This document shows, piece by piece, positions 1 through 64,000 of a stretch of 64,000 nt of DNA. Each line of letters starts with the position of its first letter. The first letter of the stretch is position 1. Location of the stretch: assembly GCA_928724745.1 (NCBI GenBank), contig CAKMXJ010000037.1, positions 372,001 to 436,000 of the forward strand. Direction: 5' to 3'. The position numbers and the translations under genes were made by a program. This stretch comes from Anthracocystis setariae (taxonomy: Eukaryota; Basidiomycota; Ustilaginomycetes; Ustilaginales; Ustilaginaceae). The notes beneath the pieces are model-generated. The model saw nothing but the letters and a program-made list of their open reading frames with translations, ran no database searches and was not told the DNA's origin.

Positions 1-291
1 GCCAAGATCAACAGCAGCTCAGAGTTGCAAGCCATGAAGTGTCAGACAGTGTTGGTCAAATCTCTTAACAAGCATGCTTCCTCTTTGTTGCTAGCAAGCT
101 GTATTGTACCTATGTACTACCACCTGAGCTTCATGAGCAATGAACATTACCATGCTGAGCATCAAGCTAGCTAGCTGGTATGGTCTTTACATTGCTGTAT
201 ACTGTTGGACACCATCAAATTTATTCACAACCATGAAGAGAAATTTGAAAATTCAAAATCGTCCGGAAACTTTCCGACAGGTACTGTACTG
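1..291. repeat. Right part of a non-autonomous Tc1-like element (cut by window edge)
   Basis: This stretch is a close copy of 60027-60315, with only scattered substitutions by eye. It ends in GACAGGTACTGTACTG, the inverted complement of the tip of the intact Tc1-like element at 11948-13299. It has no transposase frame. The left end lies outside the window. The TA expected after the terminal repeat is degenerate (TG). Confidence 0.75.
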
Positions 292-824
292 TGCGTGCCT
301 CGGCCCAACCGCCTCTTTGTTGCGAGCTATGGTGAATCGGAAGGAGCGATGCGGTTTTACCGAAAGAAGCTGCGTTCGCAACTGCATGGCCTTGCATAGC
401 TACGAGCAGCACAATTACAGTACTACTGCAAGTTACAGATACTGTAGGAGGCGAGGTGTTGATCTAAAGCGTGCAATATGGTGACGGTGTTCGGGATGCA
501 TTTGATCAGGCTGGTCACTTTACTGTATCACACCCGTTGATTCTGTGATTGGCTTCTTTTGTCTTGCTCGGAGTTCGGTCCAAACCTAATGCTTGTCACC
601 GCTGCTCGCTGAGACTTGGCTCGTGAGCACTGGCTGGTCCATGTTGCTCTGCATAGTTTCGACCTCTCTGCGTCGCCAGAAAATAGCAGCCCACATATCC
701 TTGGTGGATAGTTCACAGCAGCGCCGCTTGGTTTCACGCTTCATCGGATGAGACGACGTTCAGCGGGGCGACAATGTGCGGATCGTTCGTTGCAGCCGAT
801 AGCAAGCCAGCCAGCCAGCAAAGA

Positions 825-866
<42 letters not shown>

Positions 867-2015
867 ACCATAGCCTGGAATGGCTTTCTCAAACAAAAGG
901 GACGGAAAGCATCAGGCGATCGTTGGAATTATGCGCGCCGAATGCGAATAATATACGATTTGCCAAAAGCTCCACCACCGCCATCATCGCCTTGCTGCAC
1001 CTCTTTTATGCACGGCATGCATGGACCCTGAACCGTTAGCCGTCCAAGAAAAAGTCGCTAATAATCAGCTACAATAATAGCTACATACAAGTTCGTAGAG
1101 TAGTGCGTTCCCACCGAGGCTTCAGCCCACCAGCCACCCCACAAAGCAGCGCAACTCGCTCCTGGAGCATCCGATATCCGATAAAATGTGAATCGTATGT
1201 ACTTTTCGTATAGATGTACTGTAAGAGTGCATGACCAAGTGGATGGTTGTCCCGTTTGTTGGATTGATTGCCTTGGATATAGAAAGGTAACAAGGAGCGC
1301 TGCAAGTGGAAGGACTGATGCGCACATCGTTCGCTGAACCGCAAGCGCAGAAAAGAGACTGCAATCATTGAATCGACTGTCCTGTTCCAAGCTTTTGCAT
1401 GTACCAGAGCAATCAGAGTAGTCAATAGTCAGTAGTCAGTCACATTGCTGCTGCGCATATTTGAAACAAAGTTGCCCGTCCGGCACGCTGTTCGCTACTT
1501 TCTTTGGCTGTGATTTGCAGCGCTGTACATTTGCATTCCGCACTCCCAATCCTCTCTGCGCCTGCTATCCCTTCCGCCCTATCGTTCCTACGCAGGACAT
1601 GCGAGTTCTTTTTGGAGAAGCTCAACTGTATCGTGACTTTGGAAAGCGTATGGCCTTTTAAACCTCCTCTCTGCCTCAACCCACCGCATTCACATTCACA
1701 TTCACATATTCACATTCCGGCCGCTGCCGCTGTAACGCTTCCCCCTGTTTGCTTGCCTGCCTCTCTCAGCCTTTGTTTCATTGCTACCAACTCGCCACTA
1801 CCGTCTCTGCTCAAACAACATATGTATACATATATATATACATACCCTTGCATCGAACAGGTTCAGGTCATTACCTCTCTGCCGTTAAGCCGTGGAATCG
1901 TCAACTGATTCTTCTCTCCGGACAGCTTTGTACAGCTTTGCATAGCTTGCAACGCTGCCTTCTCAATCGTTGCATCTCTTCATCTGCTTAACTTGGCTTC
2001 GTCGCTGCCGTGCAG
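292..2015. other. Gene-free stretch and 5' leader region of the RING gene
   Basis: I see no supportable gene here. Short frames in this interval lack family features. A pyrimidine-rich tract and AT/TA dinucleotide runs (about 1820-1850) precede the RING-finger gene and probably belong to its promoter and leader. Confidence 0.5.
803..866. repeat. AGCC/AGCA tetranucleotide microsatellite
   Basis: AGCC units pass into about ten tandem AGCA units. A short open frame across it (774-1031) encodes only repeated Lys-Gln-Ala-Ser and is not treated as a gene. Confidence 0.9.
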
Positions 2016-4820
2016 ATGGAGCTCGGCGGCGTCATGCAGCCGCTTGCCTTACAAGACAGCTTCGAGCCCTCGCTTCTACGCGACATGTCCACCATATCGG
2101 CACAGTCCGCTCCTCAGCATCCGCATCCCTCCTCTTGCAGCACCGATAAGGGAAAGAGCCGAGCCCGCGAAACGCTTCCAGCTGACGCTGGCTACTCTTT
2201 CAATACCACGGCAGGCCCGAGTTCATCCCACTCGTTGCTACAAGCTACCGGCAGCAACCAAGATCAAAGCAACAGCGATGGATCACAGCCAGGCATCATC
2301 GATTCCAACTCTCATATTGACTGCAAAGGCAAGCAAAGGGAGCGAGCAGATGAAGGCTCCCTCAAGCGATCGATCCGAGAGCTCGGCTCTTCACCTTCGA
2401 ACTCGCCTCACCGCCACATCCAGCGGCTCCCAAACGTTGGTACATCTCAGCCGCCCTTGACAACCAGTACCGGCATGAATACGTATCATCTTCCCGCAAG
2501 CTCCACAGACAACTCTGCTTCATGTAGCACCTCCTACAATGCCGAGGTGGCACACAAGAAGCGACGCTCGCTTCGTTCTGTTCCAAGCGAATTGGACCGA
2601 CATCGAAACTCAGACTCGCAACATGGTGATCCTGAAACCTCAAGCATCGAGCCAAATGACTCTTTGACTGGCTCGCACATCTCATTCGCGACGACGTCAT
2701 CTTCTGCAACAAGGCCTCCTTCTCGTAGCCGCGAATCTGTGTCTGGATACCGGACCCACACCAGACACGCATCCCTGCTTGTCAACAGCAGCACAAGCGA
2801 AGCACGCTCCTTCGGTACCACCGGTACCTTCAGCGTCTCACCTGAGCCCATGGAACCACAGCATCGCTCTGCCGAAGCCACGTCCGAATCCTCACAGAAT
2901 GCCAGAACCCATCGACCTATGAGCTCCATAGGCCGCCGCAGAGGCTTCTACCTGAGGCATCTTGACCCAGTCCGGCGTGACATCTATGAGCGGGCTAGTG
3001 ATAGCCCGTCGTCATACGAACGCTCGCCAAGTGCCGCGTCCGATACGCTTTTGTCTGACTTTGCTAGAGCGGTCGATCTGCTGCTTGATCGAAGCGATGG
3101 TATGCAAAGTGGCGAAACCAGGCTGCAATCTGCCTTACCATCTAGACACGCAGCACCACATCAAGCCACTGGTGCCCTTCCACCTCACATCGCACCGCAA
3201 TTGCCGCAAGTTCGAGCTGCTTCTCCGCTTACAATGTCATTCGGCTCTACCGATCGCGTTGAGCAAAGCCAGATTGCTGTACGGCAAGACTGGCGTTCCG
3301 ATCTTCGAAGACGAGTGTCGGCCGATCAGGCGGAGCAAGCCCACAACCGCTTGCATGCGGATCATGAATCTTCGTCATCTCATACAGTGCAACACGGTAC
3401 GTACTCGTCGCAGACAGCGCCTTGGTGGCCGTCTGCTGAGCGATGGACGGGTCAATTTGGGGTCGCGCCAGAGGAGAATGCCAGACGGGAAACACTACCA
3501 GCCGCCTCCACCACAGCTGAGTACCACGACCGCTTTCGATCCGAGATGGACCAGCATAGGCGAGAACCAAATGTGAGGCGTGAAATGCACCAGGTCGCAC
3601 CAAACACCAGCGATATGTATGGTCGTGTTCGTGTCGACATGTCTAGCCACGCTGCTGACCCACGAGCCGAGCCTGTACAATCTCGTCAAGGCTCATCGAG
3701 TATGCCATCTGGCGCTGTCAGGACTCGAATCGAAGATGGAGCGGTGCTTTTTGGTCGACAGGATAGCAGGCTTGGACGGCCTCCTGTTGCATCAGGAGTT
3801 GATCGCAGAAGCAATGCGAGGGTTCAGGAAGCTTGGTCCATGGAGGATTCTCGACCACCGATCACGATGCATCGTTCGGTTCAGGCACACGATGGACAGG
3901 CGAGACAGCTTGGTGGTGATCCATTCAATGCTCTTGGACGAAGCGCTCACGGTCGAACTCGAACACCGATGAGCGACGGCGAGCGACGTTTCGTTGCCGC
4001 GGCGGCTGCAGCTGCTAACACAGCGATGGCGAGCTTGCGCTTCGCCGAGGCTTCGCGACCTGAGCGTGCAGGGTCATCGTCGTCAAACCAGACATCGCGA
4101 TCGGCGCTTGGATATCTGGGCAGGTTGGTGAGCCACGACAATCAGCTCGATGGCTGGACGACCGCTGGGGTTTCTGACTATCTACGCACGGCGATGGAGA
4201 CTGGAGCCTACGTACCCTTTTCGCAGGCATCTACTCGCTATTCGGTCGAAGGCGCACCCGCGTCGTCGTCGTCGTCGTCGTCACGCACTAATGGTGGGGC
4301 GATGGTGTTTTTTGACCGACGAGATTTCATCACGGACGAAGAATGGGCTCGGATCAACACGTATGAGGGGTTGATGGAACTGGGTGAGAGGCTAGGAGCT
4401 GAAATGAACCGTGTGCCGCAGAGTGTGATTGACAGCTTTGCGACTTGCGAGTACGGCGTTTGGGAAGGGGGATCTTGCAGGAGACGGGAGGAGAGTGTTT
4501 CGCCTCGACTTTGTGGGAAGGGTAAGGGCAAGTCGGAGCGAAGCGTGGCAAGCGTTGGTAGAGATGTGATGTGTCCGATTTGCAGGGACGACTATGTGGA
4601 CTCGGATGTGATGATGAGCATCGATGCGTGTCATCATGCGTTTCATGCGGATTGTCTAAAGGCGTGGTTCTGCAAGGCTAAGACGTGTCCGATGTGCAGG
4701 GCGGATGTGTTTGATTCGTTGGAGAGGCCCAAGGTGGATACGCCCCAGGTGGCGTTGCCCGAGTTGGAGTTCCAGGGGCGCAGCGAGAGTGCAGGGGTGG
4801 GATGGGGGTTAGATCTCTAG
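2016..4820 (+). CDS. RING-H2 finger protein, probable E3 ubiquitin ligase
   Basis: A 934-residue protein with a C-terminal RING-H2 domain (about residues 853-893). It begins CPICRDDYVD, has an H-x2-H pair in the middle (CHHAFHADC) and ends CPMCRADVFD, so all eight zinc ligands are present. The domain type usually recruits an E2 enzyme for ubiquitin transfer. The substrate is unknown. The first 800 residues are Ser/Arg/Thr-rich, low complexity and probably disordered, with a poly-Ser run from a TCG repeat near 4260. No membrane segment is evident. The start is the first in-frame ATG at 2016; the frame is open six bases upstream only through a GTG. No intron is needed. It converges on FES1, whose stop lies 100 bases away. 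Soluble C-terminal RING proteins of this layout are common in fungi, so no symbol is given. Confidence 0.85.
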   Translation: MELGGVMQPLALQDSFEPSLLRDMSTISAQSAPQHPHPSSCSTDKGKSRARETLPADAGYSFNTTAGPSSSHSLLQATGSNQDQSNSDGSQPGIIDSNSHIDCKGKQRERADEGSLKRSIRELGSSPSNSPHRHIQRLPNVGTSQPPLTTSTGMNTYHLPASSTDNSASCSTSYNAEVAHKKRRSLRSVPSELDRHRNSDSQHGDPETSSIEPNDSLTGSHISFATTSSSATRPPSRSRESVSGYRTHTRHASLLVNSSTSEARSFGTTGTFSVSPEPMEPQHRSAEATSESSQNARTHRPMSSIGRRRGFYLRHLDPVRRDIYERASDSPSSYERSPSAASDTLLSDFARAVDLLLDRSDGMQSGETRLQSALPSRHAAPHQATGALPPHIAPQLPQVRAASPLTMSFGSTDRVEQSQIAVRQDWRSDLRRRVSADQAEQAHNRLHADHESSSSHTVQHGTYSSQTAPWWPSAERWTGQFGVAPEENARRETLPAASTTAEYHDRFRSEMDQHRREPNVRREMHQVAPNTSDMYGRVRVDMSSHAADPRAEPVQSRQGSSSMPSGAVRTRIEDGAVLFGRQDSRLGRPPVASGVDRRSNARVQEAWSMEDSRPPITMHRSVQAHDGQARQLGGDPFNALGRSAHGRTRTPMSDGERRFVAAAAAAANTAMASLRFAEASRPERAGSSSSNQTSRSALGYLGRLVSHDNQLDGWTTAGVSDYLRTAMETGAYVPFSQASTRYSVEGAPASSSSSSSRTNGGAMVFFDRRDFITDEEWARINTYEGLMELGERLGAEMNRVPQSVIDSFATCEYGVWEGGSCRRREESVSPRLCGKGKGKSERSVASVGRDVMCPICRDDYVDSDVMMSIDACHHAFHADCLKAWFCKAKTCPMCRADVFDSLERPKVDTPQVALPELEFQGRSESAGVGWGLDL

Positions 4821-4920
4821 CACAGTATCACTCAAGGGTAGTTTTCACGATGATGGACGGATGGATGAATGAATGAACTAACTGGGGATGTATGATGGGG
4901 GCTACAATATAGTGAGTAAA

Positions 4921-6084
4921 CTACATGGACTGGACTTTTGCTTGAAACTCGTTGAAGGAAGATTGATCTATGGCTAGTTCTGACCACCTTAATTTGGCAT
5001 CTGAAGAGGGGTCTAGGGGGGGAGAGTTGAGTTCGTGAAGGAGTTGTTTGAAGAGCGCTCTAGTGTTTGCATCAAGCGCTGCGGAAGTGGGGGGATGGGG
5101 TAGTTTGGAGGTGAACGTGATGATGGCGGAAGCGGCTTTTTCGGCAAAATCGAGGTCGGTTCTTGGGTCGTTGTCTCCGTCTGGTCCTGTTGGGGGGATG
5201 GAGTCGGCGGAAGGTGGGAGGAGGGATGAGATGAGGGTGGCGAGGATGGTGGAGGTGATGAGGGCGTGGGGTACGTTTGGGTGGATGGCGGGGGTGGTTA
5301 GGGTGGCCGGGCCTGTTTCAAGTGGGGCTGCCGGGGGTGCATTGGTGGAGATGGGTGCGATGGCCGTGGCTGTGCTTGTAGTGGTGGAGGAGGACGAGGA
5401 AGAGCGAGAGGTGGGGATGTGGCCGAATTCGTTGGGGTCTTGGAAGAGGAGGGCGTTGATCAGGAAGGCAGTCTTTCGGCGAACTCCGATGTTGGGATCG
5501 ACCAATGCGGCGCGCAACACTCTCCACCCATCGATACGGTGAAACTCCTCCATCGCCTTGGGGTTATGCTTAAGTACGCCGCTGAGTGCATACATCGCCT
5601 TGGCACGCACTTGCTCGCGCTCGCTCTGCAACATGTCGACCAACCCCTCCACCACGCCATAATCGAGCACCGCCATCTGTGCCTTATCATTGTTCTGCAC
5701 CGCCGTGCCTACAATCCATGCGGCTGCTACTCTGATGTCGTCCTCGGGAGCACTGAGGAGCCCGATGATGGGTTCCCACATCTTCATGGAGGTGATGTTG
5801 TTAGCATTGTCGATCTGCTCGATGAGCATTTCAAAGTTGTCCAAAGCCGTACATCTGTCTTGGGTGGTTCGAGCGGTGTCAACGGCGACGGAGAGTTCTT
5901 GTCGCATCATTTGGGCTTCGGATTTGCCCATGATGGCATCGTACAGGTTTGGATCGGCTAGGTCAGGACGACGACCCGCTTCGATGTCCTTGGAGATTTG
6001 TTCGACCGATGGTCCCGAGGTGACGGCGGTGGAGTTGGCAAGCCCCCACTTGAGGAGCTCTTGGGCGTTTTTGTCGTTCGACAT
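4921..6084 (-). CDS. FES1: Hsp70 nucleotide exchange factor Fes1
   Basis: A 387-residue protein that starts with the Fes1/HspBP1 signature (ELLKWGLANST). An armadillo-like helical core covers about residues 20-215, with recognisable blocks such as AAAWIVGTAVQNNDKAQ and VRAKAMYALSGVLKHNP. In this family the armadillo fold grips the Hsp70 nucleotide-binding lobe, speeds ADP release and helps clear misfolded cytosolic proteins. The C-terminal half holds a Ser/Thr/Ala/Pro-rich insert (about 225-285) that is longer than in yeast Fes1 and probably disordered, followed by a helical tail. There is a single exon. The ATG at 6084 is the first in frame and aligns with the family start. It is transcribed divergently from the hypothetical gene at 6503. 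Confidence 0.92.
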   Translation of the reverse strand: MSNDKNAQELLKWGLANSTAVTSGPSVEQISKDIEAGRRPDLADPNLYDAIMGKSEAQMMRQELSVAVDTARTTQDRCTALDNFEMLIEQIDNANNITSMKMWEPIIGLLSAPEDDIRVAAAWIVGTAVQNNDKAQMAVLDYGVVEGLVDMLQSEREQVRAKAMYALSGVLKHNPKAMEEFHRIDGWRVLRAALVDPNIGVRRKTAFLINALLFQDPNEFGHIPTSRSSSSSSTTTSTATAIAPISTNAPPAAPLETGPATLTTPAIHPNVPHALITSTILATLISSLLPPSADSIPPTGPDGDNDPRTDLDFAEKAASAIITFTSKLPHPPTSAALDANTRALFKQLLHELNSPPLDPSSDAKLRWSELAIDQSSFNEFQAKVQSM

Positions 6085-6502
6085 GGTGAGGAGTCTGAAT
6101 GATTTGAGGTGGAGATGAGGGGATGAAGGTTCAAAGTTGTTGGCTGAGCTCGAGTATACGAGTAAAAGAGTGTGTGACGCAGTGCTTTGAATTGTGCAGT
6201 GTGCGAAGGTCGTTGAATGCCGTGGAATTCTTTCGCCACATTGATTCGTGATTTCTCAAAAATAATTAATTGTTGAAACTCGGATTTCGGTGCATGCATC
6301 GGGTGTGGAGGCAATGGCAATTCTAATCGGGAAAGGTTCGTCAAGATCTTCTTGTTTTGTGCATTTTTCAGGGTCCAGCCTCGTACCACTTCTTCTTCTT
6401 CTTCTTCTTCGCTTCCTCTCTCTCGCTCATCTTGCCATGCTCGGACACATCAACAACAAGTACAGCCACGCATCGAGCAAAGCGCAACCATCTTGAATAG
6501 AC
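6085..6502. promoter_or_regulatory. Divergent intergenic region, FES1 / hypothetical
   Basis: A 418-base interval between two outward-pointing genes. It contains a TTC-rich tract at about 6386-6412 just before the plus-strand gene, a feature seen before several start codons in this window. Core promoter elements cannot be assigned with certainty. Confidence 0.4.
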
Positions 6503-7306
6503 ATGGCGTCAAGAACCGTCCAACCTCTCAGTGGAGCAGCACGCGCTCATCTCGCCTCACTCGAGAAGAAATGGTCCGGCTCAATCCACATGACTATGCT
6601 AACATTTCCACTACGCAAGTGCGTCGTCACATCCAAGATACTTCCCACCTCGCTCATGGTTCAGCTCAAAGCCATCGCTCTTACCCCTCCCCCTCCTCGA
6701 CCTCCTTCGAGCTCCACTGTTTCAACCTGGAAACCCTCGCGACAATCGCAAAGTACGCCGAAAGTAGTCATGCTGCCGGACCAAATCCTGCATCCGCAGT
6801 TCATGCCCAAACGTGCGGGCAAGGGTGTATGGCTCACCCTCGATTCAGAGATCTACGCACAGCTCGAAAGGAAAAGAATGTACAAAGTGCTCAACTCGTC
6901 CGCGATGTTAGCCGAGGGGACGCACGAGCTGATCTGGAGACAGTTGGGCGACAGGGTGTGTCAAGAGCTCGAGCTGTTGAGCGAAAAGTTTGGAGCGAGG
7001 AAGCAGTTCGATCTGATCACGGCCCAATCCGAATCACATACACCAGACAAACAGGTGGGCTTTACGATAGATTTCAAAGGCGCGCAAAGTACAGAGGGTA
7101 CATCTTCTAGGCCAGTGTTCACGCCCAAGTTCAAGGATGAAGTTCAAACAGACAAATTTGCAACAACAATCAAAGGCTTCGCCTCAACACGGCAAGCTAC
7201 ACACAACGTGAGCGTTCTGCAGTCTCACATCACAGCTCCACTCGGAATCGCTTTGTACAGATTAGGCATGTGGACCCGATCAATACCCGCATCTCCATCA
7301 ACGTAA
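6503..7306 (+). CDS. Hypothetical protein (gene model uncertain)
   Basis: An open frame of 267 residues. I do not recognise the family. The central part (about residues 95-190, from FMPKRAGKGVWLTLD to LLSEKFGARKQFDLI) has normal, charged, helical composition and looks genuinely coding. Residues 60-90 are Pro/Ser-rich, and the last 20 residues look less protein-like, so an intron or alternative frame near the N terminus and C terminus is possible. A neighbouring frame across 6570-6650 also reads sensibly. No signal peptide or membrane segment is obvious. It converges on CCT5. Transcript data would be needed to fix its ends. Confidence 0.5.
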   Translation: MASRTVQPLSGAARAHLASLEKKWSGSIHMTMLTFPLRKCVVTSKILPTSLMVQLKAIALTPPPPRPPSSSTVSTWKPSRQSQSTPKVVMLPDQILHPQFMPKRAGKGVWLTLDSEIYAQLERKRMYKVLNSSAMLAEGTHELIWRQLGDRVCQELELLSEKFGARKQFDLITAQSESHTPDKQVGFTIDFKGAQSTEGTSSRPVFTPKFKDEVQTDKFATTIKGFASTRQATHNVSVLQSHITAPLGIALYRLGMWTRSIPASPST

Positions 7307-7481
7307 TCCAGCCAATCAAGTTCGTCAAACCCCCTCATGTTTTGCCCAAGTGTGTCACACCTCACCTCAATTGTCCCAATCCATGAGAGCACATCTCACA
7401 AACGCAGGACGATCAATTGTACAAAGGCTATGAATTGCTGCTTTTTTTTTTAAAACGAAAAGATGAAAAGATGATTCCTTC

Positions 7482-9107
7482 TTACTCGATGTTGTGCTGT
7501 TCGATCACATCATCGATCTTGAGCACGGCCCTAACCAGCTGCGTCGCGAGCAACAACTGCTGCCTCTTACTAACCAACGGATCAAATACACGACAGTTCT
7601 TCATGTCGTTGTCGCCCGCACCCATGCAATCGATGCCGAGCTTGGGATTCTTCTCCGTGACCTGGCGAGACTTGACCTCGGCGAGCGTCTCGATGGGTGA
7701 GTAACCCGAGTTTTCTGCCAACGCCAGTGGAATCGCATCAAGCGCCGACGCAAACGCCCGCATCGCATACTGTTCCAGCGACGCAATCTCATCCGCCGCC
7801 TTGGAAATCGCTACCGACGCGCAGATCTCGGCTGCACCACCACCATACACCACACGGTTGTCAACCACCAGGTTGCGCACCACACAAATCGCATCGTGCA
7901 GCGCACGCTTCGCCTCGTCGATGATCATCTTGTTGGAACCTCGAACAAACACCGTCACCGCACGCGTGTTGGCGCATTCCTCGATAATCAGCATGCGATC
8001 GCGCGTAGTGCCGAACCCAACCTCGCGCACAATGCCAGCCGTACCAAGCTTCTCCGGCGACAGATCCTCGAATCGCGGAACAATGCGTCCGTTGGTGGCA
8101 ATCGCGATAAGCTCGAGCTCGGGTCCGCCCACCCAACGCACAGCCGGTAGCTCGTGCTGCAAGAGAAGATGGTTGGCCTCGTCATCGAAACCCCACTGGC
8201 ACACGACGAGGTTGGCACCACAGTCCTTGACGCGCTTGATCATCTCTTCGAACTTTTGACGCTCGTAGTCCTGAAGCTTGCGATACTCTTCGACCGAGGT
8301 GATGTCGAGCTTGTGCTTGGTCTTTGGACGGGGTGGCTCGAACGGGCATGTGAGGATGGCGATCTTGGCGTCCTTGACAACGCGAGGCATCTGAGGATGC
8401 GACATGTCCTTGTCGATCACTACACCCTGAACCAGCTGTGTGTCTTCGAGTGCTCCACCAACCTTGCCGTCCACCTTGATGAGCTCAAAGTCAACATCGC
8501 GTCGCTTCAGGTCGGCCACCGAGAGCACCGAGTCGACGGCGATCTTGGCAAACTTGTCGGAAGCTTTCGAGACGATCTTTGAGCCGAGACATGTCTTTGC
8601 CACCTTCATCAGCTCTCCGATGTTGTCGCGATCGAATTCCACCAGGTCGGCAACCTTTTCGAGCTCCTGGACAGCGAGGTTGCAAGCGCGCTCGAAACCG
8701 TCGGCGATGCGGATGGGATGGATACCGCGGTCGATGAGCGCCTCGGACTGTTCGAGCAATGCGCCTGCGAGCACAACCACGCCGGTGGTTCCGTCTCCAA
8801 TCTCGTCATCCTGACTCTTGCTCAGTTCGACGAGCAGCTTGGCGATCTGATGGTCGAGCTCCATGTTGTTCATGATGGTAGCACCATCGTTGGTGACCTG
8901 AATGTCGCCATCTGGGCTGATGAGGATCTTGTCAAGACCACGAGGACCGAGAGAGGTCTTGAGAATGTTGGCGACAGTCTTGGCTGCTGAAATGTGGTTC
9001 TTGATGGCCTGGATACCGTTGGCACGGGTCTTTTTGCCCTGCTCACGAACGACGATGAAGGGTCGGCCGTACTCGTCCTGAGCATATGCGATTTGTGGTT
9101 CCGCCAT
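7482..9107 (-). CDS. CCT5: T-complex protein 1 subunit epsilon (CCT5)
   Basis: A 541-residue group II chaperonin subunit, the usual length for the family. The start [17 protein letters not shown] matches the epsilon-type N terminus, and the apical region contains [15 protein letters not shown], which is epsilon-specific. ATP-site motifs are intact: [28 protein letters not shown] and YGGGAAE. In the cytosolic TRiC/CCT double ring this subunit helps fold actin, tubulin and other proteins. The frame is open 37 codons further upstream, but those residues are Leu/Cys-rich leader sequence, so the ATG at 9107 is chosen. There is a single exon. A Tc1/IS630-type transposon has inserted about 210 bases upstream of the start, so the native promoter may be shortened or displaced. 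Confidence 0.96.
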
Positions 9108-9317
9108 AATGTATGGAGCGTGTACAGCTGCGATACGGCCGGCGAAGAGGTGATATCGGAGGTAGTGTTGCCTGGCTGGTGGAGGAAGAGAGCAACAGCA
9201 GAGCAACAGCAACAGCAAAAATGTTGCAAGCTGTGTGCGTGTGTCTTGTTTGTGTCTCTCTCTGTTTCAGCAACCACAGAATGGGCCGCTCTGAGCCTCG
9301 TAAGGAGTACGGTATTA

Positions 9318-10688
9318 TTCCTTTTTCGGGATGTCATCGTAGTGCTGAATTTTTTCTCGTAGTCAGGAGTACGCTTGTTAGTAGTCAGCCTGTATTGTTC
9401 GTAGTACTTAATGTTATGTTATCGTAGTCACTTATAAGATGTTATCGTACTGCGTGTATGACATTGTGATCCTCGCACACTGTTTTGAGATGGTGTAGCA
9501 CTCATTCTTGATGGCAAAGAACTTGGTTATTGACGAGACTGACTAGCTACATGAACATGCAAACAAGTGTGAGAACGCTCACTCATCGACAAGCTGAGGA
9601 TCGACGGCAATGGGAGAACTCGGAATGAGGCTGTGATTGCGAAGAGCAGTGATGGCGTCGTGTTCAGGGCCGAGATCCTTGCCGGCTTCGGCAACCATGA
9701 TCCAGCGGTTGCATTCGTGAATCCAGCCAATGCACATGTCGGATGTGATGTTCTTGAGCTGGTTCTTGATGACGTTCTTGAGTCCATCTGCTTCGCGGAG
9801 TTCTTGATGGTTGACGATTGGCTTGAGGTAGCCAAACACTCGCTCAGCGATGTTGAACCAAGGAGTGTAAGGCGGAAGGAACAACGGACGGTGACCAGCA
9901 TCTTGAATCGTGTTCGTGACGTTGAGAGAGTGGTGGAAACCGACGTTGTCGAGCACAATGGTCCTGTGCTGTCCTTCGATGCGGGGGAGGAGTTGGTTGA
10001 TGAGGAAGTTGAGGAACGTTTGGGAGTTCCAGGCACCATGCTTGACGAAGCTTGCTAGTAATCCAGTCCTATTGACGGCGACCAAGAGAGAGAGGTTTTG
10101 ACCTCGGTTGTAAGGCCGGTTCTCGACTGTGGCGCGGTTTCCAGCTCGAGCACATCCGACATGTCGAGTTTGTTGGAGATGGAAGCCAGCTTCGTCGAGG
10201 AAGATAGCTTCGTCGAGTAGCTGGCCTTGCGCGCGGAGGTGCTGAATCCAAACTTGACGTTGAGCCTTGGTAGAATTGCTGTTGTGGCGATCGTGTTCGA
10301 CGTTGACGCGCTTGAGAGTGACATGGAGGCAATCGCGTAGCTGATGGGCTACAGAACTCACCGATAAATCGAGACCAGCCTGTTCTTGAAGATGTTCCCG
10401 GATCTCGTGGAGTGTGGCGCAGGGATGCTTGGCGACGAATCCCATGATCAGATCGAGATGTTCTTGATTGACCTTGCTTCCTCGAAAAGCTCCGCCCTTC
10501 TTCCTCTGAGCAGCTGACTCGCCAGTCTGCTCGTACTTGCGGAGGATGCTGTCAACGGTGGTGAGCCTGTAGTCAAATCGATCAGCCACCTCTGTCTTGG
10601 TGAGGCCTTTCTCCAAAATGAACTCGATGATCTTCTCCCTCATCGCATCAGGAACGACGGTTCGCTTCTTTGGTGTGGCAGGCATGAT

Positions 10689-10720
<32 letters not shown>

Positions 10721-11030
10721 TGGTGGTGGTGGTGGTGGTGGTGGTTGGTTGACAAGAGAGAAGCTCGGTAACGAGCAGGAGGATGTAGTTGACAAGCAGG
10801 AGAAGGAGAGGCGTGGTCAGTGGCTTTTGCGCAGTTTGGCTGAGTCACTTCGATCACTACGATCACAGCTACGATCAGTCACGTGCATTACGATAACATT
10901 ACTTAGATCACTACGAAGACATAACATCGAGTACTACTAACAATACAGCTATGCTACTAACAATGTTACTATAACACTAAGCGGACTACGAACATTAATT
11001 AAGTACTACGATGACATCCCGAAAAAGGAA
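9318..11030 (-). mobile_element. Tc1/IS630-type DNA transposon, apparently intact
   Basis: A 1713-base element bounded by inverted repeats that begin TTCCTTTTTCGGGATGTC and match for about 26 bases, with TA on both sides (9316-9317 and 11031-11032). It carries one full-length transposase on the minus strand. Both subterminal regions contain many copies of TCGTAGT or its complement ACTACGA. A TTGTCG/TGG microsatellite lies just upstream of the transposase start (about 10686-10745). It sits in the upstream region of CCT5. Confidence 0.9.
9579..10685 (-). CDS. Tc1/IS630-family transposase (DD34E)
   Basis: A 368-residue transposase of the DDE_3 superfamily. The N terminus has a helix-turn-helix region (about residues 10-75, with KGLTKTEVADRFDYRLTTV). 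The catalytic triad is complete: Asp in AIFLDEAGFH, Asp in IVLDNVGFHHS, and Glu in FNIAERVFGYLK with 34 residues between the last two. It would bind the element ends, cut, and reinsert at TA. The frame has no stop or shift from the ATG at 10685, so it may be active. It lies inside the TIR-bounded element at 9318-11030. Confidence 0.93.
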   Translation of the reverse strand: MPATPKKRTVVPDAMREKIIEFILEKGLTKTEVADRFDYRLTTVDSILRKYEQTGESAAQRKKGGAFRGSKVNQEHLDLIMGFVAKHPCATLHEIREHLQEQAGLDLSVSSVAHQLRDCLHVTLKRVNVEHDRHNSNSTKAQRQVWIQHLRAQGQLLDEAIFLDEAGFHLQQTRHVGCARAGNRATVENRPYNRGQNLSLLVAVNRTGLLASFVKHGAWNSQTFLNFLINQLLPRIEGQHRTIVLDNVGFHHSLNVTNTIQDAGHRPLFLPPYTPWFNIAERVFGYLKPIVNHQELREADGLKNVIKNQLKNITSDMCIGWIHECNRWIMVAEAGKDLGPEHDAITALRNHSLIPSSPIAVDPQLVDE

Positions 11031-11947
11031 TACTACACTACACTACGCAAATCGCTGTCGCTTTTGAGAAGAAAAGAAATGCCGAATGCAACCCTGAACG
11101 GTTGCGCTTTTTGAGCTTAGCTTGTGCACCAAAGTACTGTACTTGGCAGCCAACGCTTCCTCCAGCACTCGCAAAGAGACGCGCGCAACTGCCAGAAGAA
11201 AGCAACCAGAAAATTGTGTTGCTCGTGCTCAGCCGCGCGCCCCTCTTCTTCTTCGATCTTCCACGATGCGAATTTTCATTATTGTTAGATCTTTTTTACA
11301 TCAGATTATTAGAAACGCGTGACAAATCCGAGTCTGTTGTTTGACCTCTCGTAAATGCGACTTAACATGCTCCAAATTGTCCAAATTTCATTGCCAAGGA
11401 TTCAAGCTGCCCATCACACCGTCGAGCGGGAACAGCGCAACCATCCTTTCAAAGCCTGAGATGGACACCTGGGCCGATGAAACTTGTTATACGCCCTTGT
11501 ACTGTGCTGCAATGTACTGCACAGCACCAAGACCTCCGGGAGGTCGAGACCCGACGTATCGCGGCGCCAAGTCCACTCGTCAGCCATGCTTGCAACTTGC
11601 CTTTCAGTTCAGTTCGATTGGGTTGCTAATCAATGGCAAATCTACTTTTCCAAATACCGATGCAACTTGATTCAAAGGAAAGCAAACGTTCGGATTCCAA
11701 CCCTTCCTTAGGCTTTTCACTTTATAACCGCCCTGCAGCTTGTTAGGAAACTACATGCAAGATGAGCCTGCGACAGATCGACAGTGCGTCCTTGCCAAGT
11801 TCAGTACAGCAGCGTCGGAAGTGTGCAGTGCTCAAGTTCCAGCCTGCAGCAACCCTTTCACGCCGAAACACAAACTTCTGAAAGCAGAGTCTGCCTTTTC
11901 ATACTGTAGCAAGAAAGCGATCTTCACGAGGCGAACGTGTACCGGTA
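11031..11947. other. Spacer between two DNA transposons, no gene seen
   Basis: There are only short frames without family features. Nothing recognisable was found. Confidence 0.5.
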
Positions 11948-13299
11948 CAGTACAGTACCTGTCGGAAATTATCCGCACGGTCCAATAATTTACTCAATTT
12001 TCGCTCCTCCTCGTCGTCATGTGTGTTAGCATGTAGCTTGATATGGTAATGACATTACAATGATACAGCATAACAAGCATGGTTCGTAGTAAAGAACTAT
12101 CGATCACTGAGAGATCCCAGGTGGTAGTACTACATAATGAAGGCTACTCGCTGGGAAAGATCAGTGAGACATTAAGCATTCCGAAAAGCACGGTCTATGA
12201 CACCGTCCGGAAGTACAGAGCACGTGGACATGTCAACACATTAACAAGAACAGGCCGGAAATCGACGTGGGATGCTCGGAAGGTTAGGATTATGGTTAGG
12301 GAAGCGCTCGGAACGCCTTATGCCTCGTGGAAGCAGCTCTCGGCAGCGCTTGGAGGTGTTGGCATGACACAGCTGCGGCAGACAGCATACAAGCATGGTA
12401 TAAACTGTCGTATTGCTCTAAGGAAGCCGTGGCTGTCAGCTAAACACATGCAGGATCGTGTACACTGGGCTCGCTGTAATCGCAATACAAACTGGCATAA
12501 GGTTCTATTTACAGACGAGAGCAACATCGAAGTTGGAGAGAGACCGGGCCGATCTTGGGTAACCCGCCGGCTCGGCGAACGGACTGAGTTACGGCTTATG
12601 GTCCCGACGTTCCACAGTGGCCGGCAATCGATTATGGTTTGGGCAGGCATTGCCCGGAACTATAAAACACCTCTTGTCGTCATTCCTCTGGAGCCGAGAC
12701 ACCATATTAATGGTCAATGGACAAAAGCCGAAACTTTAACTGGAAAGAAGTACGCTGAGCTCATCATTGACGGACCGCTGAAGGATGCAGTTGCAGGAAC
12801 GGATATGTCGGTTGTTGAGGATGGTGCTCCAGTACACAAGTCCAGGATCGCGAAGAACAGCCGCCGACGTCATCACATTGTCTCACAACACCATCCCAGC
12901 ATGTCACCGGATCTTAACCCTATCGAGAACATATGGTTTATCCTCAAGAATAAGCTCAGTAAGCGGAGACCACTACCACGGACCCGACAGCAATTAGCAA
13001 TCGCCGCTCAAGAAGTTTGGAGGGACGACGTCACCATGGATCACATTAACGCCGTTATCTCCTCAATGCCGGAACGGGTTAGGCAAATCCTTAACAAGAA
13101 CGGAGCTCCACTCAAGTACTAGTCCTTAGCTCCTCACGATCAGTTGTACTTAGCAGCAACACTACCACCATCTCAATTGAAGTTGAAAGCAGCATGTTCA
13201 TACCATTGCCAAGTATACACGATCACAAGAACATGTTATCGCACGTGTGTTATGTAATTAATAAAATCGTGCGGATAATTTCCGACAGGTACTGTACTG
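11948..13299 (+). mobile_element. Tc1/mariner-type transposon with perfect 32-base TIRs
   Basis: A 1352-base element. Both ends begin CAGTACAGTACCTGTCGG and are perfect inverted copies over 32 bases. TA is present on each side (11946-11947 and 13300-13301). It contains one uninterrupted transposase. Related ends without a transposase occur at 1-291 and 59656-60315. Confidence 0.95.
12079..13122 (+). CDS. Tc1-like transposase (DD34E)
   Basis: A 347-residue transposase. The N-terminal paired-like helix-turn-helix region (about residues 8-110) includes SLGKISETLSIPKSTVYDTV and a GRKS-type linker. The DDE core has Asp in VLFTDESNIEV, Asp in VVEDGAPVHKS and Glu in DLNPIENIWF, with 34 residues between the second Asp and Glu, which is the Tc1 spacing. 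The tail carries the usual helical segment. No stops or frameshifts are present, and the gene lies centrally between perfect terminal repeats, so the copy looks autonomous. The start is the first ATG after the left repeat. Confidence 0.95.
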   Translation: MVRSKELSITERSQVVVLHNEGYSLGKISETLSIPKSTVYDTVRKYRARGHVNTLTRTGRKSTWDARKVRIMVREALGTPYASWKQLSAALGGVGMTQLRQTAYKHGINCRIALRKPWLSAKHMQDRVHWARCNRNTNWHKVLFTDESNIEVGERPGRSWVTRRLGERTELRLMVPTFHSGRQSIMVWAGIARNYKTPLVVIPLEPRHHINGQWTKAETLTGKKYAELIIDGPLKDAVAGTDMSVVEDGAPVHKSRIAKNSRRRHHIVSQHHPSMSPDLNPIENIWFILKNKLSKRRPLPRTRQQLAIAAQEVWRDDVTMDHINAVISSMPERVRQILNKNGAPLKY

Positions 13300-14727
13300 T
13301 AGCACGGGCAGTTCAGTATTTCTGCCCTGTCGATCAAATCCACAGACCAACGCATCTAACCGAAATGTTTTATCATCCGCCGGGTTTTCCTCGTGCCGAT
13401 CTGAACCAAGTCTCCTCTCCCCAAAAAACGGCAAGAGAAAATACTGTACAGGTATACAAGAAAAAAGTGGGCTGGCCCGGACAAGTGTCCATCACGGCTG
13501 GAACAAGCTTCGTTCCGCATCCCGACAACCACGCTGGCTCTCGGCAAAGACGTTCCAGCCGTCACACAATGGAAACGAAACCGGAATTCCAAAGTCCAAC
13601 ACCTTTTTTTTTTCTTTCTTTTTTTTTTGGTTCTCTTTTAACTTTTCTGGCTGCCCCGGCAACCCGGAGGTCAGTACAGTGTCAGTTTGTTGACTTTGTG
13701 CGTCGGTGTAGTGGTGCGCGTGCGTGCCGGGTTTCTTTGTTCTTTTCATCTTGCCGCTGCTGATACACTTAGGCTCTTCCGATCGGCCATACATGTACTG
13801 CACCAATTGCGACCCCGACCCTGATTCGCAATCGTCCATCATCCATTTCAGGCAACATACCGTAAGTGCGCCAGTGTGCGCCCTTCATTTTGTTTGTTCG
13901 CATGCTACGACTGGGCCTCCTGACATCGAGCCAAGACCAGCTTCACATGCAGTATTGTCTGCACACTTCCGTGCTTGACGGCCCAGAAAGAAAATGCCCA
14001 CGGTTCCGAATCGCTACAAGCGGAGAAGACAAAATAAATAATAAGATCGAACGACGCCAACGAATCAACCGTTCCGTACAGCAAAGCGATTAGCCCATTT
14101 CCAAACCTGTTCCTTCCTTCCGAAACGAAACGCTGATAATCCGGCATCTCTTTTCCCACGGATGCCAAACTGCACACGGTCGCGCTCAAATCGACTTGTC
14201 TGAAGCTTACGTTCTCCGACATTTCGTGTTCCAAACCAGTTGATGATGCCAAAAGGAAAAAAAAAAAAAAAAAAAAAAAACCCCCGAATTTGTTTTTGTT
14301 TTTGTTTTCAAGAGTGTAGGAAGTGGTAGTCTGTCACCTCGTGTTGGTTCAAAGTGGGTCGTTGTTGCAGTCACGAGTGTGTGTGTGTGTGTGTGTTTGT
14401 TGGTGGGTCGGGTTGGTTGGTCTCCGCTTCAGTAGTTGCGTCACAGGATCTGCGAAATGTTTTTGCAAGAAAAAGCGAAGAGAAAGTCGCGTCAGATTAC
14501 ACCCGTTCCATTTCGGTCTTCTCGTGCCTGTCCGCGACAGCCCTCTTCAAGATTCGGTCGATCCGATCGCGAAGCGAAGCGTTGCGATGTTGGTTCTCAG
14601 TTTCGGTGACTTTGGTTGGTTTGCTCAGTTTCCTCCTCCTCTTGGGCCCTCATAGCTTCTCCTTCTCACCACCATATCGTTTCGGCTTGTCTGCAAGATC
14701 TGTCCCTGCCCTCGTTTGTTTTCCAAG
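13300..14727. other. Gene-free upstream region of the elongase gene
   Basis: No gene is supported. The region holds T- and A-homopolymer runs (about 13603-13630 and 14250-14280), a TG dinucleotide run (about 14375-14396) and pyrimidine-rich sequence before the elongase start. It probably contains that gene's promoter and leader. Confidence 0.5.
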
Positions 14728-15621
14728 ATGGTCTCAAGCGTATTCTACGACGCCGTCGTGGCGGCCATCCCACAACATATCAAGGACCAAACCCCAGTCC
14801 ACTTGCTCGCATGGGTTCCCGCCAAGTCGCCCATCTCGACGTTCCCCGCCCTGGTCGCTGCCGTGGTCACCTACCTGGCTGTCATCTTTGGTGGCCGAGA
14901 GCTCATGAAGAATCGCGCTCCTTTCACCAGCAGCATCAAGATCCCCTTCTTGCTGCACAACCTGGCTCTCACTGCAGGATCCGGTCTCTTGCTCGTGCTC
15001 ATGCTCGAGGAGATTGTTCCCATCGTCCGACGCAACGGCCTCTACTACGGTATCTGCGGTGAAGGTGCTTGGACCATGAAGCTCGAGACTTACTACATGA
15101 TCAACTACTACTTCAAGTACTGGGAGCTCATCGACACCGTCTTCCTTGTGCTCAAGAAGAAGCCTCTTGCCTTCCTCCACGTCTACCACCACTCGGCTAC
15201 CGCTGTTCTGTGCTTCTCGCAGCTCCACGGCAAGACGTCGGTGTCGTGGGTCGTCATTTGCCTCAACCTCGCCGTACACGTGCTCATGTACTTCTACTAC
15301 GCGCTTACCTCGCTCAAGATCCGCTGCCCTTGGAAGAAGTGGGTCACCACCGCTCAGATTACTCAATTTGTCGTTGATCTGGCGGTGGTCTACTTTGCTA
15401 GCTGGAATCACGTTGCCGCAACCTATTTCCCGGCTCTGCCTCATCGCGGCTCTTGCGCAGGCAAGGAGCACGCCGCCGTCTCCGGAGTGGTTTGCTTGAC
15501 CAGCTACCTTTTCCTGTTCATCGCATTTTACAAGAAGACGTACGCGCAGGACAAGGCTCGCAAGATTGCTGCCAAGGTTAACGACAAGATCAACGGCAAG
15601 GCTAACGGCAAATCGCGCTAA
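14728..15621 (+). CDS. Fatty acid elongase, ELO family (3-ketoacyl-CoA synthase)
   Basis: A 297-residue polytopic membrane protein with about seven hydrophobic segments. Diagnostic ELO motifs are intact: YFKYWELIDTVFLVLKKK (the KxxExxDT-type block, about residues 129-147), the catalytic-type histidine box HVYHHS (about 151-156), and a MYFYYAL segment after it. ELO proteins catalyse the condensation of malonyl-CoA with acyl-CoA in the ER, giving very long chains for sphingolipids. The Lys/Arg/Asn-rich C terminus fits ER retention. The frame is open four codons upstream only through a TTG, so the ATG at 14728 is used. Whether it corresponds to yeast Elo1, Elo2 or Elo3 cannot be told by eye. Confidence 0.94.
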   Translation: MVSSVFYDAVVAAIPQHIKDQTPVHLLAWVPAKSPISTFPALVAAVVTYLAVIFGGRELMKNRAPFTSSIKIPFLLHNLALTAGSGLLLVLMLEEIVPIVRRNGLYYGICGEGAWTMKLETYYMINYYFKYWELIDTVFLVLKKKPLAFLHVYHHSATAVLCFSQLHGKTSVSWVVICLNLAVHVLMYFYYALTSLKIRCPWKKWVTTAQITQFVVDLAVVYFASWNHVAATYFPALPHRGSCAGKEHAAVSGVVCLTSYLFLFIAFYKKTYAQDKARKIAAKVNDKINGKANGKSR

Positions 15622-16302
15622 ACGGGCTATGCTCCCAGCTGAACGATTCGGCAAAGATAGAGCTCGGTAGTTTGGCGTGTGAAGCGGCTCAAAAAGCACA
15701 TCCCAAAAAGCACATTTCACTAGTTGTCGCGATAGAGAGCCGTCCTCCAGCCACAGCAACCATCATTTTGGTTCTCAACCCTTGCCGTTCAGCGCAAATG
15801 GCCCTGAAGAGCATCAAAACCAACAAACTCGCCTCATGCACAGCAAGCTCTGCTGCATCCGACACTGTACATAACCACCTCCTGAAACCCACGAACATAA
15901 CACAACACACCCTTGACTTGGTCGACCATACCTGCTTTTTTCTACTTGTTCTTCTTCTGCTTCTTTTTCTGTTCCGATTTGGCTGGACTAGTCTAGCAGC
16001 TGTATGGAGTTTCTTCTGCCTCTCTCTTCCTGCTACAGTACCCATACACCGGCGGTGGTGGTGGTGGTGGTGGTGGTGTTGAATAATGCTATAGTAATAA
16101 TATTACCCTCCCCCAAAACAAAGAAACGGTTTTCTTTCTCTTTCGTCGGGACGGTGGGTGCAGTGAAAAGCTCAACTTCGTGACCACACACGCATGCGTA
16201 AGTTGATACCCCTTCCATTCCCCCTTTCTGCTTATTTTTCGGATCATCTGGTTGCTGTGAGTAATGTTGTGAAGCCTTTGGATTGGTATGACTAAAATAT
16301 GT
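15622..16302. other. Convergent intergenic region with TGG microsatellite
   Basis: This is 3'-flanking sequence of the elongase and PP2A genes. A (TGG)n run of about nine units lies near 16052-16079. No gene was seen. Confidence 0.55.
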
Positions 16303-17223
16303 TTACAAAAAGTAATCCGGCACTCTCCTGCTGACCAACGGTTCACCTGCCCTTGGAGCTGGGTCGAACTGCAAGAAGGTGTACTTCAAGTTTTCATCAA
16401 TCTCCATGATGGCTGCCTGGTTGCCGCACCTGTAGCAGTAGTTGGGTGCGGAGAAGATGGTGACAACGTTTCTTTCTTGCGACCAGTTGAAACCGTCCAT
16501 GACGAGTTGATGCGCACGGGCGACGAGCGTGAGGCCGTTGTTGTGGTTGAATGCTTCGGAAATGTCTTGACCGAACGTGTAACCAGCGCCACGAGGCGAG
16601 ATGCCCCATCCACAACGGTCATCTGGGTCGGACCAGAGCAGATCACACATGGGACCTTCGTGAGGAACTTCTTGGATACGGTCGATGGATCGGATGTGGT
16701 CGAGGGTGTCGATGGAAGGCGAAAGACCACCGTGCAAGCAGAAGATCTGATCATCGATCAAGGCGGTCAATGGAAGGTAGTCGAACAGGTCGGTGAAATA
16801 TTTCCACACATTGGCGTTGCCGTACTTTCTTAGACACTCGTCGTAGAAACCGTAGACCTGTGTGATCTGTCGCGATTCGTGGTTGCCACGCAGGATGGTG
16901 ACGCGGTCGCGGTATCGAACCTTGAGCGCAACGAGCAGAGTCACGGTCTCGACCGAGTAGTAGCCACGGTCGACGTAATCTCCCATGAAGAGGTAGTTGG
17001 TATCGGGCGAGTTGCCTCCGATGCGGAAGAGCTCTGACAAGTCGTGAAACTGACCGTGAATGTCACCACAAACGGTGACGGGGCATCGGACGGGCTGAAC
17101 GTTGGATTCGCCAAGAAGAATCTCGCGTGCCTTGTCACAGAGACGCTTGATGTCGTTTTCGGAGAGTTGTTTGCACTCGCTGAGATGCGCGATCCACGCA
17201 TCCTGCTCGGTAATGTCAACCAT
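16303..17223 (-). CDS. Serine/threonine protein phosphatase 2A catalytic subunit
   Basis: A 306-residue phosphatase that is close to human PP2A-C over its whole length. Metal-site and catalytic motifs are intact: [16 protein letters not shown] and RGNHESRQ. The conserved C-terminal VPDYFL is present; its Tyr and carboxymethylated Leu control holoenzyme assembly. The protein works in the cytoplasm and nucleus with scaffold and B-type subunits in cell cycle and signalling. The frame runs 20 codons further upstream without an ATG, so the ATG at 17223 ([10 protein letters not shown]) is the start and matches the family. There is a single exon. Confidence 0.96.
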
Positions 17224-18318
17224 GGTGGTGTCGTCGTCTAAGGTATGCTGAGCAGAAGAAAGACTGTTGGAGAGGATGGGCAAAGGCGAGAGCTACTGGA
17301 AAGTCCGCAGTTTGCTGAGATAGAGTTGGGCGTGACTGGGGTATAGATGCTTGAAGAGGCGGCAGTCAAGAAGCGTGAACGACAAGGATGCTGGATGTGC
17401 TTTGTTATGTGAGAATCTCCACGAGACTGTCTAAACGGAAATCAAGATAAGCAAGCGGAAGCGTACTGAGGCCAAGACAAGTTTGGCGGCTGGTCCTCTC
17501 CCCCTTTTTTTTTTTTTGAAATGGTGTGTAGACTTGACAAGAGGGTTTTGGAGCGATTTTGGTGGAGAAGCACAGCAACAAGGTGATGGTCGATGTGATT
17601 GAAGCGAAAGGATGACGAACGGTTTTCAGACTGAGCGCGCCAGGGGATATGGCGTTAGGATTGCGCTTGAAGATGGACTCGCTCGCCCGCCAGCCAGCCA
17701 TCTATTCAGTCAGTCAGTCAGTCAGTCAGTCACTCAGTCAGTCGACAGGGTCAGCCACCGCGGTGAGAAACAGCTGAAATTCAAAACGCTCAAAACGCCC
17801 ATCTTGACCCGCACCTCCTCGTCCTCGATTTACAGCCGCGTCGAGCATCCGACTCGCTCACTTGACGGCACACCTCTCTCTGTGACTGTCTTTCTTTCGT
17901 TTACAGAATCATTCACAACAGTCCATTTCAAACTGAGCACATTTTCAAAGAAATTATCAATTCGGGTCGTCGTGAATACAAATTCCCCCAAGCCAAAACA
18001 GCAGCCCGATTTCCACAGCTTGTACTGTAGCTATCTCTATTATGTGGTCTAAGCGCAGGTTCTTCTCAGCCAGCTACCGTGTACGCAGCATCATGAATCA
18101 GTCGATCACCAACCACGCCCCCGCTTCACACTTGGCCCACTCACTCAGAGAACTAACATTGCAAATCCCATCGAAATCTCGGAAATCCAGAATTGCCATT
18201 TTATCATTATTCGGGTCTCACACCATCGCATCGCATCGCATCGCAGCATCTCGACCTCCCCATCTCTCCTCTCTTGTCGATCCCTCTCATCTTGACCTAG
18301 CATCCGACTCGTCCAATC
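17224..18318. promoter_or_regulatory. Divergent intergenic region, PP2A / NDUFB8
   Basis: A stretch of 1.1 kb between outward-pointing genes. It holds a poly-T run near 17505, a TCAG tetranucleotide repeat at about 17706-17747 and a GCATC repeat near 18232-18247. Short frames in it are not supported as genes. Confidence 0.45.
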
Positions 18319-18990
18319 ATGTCTCTGCTACGACACGCCGTTGCTGGCGCTTCGCGTTCCACCTCCCTCCTCCGTACCTCGGCAGCTCCGGTTCGACAGC
18401 TCTCCACTTCGGCAGTGCGTTCAGCCGCCAAGGACAAGGATTCCCAGCTTGGCGACTACCCCGATCTCCCATTCATCAGCCAGCAGCACCGCAAATACTC
18501 GCCCAAGTGGTGGGACCCACAAGAGAAGCGTAACTTTGGCGAAACCGTAAGCATCGTTTCCTCTCCCACACAAGCATAGTCATGGCAAATCTGACTCTTT
18601 TTGCTCGCATCATTCGTACCTGACCGTGACAGCCTCACGAGCAAGATGATGTACTTTCAGTATGGGCGCCCGATGTTCACGCTACCCCCGCTTCATCCGC
18701 GCTCCGTCAGTTCCTGGTTGCGATCGGCGTAGTGGTCCTGTTTGGCTCGACAGTGTACTATGCTACGCCAGAGAGGCCCGCGCTTCCAAGGGTAAGTTTC
18801 TTGACATGCGACCACGATCTAGACTCCATTCATCAGCATGCAGACTGACGTCTCCGCCTTTCTCAATCGTATAAACATGCAGACTTACCCCCGTGATGGT
18901 CTTGGCGCTGAGCTCGGAGGTGAGCAGGTCGCGGCCCCCAAGGAAGGCTCTTTCAGTGCAGACGCAGAGGAGGACGAGGAGGACGAGTAG
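18319..18990 (+). CDS. NDUFB8: NADH dehydrogenase (complex I) NDUFB8/ASHI-type subunit
   Basis: Three coding exons (18319-18546, 18633-18791, 18883-18990) joined by GTAAGC/ACAG and GTAAGT/GCAG introns give a 164-residue protein. The N terminus is Arg/Ser-rich, as in a mitochondrial presequence. The family core follows: GDYPDLPFISQQHRKYSPKW, then across the first junction GETPHEQDDVLSVWAPD. Exon 2 supplies one membrane segment (FLVAIGVVVLFGSTVYYA), followed by YPRDGLGAELGG. The tail is acidic. This accessory subunit sits in the membrane arm of respiratory complex I. Both introns fall where the reading frame would otherwise stop, which supports the model. Confidence 0.88.
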
Positions 18991-19383
18991 ACCTCTTGCA
19001 CGCCAAATCTATACAGTAAATCCACTCGCTTTTCGCAATCACATCTTCCCACGCTCTCGATCTTTTGCTTGACATGCTCTCTCAAACCATCGGTCAGAAA
19101 CACACATAGCGACAACTAGATTGGTACAGCCAAGATCAACATATACAACAGTCAACGCGACTTAAGCGCACTTTGACGAAGCGCGCTTTACCATCTCGAT
19201 CAACCGTCCGATCATGCCTGCAAGTATGTCATGCGCACCTGCCTCCATCTCGGCGCTCGCTCTAATCACCAAACCCGGATTTCTCCTCGAGGCCTCTTTC
19301 CCCGCATCAGCTATCTGTCGGGCGATGGCGTGGATCTCAGAAGCCGAAAAGTGCGGATCCGACGATCCACACTGTTGATGGCT
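18991..19383. other. 3' region; coding-like extension of the hydrolase frame
   Basis: The plus-strand gene ends at 18990. On the minus strand the frame of the hydrolase continues after its TAA (19384-19386) for a further 73 codons of convincing protein-like sequence, including EIHAIARQIADAGKEASRR and AGAHDILAGMIGRL, to a stop at 19162. See the finding on this. Confidence 0.5.
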
Positions 19384-20156
19384 TTACACCGCATAGCCCT
19401 GCTTCCGCTGTGGGTCTGCTTGAGTCTTTTCACTCTGAGCTGAGTTGGAAGAAGCGGGTGAGAAGCTAGGCCATCCGGGTTCCGGAAAGGTAGGCTCAAA
19501 GTTGAAGGTGGTTCCGGCCCACGCCAGCATGTAGGCTGGAAGCGGCAATGGTGAATCCTTCAGCTCATCATCTTGCAACACAGCTGGTGAGTCTTGCGAG
19601 AGTAGATGCAATGCCCGCAGAAGGTAGGCGTTGACCAGAATCGCTCCTTGACTGAACCCCACCAACACGATTCGGGAGTTCGGAATGCCGGTGCGGTTGA
19701 GTGATTCGATTTCGTTCTTCAGCTTGAGGAGACTGCTACGGACGTATGGCGCTTGAAAGTCGAGATCGGCTTGGTCCTCAGCTGTCTTCATGGCGCATTG
19801 AAGCAGTGAATGATCAGTAACGTAGATGCAAAGGAAGATCGGTCTCGCAAAAAAAAAAAAAGACGAAACTCACCTGTGTTGATACGGAACCATTTGCCAT
19901 CCGTGGCCTCTATCGCTTTCAGAGTGATCTGGATTCCATCCTTGGCTGGTTGCGTGATGCTGGCAGAAGGATTTCCGGTGAATTCCTCGGCCAAAGGGAC
20001 GCCAAAATAGGTGCGAAGATGGGGTACAAACACGTCGGCAAAGTCTCGAGCGTTATCACCGCCGCCATGGATGGCTATGATGGCTGCTGAGGTCGAAGAC
20101 GATGGCTGCGAGAGGAATGTAAATACTGGCGTGAGTGGGGCAGGGGATCGTCCCAT
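19384..20156 (-). CDS. Alpha/beta hydrolase, phospholipase/carboxylesterase-like
   Basis: Two exons (20156-19874 and 19781-19384), with donor GTGAGT and acceptor GACAG, encode 226 residues up to the first stop. An oxyanion-type HGGGDN motif (about residues 29-34) and the nucleophile elbow VGFSQGA are clear, as in acyl-protein thioesterase/FSH-like serine hydrolases. The expected C-terminal catalytic His is absent before the TAA, but a GAHDIL segment occurs in the same frame beyond it, so this copy may be truncated by a nonsense codon or the model may be incomplete. The start is set at the in-frame ATG of MGRSPAPLTPVF; the frame is open further upstream. The substrate is unknown. Confidence 0.65.
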
Positions 20157-20507
20157 GTCGAGTCGAGGAGTCGGGCTGGGGCGGACATTGTAGGAGCAGA
20201 GCGATGTGGGGAGATGTGTTAGGAGGATGAGCGACAAACGAGTTGGTGCAAATGAGTGATTATTTACGTCGAACGCAAGGGCAAGCATGATTGCCGAGCG
20301 ATAAGTGTCGGCAATCTGTATGCTCATATCGCAAAGGATTGCGCTTCACCACTATCTGACACTCCACCGAGATCCGTCCGGAACACATCGCAGCCTGCAC
20401 GATCAGCACCCTTGGCGTCAACTTCAAGCAGATGCCCTTGCAAGCACAACCATACCCCATCCCCATTCTACAACTCGGAAAACTCACACCCACATCCACA
20501 ATTCGTC

Positions 20508-20943
20508 ATGGATGGCCCAACAGTCCAGGAGATCCACGTCGCAAACACACCAATCCCGACTACGCGAGCACAGATCAAAGCCAAAGGCGAGCTCGAAGCT
20601 GGAGGGCGCACACAGCTTACTGTGACGGTAGAGCCATTCAAGGCTGTAGTCGCACTGATCATCAATCTCACAGACAGCACCATCAAGCTAAACAGTGATG
20701 ACGGCCGATTCCGATGTCAGGCTTGCTACGCTCGTGCTCTTAGACATCCAGGTCGACCTCGCTGCATCCTTGCCCTACCCGACCCCAACCAGTGGGGACC
20801 TCAGGGTTACTTTCTTATATGTCCCTGCAAACTCAACCAATATCCCGCAGCCTCTGATCCGCGTGGATGGTCCAGTCCCCTTAATCAGGTGCAATAACGC
20901 CACAGCAATCGTGAGCTCTTTGGGAGACCAGTCACAGTGTTAG
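20508..20943 (+). CDS. Possible small two-exon gene of unknown function
   Basis: An ATG at 20508 opens a frame beginning MDGPTVQEIHVANTPIP. Its first 62 codons look like folded protein (TQLTVTVEPFKAVVALIINL). After about 20694 the composition becomes poor in this frame, while the next frame reads well to a stop at 20943 (VTFLYVPANSTNIPQPLIRV, then CNNATAIVSSLGDQSQC). A 49-base GT-AG intron at 20695-20743 would join the two and give about 128 residues. I do not recognise the family. The intron is a proposal only and the donor is weak. Confidence 0.4.
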
Positions 20944-21409
20944 GACCTTCCGTCAGCAGACAATGCCACTTGTCGGAACCACTCAGACGAGCAAATTCAT
21001 GTGCTGTGGTGTGTGGCTCGTCCCTCTAAAAGTTGAGCTGCTCGACAGCGGTTGCGTGTCTGACTGTGAGCAGCTGGCCAAATAGGATTGGCAAAAGTGT
21101 TTTGCACTGTCAATTGAGTCGGTTGTGAATAATGTACAAGATCCGCATGTGATGCAAGGATTCAAGCGAAGCTGGCAAGGGTCCATTGAAATGGTTGAAT
21201 CGAAAGGGTGTCCTTGTTCATAATGCTGTATACTGAAGCTGCTTTGGTACAAGATGTCGAGGCTGTGCTGTCTTAGAATTGCGGCTCTTTGCAAGGTGTT
21301 GATTGGCGTATCGCAGGTTCCACAATGGATACAGACCAGTAGGATGAGGCTCGATCCGGTAATTTCTTGGCTATGGTGACACTTGGGCAAAGTTGCTGTC
21401 GAGCTATGT
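20944..21409. other. Intergenic, convergent toward OST4
   Basis: No gene is supported. An antisense frame of 171 codons across it lacks coding character. Confidence 0.45.
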
Positions 21410-21649
21410 TCATGTCGAAGCAGCCACTTTGGTTGCGGTAGCCTGATTCCTCTTGACGTTGACGCTGAAAGCCTGTTGGTCCGAAGTCGCCATGGCAATT
21501 CAAATCAATCAATCAGTTCTGCTGGTCAGCACTCGCATCATTCGCCATAGACGAGTCAATGGTATACTTACGTGATAGAGCACGATCATGATCATGGCAA
21601 GACTGCCAAGCCAGTTGGCTAGCGCGGACAACGTCACGTCGCTGATCAT
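21410..21649 (-). CDS. OST4: Oligosaccharyltransferase subunit Ost4
   Basis: A 46-residue protein from two exons (21649-21572 and 21472-21410), with donor GTAAGT and acceptor CAACAG. The first exon reads MISDVTLSALANWLGSLAMI and continues to IVLYH. The second starts AFSVNVKRNQ. This lines up with the tiny Ost4 of yeast: the MISD start, a Leu-Ala pair, a single membrane helix, and the I-V-x-Y-H-A block straddling the intron. Ost4 is a one-pass ER membrane subunit that bridges Stt3 and Ost3/6 in the oligosaccharyltransferase for N-glycosylation. Its tail is about ten residues longer than in yeast. The intron is exactly where the frame would otherwise continue out of family. The plus-strand gene at 21949 diverges from it. 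Confidence 0.88.
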
Positions 21650-21948
21650 CCTTGCTGTTTCGTAGCGAGTTGGTGGCAGCAGAGGAACAGGAAGGGTCGG
21701 AAGAAATGCGGGTCTGAAGGGATGGTCAGTGCAGCCGCTGCAGCGCTTGACGGGTGTGTGTGAGCTGGAAGCGGAATTTGACACTTTTGATTCGGCCGTA
21801 AAGCACGTCCACGTTGGACCCTGAACAGCACTTTTTGGGTTTCAACGCATCACCCGTCACTGTCCACCTCCACCTCACCTCCTCATCCATCTCGTACCAT
21901 ACTGTGCAGCTCTCGACAACTCGACGTACGCTAGTAGCGACGATCAAT

Positions 21949-22821
21949 ATGAGATCGCGGCGCACGAAGGAGCGTCCCTACTTCTCGCACCGTTCCTACG
22001 CTTCAGTCCGCAGAGGAGCTGCAAAGTCAAACTCGCTCATCCTCCGTCACTATGCGCTCTTCACATCCCTCTCTCGCTACACCCTTTCACCACCACCATC
22101 TCATTCCGAAGATCGTAAGGATGATCCCTTTCTCCGCGCAAAAGCACGTGCATATAGGCTTGCGCAGTTGCAGCAAAATTACCCAGTGGCAGGTCTCTGG
22201 GCTCAGAGGTGGCCGTTACCGCCGTCCAAGCTCGAACCCGCGGACAGGAACGCACAAGAGGACCTAGATGGTATCGTGGAGGACATCGTCAAAGATACTT
22301 TTGAGACGGAATACGAAAAGTTCCGCTCTGAAGAATGGGGAAAGAGGCACAAGATCCGGAAGGCGCATAGGGAGCAAATCATCGTGGATCAAGAGGAAGT
22401 AAAAGAAAGTGCCGAGTCAGCGAAGGAAGAGGTGAACAAAGCGTTACGGATGTTCATCAATGCTGTTAAAAGGAGAGAGATTGGCATTCCGACCAAAACT
22501 TCAAGCTCGGCACCGATTTCTGCAGGTCCGGAGCAAGTTGAACAACCAAGCGGAGAAACTGCGGTTGTAGGAGACTCGAATGTGGAAGAAGATGCGGACA
22601 TCGACGATGGCTTGGACACAGAGATCTACGGCGAGCAAGGCGATCCAGAGGCTCCATTATTGGGCTGGAGAGAATTGCTCGACTTTTTGCAAGCATCGTC
22701 CGGAAACTCTAGAAGTGCGCAATGGCGCCACTGGCACCTGCTCAATGCAATCAAGCGCACAAGACAACGATGTGAGGAGCTGTTTCCTCATCAAGCTGAT
22801 CAACCTCGCTCTTGCTCTTGA
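21949..22821 (+). CDS. Hypothetical protein, possibly mitochondrial
   Basis: A 290-residue protein from the first in-frame ATG (MRSRRTKERPYFSHRSYASV). The frame is open 45 codons upstream without an ATG. The N terminus is strongly basic and Ser/Arg/Tyr-rich without acidic residues for about 50 positions, as in mitochondrial targeting sequences. The middle (about residues 100-185) is highly charged and helical, probably coiled coil (VEDIVKDTFETEYEKFRSEE). An acidic linker follows, then a C-terminal helical block (LLDFLQASSGNSRSAQWRHW). I do not recognise the family. It is divergent from OST4, with about 300 bases between. Confidence 0.6.
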   Translation: MRSRRTKERPYFSHRSYASVRRGAAKSNSLILRHYALFTSLSRYTLSPPPSHSEDRKDDPFLRAKARAYRLAQLQQNYPVAGLWAQRWPLPPSKLEPADRNAQEDLDGIVEDIVKDTFETEYEKFRSEEWGKRHKIRKAHREQIIVDQEEVKESAESAKEEVNKALRMFINAVKRREIGIPTKTSSSAPISAGPEQVEQPSGETAVVGDSNVEEDADIDDGLDTEIYGEQGDPEAPLLGWRELLDFLQASSGNSRSAQWRHWHLLNAIKRTRQRCEELFPHQADQPRSCS

Positions 22822-23133
22822 TCGAGATCTATGATACCCAACACCTGACATCCTTTGTCTTGTACTCTTATACCAGCCAGCCTGTTCGGTGGGGCCAGAA
22901 ACACTGCAATGCATGCTGCTACCGCGCTTAATTTACGCGACGCGTGAATGCTCAGATCAACACTCAACTGGGTGCTGAGATAATAAGCTTGAAGGCGCTC
23001 TTGTTCTTGTGCAACTTGTCGGGAAACGTCTTCTCGTCCAACATTGACTGCCCCACCCCCCATCAGGTAGAGCACCATTTTCGCACTACCTTCGAGTGCA
23101 CGGAGGTGCGGCCTGCTGGGCTTGAACGAAAGG
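22822..23133. other. Intergenic region upstream of MutY homologue
   Basis: A 312-base interval between two plus-strand genes. No gene or clear element was seen. Confidence 0.5.
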
Positions 23134-24978
23134 ATGGCGGTCTCGACTAAGCGCCGTCAGGCCCCGTCTTCGGCGGTACAAGACTACTCGCCGTCACCCT
23201 CCCCACCGCCTCGCAGGCAGTCCAAGAAGGTGAAGAATGCTTCTTCTTCGTCTGTCTTCGCCAGTACCTTCGATGCGTCAACTTCCTCGCAAGATGCGGC
23301 TCCGGCATCTCTGCCAGCACGCATGCACACAGCGACGTATCATCGACCTTTACTCCTAGACCAACCTGACACCATCCGATCTCTTCTCACCTGGTTCGAC
23401 ACCGTTTCCGCCAAGCGCGACATGCCGTGGAGAGCACCCTATGTCGACCCATCCGACTACAACTGCGCCTCAGAGCTTCGAGACATCCGCAAGAAACGTG
23501 CATACCAGGTCTGGATCTCGGAAATCATGCTGCAGCAAACCCGCGTGGAAACAGTCAAGTCGTACTGGCTGAATTGGATGACGAAATGGCCAACCATCGA
23601 AGACCTTGCGGCTGCACCAGAAGACCAAGTGCTCGCCGCCTGGCGTGGCTTGGGCTACTACAGTCGAGCGACGAGGATCCACACCGCCGCCAAGAAGGTC
23701 GTCGACGAATACGACGGGTTGCTACCTGACACTCCGACCGAATTGGAAAAGAACGTGCCCGGAGTTGGTCCATACACCGCCGGTGCCATCTCGTCGATTG
23801 TGTATGGTCATGCCGTGCCGATTCTAGATGGAAACGTAGCAAGGGTGTTGTCGCGGCAATTGGCACTGTACGCCAATCCCAAGGCAAAGGTCACCACGGA
23901 TCTCTCTTGGGCAGCCGCGGATGTGTTGGTCAAGAAAGCATTCGAGGTGGGTGGAGAGAAGGGTAATGTACCCGGAGAGTGGAACCAGGCGCTTATGGAG
24001 TTGGGAAGTACCGTGTGTACGCCTCTCAAGCCTGGTTGTGCCGAATGCCCCATCAGTCAGAGCTGCAGAGCGTTGCAGGAGGCCGAAGCCGACGTCGCCA
24101 AAAGTAAGAAAAAGGAGGAGGTAGCGGATATCGAGGATCTATGTGGCTTCTGTGAGCCATTTCCGTCGGTAGAAGAGGTCGCGGACAGCACTAAGACCAA
24201 ACCAGAACAAGCAACAGACAAAGGGGTGAAGAAGCTACGTCAAGCAACTTTGGCCTTCGCCTTCAGCCCATCCTCAACCAGCAGGTCGCAAGCAAACGGA
24301 AAAGCGCAGGAAGATCAAGCAGCAGAATTGGACAAAGCGATAGAAGCACATGTCCGCAAGTTTCCGATGAAGCTAGAAAAGAAGAAGATCCGCCAGGAAG
24401 AATGTCTAGTCTGCATCATTGAGCGCGGAGGACACGAGTATCTGCTTGAACAGCGTCCGAGTACAGGGTTACTAGCGAGCATGTGGCAGTTTCCTTCACT
24501 CACGATCTCGACAACGCCCGCTGGCCCTTCAGATCAACGCGAAGAGGTCTTTTCTTCTGCATCGATACCCGAGCTTATCGATACATTCATCGCCTCCCTT
24601 CTCGGTCTCCAGGTGTCAAAGGTGGCAAACACAAAGAAGGAGAAAGTGGGCAGCATCTCGCACATTTTCTCTCACCTGAATCTCACCATGCACGTCTACA
24701 AGGCCACATTGTCTGGAGATGCCAGCAATGGCGTCAAGGGGGATGCCGACAGGTCCAAGAAGAGGAAAGGGGATGGGGAGGTAGAGACCGAAGCAGAGAA
24801 GAACAAAAACTTTGGCAGCAAGCTAGGTGACAAGGCATCACGCAGATGGGCGTATGCAGACCAAGTGGAAGCCGAAACCATGGGCACCGGCATGCGGAAT
24901 TGCTGGATAGCGTTTCAACAGCAGTCAGATGCGCGGTCCAAGCCTAAAAAAGCGGCCAACAGCAAGGTCATCAAGTAG
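23134..24978 (+). CDS. MUTYH: Adenine DNA glycosylase, MutY/MUTYH family
   Basis: A 614-residue base-excision-repair enzyme that removes adenine mispaired with 8-oxoguanine. After a Ser/Pro/Lys-rich leader (about 1-85), the HhH-GPD catalytic domain runs to about residue 290. It contains SEIMLQQTRV with the catalytic Glu (about 130), the hairpin VPGVGPYTAGAI and PILDGNVARV with the catalytic Asp (about 232). The four iron-sulfur cysteines follow (C-x6-C-x2-C-x5-C, about 294-311). The NUDIX-like 8-oxoG recognition domain begins near 420 (EYLLEQRPSTGLLASMWQFP). A charged linker separates the two domains, and a Lys-rich stretch near 545 may be a nuclear signal. The ATG at 23134 is the first in frame. 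Confidence 0.95.
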   Translation: MAVSTKRRQAPSSAVQDYSPSPSPPPRRQSKKVKNASSSSVFASTFDASTSSQDAAPASLPARMHTATYHRPLLLDQPDTIRSLLTWFDTVSAKRDMPWRAPYVDPSDYNCASELRDIRKKRAYQVWISEIMLQQTRVETVKSYWLNWMTKWPTIEDLAAAPEDQVLAAWRGLGYYSRATRIHTAAKKVVDEYDGLLPDTPTELEKNVPGVGPYTAGAISSIVYGHAVPILDGNVARVLSRQLALYANPKAKVTTDLSWAAADVLVKKAFEVGGEKGNVPGEWNQALMELGSTVCTPLKPGCAECPISQSCRALQEAEADVAKSKKKEEVADIEDLCGFCEPFPSVEEVADSTKTKPEQATDKGVKKLRQATLAFAFSPSSTSRSQANGKAQEDQAAELDKAIEAHVRKFPMKLEKKKIRQEECLVCIIERGGHEYLLEQRPSTGLLASMWQFPSLTISTTPAGPSDQREEVFSSASIPELIDTFIASLLGLQVSKVANTKKEKVGSISHIFSHLNLTMHVYKATLSGDASNGVKGDADRSKKRKGDGEVETEAEKNKNFGSKLGDKASRRWAYADQVEAETMGTGMRNCWIAFQQQSDARSKPKKAANSKVIK

Positions 24979-25188
24979 AAAAATTCATCTCGGACTCAAC
25001 TGTCCACTCACGAGAATGCAGCTCAGCACAAAACACACACACGACAGCGTTGTGTCGTGACGTTGAAGTGCGTGGTGTGTGTGCGGATAGAGTTGAGTTT
25101 TGTGGTAGAAGTACATGTTGCATCAAAGCATCCGGAGGATTGCCTTTTATTTTGGGAGTCAGCCTTCGGTGGGTCCGACAGTGTAGAG

Positions 25189-26052
25189 TCATGCCTGTGC
25201 GGCGGGTGAAGCGGCTGAAGCGGGCAAAACAACACCCTTTTTGAGCTCCTCTGGCACTGGAGCTGGGAAACTGTTTTTGAGCAAGGATGGCAAGATGTGC
25301 TGATTGAAGAAGGATTGCGCCTCCTGTGCACCTTTCTGATGACAGATAGCACCGATCAGTGCCTCGACTGCCACTCCCCTGATCTTGAACAATCCAGTCT
25401 CCCTTGGTCCGAGCTGACCATCCGTTACGGCCGGAGTCCATCTCATTACCTTTTCTATTCCAAGCTCCCTTCCGATCTTTTCGCCAAGTATATGAGTGGC
25501 GAGAATCGAGTCAACACCTGATGGCGATTCGAGCAGACGATTGATGTAGATGTGTGCAGCGTCGCCTTTCGAAAGATTTTGGAGGCGCGAGTGCAAGAAG
25601 AGCGTGGTGAAAAATTTGAGTGTTCTACGGCCGACGAAGGCAAGGCGACGATTGTGACCTTGGCGAGCATTCAGATAAGACTCGTGCGTCATTGCTCGCA
25701 ATGCGAGCTCTGCGTTGGAGCCAAAGAGACTCGATGATGTGGAGGAGAAAGGGGGCGAAGAGAAATGCGAGAGAACCTTGTCGCCCGTCACATGAGCACC
25801 CATAGCATGCGAAGGTCTGGGCTCGGTTTGTGTTGGAACAGGCGATGGTGATGCTGCTGAAGAAGACGATGCTGTGGCGAATGCCGCCGAACCGAACGGT
25901 CGAGCATGAGCAGACCACGACGGCGACCAAGGCGAGGCACTCGTGGCGGAAGCCATGATCAGACGGCTTGAAGAGCTTCCGCTGGCATCACAGGCGGTAC
26001 GAAGGCCACGAAAGAGCTCTCGGAGCGGTGCTTGCACACGTCGAGCTGCCAT
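25189..26052 (-). CDS. MRPL15: Mitochondrial large ribosomal subunit protein mL57 (RNase III-like fold)
   Basis: A 287-residue protein. The N terminus (MAARRVQAPLRELFRGLRTA) is a good mitochondrial presequence, followed by a Ser/Ala/Pro linker. From about residue 105 an RNase III-like domain is recognisable (ALRAMTHESYLNARQGHNRR, then RRLAFVGRRTLKFF). The acidic positions of the RNase III signature are Ala and Arg here, so it cannot be a nuclease. This fits the structural mitoribosomal homologues mL57 (yeast Mrpl15) and mL44. I favour mL57 because no double-stranded-RNA-binding domain follows, but mL44 is not excluded. The ATG at 26052 is the start; upstream codons lack plausible protein composition. 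It is divergent from eIF3g. Confidence 0.78.
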   Translation of the reverse strand: MAARRVQAPLRELFRGLRTACDASGSSSSRLIMASATSASPWSPSWSAHARPFGSAAFATASSSSAASPSPVPTQTEPRPSHAMGAHVTGDKVLSHFSSPPFSSTSSSLFGSNAELALRAMTHESYLNARQGHNRRLAFVGRRTLKFFTTLFLHSRLQNLSKGDAAHIYINRLLESPSGVDSILATHILGEKIGRELGIEKVMRWTPAVTDGQLGPRETGLFKIRGVAVEALIGAICHQKGAQEAQSFFNQHILPSLLKNSFPAPVPEELKKGVVLPASAASPAAQA

Positions 26053-26851
26053 GATGATGGGTCGATGAATATGATGGAGAGTCAAACCAAGTCCCGAGGC
26101 TTCAAAAGGGTAGGGGGGCCGAGAAGAGCAGCGCGATCGGCGGTATCTTGGAACCGCAGTGCTGAAGATGCAGCGATGCGCTACGGGGCCAACGAAAGAG
26201 ACAGAAGTGCAGGAGGAATTGAGAGGTGTGGGAAGGTAAGAAGAAAGCGTTTCGGATCGGATAGGTTGGTTGAGGTTGCATTTTTGCATCGAGGAAGCCC
26301 ACTCTTTCTCTTTTTGACTAGTGCAGTAGTCTGCATTTCTTCCATGAAATTTCGGGTCCGATTCATTTTGGGATTGGCTTAGCCTGACCTAGCCACAAGA
26401 CACGCACAAAATCTCGAACTCGAAAAATTTCGTACGGAAGAAGAATTCTCAAAGACGACACAGGCCCATCGAAAAAATTGCTCAATACTGAGGCTCGGCA
26501 GCGCTGTCCACTCATAATTTGTCTTTGCAGCGCGCATTCCCAATTCGCCTCATTGCACAGTCACCTGCGCGCTTCTTTCGCAGCTTAGGAATCAGGAATC
26601 TCGAATCTCGGACTGGCTCACACTGTGTAGCCTTGACTGAGCCCTTTCATGTTCACCTTCCACACCTTCCACCATCGTCTCGGATCGTTCACCACGTCGC
26701 TCATCGCTCAACGCCAACAGCTGTATCTGACAAGCGCCCCCCTCCCGCGTTGTTCATCTCGAAGTACGGTCTGACAGCGCAATTGCAGTATCAACGACCA
26801 CAACCATCTTCGCATACTCGCAAAGTCTCATCCATTCCCATAAAGTCCGCT
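26053..26851. promoter_or_regulatory. Divergent intergenic region, mL57 / eIF3g
   Basis: A 799-base interval between outward-pointing translation genes, one mitochondrial and one cytosolic. The eIF3g frame is open across 26519-26851 but has no ATG there. No other gene is supported. Confidence 0.45.
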
Positions 26852-27784
26852 ATGGCTCCTGTTGCGGCACCCTCCACCAGCCAGCCGGCCAATGCCAACG
26901 GCAAGCCCATGAATTGGGCAGATGAGTTCGACGAGGACGTATCCGGAGATGCTCCCCGTATCGAGGAGCGTGATGAAGGTAACGGCGTCAAGGTTGTCAT
27001 TGAATACCGTACCAACCCAGATGGCAAGAAGATCAAGATCACCCGAAGGGTCAAGAGGACTCTGGTCAAAACCAAGGTCAACCACGAAGTCGCTGAGCGC
27101 AAGAACTGGGCCAAATTTGGTCAGGAGAAATCCAAAGTTGCCGGGCCTCACTCGGCCACCACCACCATTGGTGAGAACGTCATGCTTAAGATGTCTGCCG
27201 GCAACAAGACCGCTGAGCCCGAGGTTGATGACATGGACAAGATGCGACAGCAGCTCGCCAACAAGCGTATCGTCTGTCGTCTGTGCAAAGGTGACCACTT
27301 TACAACAAAATGCCCTTACAAGGATACTCTTGAGGCCATCCCTGGTGCCGGTGCCGACACTCCCGAGGCAGGCGATGGTTCCATGACTCCTCTTGCTACT
27401 ATGGACCCCACCAATCCTGCCGTTGCCGCCAGCGCCGGCGGCAAGTACGTCCCACCCAGCATGCGTGGCGGTGCCAAGGGTCCAGGCGAGAAGATGGGCG
27501 GCCTCGGTGGCATGTCCAGAGACGACCTCCCCACCCTTCGCGTTACCAACCTCAGCGAAGACGCCGACGACGACGACCTCAGAGATCTCTTCAGCCGCTT
27601 CGGTCGTGTGGTTCGTGTGTACGTTGGACGCGACCGCGAAACCGGTATCTGCAAGGGTTATGCTTTCGTCAGCTTCGAAAACAGGGAAGACGCCGACCGC
27701 GCAAGGCAAAAGGTGGACGGACGCGGTTACGACAACCTCATTCTCAGCTGTCAGTGGTCGCTTCCCCGTGGCGAGCGTCCTTGA
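26852..27784 (+). CDS. TIF35: Translation initiation factor eIF3 subunit g
   Basis: A 310-residue protein with the three eIF3g blocks in order. The first is an N-terminal region beginning near NWADEFDEDV with the conserved KKIKITRRVKRTLVKTKVN stretch that docks on eIF3i. The second is a zinc knuckle (CRLCKGDHFTTKCPY, about residues 143-157). The third is a C-terminal RRM (about 230-306) with RNP2-like LRVTNLSED and RNP1 KGYAFVSFEN. It works in the cytosolic eIF3 complex in scanning and reinitiation. The start at 26852 (MAPVAAPSTS) is the first ATG in frame. There is a single exon. Confidence 0.95.
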   Translation: MAPVAAPSTSQPANANGKPMNWADEFDEDVSGDAPRIEERDEGNGVKVVIEYRTNPDGKKIKITRRVKRTLVKTKVNHEVAERKNWAKFGQEKSKVAGPHSATTTIGENVMLKMSAGNKTAEPEVDDMDKMRQQLANKRIVCRLCKGDHFTTKCPYKDTLEAIPGAGADTPEAGDGSMTPLATMDPTNPAVAASAGGKYVPPSMRGGAKGPGEKMGGLGGMSRDDLPTLRVTNLSEDADDDDLRDLFSRFGRVVRVYVGRDRETGICKGYAFVSFENREDADRARQKVDGRGYDNLILSCQWSLPRGERP

Positions 27785-28107
27785 TCGGCTTGTCGCATTA
27801 TTTCAGAATCAGCCACCATCCCAAAAGAGGCAATCTAGTCGCTACACACCCTTCATCGGTATTTGCCACAGCCTTGTCTCAATTTGCTCACCCATGTACA
27901 TTTAGGTTCCTGTCATTCGCGTCCAGCAACCCTAGCTTGTCCCTTTTCCATTCCATCTTTTCCTCGGTGTTCTTGTCGTGTATAGCTTTCAGTTCGAGAC
28001 AGAACCGGTGAGAAGGGAAGCAGGATATCCAAATTGCAACAAACAGTGAGCCACGAGTATCAGGTGCCGCACATAGCGCGGCAAATTAGCGGCCAAGCCA
28101 AATTCGT
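27785..28107. other. Convergent 3' region, eIF3g / VMA4
   Basis: A 323-base interval after the eIF3g stop that runs into the end of the VMA4 gene. No gene was seen. Confidence 0.5.
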
Positions 28108-29170
28108 CTAAGTGTTGAACCTGTCGTTCGTCCAAAAGAGATATCGAGCAAGAAGATCAACAACGTGATCCAGCGGTTATAGACAGTGCGCAAGGAAGGC
28201 GAGATACTTACTTTCGGTTCTGATTAGGCCCGAACAAGTCGAGGCGGATCTCGGGAAGCATTCGGTCCTCGAGCAAGCGAAGACGCTCGTCCAGCGTGTT
28301 GTTGATTGTGATCTTTCCGCTGTGACCCGAGAGCACCACGCCACCAGCAGAGTCCTTGTTAAGACCCTCCTGGACGGTGACCGAAGTGTCCTTGCCCGAC
28401 TTGTCCTTAAAGTCCTTCTCTGCCTGCTTGGCTGCTTCCTGTGCTAGCTGTACGTCGTTGGACTTGACAGTGACGGTGACCTTGGGCTCCATCAGTTGTA
28501 GCAAACCCTGTTCAAACGAGAAGGAACCAAGATAGAATACGATCGATTGGCAGTAGAGTGTAAGTGGTGGGGCTGAGAGATGAAATGAGGTGGATGTGGA
28601 TCTTACCTGGAGGATGAGCTGGCCAAGAAGCTGCTTGTACTTTGCCTGATCCTTGCTGATACCATCAAGCTTGTCTCGTGCAGCATCGAACAGAGACTGC
28701 AGATGCTGTTCACGGGTCTGAAGGATTTTCAATCGGGACTTGTTGGTCTGGTTTGACTGGGCACTGTGTTGCCAAATCGGTAAGGTATCAAACGTTTAGC
28801 AAGGCTGGCTTCTGGGGTGTTTCAACTGTTGACCAATCTAAGAAACACTTACATCTTCTGGGCGACTTCAGCTTGCTTGATCTTCTTGCCATACTGCGAG
28901 TCGATGTTGATAGCCTCCTGACGCACGATCTTGGCCTTTTCGATGGCAAATTCCTCGTCAGCCTTGATCTGGATCTCACGAGCCTTCTCGACTGCTTCTT
29001 GCTTGATGAAAGCCACCTAGATTTGTGAGCAGATCAGAGATGTACAGGGTGCGTCAGTTTCTAGACAGCGACTCAGCCTGTGTTGGTGGATTGGGGAGTG
29101 TCGCAAGCTTGCTTACCATCTTCTTCATCTCGGAGAGAACCTCCTCATCGTTCATGGGACGGCTCGACAT
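28108..29170 (-). CDS. VMA4: V-type proton ATPase subunit E
   Basis: Five exons (29170-29117, 29016-28853, 28763-28607, 28507-28212, 28120-28108) give 227 residues, close to yeast Vma4. All four introns are GT-AG with GTAAGC or GTAAGT/GTAAGA donors. Family blocks include MNDEEVLSEMKKM, FAIEKAKIVRQEAINIDSQY, SRLKILQTREQHLQSLFDA, LLQLMEPKVTV and the C-terminal LPEIRLDLFGPNQNRKF. Exon 4 alone reaches an early TAA right at a perfect GTAAGT donor. Splicing to the 13-base last exon restores the conserved Arg-Lys-Phe ending. Subunit E forms the peripheral stalk with subunit G, linking the V1 head to Vo on vacuolar and endosomal membranes. The helical N-terminal half fits that role. Confidence 0.9.
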
Positions 29171-29642
29171 GGTGATCGTGTGGTTCCGGGCTACCGGTTG
29201 AGCTTGTGGGTACGAGCTGTATTGTATGAGGACTGTCCGTTTGTGTGACTGCTGTATCCAAGGCGTTGGTGGGCTACGAAGGCAAGACGGAGGAGCGATG
29301 TGCAAAGAGATGGTGAGCGGCTGCACTGTTGCCAAATGGCTTAGGGGTCGTGGCTTGGCCTGAAATCCATTGACGCACGCGCCAAGATCAGAGCGAGGCG
29401 AAGCAGGCTACAGTGAAGCACGCTGAGCCGATTTCAGCTAAAATGCACAAATCGGAATTTGAGGTTCAATGCAGCCATCGGAGCCGAAAAGTGGAGGAAG
29501 AATTTCAGACCGCGTTGTGCTGCCTCAACAACAACAACAACAACACTTTGACTTGACTCAGACACCTTGGCTTCAATATCCACATGATCAATCCTGCTCC
29601 CGCTCTTTCTTCTTCTCCTCTCTCCTTCATCGCCTCGCCAAA
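29171..29642. promoter_or_regulatory. Divergent intergenic region, VMA4 / RanBP3-like
   Basis: A 472-base interval. It holds a CAA repeat near 29526-29542 and a TTCTTCTTCTCC tract (about 29608-29630) just before the RanBP3-like ATG. An alternative in-frame ATG at 29469 would add 58 codons that include the CAA-encoded Gln run and the pyrimidine tract, so it is considered leader. Confidence 0.45.
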
Positions 29643-31113
29643 ATGTCAGACACCAACGCAGATCTCGAGCATACAACCAAACCGGAGGTTGAGCAGTCAC
29701 ATGAGCCACAGCCATCTTCATCGCCGCAGCAACACCCTTCTTCGCCTACGCCACCCTTGCCTCCGTCCACAACCGAGTCCACTACCAGAGCCGTCACTTT
29801 CAAAGCAAGCGCAGAAGACTCTACATCTAGGCGCAAACGAGAGCGCGAAGCAAGTCTTGAGCCTGCTCAGCTCACCCCCTCCCGAGTAACCGAGGCTATT
29901 CCTGCCAAAAAGAATCGTTTACAAGATTTTCTTCAAGAGGAGAACGATGATGCCAACGTTGAAAACGCCGAGACCGAAAAGGTGGGCCAGATCCGCAAAA
30001 AGGTGGACGAGCTGAGCACAAAAGAGCTCGAAACGGCACCAGCTGCTGCAGATACGGATGCCGAAGCGTCTCGGGTCGAAAAGAAACAGCTCGACTCGAG
30101 TCAACTCAAAGCAGAAGATGCCGATGACACACAGGCCAAAAAAGTGTCGGCACTCGCCGAAAAGGCAGAAGCCGACATTGCAGTACCGAAATCGTCACAC
30201 GAGGCTCCTACCCGTACGCAACCCACCTTCTCCGCCTTCAGCTCCAAATCGTCTCCTTTCAGCGCGGTGCCTTCTTCTTCCGGGTCGTCCACCCCAAGCA
30301 GAGGTGGTTTCTCCGCCTTTGCCGCCAAGACCGCAGCGGGAATTCAGCCCAGCAGCCTTGGTTCCAGCATCGGTGGTCATCACTCTGAGAACGGCGCTGC
30401 TTCATCCACCGCTGGCACTTCCACTGTACCAGCAAAACCAATCGTCAAAGGATCATCTTTCGGTTTTGGCGCCTTCGCTGGTGCCAGTCCGCTAGCCAAA
30501 CCAAAGACTGCTGACGGTCCAGCCACCTCTTTGGACGAATCAAAATCAAACTCTTCCGATATCAAGCACACCTTCGAACAAAAACTTCTCAGCGAGGACA
30601 AGGCTGTTGCAGCCGCCTCTGAGACCAAGACTAAACCGCTGCTTGAACCAAGTGACACAGAGACAAAGACGGGAGAGGAAGACGAAGAAAGCGTTCACAG
30701 CATCCGAGCCAAGCTCTACACCATGGCTGAAGACAAGTCCTGGAAAGAACGAGGAACCGGCACACTCCGTGTTAATGTTCCCAAAAAGTCGTCTGACAAA
30801 CGCCCTGCCCGGCTCGTCATGAGAGCCGACGGTGTCTTGCGCGTCATCCTCAACGTAGCTCTCTTCAAGGGCATGAAGTGTGAGCTTCAAGAGAAATTCG
30901 TCCGCATCGTCGCTTTCGAAGACGCCAAACCCGTGCACTATGCGATCAAAGTAAGTCGTCTCGGATTGACAGCCACATCGTTGTCGAACCTTCACATTGA
31001 CCCTTCCACCCTTTGTTCTCAATCGATAGATGAGCAACCCTAATAACGCAGCCGCACTCATGGACGTTCTCGACGACTTTGTTGCAAATCAAGATGGCCC
31101 TTCGCACGCATGA
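29643..31113 (+). CDS. YRB2: Ran-binding-domain nuclear protein, RanBP3/Yrb2-like
   Basis: Two exons (29643-30950 and 31030-31113), with donor GTAAGT and acceptor ATAG, encode 463 residues. The N-terminal two thirds is acidic, Ser/Pro-rich and disordered, with a KRERE basic patch near residue 62 and scattered FG-type pairs ([22 protein letters not shown]). The RanBP1-type domain occupies about residues 345 to the end ([38 protein letters not shown]). The second exon finishes the last helix ([14 protein letters not shown]). Yrb2/RanBP3 proteins bind Ran-GTP and Crm1 and assist nuclear export. The first ATG of the shorter model has a better context than the one at 29469. Confidence 0.85.
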
Positions 31114-32312
31114 AGATTGTAGTCGTGCTCCCTCGCGCCAATTAAGCAATTCCACCTCACAGCCATACAGTCTTTTGCACGCTCGCCGGCCCGTACATCA
31201 CCATTTGTGCAAGAGCTGTCCCGTCCTTCGGGCAAGGTTACACATGCGAACCACTCTTCAGATTGAGACGCCGACGATGCGGTCACACAGCTAGGATGTC
31301 ATCAAATGCCTTTTCATTTCGTTCAGGCGCAATACTTTGGAGTCCGTGAGAGGGTGAGTTGTACGAGCATGACTTTCTACGAGGGCGATCCGAAGCGGTA
31401 ACGTAATTCATGTATTTCCCGGACGTATGTATTTCCCGGACATATGTATTTCCCGGACAAAATAAGTTAGAATTGGCATACTTTGATGTGTGTGACTTGC
31501 ATGATGGCATCAACATACCTTTGCTCACTAACATCAATCTCCACCATGTGCTGAGTCCCCACCACATCTGGTGAAAGTACTCTCATTTTATACAATCAAA
31601 ACCCTGTTTACCCTGCTGTTTCCTGCATTTTGCATGACAATGCTGCAGAACTCCTCCTCCAAGCGCTCAAAGCATGGCTGTATGCAAACAGCGCTTGTTT
31701 GAAATGAGCAGGAGAGCCAAGTACAGCAAGCTCTTGCCAAAATGAATGCTGGACAGCATGCTAGCATTGCTACTGCAGCAGCTGTGCACAATATAGCAAA
31801 ATCTACGCTACACAATTGTCTGTGTGGTGTGCAAGCAAAGAAGGATGCTCACACACACCAACAAGCTCTTTTGCCAGCTGCTGGGTCAGCTCTTGTCAAG
31901 CACATTGAGTGCTGTGCTACTGAAGGTTTCCTGCTCAACCCCAGCAACATGCGTCACTATGCACAGTTGATTGCATGTGGCTCTCCTGGCGGCTCAGGTG
32001 CAATTAAGCTTGGCCATGCCTGGATGCAAGGGTTCCTGCTTTGGCGTCCCTCTCTTTGCTCATGCTGGTCACATTGCCTTGAGAACGCATATGTTTGATC
32101 AACAGACCCTGCAGCATTCAAAGTATGGTTCAGCCATTTGTATGTTGTCATTTGTGAATACAGCATCTCATCTGACAATTTATACAATATGGATGAGACT
32201 GGCTCTATGTTTGGCCAAGCAGCAAAGCAACATGTGCTTGTTCCTGAAGGCAATCCAGCAAGCCGGTTCATAGCACAGCCAGGTAATCGCGAGAGCATTA
32301 CCATTGTGGAGT

Positions 32313-32662
32313 TGTTACAAATATCAGTGCCAGGCTGGAATATAGAAGGGTGGTGAGCAGGAGATGACCTTCCTGATCCAGGGCGTGGATTGGGGCCCAG
32401 GGAGATACTGCGGCAATCCCCGGGAGGGGCTCCTGGGGGCCATACCAATGACCTTCCCTGCAACTAGCTCACATTAAGATGTCAATTGTATTTTAGCTTA
32501 CTCACTCTAGTAGGTGGAAATCACAGACCTTCTCCTGCTCTCCTGACTCCCCGCTCCGCTATCTTGGCAACAATCCCAGGAGCAACACCCAGTACCATGC
32601 CCCTGGCCTCAACACAGATGCACAACCACGTTCTGAGGTTCTAAGACCCCAGGAGCATAACA
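32313..32662. repeat. Solo LTR, family A, in the pogo transposase
   Basis: A 350-base insert beginning TGTTACAAATATC and ending GAGCATAACA, with a GGAGT duplication on both sides (32308-32312 and 32663-32667). Its sequence is unlike the chromovirus LTR, and its removal restores pogo reading. The orientation is not determined. Confidence 0.85.
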
Positions 32663-32688
32663 GGAGTGTATTGGAAGCAGAGACCAAG

Positions 32689-33162
32689 TGTTACGGCTGG
32701 ACGGATGTTCCCAGTCAGTGCGCCACCGGAGCACTGGCCAAAGGCCGTGTAGGAGAGTGAGCGTGCCGCGCAGCATAGGCCATCAGGAATACGTCGCGCG
32801 GGACGTTCTGTGAATAGAGGGGCGCGCCGCGTGGCGCTCGACACCGGGGCCCACCCCAGGTGTCGCGAGTCGAGGTTGCGCGCAGCCCACGCGTCCCAGG
32901 AGGAGGCGCGCGCCGCGTGGCACGCGTGATGCCTTATAAGGGGGAAGCCGCGCGCCGCCCCCCCGTAGTCAGTCGTCGATTGTATTCTTAGTTACCTTGA
33001 GTAATAGCGAATATCAGACCCAACGGTAGAACCGTTAACCTCAGGATCGTGCCCGGTGACTCTCGTGGCCACCACTCCCGCCACGCGCCCTCAAGCCCAA
33101 GCCTCGCACACCGCGTGCCTCGCCGCACAGTCAGGAGGTTGTCAGACCCTTGGCGCTTAACA
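32689..33162 (+). repeat. 5' LTR of the chromovirus
   Basis: 474 bases, TG...CA ends, no difference seen from the 3' LTR at 40772-41245. It contains a TATA-type box and the likely RNA start. Confidence 0.95.
32934..32984 (+). promoter_or_regulatory. LTR promoter: TATA box and likely RNA 5' end
   Basis: CTTATAAGGG places a TATA-type box at 32934-32939. About 35-40 bases downstream is GTCGATTGTA (32975-32984), the segment complementary to the primer-binding site. In self-primed elements this segment is the RNA 5' end, so transcription probably starts near 32975. Confidence 0.6.
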
Positions 33163-33163
33163 T

Positions 33164-33173
33164 TACAATCGAC
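33164..33173 (+). other. Primer-binding site, self-complementary type
   Basis: TACAATCGAC begins one base after the 5' LTR. It is the exact reverse complement of GTCGATTGTA in the LTR (32975-32984). I see no obvious tRNA-derived TGG start, so priming by the element's own 5' RNA end, as in Tf1, is the simplest reading. Confidence 0.65.
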
Positions 33174-33199
33174 CTACCGTCACCCCGCACGCTCAAACA

Positions 33200-36100
33200 A
33201 TGCTCCCCATGCCGGTGACTCGCAGCCAGGTCGCCAACCAAAACCCCTTGGACGACTGGTCCTCCGCCGGGGAAGATCCTCCCGTGGTCGTCGCACCCTC
33301 CTCGGCGAGCGCGACCACCACCAACTCCCCCGTGCCCGCCCCGGAGGCCGCCGTCCCGCTGATGGCGGTGCTCCAGGAGCAAATGGCCGTCCTGCAGGAA
33401 TTGGTCCTGGAGATGCGCGCGCTGCGCCGCGAGCAAAGAGGCCAACCACCCCTCGCGGCTACCCCCTCCCAGCGCTCGCCCAGGGCCGCCGAAGCGGAGC
33501 CCCCCAGAGAGGCTCCCAACCCGGCGACGGATCGCGAGACATCCGAGCAGCGCTACGAGCGAGCCACCCGCCGGATGGAGCAGGACCCCCACCACGCCCG
33601 CGAGCCGCAGCCTGGGTACCCCCTCCCGGCCCCCCCTCTGGTGCCGTGGATCGCTCCCCTGGACGCGAGCCTCGACAAAGCTCCCAAACTCCGCATCGCT
33701 GCCCCCGACTGGGACGGTAAGCGTGAAGAGCTGGAGGCCTACATTGAGCAGTGCAAGCTGCACTTCGACCTCAACCCGGCACGCTTTGCCACAGACAATC
33801 GCCGGGTCCTCTGGGCCCTGGCACACGTGGGTGGCGCGCCTCGCGACCACCTGCGCAACATGCGCCAGGCGAGCCCCCACAACCCGATCTTCCACGACTG
33901 GCCGCGCTACTGCAGGTCCCTACGCCGCACGTACGGCGATCCTCACCCAGGACATACGGCCAGGATGCAGCTGCAGAAGCTGCGTCAAACCGGGAGCGTC
34001 AGCCGCTTCGCTGCCGAGTTTCAGGCGCTGGCCACGCGAGCCAACGCTACCAACAAGCAGCAGCTGCTCACTACGTTCCAGCTGGGACTCCGTGAGACGT
34101 TCCGGCGTCACCTCCTACATGTGCAGACCCACGACCTGCAGGAGTACATCAACGCTGCTGTACGCACCGAGCAGCAGATGCTCGAAACCGGCCTCGACTC
34201 AGCCGGAACCGCCCACATTCCGGGCCGCGCGACGGGCCGCAATGACGAGCGCCCCCGACCGGAGCCCGGTACGACCCCGACGGGAGCCCCGACTGGTGGG
34301 TTGAACGCCGCCCGCCCCGCCGCCGCCCCGGCCGCCGCGCGCCCAACTTTCCATGCTCCGGCCCGCGCCAACACGGCTTTGCAGAAGCTCACGGAGGACA
34401 CACGCCGCTACCGGCGCGAGAACAACCTGTGCTACACCTGTGGCGAGAAGCACCTCGCGCGCGATTGTCCACAGGCCACACAGGAGCGCGCGCTGCGCGC
34501 TAATGTCATTACGGTTGAGCCCACCACAGGCAACTACCTCCTGCCGCCCGAAGGAGAAGACCCCTCTTCAGACCACGCGCCTACCGAGTGCGACCCCCCG
34601 GCCGAAAGGGATGCCTACGACGAAGCGGTCTACGACCCCACCCTCGACCCCCTGGGTTTTGAAGACGCCCTTTTCCCTCCGCGCGCGGCCGTGGCACAAC
34701 TACTGACTCACCCCGATTGGTTCCCACTCCGCACGCATGTCGCCGCACTGGAACCCATCGCGGAGCCATCTGTTCAGGGCGACCACATCCGTGTGAGTCG
34801 TCACCCCAGCATTCCGGCCTACGAGTGCTGGGTCACCATTGACCACCTGCGGGCGCGCGCTCTCATCGACGGCGGCGCTACCGCGTCCTTCGTGGCGAAG
34901 GATCTCCTCGAGGGCGCGGGCATCGACCTGCACGGGTTGGCCACTCCGGTTAAGACAGCGACGTTCGACGCAGCCTCGGAGCCCATCACTCATACCTGCA
35001 GGGCAGCCGTGGGGCTGGCGGGCCTCACTGTCGCCCCCCACCACCGCTTTTTCGTGGCCCCGCGCATATCGAGCTACGACGTCATCTTAGGCTTGGACTG
35101 GATCGAGGCCACGCGCCCCGTCCTCGACTACGAGGCTCGCGTCATGCAATTTCCCCTGCCCGGGCAAGGCGAGCATGAGCCCGCGACGCCCCCGGCCGGG
35201 GCCATCCCCCCGCTGCCGTTTACCGACAACGCCGCCGAACACTGCGTCCTTGTCCAGGCGCACGCGGACGAGCTCGCCGCCGTACCATCGACTAAGGACA
35301 TCCCCGCTGCGTACCAGGAGTTTGCGGAGGTGTTCAATGAGGCCAACGCCGACATCCTGCCGCGCCCGCGCCCCCAGGACCACGAGATCAACCTCCTGCC
35401 GGGAGCCAAGATCCCACACGGGCCACTATACTCCCTGTCCGCACGCGAGCTCGGTGAGCTCAAGAAGTACATTGACAAGATGCTTGCTATTGGGTTCATT
35501 CGGGAATCGCAGAGCCCCGCCGCGGCCCCTATCATCTTTGTACCTAAGAAAGACGGTCGCCTCCGACCATGCGTCGACTACCGCGCGCTCAACAGCGTGA
35601 CCATCAAAGACAAGTACCCCATACCCCTCATTGCCGAACACTTGGACTGCCTCGCGCAAGCGCGCGTCTTCACCAAACTCGACTTGAAGGGGGCGTACAA
35701 CCTCCTCCGTATCAAGGAGGGGCACGAATGGAAAACGGCATTCCGCACGCGCTACGGTAGTTTCGAATACATGGTAATGCCATTCGGGTTGTGCAACGCG
35801 CCATCTACGTTCCAGCGCTTAATGAACCACATCCTGCACGACCTGCTCGACGTGTCCGTGGTGGTGTACCTGGACGACATCCTCGTGTTCTCCCGCGATC
35901 CCGCCGAGCACGACACACACGTGCGCGAGGTGCTCCGCCGTTTGCGCCATAACCAGCTATATTGCGCTGCCGACAAGTGCGAATTTGGGGTCACCTCGGT
36001 GGAGTTCCTGGGCTACCGAGTCAGCCCGGCCGGCATCTCCATGGACCCGGCGAAGGTCGAGGCCGTAACTACCTGGCCCGCACCCACGACCATTCGTGAC

Positions 36101-38197
36101 ATCCAGGTATTCCTTGGCTTTGCCAACTTCTACCGACGATTCATCAAACACTATTCGCGCGTGGCTCGCCCGCTCACAGACCGCCTCAAGGGCAAAGCAA
36201 GCGGGCGCATCTCCTTAGAGCCCTCCGAGCTGGCCGCATTCGAGACCCTCAAGCGCGCATTCACCACGGCTCCTATCCTGCAACATTTTGACCCAGCGCT
36301 GCCCACAGTCGTGGAAACCGACGCCAGTGACTACGTCGTGGCGGCCGTCCTGTCCCAATGGTACCCAATCAACTCCGCCACCACAACAGCGCCGCGCCCG
36401 AGCACGCACCGTCTCCACCCAGTGGCGTATTGGTCACGGAAGATGCAGCCCGCCGAGCGCAACTACGAGATCCACGATAAGGAGCTCCTGGCCATCGTCG
36501 ACTCCCTTCAAGCGTGGCGCCACTACTTACACGGGCTGCACGCACCGTTCGATGTCCTCACGGACCACCAAGCTCTCCAGTACTTCCAAACCAAGCGCCA
36601 GCTCAATCGCCGTCAGGCCCGTTGGGGGATCGCCCTGGCGGAGTTTGCATTCTCCATCACCTACCGCCCGGGCACAGAGGCCGCGCGGCCGGACGCTCTG
36701 TCCCGCCGATCCGATGGCCACCCAAACCTCGCGGACGCCCAACGCCATGGCGACCCCGCTAATGTAGCTACCCTCTTGCCGCCCTCCCTGTTCATCCACC
36801 CTGAGACAACCGGCGCCGACCCTGTCGATTTCCCGGCCCCGGCCGCGCGCCGCGCGGCTCTCCTCCCGGCGACCGCCCTCCCGGCCACTCCCTCCAGCGC
36901 GGCCGACATCGCCGCCATTCTGTCCCGCTATCATGACCACCCCACCGCGGGGCACCCCGGCGTGGCTACTACCACCGCGCTCGTCCGCCGCCACCACAGC
37001 TGGCCCACCCTCGCGCAAGATGTTGTCACCTACGTCGCCACCTGCTCTGCCTGCAAGCGCGCCAAAGCCCCGCGCCATAAACCTTATGGGCTGCTACTCC
37101 CGTTGGGCGCGCCCGACCGTCCGTTCGGGTCCATCTCCATGGATCACATCGAGGGCCTCCCGCGCTCGCGCGTGGGCGGCACACTCTTCGATTCCATCCT
37201 TGTAGTCGTAGACCGCCTCACCAAGTTTGTGATTTTCATCCCAGCACGGCAATCCGACACCGTTCCCGACCTCGCCCGCATGCTCTTTACAAGTGTGTTT
37301 TGCTATTTTGGATTGCCTGACCAGATTGTCTCCGACCGCGGGCGCACTTTCATCGCCTCCCTCTGGCGAGCAGTGCTGCTACAACTCCAGGTCCGCCCGG
37401 CGCTATCCACCGCCTATCACCCTCAAACCGACGGCCAGACCGAGCGCACCAATCAAACCCTCGAGGTCTTTTTGCGCCTCTACGTCAACTACCAGCAGGA
37501 CGACTGGGCCGCGTGGCTCCCGCACGCGCAGCTCGCCATCAACAACCGCCCCGCTGGCGCTACCGGACTCCCATCCACTCTCCCCCTTTTCGGGTTTACG
37601 CCCAAAACGCTCCCGGGTTCCCCCGCGCTCGCCCCCGACGGTGCGCCACCCTCCCCGGATTGCCTGCAAACGCTCATTGCGTTCTGCCAAGACAACATCG
37701 CGCGTGCCGCGCGCGCCATGGCGAGCCTCGCAAACCGATCCAGGACGGATCGGTCTTACACCGGGGGTGACCAAGTACTGTTGCGCACCAAACACCTGCG
37801 CCAGGACCGACCGTCCAAGAAGCTGTCCAACCCCCTCGCCGGCCCATTCACGGTTCTAGAGGCCGTGGGCCAGCGCGCGTACAGGTTGGACCTGCCGGCA
37901 GGCTCCCGCGTCCACCCGGTGTTCCATGTGAGCTTGCTGGAGCCATACCCGGCGGGCGCGCGCCCCACAGAGCACGCGCCACAAGCCACCAACTTCCAAG
38001 ATGACCGCCAAGACTTCGAGGTGGAACGCCTACTAAAGGCACGAACGAGCAGGCGCGGCCTCGAGTACCAGGTCAAGTGGGCCGGTTATGACAAGCCCAC
38101 CTGGGAGCCGGCGCATCACCTCGCCAATAGCCAAGAGCTGGTGGACGAGTTCCACAGGTCACACCCAGGAGCGCCCACGGGACGAAGGCCGGCCTGA
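33200..38197 (+). CDS. Gag-Pol polyprotein with C-terminal chromodomain
   Basis: A single frame of 1665 residues, with no shift between gag and pol. In order: a Gag capsid-like region (about 165-330); a CCHC zinc knuckle CYTCGEKHLARDC (about 413-425); an aspartic protease with LIDGGATASFV (about 553, Gly instead of the commoner Ser/Thr after Asp); reverse transcriptase from about 735 with VVVYLDDILVFSR (about 889); and RNase H with ETDASDYVV (about 1037). Integrase follows with its HHCC zinc part (about 1250-1290) and a D-D-E core that includes SMDHIEGL, VSDRGRTFI and TDGQTERTNQ. A chromodomain covers about 1605-1655 (FEVERLLKARTSRRGLEYQV, then KWAGYDKPTWEP). All catalytic residues I can check are present. 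The chromodomain may steer integration to modified histones. Confidence 0.96.
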   Translation: MLPMPVTRSQVANQNPLDDWSSAGEDPPVVVAPSSASATTTNSPVPAPEAAVPLMAVLQEQMAVLQELVLEMRALRREQRGQPPLAATPSQRSPRAAEAEPPREAPNPATDRETSEQRYERATRRMEQDPHHAREPQPGYPLPAPPLVPWIAPLDASLDKAPKLRIAAPDWDGKREELEAYIEQCKLHFDLNPARFATDNRRVLWALAHVGGAPRDHLRNMRQASPHNPIFHDWPRYCRSLRRTYGDPHPGHTARMQLQKLRQTGSVSRFAAEFQALATRANATNKQQLLTTFQLGLRETFRRHLLHVQTHDLQEYINAAVRTEQQMLETGLDSAGTAHIPGRATGRNDERPRPEPGTTPTGAPTGGLNAARPAAAPAAARPTFHAPARANTALQKLTEDTRRYRRENNLCYTCGEKHLARDCPQATQERALRANVITVEPTTGNYLLPPEGEDPSSDHAPTECDPPAERDAYDEAVYDPTLDPLGFEDALFPPRAAVAQLLTHPDWFPLRTHVAALEPIAEPSVQGDHIRVSRHPSIPAYECWVTIDHLRARALIDGGATASFVAKDLLEGAGIDLHGLATPVKTATFDAASEPITHTCRAAVGLAGLTVAPHHRFFVAPRISSYDVILGLDWIEATRPVLDYEARVMQFPLPGQGEHEPATPPAGAIPPLPFTDNAAEHCVLVQAHADELAAVPSTKDIPAAYQEFAEVFNEANADILPRPRPQDHEINLLPGAKIPHGPLYSLSARELGELKKYIDKMLAIGFIRESQSPAAAPIIFVPKKDGRLRPCVDYRALNSVTIKDKYPIPLIAEHLDCLAQARVFTKLDLKGAYNLLRIKEGHEWKTAFRTRYGSFEYMVMPFGLCNAPSTFQRLMNHILHDLLDVSVVVYLDDILVFSRDPAEHDTHVREVLRRLRHNQLYCAADKCEFGVTSVEFLGYRVSPAGISMDPAKVEAVTTWPAPTTIRDIQVFLGFANFYRRFIKHYSRVARPLTDRLKGKASGRISLEPSELAAFETLKRAFTTAPILQHFDPALPTVVETDASDYVVAAVLSQWYPINSATTTAPRPSTHRLHPVAYWSRKMQPAERNYEIHDKELLAIVDSLQAWRHYLHGLHAPFDVLTDHQALQYFQTKRQLNRRQARWGIALAEFAFSITYRPGTEAARPDALSRRSDGHPNLADAQRHGDPANVATLLPPSLFIHPETTGADPVDFPAPAARRAALLPATALPATPSSAADIAAILSRYHDHPTAGHPGVATTTALVRRHHSWPTLAQDVVTYVATCSACKRAKAPRHKPYGLLLPLGAPDRPFGSISMDHIEGLPRSRVGGTLFDSILVVVDRLTKFVIFIPARQSDTVPDLARMLFTSVFCYFGLPDQIVSDRGRTFIASLWRAVLLQLQVRPALSTAYHPQTDGQTERTNQTLEVFLRLYVNYQQDDWAAWLPHAQLAINNRPAGATGLPSTLPLFGFTPKTLPGSPALAPDGAPPSPDCLQTLIAFCQDNIARAARAMASLANRSRTDRSYTGGDQVLLRTKHLRQDRPSKKLSNPLAGPFTVLEAVGQRAYRLDLPAGSRVHPVFHVSLLEPYPAGARPTEHAPQATNFQDDRQDFEVERLLKARTSRRGLEYQVKWAGYDKPTWEPAHHLANSQELVDEFHRSHPGAPTGRRPA

Positions 38198-38629
38198 CGG
38201 TGGCCGGGGGCAAGCGGCAACCTCCTAATGCCGCGCGCTCCCTCAGGGCGAGCTCCTAACCCGCCTCGCGTCGCCCTGCTCAGAGCGCGCTCGCCACCCG
38301 CGTTGGCGCGCGTCCCCCCAGGACGAGCTCCCAGCCCGCCTCGCGTCGCCGTACTCACGGCGCGCTCGTCACCCTTACCGGCGTGCCCGCCGCCCTCACA
38401 CAGCCCCCCACTACCGCGCGGCATACCAGAGGTCCCGGAACCCCGCGCGCCACAGCACTCACGGGACCTCGCCACGCTCAATCCTCACTTTACCTCAGAC
38501 ACGGACGCAATGGCACAAGCACAACAACACGGGGAACATTTTGGATTTCAAGGCCGACTACGGGGTTACCGGAGCCGGCCAACAGACATTGGAGTAACAG
38601 AGCAAGGGGCGCGCGGTACAACTAGAGAC
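38198..38629. other. Spacer between pol and the antisense gene, with imperfect duplication
   Basis: A GC-rich spacer. A segment beginning CGAGCTCC is present twice about 85 bases apart (near 38249 and 38334), followed each time by CGCCTCGCGTCGCC. It may include the transcription end of the antisense gene. Confidence 0.5.
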
Positions 38630-40493
38630 TCAGGCCGGGCCCGCGCCTTCTCCACCATCAGGGAGTGCTTGCCGGCGCGGACGCTTGGGCGTGCGAGGAG
38701 CCCCCGCCGCCAAGGGAGACGAGGGCGACGCGCGGCGCGCGGGCACCACAGCAACAGGAGAGCCAGGGGCCGGGTGCGGGGCGCCAGCCGGCGGCGCGTG
38801 GTCCAAGAGGCGCCCAACACGCTCGCGAGCGGCGGCAATGTGGGACGCGCTGTCCGAGTCCGACGAGTCCGAGGCAACCAGATACGCGGGACCGCTCACC
38901 CGCCAGTAGTCTACGAGCTCGTGCAGCGTCGTTCGCAGGGCAGCGGGCGCAGACTCCAGCATCATCAGGTGCCGCTTCATGGTGGACGACTGCACGTCCA
39001 TACCCTCCAGCAGGCCAGCGGCGGCACACTGCCGAATCGTAACCTTGAGGTCGTCGAGCGCGCGCTCGATAGCCTCCGTGCTGCGCTGGAGATGCACCGC
39101 CTGTTTCCGGTACGAAGCCAATGGCGCCGGCGGATTGGACACCAAGGACGACGAACCCCCAGCGTCTTCGTCACGGTTGCGCGGCGCCGCGCGAACGGTA
39201 GCGCTCACCCCCGGAAGGGCGCCGAGCGGCTTACGCGCAGCAGCGCGGCGGGGGCGGGGGGCCTTGGGAGAGCCCAAAGGGCGGGGACGGTCGGCAGCAC
39301 GGCCTCGGGTTGTACGGGTAGCGCGGGGACTGGGGGTGGCGGGCTCGGGCCCCCCCTCCACAGACTCACCATCGCTCTCACTGCTCTCGTTGTCGTCGCT
39401 GTTGTCATCCCGGGTTCGACGGCTGGCACGCGGCCAGCGACGCCGGGCGTAGCGCTGTGCAACAGCGGCGCGCTCGGCCTCCATGTAAGGCGGGAGCGCA
39501 CCGACCGGCACCATCGACGGGGTCAGGGCGGGGTTGGGACGGTGGCCCAGGACGCGCATCCAGAGGTAGGCCTCCATCAACCACGGGCCCTCAAGTCGAC
39601 CCCCCAGCCACGGGATCCGGCCGCGCCAGTCGCACTTACGCTTGGTGCCGCACGCGCTGCAGGGTGTCGGCATGCCCTCGAAGGCCTGGGCGATCTCGTC
39701 GGGAATCCTAGCGCCGGCGTCGCGCTTAACCGTCACCGCACCGCGATCGGGATCCACGTGGCAGGCCGCGGCGTCGCAACCCTTGTGCTCGCACGCGTAG
39801 CAGGGCGCCATGAACTCCTCACAGTCGGGATCGCTGAGCACCAGGGCGGCCTTGATGAGACGTACGACAAAGGGGACATCACCGATAGGCTGGTCCTTGC
39901 GCTCGCGCATCAAGGAGTCGACGATGGGACAGCTCCGCTCGCCCCACGGCAGGACCTCCCACACCTGGTAACGGAATTGGCTCTGGTCAGCCTGATCGTT
40001 GGTAGGAGAAGGCGCTGGATCGCGAGCCTCAGGGGAAGGCTGCCCGCGAGCCTCGGGGGAAGGAGCGCCGTCGCAGGCCTGGGGCGGCGGCGAAGAATGG
40101 ATTTCGATTACCGTAGCGCTCGTGGTTGCGGGTGCTGTCAGACAGTGGAACCCCGCCGGGAAAGTCAGAGTCAGTATGCGTGCCGCGTCAACACACCAAG
40201 GAGAGAGATCACTCACCGGTCTTTTCGGTTGGAGAGGCTGGGGTTGGCGGGGGCCCGGTCACGGCTACCGCCGCGGGCGAGGCAGTGGTGCTACTGGCCG
40301 CCCGGGGATCGGGGACCACGGCCAAGATGGCGCGGAGGGTGGACGCAGCCTCGGCCTCAGCGCGCGTCTTCTCGCTCGAGGGCTCGTCGGCTAGCCAGGC
40401 ACAGGAACGGGAAATTCAAAGTTACGCGTCAGTCAACACCCTACCGCCGGCGCCGTACCTCAGAACGTGCCCATACTTACTGTTGGGGGTCAT
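38630..40493 (-). CDS. Antisense, intron-containing accessory gene inside the chromovirus
   Basis: Three exons on the strand opposite to gag-pol: 40493-40481, 40390-40217 and 40134-38630, giving 563 residues. Introns are 90 and 82 bases with GTAAGT/GGCTAG and GTGAGT/GACAG ends and CTGAC- or GTAAC-type branch-like motifs, and both junctions keep phase 1. Residues 1-130 are Ala/Pro/Thr-rich. A cysteine cluster follows: CYACEHKGCDAAAC near residue 173 and CSACGTKRKC near 222, possibly zinc-binding. Next come a conserved-looking block (WMRVLGHRPNP), an acidic run (DDNSDDNESSESDGES, about 310), basic Arg/Pro-rich sequence and a helical stretch near 420-480 (STEAIERALDDLKVTIRQ). I do not recognise the family. 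The 3' LTR lies about 280 bases upstream and could supply a promoter. The sense strand also has a long frame here, but its content is Arg/Gly-rich and shadow-like. Confidence 0.7.
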
Positions 40494-40756
40494 GGCCGTT
40501 CTGTTTTCTTGATGACCCGGCGTGGGGGTCGAGGGGTAGTCAGATGGTGGAGGGAAGGAGAGATGTAGGCCCCCGTAAGTCAGCCATTGCGAGCCGCAAC
40601 ATCCCAAATGAGGCTGAGTCCCATTGCGCAACGCTTTGTTGTGCGCCCGGTGATCGACGCGTGCGCCCGCGCCACGCCCCACAAATGGAAAATTCTGGGG
40701 ACCCTCTTCGCCCACCACGGCCGGTGGGCCTGCGCGCTCCGGAGTGCGCGCACCCC

Positions 40757-40771
40757 GAGGCGGGGGGGTAA
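40757..40771 (+). other. Polypurine tract of the chromovirus
   Basis: GAGGCGGGGGGGTAA directly abuts the 3' LTR. This is the expected position for plus-strand DNA priming. Confidence 0.75.
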
Positions 40772-41245
40772 TGTTACGGCTGGACGGATGTTCCCAGTCA
40801 GTGCGCCACCGGAGCACTGGCCAAAGGCCGTGTAGGAGAGTGAGCGTGCCGCGCAGCATAGGCCATCAGGAATACGTCGCGCGGGACGTTCTGTGAATAG
40901 AGGGGCGCGCCGCGTGGCGCTCGACACCGGGGCCCACCCCAGGTGTCGCGAGTCGAGGTTGCGCGCAGCCCACGCGTCCCAGGAGGAGGCGCGCGCCGCG
41001 TGGCACGCGTGATGCCTTATAAGGGGGAAGCCGCGCGCCGCCCCCCCGTAGTCAGTCGTCGATTGTATTCTTAGTTACCTTGAGTAATAGCGAATATCAG
41101 ACCCAACGGTAGAACCGTTAACCTCAGGATCGTGCCCGGTGACTCTCGTGGCCACCACTCCCGCCACGCGCCCTCAAGCCCAAGCCTCGCACACCGCGTG
41201 CCTCGCCGCACAGTCAGGAGGTTGTCAGACCCTTGGCGCTTAACA
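40772..41245 (+). repeat. 3' LTR of the chromovirus
   Basis: 474 bases, the same as the 5' LTR as far as I can read, followed by the CCAAG target duplication. Confidence 0.95.
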
Positions 41246-41390
41246 CCAAGTTCTGCCGCCCCTGATCATCATGCGATGTTATCACAGTTGGAGAGCAGCA
41301 GCAAATGGATGATATTCTGGCAGAATGGTGCTTCTCAAGAGGTCCCACTGGCTACAACAACATCAAACTTGCCAAGCTATGGGCTGAGAA

Positions 41391-41896
41391 TGTTAAGCGC
41401 CAAGGGTCTGACAACCTCCTGACTGTGCGGCGAGGCATGCGGTGTGCAAGGCTTGGGCTTGAGAGCGCGTGGCGGGAGTGGTGGCCACGAGAGTCACCGG
41501 GCACAATCCTGAGGTTAACGGTTCTACCGTTGGGTCTGATATTCGCTATTACTCAAGGTAACTAAGAATACAATCGACGATGGACTACAGGAGGGCGGCG
41601 CGCGGCTTCCCCCTTATAAGGCATCATGCGTGCCACGCGGCGCGCGCCCCCTCCTGGGACGTGTGGGCCGCGCGCGACCTCAACTCGCAACACCTGGGGT
41701 GGACCCCTGTGTCGAGCACTACACGGCGCGCTCCCGTCTTCGGGGGGCGACGCGCGGCGCGCCCCTCCATTCACAGAAGCGTCCCGCGCGGCGTGCTCCT
41801 AATGGCCTATGCTGCGCGGCACGCTCACTCTCCTACACGGCCTTTGGCCAGTGTTCCGGTGGCGCACTGGCTGGGAACATCTGTCCAGTTGTAACA
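41391..41896 (-). repeat. Solo LTR of the same chromovirus family, reversed
   Basis: The reverse complement starts TGTTACAACTGGACAG and ends GGCGCTTAACA, as in the intact LTR, and is flanked by GAGAA on both sides (41386-41390 and 41897-41901). It is about 32 bases longer because of an extra GC-rich segment after the first third. It differs by many substitutions, mostly C/T and G/A, yet keeps the TATA box and the GTCGATTGTA segment. It interrupts the pogo transposase. Confidence 0.9.
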
Positions 41897-43165
41897 GAGA
41901 ACATCTTTGACTGGAACACAAGGCCTTCCTTGCCATCAGAATATTGCTTGCTCATCATTGATGGTCACAAGATACATACTTCATCCAAGTTCCTTGATGT
42001 TCTGTGGCAACAATGCATTGTACCTCTGTGTTCACCTCCTCACTGTACACATGTAATGCAACCACTGGATGTCTCAATCTTTGGGCCTCTGACTGCTGCA
42101 TATTGGCGTCTCATTAGCTTGCACCGCACATGGCCTCTGCCAGGATTGACAAGACACAATTTGGTTCCTGCTATGCCAAGGCATGGGCACAGACACTAAG
42201 CTTGGCAGCAGCAAGGAAGGCATTCCAGGACACCAGAATCACAGTCAACCCAAGCGCAAGGAAGCTCTTAGATGGGCTAGCTGGCTCTTCCGCTGCAGGA
42301 ACTCAAGCACAGGTCTCTTTCCCTTTTAAGTTGGGTTGTATTGCAAAGGGCTAAGGGCTAGAGGTATGCAGACGCACCTCCTGAGATCTCACAGCCGCCG
42401 GTACAAGCAAACACCAACACACAGCAGCCTCTAGCTGCAATGGAGGACCTCCTCAAGGAGTACAAGAATAAGGACAATCCAAGGTCTGCAAGATCCATCA
42501 AGCATTCACTTGTCCAAGCATCTCAGGCAGCAAGGCAGGAAACACAGATGGCAAAGGCCAAAAACACTGTATTGCAGGCTCAGGAGGATCAGCGCAAAGC
42601 AGTAGCAAGGACAAGGGTACCAAGGATTGCTGTAGGTGATTGCATGTACCTCAGCAAGGACAGAATGATCACCAGGGAGCAAGCAGAACAAGAGTTGATT
42701 GCAAAAGAAGGTGACATCTTGGAGCTACAGGAGCAAAATTGACAGAGGCACCAGCACCGTGCCGCAGCAGACAGCCACAAAGGCAACATTGACAACAACA
42801 AAGAGCTCTTGTTGCCATCTGCCATTGGTACTACCATCCCAGCCAGCATACTTGATGCTCTCAGCAATGTAGGAACGCTCAGCAACATCAACAATGGTGA
42901 TGACCCTCAGCCCAACTTCTTCAACACAGTTCCTCATGCCAGCAGTTCTCATCATGGTATGTAGCGTGAAGTCAATTCAGCATGTAGTCTAGGACCTTGT
43001 GATCAGGTAATGCTATTCATGTCATTGCTCACCTTCACAAACAAGCAAGCTTGCCATCACAAAGAGTGCTACCACCAAAGAATTTTAATTCGGATAATCG
43101 TCCGGGAAATACATACGTCCGGTAAATACATGAATTACGTTATTTAGAGCAACGAGAGTGTCCCT

Positions 43166-46100
43166 TTATTTGGCCATCTCTTCATGCGCATCGAGAAGAG
43201 CAGCAGCACTCCAGGCCTGTGTCGCGCATGAGTCGGGGCAGTGGGCGCCATCAGCGTTGGTCAATTCCGGAAGACCTGCCCAAGGCGAGGAGCGAATGTG
43301 CTTTCGGTGTTCCAGCATCATGGTGTTGATGCGGTGATTCATCGTCGAACGCTCGATGCCTGCCTTTTGGCCAAAGATGGCAACAGCGCGCAAGTAGTAT
43401 CCGCGCAGCCAAACCCACTCAGGTCCGTTGTGGTAGTTCCAACCACACGAGGTCGAAGGATCGTCGGTCTCGCGCTGGTCGTAGTTGGGGCGGTAGTTCC
43501 AGTCGGAGGGATCCAGAGTTTTCATGCCTAGAGGACCTACAAGGATTTCCTTCGCCTTGTTGAGTGCGCTGATCGCATGCTCGGGCCTGAAAAGTTCTGG
43601 GGCAACACACATGGCGATCGGGAAGTTCGAGCGGAATTGGTAGTCTGCCCACTCGCGACCCTTCGAAGATCCATACACATCCTTGTAGATGCCACGACGG
43701 TTGACGAGCTTAGGGTCAAGGTCATAAGAGCCGTCTTCACTAGCATCGAGGGGGATGTAGTAAGCACGCTCAAAGGAGTTCTGCAACAGATCAGCCCATT
43801 GTTGATATGTGACCAGCGTGTTTTCACCCTTGATCTTGGCTTCAACTCCTTTGCCCTCCTTCCAGACGCCCTTCTTCTCCAGGCCAACGATCCAGGTCAG
43901 GGTGCTCTTCAGCAAAGCAGTGATCTCGATTGCGGCTCCGTTTCGTGGCGAGCCAGGTACGCCTTTGTTACCAGCTTTGGCGGACGAGCCATTCTTGTCC
44001 TGCCATGTTCCGCAGTTGTGCTCGTTACCTCCAAAGATGATGCCATTCTCCCAGTTGACATCAACGTCGATGTTGAAGCCTTCCGGATGCATGTCGTTGT
44101 CGATAGCTGGGCCGGCGTTGTGTTCGCGGAAGTGAATTCCGGAAGCGTGGCGCTGAAGAATTTCCTGGATGAGCTCGGCCACCGTGCTCTTATGGGCGAA
44201 CGCCTTGGGATCATCCCAAGGCACCCACTCATCGTCGAGCGGGAAACGCCTCGCAACCTTTTCGGAAAGGATGGCTTCGCCGTTGGGAACCATCTTAGTG
44301 TAGTCTTGAACGTTCTGAGCAAAGAACCAAGGGCCGTCTCGGCAGTTGTAACGTGGTGTTTTTCCAGAGTCAAGCAGGTTCGGGATCATACCATGCTTGA
44401 GAGTTGAGCCGAAGGCGAGGATGTGTTCACGTGCCGCTTCGAACATTCCGGTCACGAGGTAGAGACCACGCAGAGAGATGAAGACGTCACGGCCCCACAG
44501 CCTTGCCCACGAAGCTGCGAAGAAGGGCAAGCCAGCGGCCATGGACGCTACCTGCTTGTCCGGCCAAAGAGATGCTGACTTGACAAGGCCGTTCATCTGC
44601 ACAGAGCACAAGGCCAATGCCTTAATGAAGTCGTGGCCATCCTTGATGATGGGCGACATGCGAGAGAGCACCTTTCGGACGGCAGCATCGTATCCCGTTT
44701 TGATAACCAGGGCAAAGTACTTCGGACGCATGAAGTTTGGCACAGTGTTCTTGATCAACTCGAAGCGCTCCGAGAGCCACTTCGCAACTTCAGCCAACCG
44801 AGGCAGCACATTCGTCTGCTTGACCAGTCTCTGATGGATATAGTCTAGAGCCCAGGTGCCGTCTCGAAGATGCTCGCAGAGAGGGTGACCGAGGTCGTTG
44901 GATTCAATGATCGGACGCAAGACGGACATCCAGCCCTCGAGACCACAGTAAACGAGAGGCTGGCACTGCGGGATCGTGTAGACTCCATCATTGCCTTCTG
45001 TGACATCCTTCTCCTCGCCATCGGCACGGTAGAGAAGAGCGTTAAGGTCCACGAGATCGAGATCGACCATGGCCTGATCTGCGCCAGACGAGCAGCGAGA
45101 GTCGATGTCTCCGTCGAGATTCTCCATCTCCGTGGCAAACAGCATCACACTGCCAGGGGGGAAAAAGTCGGGCACCACGACTTCCGAGTATCGCAGGTGA
45201 CCATCTTCCTCCTTGGTACGGATCTCTGGCTCGGCAAGATCGATCAACTTCGAAGGAAGGCCATCGAGATACTGCTTGTCTTGAACAACTTCAGTGCTGG
45301 TCACTTCCAGCGACTTGCCAAGGATGAACGAAACGCGAGTCCGGTCGAATTTGAAAGGACCGGCTTGCCCACGGTCCTTCGAGCCCTTGTGGAATGCGGT
45401 GTGAGCAAGGCAGACATAACCTCGGTGCGTCTGGGGATGTACACGATGCATCACGAGGTAATCGTTTTCCTGGTGAACGTGTCCTTCAGAATATCCATTG
45501 CGAACCATCTCAACGTGAAGGTGGTTGACGACGCGCTTGACGGCGCCGATGCCGCTTTCTTCGGGATTTCGCACGGGCCGGTACAGTCGAGTTTCCTGCA
45601 CAACGTCCAGCGTCTTGGGGTACAGATCATCAACGCCTTTTGTACTACCGATCGCCGACCAAGAGAAGGCCACCAGAGCACCCATGGTGATGGCATCCTC
45701 GGTGGTCCGCTTCATTGTAGGCGTCTCGTTGTCGTGCGTGACATCCATGAACAGGGCATGAGGACTGGACCCACTGAGCTGCTTCACGAGGCAATCAGAG
45801 TTGGTGAGACCGGCTTCGGGTAAAGTGATCTTGGCGGCGGTGGTGAGGCAGGCACTGTCCACCGAACCGATGGCCTTGTTAACGCCGAAGCGGTACAGAA
45901 GACGGCTCTCCTCCTGAGGATCGTGACCGTTCTCCATCTCGCGGATCAACGAGTTGATACCGAGACGGCTGACAAAGTGCACATCCATCTCTGCACTGCC
46001 AGTGAAGAGTTCGGCACAGACGTAGAGGTTGGGATTGATCCTCCTGGCAATGTCGAGGAAGTGTTCTCCCACGTGAACAGGGGTCGAGTGGCAGTTGTCA

Positions 46101-47881
46101 ATACGAACGGCGTCAAAGTGAGCTGCGAGAAGCTTTGTGTATTCCTCCATGTGCTTCCAGAGATAAGGCGAATCTCGAGGGCCCGAACCATATCGGAGCT
46201 TGACACAGTCTCCCCAAACGATAAGCTCTCGCCTAAGATAGACACGCGACTTGCTCGAGGCAAAGTCCTCGAGAGGGTTGGCTGCCCAGATCCAGCCATT
46301 ATTGGCGAGAGACAGCTCCTTAGGATCCCTGCCTGACGCACTAGGGTGCTTGGGATCCAGGCGGGTGAAGTATGGCTCGAAGAACGGACTTTGTTGCGAG
46401 ATCTTGCCGAGCTTCGGACCGTTCGGGTCAATGCGGGTGAACTTGACGCGGCCTTCGAGATTGCTGAGGATGGCTTTGACATCATCATCATAGATAGCAT
46501 AGAAGGAGGCGTTGACTTCGTCTACGACTTTGGAGAAGAAGTCAGTGGCCTGTTGGGCATCGGTGAAACCGTATTCAGACTGCAGGATCCGAACAGCCTC
46601 CGTGGCATCAATGGCGGTGCAGAATCGAGCCGAGAGCGCCATCTCGTTGTTGACAGCTGAAGCTCGAAGCTTGCTGGCGGCCTCCTTGATGATCGCTTCC
46701 GTGATCTGAGAGCCTGAACTGGAGCCGCTCTCGTTCTTTTGCTTCTGAAAAGCAGATCTGAAGCCTTCGTTAGCCGCCTTGACATCGATCGCATAGTATT
46801 GCCAAAGATTCAAAGGAGCAAGGACATGCTGTTTGACAGCCTCCATGAGCTTTGCGACGTCAGCGTCCGATTTGAGCTCGTCTGGAATGCCGTAATCGTG
46901 CAAACGTTTATTGAGATCGAACAGGGCCTTTTCGAGCTCGTCAGCAGGCACAAGATGTGGAGAGTTAGCAGGACTGTAAGCGGCGTCAGGGTGTTCGTTG
47001 AGCCACTCGCTGTTGTGGGCGGTATGGTTCCAAACAACATCGCTCATGCTGAGGATACCGTGCTTTGACTTCATGTCTCGGAGCACGCTGCTGAGTTGCT
47101 TGACACGTTCAGCTTGCTGTCTGGGACCCTGAAGTTTCTTGGGGAAGAGATCGTGAGAGAAATCATGCTGATCGCCGATAGAGTAAGGGCTGTTGCTAGC
47201 CCCGCGCACATTGAGTGGGGGGAAATGGATCATGTTGTAACCGGCATCGCGAGCCGAGTCCAGGTGGACTTGCCAGTCTGAGAGAGGCCCAGCCCATTTG
47301 GAGATCAGGGTCTGGAGGACGATGCCATCGAGTGCCAAGAAATCAGTCTCGCTTGTCACCGCTCCTCCGCCCTCTTTCGACGAGAGGGCTTTACGGGCCT
47401 CGCTGAGGATGGGTTTCCGGACAGCTACCTGGAGGATGGGGTCGACGTTGAAATAGCCACTTTTGCCCCTCTTGCGCTCCGGTGCTTGATCTGAACGCAT
47501 AAAGAGGTCGTTAAGGTCTTGAGCCTCTTTGTCAGTGGTGTATTCGACGAAGAACTCGAACACGCCAGCGGTCCTGATAAGAAGATCGACGGTGTTTGAA
47601 CGAGAAACAGACGATGAGAACGGCGTCTTGTCGAACGATGTGCGTTCGAACTTGTCCCTCTTGTTCGAGTAGTTGGTCAGCAGGTGAGCTTCCCGAGAGG
47701 CCATGGACCCCGACTCGATGGAAAAGCGGAGCACGTAGGGCTGAACGGGTGCAGGGAGCCGGATGTACGATCTTTGCTCGTTGGGACTGCCATCCTGTTC
47801 GAGAACGAGTTCGTAGACTTTGACTGCCTCGCCACGACCGTGGTGACCATTCCCGTTGGTCGTCACGTTGGTTGGCGACAT
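43166..47881 (-). CDS. GDB1: Glycogen debranching enzyme
   Basis: A 1571-residue bifunctional enzyme, full length for the family. The N-terminal 4-alpha-glucanotransferase part has the GH13-type nucleophile segment VRIDNCHSTPVHV (about residue 590) and the acid/base segment CAELFTGS (about 620). The C-terminal amylo-alpha-1,6-glucosidase (GH133) part has LWGRDVFISLRGLY (about 1130) and the conserved DVNWENGIIFGGNEHNCGTW. The enzyme moves maltotriosyl units from a branch and then hydrolyses the alpha-1,6 glucose in cytosolic glycogen breakdown. The first ATG (MSPTNVTTNG) is at 47881; five codons upstream the frame is open only through a GTG. There is a single exon. Its stop codon is 25 bases from the end of the nested pogo island, so its native 3' end has probably been replaced or moved. 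Confidence 0.97.
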   Translation of the reverse strand: MSPTNVTTNGNGHHGRGEAVKVYELVLEQDGSPNEQRSYIRLPAPVQPYVLRFSIESGSMASREAHLLTNYSNKRDKFERTSFDKTPFSSSVSRSNTVDLLIRTAGVFEFFVEYTTDKEAQDLNDLFMRSDQAPERKRGKSGYFNVDPILQVAVRKPILSEARKALSSKEGGGAVTSETDFLALDGIVLQTLISKWAGPLSDWQVHLDSARDAGYNMIHFPPLNVRGASNSPYSIGDQHDFSHDLFPKKLQGPRQQAERVKQLSSVLRDMKSKHGILSMSDVVWNHTAHNSEWLNEHPDAAYSPANSPHLVPADELEKALFDLNKRLHDYGIPDELKSDADVAKLMEAVKQHVLAPLNLWQYYAIDVKAANEGFRSAFQKQKNESGSSSGSQITEAIIKEAASKLRASAVNNEMALSARFCTAIDATEAVRILQSEYGFTDAQQATDFFSKVVDEVNASFYAIYDDDVKAILSNLEGRVKFTRIDPNGPKLGKISQQSPFFEPYFTRLDPKHPSASGRDPKELSLANNGWIWAANPLEDFASSKSRVYLRRELIVWGDCVKLRYGSGPRDSPYLWKHMEEYTKLLAAHFDAVRIDNCHSTPVHVGEHFLDIARRINPNLYVCAELFTGSAEMDVHFVSRLGINSLIREMENGHDPQEESRLLYRFGVNKAIGSVDSACLTTAAKITLPEAGLTNSDCLVKQLSGSSPHALFMDVTHDNETPTMKRTTEDAITMGALVAFSWSAIGSTKGVDDLYPKTLDVVQETRLYRPVRNPEESGIGAVKRVVNHLHVEMVRNGYSEGHVHQENDYLVMHRVHPQTHRGYVCLAHTAFHKGSKDRGQAGPFKFDRTRVSFILGKSLEVTSTEVVQDKQYLDGLPSKLIDLAEPEIRTKEEDGHLRYSEVVVPDFFPPGSVMLFATEMENLDGDIDSRCSSGADQAMVDLDLVDLNALLYRADGEEKDVTEGNDGVYTIPQCQPLVYCGLEGWMSVLRPIIESNDLGHPLCEHLRDGTWALDYIHQRLVKQTNVLPRLAEVAKWLSERFELIKNTVPNFMRPKYFALVIKTGYDAAVRKVLSRMSPIIKDGHDFIKALALCSVQMNGLVKSASLWPDKQVASMAAGLPFFAASWARLWGRDVFISLRGLYLVTGMFEAAREHILAFGSTLKHGMIPNLLDSGKTPRYNCRDGPWFFAQNVQDYTKMVPNGEAILSEKVARRFPLDDEWVPWDDPKAFAHKSTVAELIQEILQRHASGIHFREHNAGPAIDNDMHPEGFNIDVDVNWENGIIFGGNEHNCGTWQDKNGSSAKAGNKGVPGSPRNGAAIEITALLKSTLTWIVGLEKKGVWKEGKGVEAKIKGENTLVTYQQWADLLQNSFERAYYIPLDASEDGSYDLDPKLVNRRGIYKDVYGSSKGREWADYQFRSNFPIAMCVAPELFRPEHAISALNKAKEILVGPLGMKTLDPSDWNYRPNYDQRETDDPSTSCGWNYHNGPEWVWLRGYYLRAVAIFGQKAGIERSTMNHRINTMMLEHRKHIRSSPWAGLPELTNADGAHCPDSCATQAWSAAALLDAHEEMAK

Positions 47882-49825
47882 GGTGAGCGTCAACACCGAG
47901 ATACAACGTTTTGGAGGCGTATCAGAGGAAGCGTCGAAATCAGCACACTAGCTTCGAGAAGAGGTGTCCAACGATTTTATGGGAAGGGGAGGGAAGGAAG
48001 GAGCTGAAATTGATAGCGAGAGAAGATACCGCTTTGGTGTGCGAGCATACAACGCTGGAGGTGAGACAGGGATGACGGGTGCAGTGGTTGCAACGGTAAT
48101 TCCGAGGCATCAGGCTGACAGGCTCGCTTCGTGTTTCTCGACATGACCCGCGATTGCTCTGTCTAGTCATGAGTAGAGTATGATCTTCGCGCGAAGATCC
48201 GAAATCGATAGCAGCGGTGGATTGCTACAGTAGTGACAATTGCAAACTGCATGCGCGCTGGGGCCTCCACACGGACGGATTTTCTCTCTGCACACCAAAT
48301 TCCCCCCACATCGGTCACCTCAGGAACAGAACATCACATCACATCACATCACTTCACATCACATCGCATCATATCAGTCATGCTCATGCTTGCTCTCTTG
48401 TCCAGACATGCACAAGGCTCAGCACCCGGCTGCGCCTGTCTCTTGAGATGGTCGGGAAGCTAGACTTGAGACGATCAAGAATCTCAGCAGCTCGTCCCCG
48501 TCCCAGAAGCTCGCGGCGGTTCTGCTTTGAACTTCCTTCTTCTTTGAGACGCAAATCTGAATCGCCAAATGCCTGCTGTGATGGTCTGGCTCGAAAAATC
48601 GGAATTCAAATTCGGTCGATGCGGTCTTCGTCATCACACATGGCCATGGTTTCCAACTTTCCTGTTGAGTCCAGCATCGTTGGTAATACTTAAAGTAATA
48701 CTCTGCTGTATGGTAGATACGACAAGTAGTTGCTCGACGCAATCGGCGCTGCTCGACGTATTCTAGTCGTGTCGATTGAATCCGGACTGTAGCAACACAG
48801 TCTCAGCCCTAGCCAAGCCCAGCCCCGCCTCTCGCAAGCTCTTTGTATGTGGCGATCCCGGATCTTGATTGGACAGCTTCAGCCCAGAATCGATTGGCAT
48901 GTCCCGCACGCCTCAATAGGCTCCTAATCCCCTCATCGGTCCACCGTACCTTCACATTGGGCGAGTGTGTTGCCGTGTGCTGGCTGATGTTGCCTACCTT
49001 CTTTGCGTCGATATTCGCTGTGCTGTCAGCCGTGAATTGGGACGACCCTTTGTTCCAACGTTGAAGTAATCACAGTCGCTCCTTTCGGCTGTCAGTTCCA
49101 CGTGCACCCTGTGAACTCCCTCGCGTGCAGTTTGGGGTCAAGGACCCCCATTCAGGGGCGCACGGTCTAGTCAGCCGCCTTCTATGTTGACAAAGGCATT
49201 GAATGACCCTACTCTCGCAATCGTCCCTCATGCTTTGTGGCTTGTGACGTGGGAAATACGCTGCTTGGCTCAGTGACGCTCCTGAACACCAACGTACTTG
49301 TGACTGTACCTTGATGCGTGATTCTTTGTCGAACGCGGCTGCAAACACCTTCCCATCACATGCCTGATCTTGCTCGGGGCTTGTTTGTTCCTGCACATAC
49401 ATGATAGTCATATCGCCAAAAAAAAAAAAAAAAAAAAAGAGTAAAACACGTACCGCAGCCACCCGCCGCTTCCACCACAGCGAAGCCAGCCCCGATCGGA
49501 TGGCTGCGACTGGGTGGCTTCGGTACGGCAGCCACCCTCACCCGTATCGACTGGCGGTAGCACGGTTCTCACGGCATCCTGGCAACAGACGTGCAGGGTG
49601 CATCCGCACCCATCAAAATCGTACACTAGCATGATCAGAACCTCGTATAAATTACTTTTTGGCGCCGTCGAGGCGGAGTTGCAAGCGTGGAGCATGGAAA
49701 GAAGACCCAGACGTGAAGGAAGTGCCGATGCCAAAGTAAATCTCGATGTTAGAGAACGTGAGAGACTCTGGTCGTTGAAGCGAGTCGCGCAAACGTTGAA
49801 AACAAGATCGAAAGTGTTGGAAATT
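47882..49825. other. Gene-free region upstream of GDB1
   Basis: 1.9 kb without a supportable gene. It holds a TCACA/TCACATCACA repeat (about 48330-48372) and a poly-A run of about 20 bases (49419-49438). Short frames lack family features. The first few hundred bases presumably hold the GDB1 promoter. Confidence 0.5.
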
Positions 49826-50013
49826 ATTCACATCGTAAAAAGCGGAAAGTTGAGTCCGCGAACCCACCCTCTCACCCACCCGGGGTGGTTGCTGGGGGGG
49901 TTACACCCCGGAACCACCCCCGAGCCACCCCGGGTGGGTTCGCAGTGAACCCAACCCGGGTGGGTGAGGGGGTGGGTTTGCGAACTCAACTTTCCGCTTT
50001 TTTCGATGTGAAT
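49826..50013. repeat. Fold-back (palindromic) repeat, copy 1
   Basis: A 188-base near-perfect inverted repeat. The left arm runs ATTCACATCG, poly-A, GCGGAAAGTTGAGT, GCGAACCCACCC; the right arm is its complement, ending CTCAACTTTCCGC, poly-T, CGATGTGAAT. The loop is rich in CCACCC/GGGTGG. It has no coding capacity. It would form a long hairpin. Confidence 0.85.
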
Positions 50014-50835
50014 ACACTGAAAGATGCTCACCTCTATAAGAAAAAAAAAAAAAAAAAAAAAAAGGGAAGAATAAGATAGAAAAAACAGGCAATTCTCATC
50101 ATAAACCACTAAACGGACAAGTTTCCTGAGCGAAATCGAGGCGGCCTTCCCTGGGGAAGGATGGTGGCTCGCGTGTTTCGGCGACGAAGCCCGTCTTTTT
50201 ACTTAGTGCATTTATGACAGTCATGCCGTACAAAAAGGGTGAAGTCGTCCCGCAGGGGTCACGGTGGCTGCGCTAAGTGGCTGCTGAGGGTTGTTATTTT
50301 TTTAAAAAAAAAAATATATTATCATTATTATTATTTTACAATCAAAGATATGAGTGTTTCAGCCTAAGAAAGACTGGACGTTCACATCGTATAAAGAAAA
50401 CCTACTCGGAGCTAAAGGGGGGAACCAAGATGGAGGGAGGGGGGAATGATTTCTCGAAGGGGTCAGGGACCTATGGCTCCCCCGGACGGACCCTTCCTTT
50501 TTTTACGTTGTGATTCTAGATTGTGAATCCTTCTTTCTCAGTTGAGGCTTCCGGCAAGGTAAAAGGGTATCCATCCCAGCAAGCACATCCCCGTGGTGGG
50601 TTCGCGGTTCAGGCCTTCTTACGATTTTACGACATGAATCACATGATGCGCGAATTTCCACCGTCACGAGTGTATTCTGGCGTGAGGAGAAAAAATGAAA
50701 GAAATGGGAACACCGTCACCCAATACGGATCGATACAAATCGTAAAAAAGGAAGAATTCGCTTTGCAGCCCCCTCCAGCACGGGTTTCTGATATGTTTCG
50801 ATGTGATGATTTCCTCTTTGCGATATGACAGACGA
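50014..50835. other. Repeat-derived gene-free sequence
   Basis: It contains A-homopolymer runs (50040-50063 and near 50300) and fragments resembling the fold-back arms near 50735-50770 (ATCGTAAAAA followed by GGAAGAATTCGC). No gene was seen. Confidence 0.5.
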
Positions 50836-50951
50836 GTCATATCGGAAAAGGCGGAAAGTTGCGTCGCTTCACCCCCCGGGTTGATTGATGTTGCTAGGGG
50901 GGTGATACAAGGGACCCAACCCCGAGCCACCCCGGGTGGGTTCGCTGCGAC
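50836..50951. repeat. Fold-back repeat, copy 2 (truncated)
   Basis: It starts GTCATATCGGAAAAGGCGGA, then AAGTTGCGTCGC and a CCCCCCGGG loop. The right side stops at GGGTGGGTTCGCTGCGAC without the outer CTTTCCGC arm. Confidence 0.65.
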
Positions 50952-50990
50952 TTACCCAAATCATGGTTTCTTTCCATCAGGTTTAGCGGA

Positions 50991-51145
50991 TTTTAGTCTT
51001 GCGCTGAGTGGCTAGAGTGGATCCTTCAATAAATCCCGGCAGACTCGTTGGTTTGGGTGTGAGGTGTAACAATTTACGGGTTTTAGTCTTGCGCTACATG
51101 GCTGGAGTGGATCCCTCTGATTAATCCTGGCAGACTCGTTGTTCT
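50991..51145. repeat. Two tandem copies of a 90-base unit
   Basis: TTTTAGTCTTGCGCT starts at 50991 and again at 51081. Each copy continues with TGGCT(A/G)GAGTGGATCC and ends with GGCAGACTCGTTG. Function unknown. Confidence 0.75.
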
Positions 51146-51926
51146 ACTGTGAGGTCTCTCTCTGTCACACGAATGCACAGCTTGTATGCAAAGTGTGAAT
51201 AGTAAAGGCAGTGGATTTCCGGAAAGGTGAGATCCAGACGAGACCTTGACTATATACATGAGGAGCGAAGCAAGAACGAAACTGACGAGAGATCGGTGAG
51301 GCAAGCCACAATTGCGCTTGGCAAGCGCTGACTAAACGTTGGTCGGTTGCTGACTAAGCATTGGTCACGTGCGTACGTGACACTCTCTCTGTGTTTGGTC
51401 AAGTTGACCTTACTGGCGGGGGCGGTGGGCAATTAAGTTTACATACATGAGTAGGGAGGCCTGGGGGCCAACCTGGAGACCCTACATTCCTTCTTCTTGT
51501 ACAGTGGTGATCTGCCTGGAGGCTGGCCTGTAACCCACTGTGTGAGTCATGTCTTTTTGTGACTTCAGGAAGACAGCCTACGTCCTTCCAGGAGTTCCCA
51601 GATTCCGCTCACCCTGATAGGCTGAGCTGGATTCTGTATCTCTTGAGTTGAACCTTGAGATCTGATTGGAGTTCCCCATTACTCACTGGGGATACCGTAG
51701 TTCTTCCACAGTGAGTTGGGGACTTCTGGCAGTCCGGTGGTTGTCTGTTGACCTCATTGGCTGCCTTGGTTACTGCACGTCAGAGATTTCTGTTGTACCT
51801 GAACTTTTGGCAGAAGAGGTTTTAACCGCCAGTTCCATCAGTCTCCATGCAGTTAATCTCTGCGCATTGCCAATTGGGAAGATGTAACCCCAATCGCCCA
51901 TACTTTAATTACTATTTCCAACAACC
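51146..51926. other. Gene-free sequence within the repeat island
   Basis: No gene and no complete element was recognised. A TATATA-type box on the minus strand near 51250 and TGTA/TACA-type ends suggest old LTR debris, but no target duplication was found. Confidence 0.35.
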
Positions 51927-52040
51927 TACCCCACCCAGGGGGGTGGTTGCGGCTCCAAACCACCTTACAACCACCCAAGGGTGGGTAGGGGGGGGGGGGG
52001 TTTGCGGACTCAACTTTCCGTTTTTTTCCGCGATATGAAT
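51927..52040. repeat. Fold-back repeat, copy 3 (left outer arm lost)
   Basis: The palindromic core CCTACCCCACCC / GGGTGGGTAGG is followed by the usual right arm GCGGACTCAACTTTCCG, poly-T and CGATATGAAT. The matching left outer arm is missing. Confidence 0.65.
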
Positions 52041-52067
52041 GCTCATAGGACCTGATTTTGTAGAAGT

Positions 52068-52241
52068 CAGATCGCAAAGAACAAGTGGAAAGCTGCGTCC
52101 GCAAATCCAACCCGGCAACCACCCGGGATGGGTTCACTGCGAACCCACCTGGGGTTGCTCGGGGTTGGGTCCCTGGTGTAAACCGGGGTGGGTGAGGGGG
52201 TGGGTTCGGATACGCAACTTTCCGCTTTTTACGATGTGACT
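52068..52241. repeat. Fold-back repeat, copy 4
   Basis: The left arm is AGATCGCAAAGAACAAGTGG and AAAGCTGCGTCCGC. The right arm is GGATACGCAACTTTCCGC with ACGATGTGAC. The loop has alternating AACCC and GGGTT blocks. It lies 27 bases after copy 3 and about 400 bases before the bL33m gene. Confidence 0.75.
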
Positions 52242-52640
52242 GTAGGAACAGGCGAGGGCAAACAGATTTCCTACGCGCATCCACTCATCCGGCCGGGAGT
52301 TAGTCGCAACTAGTCTTGTCACGGGGCGTTGAACCGTCTCCGGTCGCTTGATACGCTGTCAAGCGAAAGTGTGGGTAGTGTCTGAGCGCAGGGTCGCTTC
52401 AGGGCAGCCGAAGTCTGTCGACTTGCATATGTTTAGATTTGTGCATATCCCCGGCACTTGTGAGGGAACGATGGGGATAGGTCGTACGAGCATGCTGAAG
52501 ATCTTCTCGAAAGTCGGAATTTTTCTCGGAAGTCGGAAACCTCTGCAGCCAAAGTCTCGTCAAATTGCAATTGCTTTCTTCTCGCCATTTAGACTCTCCC
52601 CTCTCCTCCACCATCACTTTTTGCAACAGCGCTCGACATC

Positions 52641-53037
52641 ATGGCGGCTAGGGCTAAAGCTCGGTAAGCTTCCTCCTGCCGCTCAATGCCTGCACAGTCG
52701 GGTGACTTGAGGTCCCGACATGCACCAAGACTGAGCTTCTGACGAGTACTGCTGTCCTTTTTTTTTCCACCTTACGCTCTCTTGCGACGATAGCGTGGTC
52801 ATCGCGAGACTCGTCTCGACAGCAGGTACCGGGTACATTTACACAACCCGAAGGATTCGTGTCGCTGAAAAACTCAGCATGATGAAGTACGACCCGAAAG
52901 GTGAGTCCAGCAGAGCAAGAAAACTCATACGACTCCTCTCTGTCTCAGCGCACTAATATCTGATCCTTTTCTCTGACTGCTTCTCATCGACAGTACGAAA
53001 GCACGTCCTCTTCAAGGAAACAAAAGGATCAAAATAA
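52641..53037 (+). CDS. MRPL39: Mitochondrial large ribosomal subunit protein bL33m
   Basis: Three short exons (52641-52663, 52794-52900, 52994-53037) give a 57-residue basic protein: MAARAKARVVIARLVSTAGT, then GYIYTTRRIR, then MMKYDPKVRKHVLFKETKGS. Introns have GTAAGC/GATAG and GTGAGT/GACAG ends. The STAGTGY start block and the KYDP-x-x-KKHVLF-type end are the L33 signature, including the eukaryotic mitochondrial version that lacks zinc ligands. It is a component of the mitoribosomal large subunit. The protein itself is basic, and no separate presequence is apparent. It is convergent with the minus-strand gene at 53207. Confidence 0.9.
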
Positions 53038-53206
53038 CCTCGCACACTCAGCATATCATCTCACTGCAATCGACTTGCTGCATTCTCAGCCCACACTCAA
53101 CAATCACGATCTTGTCCACTTTCGGACCTGGGGAACGCACTCTGATCTCACGCGGCTTGGATCACGCTCTGTTTGATGATGCGATTTTGCGCACAAAGTT
53201 ACAGGC

Positions 53207-55477
53207 TCAAAGGCTGTCAAAGAAGAGGAGATCATCGGCAGTCAGACCGTTACCACTGCTCCCGTTCGCTGGCGCGTTCGCTGTCGTCGTCGATGGCACC
53301 TTGCCAGCGTTTGCGTTTGCGTTCGCAGTCGGCTGAGGCGGAGGTGCATCGGAAAAGAAATCAGCGAAAGGATCCGCTCGCGACGGTGCTTGTGACACGG
53401 AGCTGACCATCCTCGGCGAAGCGTTGTTGGCGCGCGGCGGTGGCGCGATGGAGACTCTCTTGTTTTGAGCATGAGGCGGGGGTTGCAGAGGCGAAGTGGC
53501 GCTGTTCCTGGCGATGCTATCGGCTCTTCTGAGGTTAGTGTTGATGGTCATCATCCCACCTTCGCCGCTCATGCGGTTCGCAGATAGACTGAGTCGAGGT
53601 GACGAGGTGGCTGTAACGCTCGCATTCGCCGGCGCAGCAGGGCCGAAAAGGCTATCGAATGGATCCGCGGCTTGTGTTGATGCCGGCGCACTTGGTTTTG
53701 CTGGAACAGGAGGTCGAGTCCCGGTGTCTTGGAAGCTGGCGAGAGAGTCATCTGCTTCCTCATCGTAACGATACGGTCCTGTCCGGCTGTCCGTGCTGTC
53801 GTGTTCCTCCAGCCAGTCCAGTTCAGCGGTCTGGGTGCTAGACGAGGCCCAACTGGGATTGACTTTATTTGACGAGGTCTTGAAAATGCCGCTATTCCTC
53901 CATCTGCTCAGCAGTCCTGGACCCTTAGCCGGCGCGGTACTTGCAGTACTTGCAGAAGGTGCAGAAGTCGCCGTTAATTCTGGTGCGGCAGCCGGCGTGT
54001 CAAGAGCCATGAGATCCGGACCAGTAGGGTCATCTGAATATCGAGCTTCCGAATTATCTCGGTACGCCTCGAATTGCATGGCTGCTGGCACAGCGGGTGA
54101 TTCTTGTCGATTCGGCGGTGTCGAGCTTCTCTCCGAGCTGGTTCGACTCCTTTCAGCTTCTGTTGTACCGACTGTGCCGCCTGCGCTTGCCTGCCGACCC
54201 TTGAAAAAGGATGCGAGAAAGCTAGGTGCCGATGTAGACCGTGTGTCGCTATTTGACGTCTGTATCCACCCAGGACCGAAGGAAGTGGTGGAAGAGCTCG
54301 TCGTCACTGTTGAAGGGGTCTTTCCGAGTGAGCCGATCTCCCCGTCTGCAGGATGACCATCTGGTAGCCAGTCGGGCTTGGTGACCAACCGAGCTCCCCT
54401 TTGCCACGAGGCAGAGTTGTCGAATGATGCTAGCTTGGGACCCCTGTTCTCAGTTTTGACGATCGAGCCTCGCACCTGTTGGAGTGTTGCCGGACTTGCT
54501 TGCATGATATCCGAACGCAGAGCGCCATTAGACGACACGAGTGCGGATGGCGGTGTCTGGAGATGGCTTAATTTGTCGCGAATGGTGCCTTGGCTGCCGA
54601 AGAGGTCTGTCCATCCCGTGCCGCTCTTACTAGGGTCAACAAAGCTCGCCTGTGTCTCTGTCTCCGAATTAATGCTTGAGATAAGCTTACGAGCGTCGAC
54701 CTTGAGCTTGTCGATCTCTTCTCGATCGAGGCGACGAGCTTTTTCTTCACGAGACGAGGCTTCAGCCGCCCACACGTCCAAATTGGTGGTAGTCTCTTCT
54801 GCTTCGACCGTTGCGTCCGCCTCTGTCTCGGGGCTGTCTTTGTCCAAACTTGAGATTCCATGGGAGCCAAGATGGATCGAAGAGTATTGCGTTCCGAGTT
54901 CGTCTGTGCTGTCGAAAGTTGAAGCGCCAGCGCCCCAATCGGAGACGAGTGCATCTGGCTCCGAAGTTGTGAAAGCTGGTGCAGAGAATGATGGGTCTGC
55001 GCCCCAGGTTGAGGAAGCATCAGTCGCCCAAGGATCTTCTGATGATATTGATTTCTTTTGGGTGACAGTGCGATGTGGCTGCGTCGGGGGTAGCTGCAGT
55101 GTTGCTTGCAAAGGCGAAGTTGTTTGTTCAGGGCGTGCTTCAGGGAATGCGCTTAAAGAGAGATGCTGCCAAGCCGGGGATGGTAGGGGATGAGCTGGAA
55201 ATGCTGAAGACGGAGGCGAAGCCGGAATGTCGGCTGCACTCGTACTGACAGCACTGGCTAGTTTGTTACTGTCGGGGAAGGCAGCAGGTTCTTGATCGGG
55301 CGGAGCAACATCAGCTGACCATGGATCGGACGCATCGAATGAGTTGAGCGACGAGATTGGCAAAGGAGCCGACAACTTTGATGCGCTGGCATCAGCTACT
55401 TCTGTTTTGGTAGGGATGGGAGGCACAGGTGCAGCTGTAGCATCATCGTCGTTCCATGGGCTCGACCAAGCATCCAT
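53207..55477 (-). CDS. Disordered protein with DPF/DPW and clathrin-box-like motifs
   Basis: A 756-residue protein of low complexity with no enzyme domain. It carries repeated short acidic motifs typical of endocytic adaptors: DPWSAD, DPWATD, DPFDSLF and DPFADFF. The last residues (DDLLFFDSL) fit a clathrin-box pattern (L-hydrophobic-x-hydrophobic-acidic). A short charged helical stretch near residue 245 (SREEKARRLDREEIDKLKVD) and a conserved-looking WTDLFGSQGTIRDKL block follow. A basic, W-containing middle part (KPDWLPDGHP) is also present. I cannot name the family. A role in clathrin-linked trafficking is inferred from motifs only. The ATG at 55477 (MDAWSSPWNDDD) is chosen over the open frame upstream because acidic, motif-like sequence starts there. 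The expected usual length is unknown. Confidence 0.7.
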   Translation of the reverse strand: MDAWSSPWNDDDATAAPVPPIPTKTEVADASASKLSAPLPISSLNSFDASDPWSADVAPPDQEPAAFPDSNKLASAVSTSAADIPASPPSSAFPAHPLPSPAWQHLSLSAFPEARPEQTTSPLQATLQLPPTQPHRTVTQKKSISSEDPWATDASSTWGADPSFSAPAFTTSEPDALVSDWGAGASTFDSTDELGTQYSSIHLGSHGISSLDKDSPETEADATVEAEETTTNLDVWAAEASSREEKARRLDREEIDKLKVDARKLISSINSETETQASFVDPSKSGTGWTDLFGSQGTIRDKLSHLQTPPSALVSSNGALRSDIMQASPATLQQVRGSIVKTENRGPKLASFDNSASWQRGARLVTKPDWLPDGHPADGEIGSLGKTPSTVTTSSSTTSFGPGWIQTSNSDTRSTSAPSFLASFFKGRQASAGGTVGTTEAERSRTSSERSSTPPNRQESPAVPAAMQFEAYRDNSEARYSDDPTGPDLMALDTPAAAPELTATSAPSASTASTAPAKGPGLLSRWRNSGIFKTSSNKVNPSWASSSTQTAELDWLEEHDSTDSRTGPYRYDEEADDSLASFQDTGTRPPVPAKPSAPASTQAADPFDSLFGPAAPANASVTATSSPRLSLSANRMSGEGGMMTINTNLRRADSIARNSATSPLQPPPHAQNKRVSIAPPPRANNASPRMVSSVSQAPSRADPFADFFSDAPPPQPTANANANAGKVPSTTTANAPANGSSGNGLTADDLLFFDSL

Positions 55478-55829
55478 TTTGTCAAGCTTTGGAGTTGCCG
55501 ACTCGGCTATCGTTAAGGTGACACACGATCGACGGTCTAGTTGATTTGGATGGAGGAAAGCATGGTTGACTGATTGCTTGTCCGGAGATGGTATCGAGTG
55601 GTGAGATGAAAAGATGTCAAGAGGTTCGTGTCGGCAAGTGTGACAAGAAGCAACCCAACAGGAAATCACATATCAGAGTTATGCGGACTCGACAAATTCA
55701 CGCTGTGACGCAGCAAACCGCCCACGTCGAAATAAATGAATGCGCTCACATACCAACACTTGCTCTTGTCCTCCATGACCATGATCATGATGCGACAATA
55801 CGATATCATGTCATACTAGACGAGATCGG
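55478..55829. promoter_or_regulatory. Divergent intergenic region
   Basis: A 352-base interval between the DPF/DPW protein gene and the plus-strand gene at 55830. No gene was seen. Confidence 0.4.
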
Positions 55830-56518
55830 ATGGTCCAACTCAGAGCATTCGCAGAGGCGCTAGGCTGTTCTCCGGAAGAGCTTCAGATCAAGGATCTCAT
55901 CGGTCAAGTGGAGGGCGCAGATGCTGCATCCAGCTTTGCGCAACCGGACATCAAGTCATACCCGGACGTCGTCTACCACAACTACAGAGCTTTGGGTCTC
56001 AGTCTACAATGTGAGTCACATGAGAACAGTACAGTACAGACAAACATGAATGAATCCCTTAAGCTGATCCATGATATCTCGCGTCCGTCACAGATGAAGC
56101 TATTGGAACTGGCAAAGATGCCTCCAAGGTGTCTGCGCATCAACTACGCTTAGCTGCGATCGACATCTACTCCGGACAACAAGACAAGCAATGGACCTGC
56201 TTTCCGTCGCTTCCATTGCAGGTAGAAGCAACACAAGAAAGCGCTGAACCAATCAAGATTCCCATCTCACGCCACTCTACCGGCAAAGATCTCGTCAGCA
56301 TACTCGGCGAACCCCAACGCAAGGGCGGCGGCGCCTCAGGCAGATCCGGCCCTGCAGCTTGGATGGAGTGGACCATCAAGGTCAAAAATCTTAGCTCAAG
56401 CAACGTCACAGACATCAAGCTCCAGATTGAACTGTCAGGTGCTTCAGCGAGGGGCCCGGATCGATGGAACCCGGAACGTGCAGGTGGTTGCACCTGGCAA
56501 GTCATAACCATAAGCTAG
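55830..56518 (+). CDS. Conserved fungal hypothetical protein
   Basis: Two exons (55830-56010 and 56094-56518), with donor GTGAGT and acceptor CACAG, encode 201 residues. The frame joins YHNYRALGLSLQ in exon 1 to YEAIGTGKDASKVS in exon 2. Other blocks are LAAIDIYSGQQDKQWTCFPS, HSTGKDLVSILGEPQRKGGG and a WMEWTIKV strand near the end. I recall this layout (YHNY..LGLSLQF, then GK..V..LGEP.RKGGG) from uncharacterised fungal proteins, but I know no function. It is probably a globular beta-rich protein, with no membrane segment. It converges on the ABC transporter gene 86 bases away. Confidence 0.72.
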
Positions 56519-56604
56519 CACCCTTAGCCGCAGTCCAGCTGGAATGAAAAAAGGTTAAAGGTTGTGTATTGTTATGAGCTTGCCTTGATGATTGTCAGCT
56601 ACAC

Positions 56605-59070
56605 CTAGTTCTTGCTGAACGAGAGCTCCTTTTGAATCTCGCCAATGCGCGTCTTCCAACCCTCGACCTCGGCCATCTTCTTCTCAAGGTCCTCGATTTC
56701 GTTTTCCATGCTCAACTGCTCCGTCTCGGCGCCGATGAAGTCGGTCTCCCATGCACCACTCTCTCCCGTCAATCGCAGCAGCACCTCGTGGTACTTGAAC
56801 AGCGATGGCCTATGCGAGATGGTGATCAGCGTGATACCGAGCTCCTTGGCCTTGGCGTACATCAAACCTTCGACGTCGGTAGAAACGGCACTGGTGCATT
56901 CGTCCAGGATACCGAATTGAGGACGGTGGTAGAGCAGACGCGCCATGCCCATTCGTTGCTTTTCACCACCGGACAAAACATCCTTCCACTCCTTGCGTGT
57001 CTCCCAACCACCTTCTCGGCTGGGCAGGTAGGCAAGGTGGACATCCTCCAGAATGGCGAGCAAGTCTTCGTCCGTCTTGCCGCTCGCGACGTGCTCTGGA
57101 TAGGTGAACGGGTAGATGACCTGCTCGCGCAGACTGCCAACAGACAGGTAGGGTCGCTGTGGGAGGAACATGATGTCCTGAATCGAAGGTCGGTCAAGAC
57201 GGCCTTGGAAGACGGGCCAGAGTCCAGCCACCACTCGAGCAACCGCGGTCTTGCCGACGCCGTTGGGGCCAGTGATGAGAATGTGCTCGCCTGGTTTGAC
57301 TTGAAGAGTGAGATCCTTGACAAGCTCCTCACCTCCGCGCTCCAAACCTGGTGCTGGTGCAACGATGGGAACTTTGTCAAACGCGACTGAATCCGAACCG
57401 ATGACGACTTGGCCCTGGATGTGGCCGAGGTCATAGAAGGGCTGATCTGCGGCGAGATCAATGGGTCGGGGCATGGACTGGTACTGCTCCTTGTTGAGCA
57501 AGTGCAGCGTTGAAATGAGCGTGTAGACACGGCTAGTGTAACCCGCCAGCTCTGCGAGTTCCTTGTAACTGTACATGAGTCGGCTTCCGGCATCGGCAAG
57601 TGACAGCAGCAGACGGCGATTCGAGATGTAAGACTCGGTCTTGGATGCGACTGTGCTATCCACCTTGGGCGCTGGTGATGTATCCTCGAGGGCCTCGGAT
57701 GCAGGCTTCTTCTGACCAAAGAGGAATGGTGCTGCGATGATGACGTATCCGGCAGCGGACCAAGCATATTTGAGGACAAAGTCTTCGGTCATGTTGAATG
57801 CCACGCGGATCTTGAAAATGCTGTTGATGTGACGAACAAGGCGAATGTAGGCTCGGTTGAGAATGCCAGCCTCGATGGAGGCACCGTTGTAGAAGGCAAT
57901 CTCTTCGGCGTTTGTGATGAGTCTGCTGTGCGCTGCGCGGAAGTCGCCTTCGAGCTTGGCTTCGATGGCAGCGAGCTTGCCGAAAGCGGGAGTGACCTGT
58001 CGCAAGATCCAGCCGGTGAAAATGTAGTTTGTGAACAGACCAAGCACGCCGGAAGGGCCGAGGGATCGACTGAGAGCGTAGTTGAAAATGATGAGGTCGA
58101 GGACAGGCTTGGAGACGTTCGAATAGAGGGCTGCGAGCGTGTCGCAGAAACGAGCGACGTCGGTTGTGATGTACTGATCGGCGGCGTCGAGACGACCGTC
58201 GAGGTTGATGATGCGGTAGAAGTTTGCCTTGTCATTGAGATAAAGATCGTGGACGTACCTGGTGAGGCGCGTGCGGAAGCCAATGGCGAGTTTTGACTGA
58301 AGGTAGCGGATCATCGAGTTGGTGTAGGTGGAAGGGATGCCTAGGAGGAACCAGAGACCCAGACCCCTGAGGAAACCGCGAGCGTTTGCCGAAACAAGAT
58401 CACGAACGATCATACCGTCGAGGCGGGCGACAAGCATGGAAAGATAGGTTCGTAGAATGAGGAAGGAGGTGTGAAGGGCAAAGATGAAGACTTCCTTGCT
58501 GTTCTTGCGCGGGATGAGGATGCGAAAGATGGCCTTGAGCTGTCGGAAGAACTCTTTGTTGACACCGACTTTCTTGGCGGTAGCAGCGGCGGCTCCGCCC
58601 TCTGCGCGCATGGCTTTGGCATCTTGAATCTGAGATTGTCTTTGATCTTGGGCGCTCAATTGTTTGTTCTTGGCGCCGGTTGCAGCTGCATCGGATACAG
58701 GTGGAAGTTTGCGGAAAACTGCATAGTCTGCGTCGAAGGTGGATTGTTTTGTTGGCTTGACGGGAACTTTGGATACATGGCCTCGATTAGGAACAAGGAG
58801 TTGGCGTGAACCATCCGGGTTTTGGATGTAGACCTGCTTCAAGGCATCGGCGACGTCGAGTTCCGGGTGTTTGGAGTGGTCGCGAGTGAGTTTGGCGAGA
58901 TTACGGTGGTGAAGCAGCTGTGAGAGATTCCTGCGTAGGGAGAAGAGGGCGAGGAGGGCTATCAGGGCGATGGCTTGTTTACGCCTTTGCTTTGGATCCA
59001 AAAGACGAGCGAACCAGCCCGCGGAATGGGCGACGACGGTGTCTTGACCAAGTTTGGACTGGACCGCCAT
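56605..59070 (-). CDS. Peroxisomal ABC half transporter, ABCD/ALDP family
   Basis: An 821-residue half transporter. The N terminus has a hydrophobic segment (about 32-46) and a charged loop. A membrane domain spans about 185-475 and contains the ABCD EAA-like motif NAEEIAFYNGASIEAG. The nucleotide-binding domain is complete: Walker A GPNGVGKT (about 600), Q-loop FLPQRPYLSVGSLREQVIYP, signature LSGGEKQRMGMARL (about 698), Walker B FGILDECTSAVS and switch ISHRPSLF. A C-terminal coiled coil follows (ENEIEDLEKKMAEVEGWKTR). Members import very-long-chain acyl-CoA into peroxisomes as Pxa1-Pxa2 dimers for beta-oxidation. Which of the two this is cannot be decided here. The ATG at 59070 is the first in frame. 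There is a single exon. Confidence 0.94.
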   Translation of the reverse strand: MAVQSKLGQDTVVAHSAGWFARLLDPKQRRKQAIALIALLALFSLRRNLSQLLHHRNLAKLTRDHSKHPELDVADALKQVYIQNPDGSRQLLVPNRGHVSKVPVKPTKQSTFDADYAVFRKLPPVSDAAATGAKNKQLSAQDQRQSQIQDAKAMRAEGGAAAATAKKVGVNKEFFRQLKAIFRILIPRKNSKEVFIFALHTSFLILRTYLSMLVARLDGMIVRDLVSANARGFLRGLGLWFLLGIPSTYTNSMIRYLQSKLAIGFRTRLTRYVHDLYLNDKANFYRIINLDGRLDAADQYITTDVARFCDTLAALYSNVSKPVLDLIIFNYALSRSLGPSGVLGLFTNYIFTGWILRQVTPAFGKLAAIEAKLEGDFRAAHSRLITNAEEIAFYNGASIEAGILNRAYIRLVRHINSIFKIRVAFNMTEDFVLKYAWSAAGYVIIAAPFLFGQKKPASEALEDTSPAPKVDSTVASKTESYISNRRLLLSLADAGSRLMYSYKELAELAGYTSRVYTLISTLHLLNKEQYQSMPRPIDLAADQPFYDLGHIQGQVVIGSDSVAFDKVPIVAPAPGLERGGEELVKDLTLQVKPGEHILITGPNGVGKTAVARVVAGLWPVFQGRLDRPSIQDIMFLPQRPYLSVGSLREQVIYPFTYPEHVASGKTDEDLLAILEDVHLAYLPSREGGWETRKEWKDVLSGGEKQRMGMARLLYHRPQFGILDECTSAVSTDVEGLMYAKAKELGITLITISHRPSLFKYHEVLLRLTGESGAWETDFIGAETEQLSMENEIEDLEKKMAEVEGWKTRIGEIQKELSFSKN

Positions 59071-59655
59071 GTTGTGGTGTACGATGGCGACACGGATGCA
59101 ATATCGCGGGGTGAGCGCCGACAGATTTGGTCCAGATCGAGATCAAGATCAAGGTGTTGGATGGCGGTGCTGCTATCCGGAGGTGAAGAACGATCCGATC
59201 CAATGCAAAGAGCAAGGTGAGAAGGGGAGGAAAGGGTTGACTGGATGTCGGGAACCGGTAATTGCAAAAAAAGCGGGTTGTGGGCTGCGGGCTGAGAGCT
59301 GCGGGTGTGGATCGAGTAGGAATTGACTGACACATGAGACGCCAAAAAGTGAGCAGCATTCATTCACACGGCAAATTCATATACTCTCCGTACAGCAACC
59401 GAGTGAGAGCCTGCAGTCAGCTACAGAGTAGGCACAATCAAAGCGCTTCGCTTTCACGCAACGTCTGCTATCTCGCCTCGATGAATCCAACCGCGCGCAT
59501 TCTATTCCAAGTTATTCGATCACCGATAATTACACAGATCGGCAGCCTAGTACTTTTTTTTTTAATTGGTGATGGCGATCTAACATTGACGCTGTAATTT
59601 TCGAAGAGTCAGCTAGCTGGATGTGGGCAACGACAGTAACTGGCTTGGCGTGCTA
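59071..59655. other. Upstream region of the ABC transporter gene
   Basis: It includes an imperfect GATCAAGATC/CTGCGGGCTG tract. No gene was seen. It ends at the TA that flanks the non-autonomous transposon. Confidence 0.45.
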
Positions 59656-60315
59656 CAGTACAGTACCTGTTCATAAGTTTCCGCACGGTCGCGTTTTTGG
59701 AATTTTGTGTAACATGAAATTATGCACACTCTTTTGCTCATCAATTCTCAATTCTCAGCTGCTTGTTACTCTTGCTTGATTGCATGGATTGATAGTGTGT
59801 TGGGACCAGTATCAGTGGCTGTGAGCTGACATTGTTTGAATGGCTGAGTGGCCTTCTGTGCTTGATCAAGTAGTGCCTAACCAGTTTTGCTGCAAGCTGT
59901 CAACTGAGCTAAAATCAAGGAAAAAAGTTAGCTGTCTCTCAAAGCCGTGTCCACAGCATTGATGATGTCTTGATGTTTGCTCTGGTGAGGGTAGGCTTGA
60001 ATCAAGCTGACCACCAAAGCAGTTGTCAAGATCAACAGCAATTCAGAGTTGCAAGCCATGAAGTGTCAGACAGTGTTGGTCAAATCTCTTAACAAGCATG
60101 CTTCCTTTTTGTTGCTAGCAAGCTGTATTGTACCTATGTACTACCACCTGAGCTTCATGAGCAATGAACATTCCTATGCTGAGCATCAAGCTAGCTAGCT
60201 GGTATGGTCTTTAGATTGCTGTATAATGTTGAACACCATCAAATTTATTCACAATCATGAAGAGGAATTTGAAAATTGAAAATCGTGCGGATACTTTTTG
60301 ACACATGCTGTACTG
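59656..60315. mobile_element. Non-autonomous Tc1-related element, 660 bases
   Basis: The left end CAGTACAGTACCTGTTCAT is preceded by TA. The right end is the diverged inverted form (GTGCGGATACTTTTTGACAC, then ATGCTGTACTG). The outer 15 bases and the CCGCACG block match the intact element at 11948-13299, but the interior does not and has no transposase. The right 290 bases are a close copy of positions 1-291. Confidence 0.8.
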
Positions 60316-61613
60316 TTCGGCTCAAGCTAATTATTGCGGTGCAAGGCTTGATCGCGGAAGTCCGAGCCATCTCGCAGACAAAGGAAAGGGAAAATGCAGT
60401 GAAATACTGTACAGCGCCGTACAACTGCATTGGGTTGGCGACAGCAAGTGGGCACAAAATCCTGTTGTAAAGTACAGTACAGTACAGTACAGTACTGCAC
60501 AATTGAGATATGCAATCAGGATATGCACTCATTGATTTCATCGTGGCTGTGCGGCGTTGCAACCAACAAGAAAAGGAACCCATCATTTAACGACGCCCTT
60601 GCATGCAATACAGTGCAACACTGTTAGGCTTCCAATGCGGCAAGGGAAGTGTCTTTATCATGTATAAGAATGAGAGACCGTTTAAGATGGATTCCATGAA
60701 CACTGCCAAAGCAAATCCAATGCAACGCAATGGAAAGGCTCACCAGGGGTGAACTAAAAGCCAAGCTAGTAAGTAGTGTGCAACATGAAAACTAGATGGA
60801 TGGTCAAAAGCAGACCAAATTCGAGCCCCGAACGCTGAAATTCGAGGGCGAGACCAGCGGGCTGTGTGCAGTCAGTCGGAAATGGTTGGGTGTTGCTGCG
60901 GTTTTTTTGCACAGTCTCGTCATGATGCGCCTCGCATCGCAACTCACAACTGTTGAGTCGGCTTCTATGGCTGTGATACCCGCGGAAGTGGAAAGTCGAA
61001 AATGAGTGATTTGACCACCGCTGTCCAATAGTGTACAATATACTGTACTGTACTATGGAATTTAGATTTTTAGATTTGATTTGTTTTCTTTTCTTTTTTT
61101 CTTTTTGATGCTAGCCGCCAGAAGAGTGGTGAGTTGACGGATCTGAAACACCAAAGAAAGGAGTTGTTGGTCTCACAAGTTCCATCCACGTCTTGTTTGT
61201 CCAACAGAGTAGTACAGTGACCCTTTCGTTGCCGTTGCTGGTGCTGGTGCTGGTGCTGGTGCTGGTGCCGTTATTGCTGCCGTTATTGCTGCCGCTTGCC
61301 GGATGCATTCTCTCGTTCGAGCCCCTCAATCGAATTGCATCCAATTCTCGCTTCCTTCTTGCTCCTCGTCCAGCCTCCTCCTCACCTTTCCATTGAACCA
61401 TTTTCTCCCTGCGCTATCATCTACTCCATCCTCTCCAAATCCTTGATCGCACTTATCATCATCATCATCATCATCATCATCATCTCTCTCTGTCCACCAC
61501 CATCAGCTGCGCATCCATCGCCCAGTACACAGTGTCTACCGCCTTCGCCCTGGATCGGTTGCACTTGTCACATTTTCCTTCCCTCTTGCTAGAACCCCCC
61601 AACACCTCTCGAC
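60316..61613. other. Gene-free upstream region of the CAF120-like gene
   Basis: It holds several simple repeats: a pentanucleotide ACAGT run (about 60473-60505), a GGTGCT run (about 61236-61268), an ATC run (about 61455-61485) and pyrimidine-rich sequence before the ATG. Short frames are not supported. Confidence 0.5.
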
Positions 61614-64000
61614 ATGAACACCTCGTTCCCATCCCAGAACTTCCGCTCCACGGGCTCCAGCCCAGCTTACGAGTCGGATCAGTATCCTCAGCAGCAGCAG
61701 CAGCAGCAGCAGCAATATCGTAACCCTTCTGCTCGCAACTCGGTATATCCGCCTCAGTCCACCTCTTCCCACATGTCTGCGTCCGCAACCGATCGCAACC
61801 TTCAGGCCTATAGTGGCCGTCAGCCTAATCCAGCAGCTCCCTCTGCTGCCAACCCGTCCCGATTTCAACCCTCGCACGGTCACAGCCAATCCACCAGCGT
61901 ACTCATGAACAACGCTTCGCGTCAACAGCTCTACAAGCCCCAGAGCAACCAACCATCCGGCGTCAGGTCCACCAGCATGCGTCCCATGTCGGCTTATCAG
62001 CCTCTCGAGAATCCCGAATATTATGCTGCAACCAGTGCTCCCAGCCCCACTACGCCACGACCCCCGTCCCCCACCGGTTCCATCGCAAGATCCATCCGTT
62101 CCATCCGCTCCACCCCTCAAACCCCTCTCACCTTCAAATCCCAGGATCTTCGCAGCGCCCTTGGTCTCCAGGAAGCTCAGCAGAAAAAGCTCTACATGGA
62201 GGGCTATCTTCTCAAGAGAGACGATCTCGGCACCGACGGAAAGCCCCTCAACGTAGCCGACGACAAGCGACGTTGGTCCGAATGCTTTGTTCAACTTTCC
62301 GGCACCGTCCTCAGCCTTTGGAACGTACAGCAGATGCACGAAGCTGCCAAGCGCGGTACCGAGGTGCCTCCCGCCTACATCAACATCACCGATAGCTTTG
62401 TCGACTTCATTGGTCTCCTCATCGAAGACCCCAACGTCATCCCAGGCAGCCGTGGCCGCTACCATCATGCCTTTGCCATCAACTCGGCCGGCAACAATCG
62501 CACCATCTTTTGCTTCCGAGACCCGCCTCCTTTCCCTCCCGAGTCGCTCGAAAAGTGGCTTTCTCCTGAGCACCGCCAAACACCCGAGCACCGTACCGTC
62601 ATTGGCTGGCTCAACCTCGGTCACCGCCACCTCCAAGCCTGGATCAACGCCATCCGCCTCGCATCCTGGGAAAAAGTGCGACTAGAGGAAATCTACACCG
62701 GCGCTCTCATCCGTGCACGTCTCGGCGCCGTCGGCATGCCCGGCGCTTCACCCGACGGCGCCAAGGACGCGCCGCTCGCCTCTGCCAACGAGATGTCCGT
62801 CAAATCCCCACTCGTCAAGGGCAAGATGGAAGGTTGGGTCAAAGCTCGCTTCATGAGTTCCACCGAGTGGAAGAAGGTCTGGATGGTCTTGACCGATCAC
62901 AAGCCTGACGAGAGCGAATTCGGCGGCAAAAAGAAGTTCTGGAAGATCGGTAACACTCCAGGCGATCGATCCAGCGTCATGAGCGTCAATAGCGTCTCGA
63001 CAAACGCTCCAGGTGCTCCAGGCAACGACGGCAATGAGCTTCCTCCGCCGCCTGGCAGCAATGGCGCGCCCGGCGTTGCCAGCTTCTTCGAGTCCAAGAA
63101 AGACAAGAAGCCCTTTGCCACCCTCATCTATGCTGCACATGCCTTCGCCGTCTACCCATCTCGCCCTGAGCTCGTCGAGGGCTCCAGCCTCTTCAAGATC
63201 GAGGGTGTTTTCCCCTCTAGCAACGTCCTATCCGCTACCCATCGCGTCCGCAGCACAGGTTGGGTCATGCTCATGCCTGAACTTGACACCGCCGGCAGCA
63301 AGGGTGCCAACGCCGAGATGATGAAGTGGCTCATTGCCTTTATGGACTCTTTCAAGCTCTATGGTCGACCCAACAACTTTGTATGGGAAGCACGCGACCC
63401 GGTCTCGCCCTTCTTTGCATACCCCATCGGTCCTTTCAAGGACCGTCTCTTCCTTGACCGAGAGCTTGCCGAATTCCTCGAGATTGCTCGCGAAGATCAC
63501 ATCACCACTCGAGCTGCATTGCACGACATCATGGCTGCGAGGATGCGTGGCGAACGTACCAAAATTCTCCAGCCGCTCCCTACGCCTTCGCATAACGAAG
63601 ACGAAACTTCTTCCTCTCGTGATGCGAACGGGAACAAAGATGGTGAAACGCGGTCTTCGCCGCGAAAAGCTGCAGCCGAGTCCGCCAGACTGCCGCCTCT
63701 CAGCTTTGATGCGAACAAGACCCAACCCGCAGTCCCGCTTTCTACTGCTTCAGAGCAACCAGCTGGTACGTCCAAGGGCTTCGGGGACTCTGGTCGGGCC
63801 GCCTACGACGACACGAATCGCGCGCAAACCGCCTCGGCCCGACCGGACGCATATGGTCCACCTCGAGAGGCGCACATGCGTCCCGGTCAAACCGTTCCAG
63901 CCTCGAATGCGCCCACCAGCATGCAGGCTCATGCGCCTGCGCCTGCCCCTGCAGAGCCCGTTGCAATCGCGCGTGTCAACAATGCCATCAGCGCTTCTCA
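61614..64000 (+). CDS. CAF120: PH-domain protein, CAF120/Skg3-like (3' end outside window)
   Basis: A frame of 795 codons, open to the window edge. The N terminus is Gln/Ser/Pro-rich with a poly-Gln run (about residues 26-35). A pleckstrin-homology domain lies at about 198-355 (LYMEGYLLKRDDLG, then RRWSECFVQLSGTVLSLWNV, ending LQAWINAIRLASWEK). A second conserved block follows (KGKMEGWVKARFMSSTEWKK to AHAFAVYPSRPELVEGSSLF) and MKWLIAFMDSFKLYGRPNNF. This two-part layout is that of the fungal Caf120/Skg3 family, linked to the CCR4-NOT complex and bud-neck or cell-wall functions in yeast. After about residue 640 the sequence becomes Pro/Ala/Ser-rich. The ATG at 61614 is used, and no intron is needed within the window. 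Confidence 0.85.
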   Translation, partial: MNTSFPSQNFRSTGSSPAYESDQYPQQQQQQQQQYRNPSARNSVYPPQSTSSHMSASATDRNLQAYSGRQPNPAAPSAANPSRFQPSHGHSQSTSVLMNNASRQQLYKPQSNQPSGVRSTSMRPMSAYQPLENPEYYAATSAPSPTTPRPPSPTGSIARSIRSIRSTPQTPLTFKSQDLRSALGLQEAQQKKLYMEGYLLKRDDLGTDGKPLNVADDKRRWSECFVQLSGTVLSLWNVQQMHEAAKRGTEVPPAYINITDSFVDFIGLLIEDPNVIPGSRGRYHHAFAINSAGNNRTIFCFRDPPPFPPESLEKWLSPEHRQTPEHRTVIGWLNLGHRHLQAWINAIRLASWEKVRLEEIYTGALIRARLGAVGMPGASPDGAKDAPLASANEMSVKSPLVKGKMEGWVKARFMSSTEWKKVWMVLTDHKPDESEFGGKKKFWKIGNTPGDRSSVMSVNSVSTNAPGAPGNDGNELPPPPGSNGAPGVASFFESKKDKKPFATLIYAAHAFAVYPSRPELVEGSSLFKIEGVFPSSNVLSATHRVRSTGWVMLMPELDTAGSKGANAEMMKWLIAFMDSFKLYGRPNNFVWEARDPVSPFFAYPIGPFKDRLFLDRELAEFLEIAREDHITTRAALHDIMAARMRGERTKILQPLPTPSHNEDETSSSRDANGNKDGETRSSPRKAAAESARLPPLSFDANKTQPAVPLSTASEQPAGTSKGFGDSGRAAYDDTNRAQTASARPDAYGPPREAHMRPGQTVPASNAPTSMQAHAPAPAPAEPVAIARVNNAISAS

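Follow-up and report, generated by a model that had tools for sequence, protein, structure and literature searches.

We report that a recently inserted chromovirus of the smut fungus Anthracocystis setariae carries, between pol and its 3' LTR and on the strand opposite to gag-pol, a 563-codon gene with two predicted introns. Comparison of copies, lineages, and reading frames leaves us close to certain that this is a spliced antisense gene maintained by selection. Judged from the comparison of its copies, the antisense protein seems to be a functional component of the element and not a chance reading frame. The fuller statement, in which a spliced minus-strand accessory gene encodes a nuclear regulator of the element, we hold to be moderately probable; the nuclear-regulator role taken by itself is at best an even proposition.

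The host element

The window, by which we mean the whole stretch of 64,000 nucleotides that was analysed (assembly GCA_928724745.1, contig CAKMXJ010000037.1, positions 372,001 to 436,000), contains the following parts of the element.

32684-32688 and 41246-41250: target duplication CCAAG, flanking both LTRs
32689..33162, plus strand: 5' LTR, 474 bp, TGTTACGG...TTAACA, identical to the 3' LTR at 474/474 positions
33200..38197, plus strand: gag-pol open reading frame, 1665 codons, with gag, protease, reverse transcriptase (RT), RNase H, integrase, and chromodomain
38228..40771, plus strand: sense mirror frame, 847 codons, open opposite the antisense gene; judged a mirror and not a gene
40772..41245, plus strand: 3' LTR, 474 bp

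The element spans 32689-41245, with 2574 bases between the pol stop at 38197 and the 3' LTR at 40772. Its gag-pol product matches the Pfam families Retrotrans_gag, RVT_1, RT_RNaseH, rve, and Chromo (Chromo at E 1.9e-10), and the order of RT, RNase H, and integrase, the C-terminal chromodomain, and the LTRs are those of a chromovirus. The identical LTRs and the CCAAG duplication make it a recent insertion, as an earlier note on this DNA had proposed.

Several other features surround or adjoin the element. Inverted repeats of 43 nt at 31399-31441 and 43100-43142, 98% complementary, bracket the chromovirus (31399-43142) and probably mark the termini of a DNA transposon; by eye only, transposase-like remnants were noticed between them. 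A solo LTR at 41391-41896, related to the LTR of the element and in the opposite orientation, has GAGAA on both sides and thus seems to have entered the same host sequence in a second event, independent of the first. The glycogen debranching enzyme gene at 43166-47896 (PDB match over residues 184-1571) adjoins the nested elements, and frames at 9579-10685 and 12079-13122, transposase-like by eye (helix-turn-helix plus DDE type), suggest other mobile elements nearby. Between pol and the antisense gene lie two 71-bp direct repeats (38229-38374), 83% alike, with starts 75 bp apart.

The antisense gene

The gene occupies 38630-40493 on the minus strand, between the pol stop at 38197 and the 3' LTR at 40772, and its parts are listed here in the direction of its own reading.

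40494..40771, minus strand: leader or possible antisense promoter region, 278 bp from gene start to 3' LTR, labelled by position only
40481..40493, minus strand: exon 1, 13 nt, ATG at 40493, phase 1 at its end; ATG in 18/18 copies
40391..40480, minus strand: intron 1, 90 nt, GTAAGT...CTGAC...TAG; GTRAGT donor and TAG or CAG acceptor in 18/18 copies
40217..40390, minus strand: exon 2, 174 nt
40135..40216, minus strand: intron 2, 82 nt, GTGAGT...CTGAC...CAG; donor and acceptor in 18/18 copies
38630..40134, minus strand: exon 3, 1505 nt including TGA; encodes the cysteine cluster, acidic run, helix-like stretch, and basic tail
39380..39895, minus strand: core alignable with lineage 2 (see below), residues 80-251 of the exon-3 reading; CxxC...CxxC, CDWxGR...LMEAYL...RPNP

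Once spliced, the coding sequence of the window copy (L001) is 1692 nt long, that is, 563 codons and a stop; read without splicing, the frame from the ATG ends at a TAA within intron 1. Each intron has a CTGAC branch-like site. By eye, no TATATAA-like box was noticed in the 278 bp before the ATG. The earlier note had placed a 563-codon gene with two introns and matched phases at 40493-38630 on the opposite strand; those coordinates prove right, and the start and splice signals recur in all 18 near-full copies.

Conservation among copies

Searched at the DNA level, the genome from which the window comes returned 23 rows, and the 18 near-full copies among them (L001-L018) were aligned. These fall into four clades: A (L001 and L002), B (L003-L006), C (L007-L013), and D (L014-L018). 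All come from one genome, and those of a single clade do not count as independent; what carries the argument are the differences between the four clades and among the three lineages described below.

Every one of the 18 copies keeps the ATG and, for each intron, the GTRAGT donor and the AG acceptor. The sites vary but are never lost: donors begin with either GTA or GTG, and the first acceptor is TAG in two clades and CAG in the other two. The TGA is kept in 17/18 copies, the exception (L006) being truncated there. Indels fixed within clades are of 1 nt in the introns (intron 1 in the five clade-D copies, intron 2 in clade C) and of -15 and +27 nt in the exons, the 15-nt deletion lying in exon 2 of clade C. 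Two single copies also have 1-nt intron indels, L013 in intron 1 and L016 in intron 2. A short fragment outside the aligned set (L021) also retains both introns.

The antisense gene is open to its end in 11 of the 18 copies and broken in 7 by frameshifts, stops, or truncation, as expected for a transposon family; assembly errors may also have contributed. One of the open copies, L010 (G000:C2:1511056-1515967), remains open despite a shifted stretch with three 1-nt insertions. A further lineage-1 copy, L019 (G000:C5:676000-685900), is split by several kilobases, probably through a later insertion into the antisense gene.

Selection on the antisense frame

Openness alone decides nothing here, since the mirror frame on the plus strand is also long, with no stop across its exon-3 part in 10/11 of the copies with an open antisense gene. 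The two frames are told apart by how they change. Using the Nei-Gojobori method with Jukes-Cantor correction on 15 pairs from six copies, chosen from the 11 open ones, we obtained dN/dS of 0.14-0.29 for the antisense frame and, over the same number of pairs, 0.12-0.28 for exon 3 alone; exons 1-2 are looser (0.27-0.51, 6 pairs). In the four pairs tested, bootstrap 95% intervals for the antisense frame stay within 0.11-0.31. Between L001 and L014, differences in the antisense gene fall at 42 first, 33 second, and 139 third codon positions. The mirror frame, in contrast, gives dN/dS of 0.81-2.16 over the exon-3 part (15 pairs; bootstrap 1.19-2.58 in the one pair tested), and its changes fall mostly at its first codon position.

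The C terminus of pol (last 350-360 codons, eight lineage-1 copies, pairs with dS above 0.02, L016 omitted owing to a gap) shows dN/dS of 0.04-0.17 in 25/28 pairs. Purifying selection on the antisense protein is thus clear, though less strict than on pol. The earlier note had named, as a refuting outcome, copies in other genomes that show no purifying selection or retain only the sense frame; among the copies of this one genome, the result is the opposite, and an antisense frame between pol and the 3' LTR is kept in most copies of the element.

Two further lineages

Searching the same genome at the protein level with exon 3 gave 68 rows, of which 12 were set aside as second pieces or small fragments; the remainder comprise 20 rows of lineage 1, to which the window copy belongs, and 36 rows of a second group at 33-45% identity. 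In the companion pol search, 49 of 224 candidates were scored, so that its counts are lower bounds: a listed pol lies within 3 kb 3' of the gene in at least 17/20 lineage-1 rows and at least 25/36 lineage-2 rows, always on the opposite strand. Lineage-2 pol is 70-76% identical to that of the window element in the searched part and 62% over a longer alignment. In L023 and L024, paired direct repeats, which we take as LTRs, enclose both pol and the antisense gene; in the fetched piece of L025, no such pair was found.

The lineage-2 protein is about 34% identical to the exon-3 protein (E down to 2.2e-15), and a profile comparison of the two lineages gives E 5.6e-14 with 36% identity over 156 columns. 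The same gene model fits 12 of the 13 fetched lineage-2 copies, L025 being without the 5' part: an ATG, a 7-nt exon 1, an intron of 75-79 nt with GT donor, CTGAC, and YAG, and then a long exon. This intron shares phase 1 with the first intron of lineage 1, and the model has no second intron. All 12 copies also have TATATAA 87-90 nt before the ATG, plausibly a candidate promoter of the gene's own. For 8 of the 12 (L028, L036, and L037 stop early, and L034 was missed by the core-motif filter), dN/dS is 0.14-0.28 in 26/28 pairs (the other two, at dS of 0.03 or below, were left out) and 1.32-1.93 for the mirror.

In a third lineage, pol is about 42% identical to the window pol and has a strong chromodomain, and an antisense gene again lies downstream of it. 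The piece fetched for this lineage (L026) showed no LTR pair, and the ends of the element are accordingly not delimited. A search with lineage-3 exon 2 gave 27 rows, compared with 29 RT rows picked from 150: 22/27 have an RT within 3.2 kb, on the opposite strand in 22/22, and 5/27 have none listed. Nine of the 11 fetched copies share a MAP start and a single phase-2 intron of 68-75 nt, the removal of which completes a CX2CX6C motif; L043 is without the 5' part. For this lineage, dN/dS is 0.17-0.32 in 34/36 pairs and 0.91-1.65 for the mirror. A diverged, intronless homologue (L041; profile E 6.9e-13) runs straight across the position of the junction (LDVP|CF vs LGVPCF), which lends the lineage-3 splice junction independent support. 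The antisense protein of L041 (G000:C28:680498-682598) also has repeated RRSxRL motifs near its N terminus.

A common origin of lineage 3 with lineages 1 and 2 was considered and is not claimed: the profile comparison was not significant, and we thus claim a likeness in cysteine spacing only. In the single copy (L027) of a fourth, distant RT lineage, no antisense frame of at least 150 codons was found downstream of the pol match, within a piece that had no LTR pair and in which the element end is not delimited.

Intron number therefore runs from two in lineage 1 to one in lineage 2, one in lineage 3, and none in L041, and the gene is antisense throughout. The earlier note had argued that antisense introns would survive retrotransposition and that this might be the reason for the antisense placement. 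The first part fits the data, both introns being kept in 18/18 near-full lineage-1 copies. The second gains no clear support, since the count of introns changes from lineage to lineage, down to none in L041, and the gene is antisense in every case.

The predicted protein

The cysteine cluster, acidic run, and helix-like region that the earlier note had described were all located in exon 3. The seven cysteines of lineage 1 are spaced C-x2-C-x4-C-x4-C ... C-x2-C-x5-C, those of lineage 2 C-x2-C-x10-C ... C-x2-C-x6-C, and those of lineage 3 C-x2-C-x6-C-x19-C-x2-C-x6-C. Set against the canonical spacing of Zn2Cys6 domains (PF00172), the clusters are similar in having cysteines in two CxxC-containing halves, most closely in lineage 3 (CX2CX6C-x19-CX2CX6C); they differ in that there is no Pfam match, the lineage-1 spacing departs from the canonical one, and the linkers are longer. 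By eye, the C-terminal regions of lineages 1 and 2 have basic stretches, PKRPRR in the window copy and PRKKRR in L023, that resemble nuclear localisation signals; together with the cysteine clusters they point to a putative nucleic-acid-binding nuclear protein.

Database searches gave little to compare with. Pfam returned no family at E<=1 for the antisense proteins of any lineage, NCBIfam (window proteins only) returned no match, and PDB returned nothing convincing, rows at E 0.27-0.95 being taken as chance; none of the three yielded a DNA-binding match. Among about 5.8 billion proteins, there was no match in the best 7990 candidates for either exon 3 or a lineage-2 protein, or in the 1166 candidates for exon-3 residues 50-240. 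Such absence is weak evidence of rarity. An AlphaFold model of the core made without an alignment had a mean pLDDT of 45 and was not usable.

A proposed mechanism and its alternatives

These observations are consistent with a mechanism in which minus-strand transcription would start at a promoter within the 3' LTR or a short way inward of it, and the host spliceosome would remove both introns in vivo. The product would be a 563-residue protein with a zinc-type seven-cysteine cluster, which may bind zinc. It would also have an acidic run, a helix-like stretch, and a C-terminal tail of basic residues. We posit that this protein would enter the nucleus, bind DNA or chromatin, and regulate the transcription or integration of its own element, in the way that HBZ of HTLV acts or as is suspected for the Grande and Retand antisense proteins. 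The introns would be retained through retrotransposition and inherited by new copies because what the genomic RNA contains is their complement. Against this proposal we count the 7/18 broken copies, the lesser constraint on exons 1-2, the lack of a domain match in support of DNA binding, the profile mismatch of lineage 3 with the other two, and the antisense rows with no listed pol or RT nearby (3/20, 11/36, and 5/27 in lineages 1 to 3). More tentatively, and with some doubt, we speculate that intron-bearing antisense cysteine-cluster genes could be an old, standard third gene in a large group of fungal chromoviruses, HBZ-like and evolving much faster than pol, that controls the timing or the site of the element's copying, with the minus strand protecting the introns.

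Could the protein act after transcription instead? As an accessory factor of integration or of the pre-integration complex, it might serve in targeting or nuclear import. Purifying selection in three chromovirus lineages is compatible with such a factor, the basic tails might be import signals, and the option has been raised for plant antisense genes in the portion of PMC7264820 drawn on here. A separate minus-strand transcript would, however, place the protein outside the Gag-Pol polyprotein, and Pfam found no integrase-related domain in the antisense proteins; we consider this role unlikely, though worth keeping in view.

Could the transcript itself be what matters, through double-stranded RNA or transcriptional interference, with the reading frame as a by-product? 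Antisense transcripts that overlap a retroelement may regulate it, according to the same source in the part cited (PMC7264820). Yet selection on the protein is shown by dN/dS values well under 1, by the distribution of changes over codon positions, and by exon indels that preserve the frame, so that a role for the RNA would at most be additional. As a replacement for a functional protein, we find it improbable.

It is more improbable still that a host gene was recently captured together with its introns and is not a long-standing part of the chromovirus. The introns, with their ordinary signals, do resemble those of host genes, but the gene is present in all four clades and has a homologue of about 34% identity in lineage 2 that is placed relative to pol in the same way. 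The analysis established no copy that clearly lies outside an element; the 3/20 lineage-1 and 11/36 lineage-2 rows without a listed pol within 3 kb are to be read against a pol list that is a lower bound. Finally, the notion that the plus-strand frame at 38228-40771 is the real gene and the antisense frame its mirror can be dismissed: its 847 open codons, stop-free over the exon-3 part in 10/11 copies with an open antisense gene, are outweighed by dN/dS of 0.81-2.16, by changes concentrated at first positions that are the antisense third positions, and by the absence of a Pfam match.

We return, then, to a spliced and selected minus-strand gene as the preferred reading. Extra antisense genes of LTR retrotransposons are a long-recognised feature that still lacks an agreed function, and one genome here provides a natural experiment, with three chromovirus lineages, dozens of copies, a dN/dS contrast between strands, and introns that mark the coding strand. 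It argues, in a form that can be tested, for antisense regulation of the retroviral kind in fungi. The intron counts of two, one, one, and none open the way to a study of intron gain and loss in a setting where reverse transcription of packaged RNA cannot remove introns. There is also a practical side, in that annotation pipelines may mistake members of this transposon protein family for host genes or noise.

Comparison with known systems

As far as the portions of the literature cited here extend, antisense reading frames between pol and the 3' LTR are described in plant Grande (gene23), RIRE2, and Retand (TRP28) and in fungal Boty (PMC7264820, PMC11963269, PMC8365987, PMC4227169, PMC5987419). 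The plant genes resemble ours in place, in strand relation, and in being carried by most copies, and a nuclear or DNA-binding role is suspected for them (PMC7264820, PMC11963269). Retand differs in belonging to a non-chromovirus lineage, according to the part of its report used here (PMC11963269), whereas the window element is a chromovirus with introns and a cysteine cluster in its antisense gene. Pfam did not find TRP28 (PF04195) in the antisense proteins, and in the main text of the Retand paper no word beginning with "intron" occurs (PMC11963269).

Among fungi, a known case is brtn of the Boty-like elements of Botrytis cinerea (Zhao et al. 2011), an antisense extra gene in a Ty3/gypsy element as summarized in later papers (PMC7264820, PMC8365987, PMC4227169); one of these, in the section cited, reports it absent from the last B05.10 annotation (PMC8365987). 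Botrytis differs in being an ascomycete, and brtn is compared here through the descriptions of citing papers only. The bdelloid rotifer LTR elements are alike in that their extra ORF3 genes are expressed from spliced messages, but the products listed in the part of the source used are env, DEDDy, GDSL, and others, not the window family, and that part makes no mention of an antisense orientation (PMC5408684).

For the proposed mechanism, a parallel is retroviral. HBZ of HTLV-1 and APH-2 of HTLV-2 are products of antisense transcripts that undergo splicing, and both repress transcription driven by Tax (PMC3185765). HBZ, in that account, shares with our gene an antisense position near the 3' LTR, splicing (predicted in our case), a main-form start codon in exon 1, and a nuclear role in regulating sense transcription (PMC3185765), the last being what we propose here. 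It differs in coming from a retrovirus, in being a bZIP factor, and in having exon 1 inside the 3' LTR (same portion of PMC3185765); the window gene has its start codon 278 bp inward of the 3' LTR and has two introns, the sequences being compared by Pfam only. No bZIP domain was found by Pfam in the antisense proteins, and APH-2 is likewise described there as being without one (PMC3185765).

In the main text of a survey of fungal LTR elements, neither "intron" nor "opposite strand" occurs (PMC3248453), and no antisense gene with introns turned up for any LTR element of fungi in the literature searched, which mostly excluded subscription papers. Antisense genes in this position (Retand, Grande, and brtn) and spliced antisense genes (HTLV) are already known. 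What is new, within the literature searched, is the introns, the cysteine-cluster family, the presence of antisense genes in three fungal chromovirus lineages within a single genome, and the measured selection on them.
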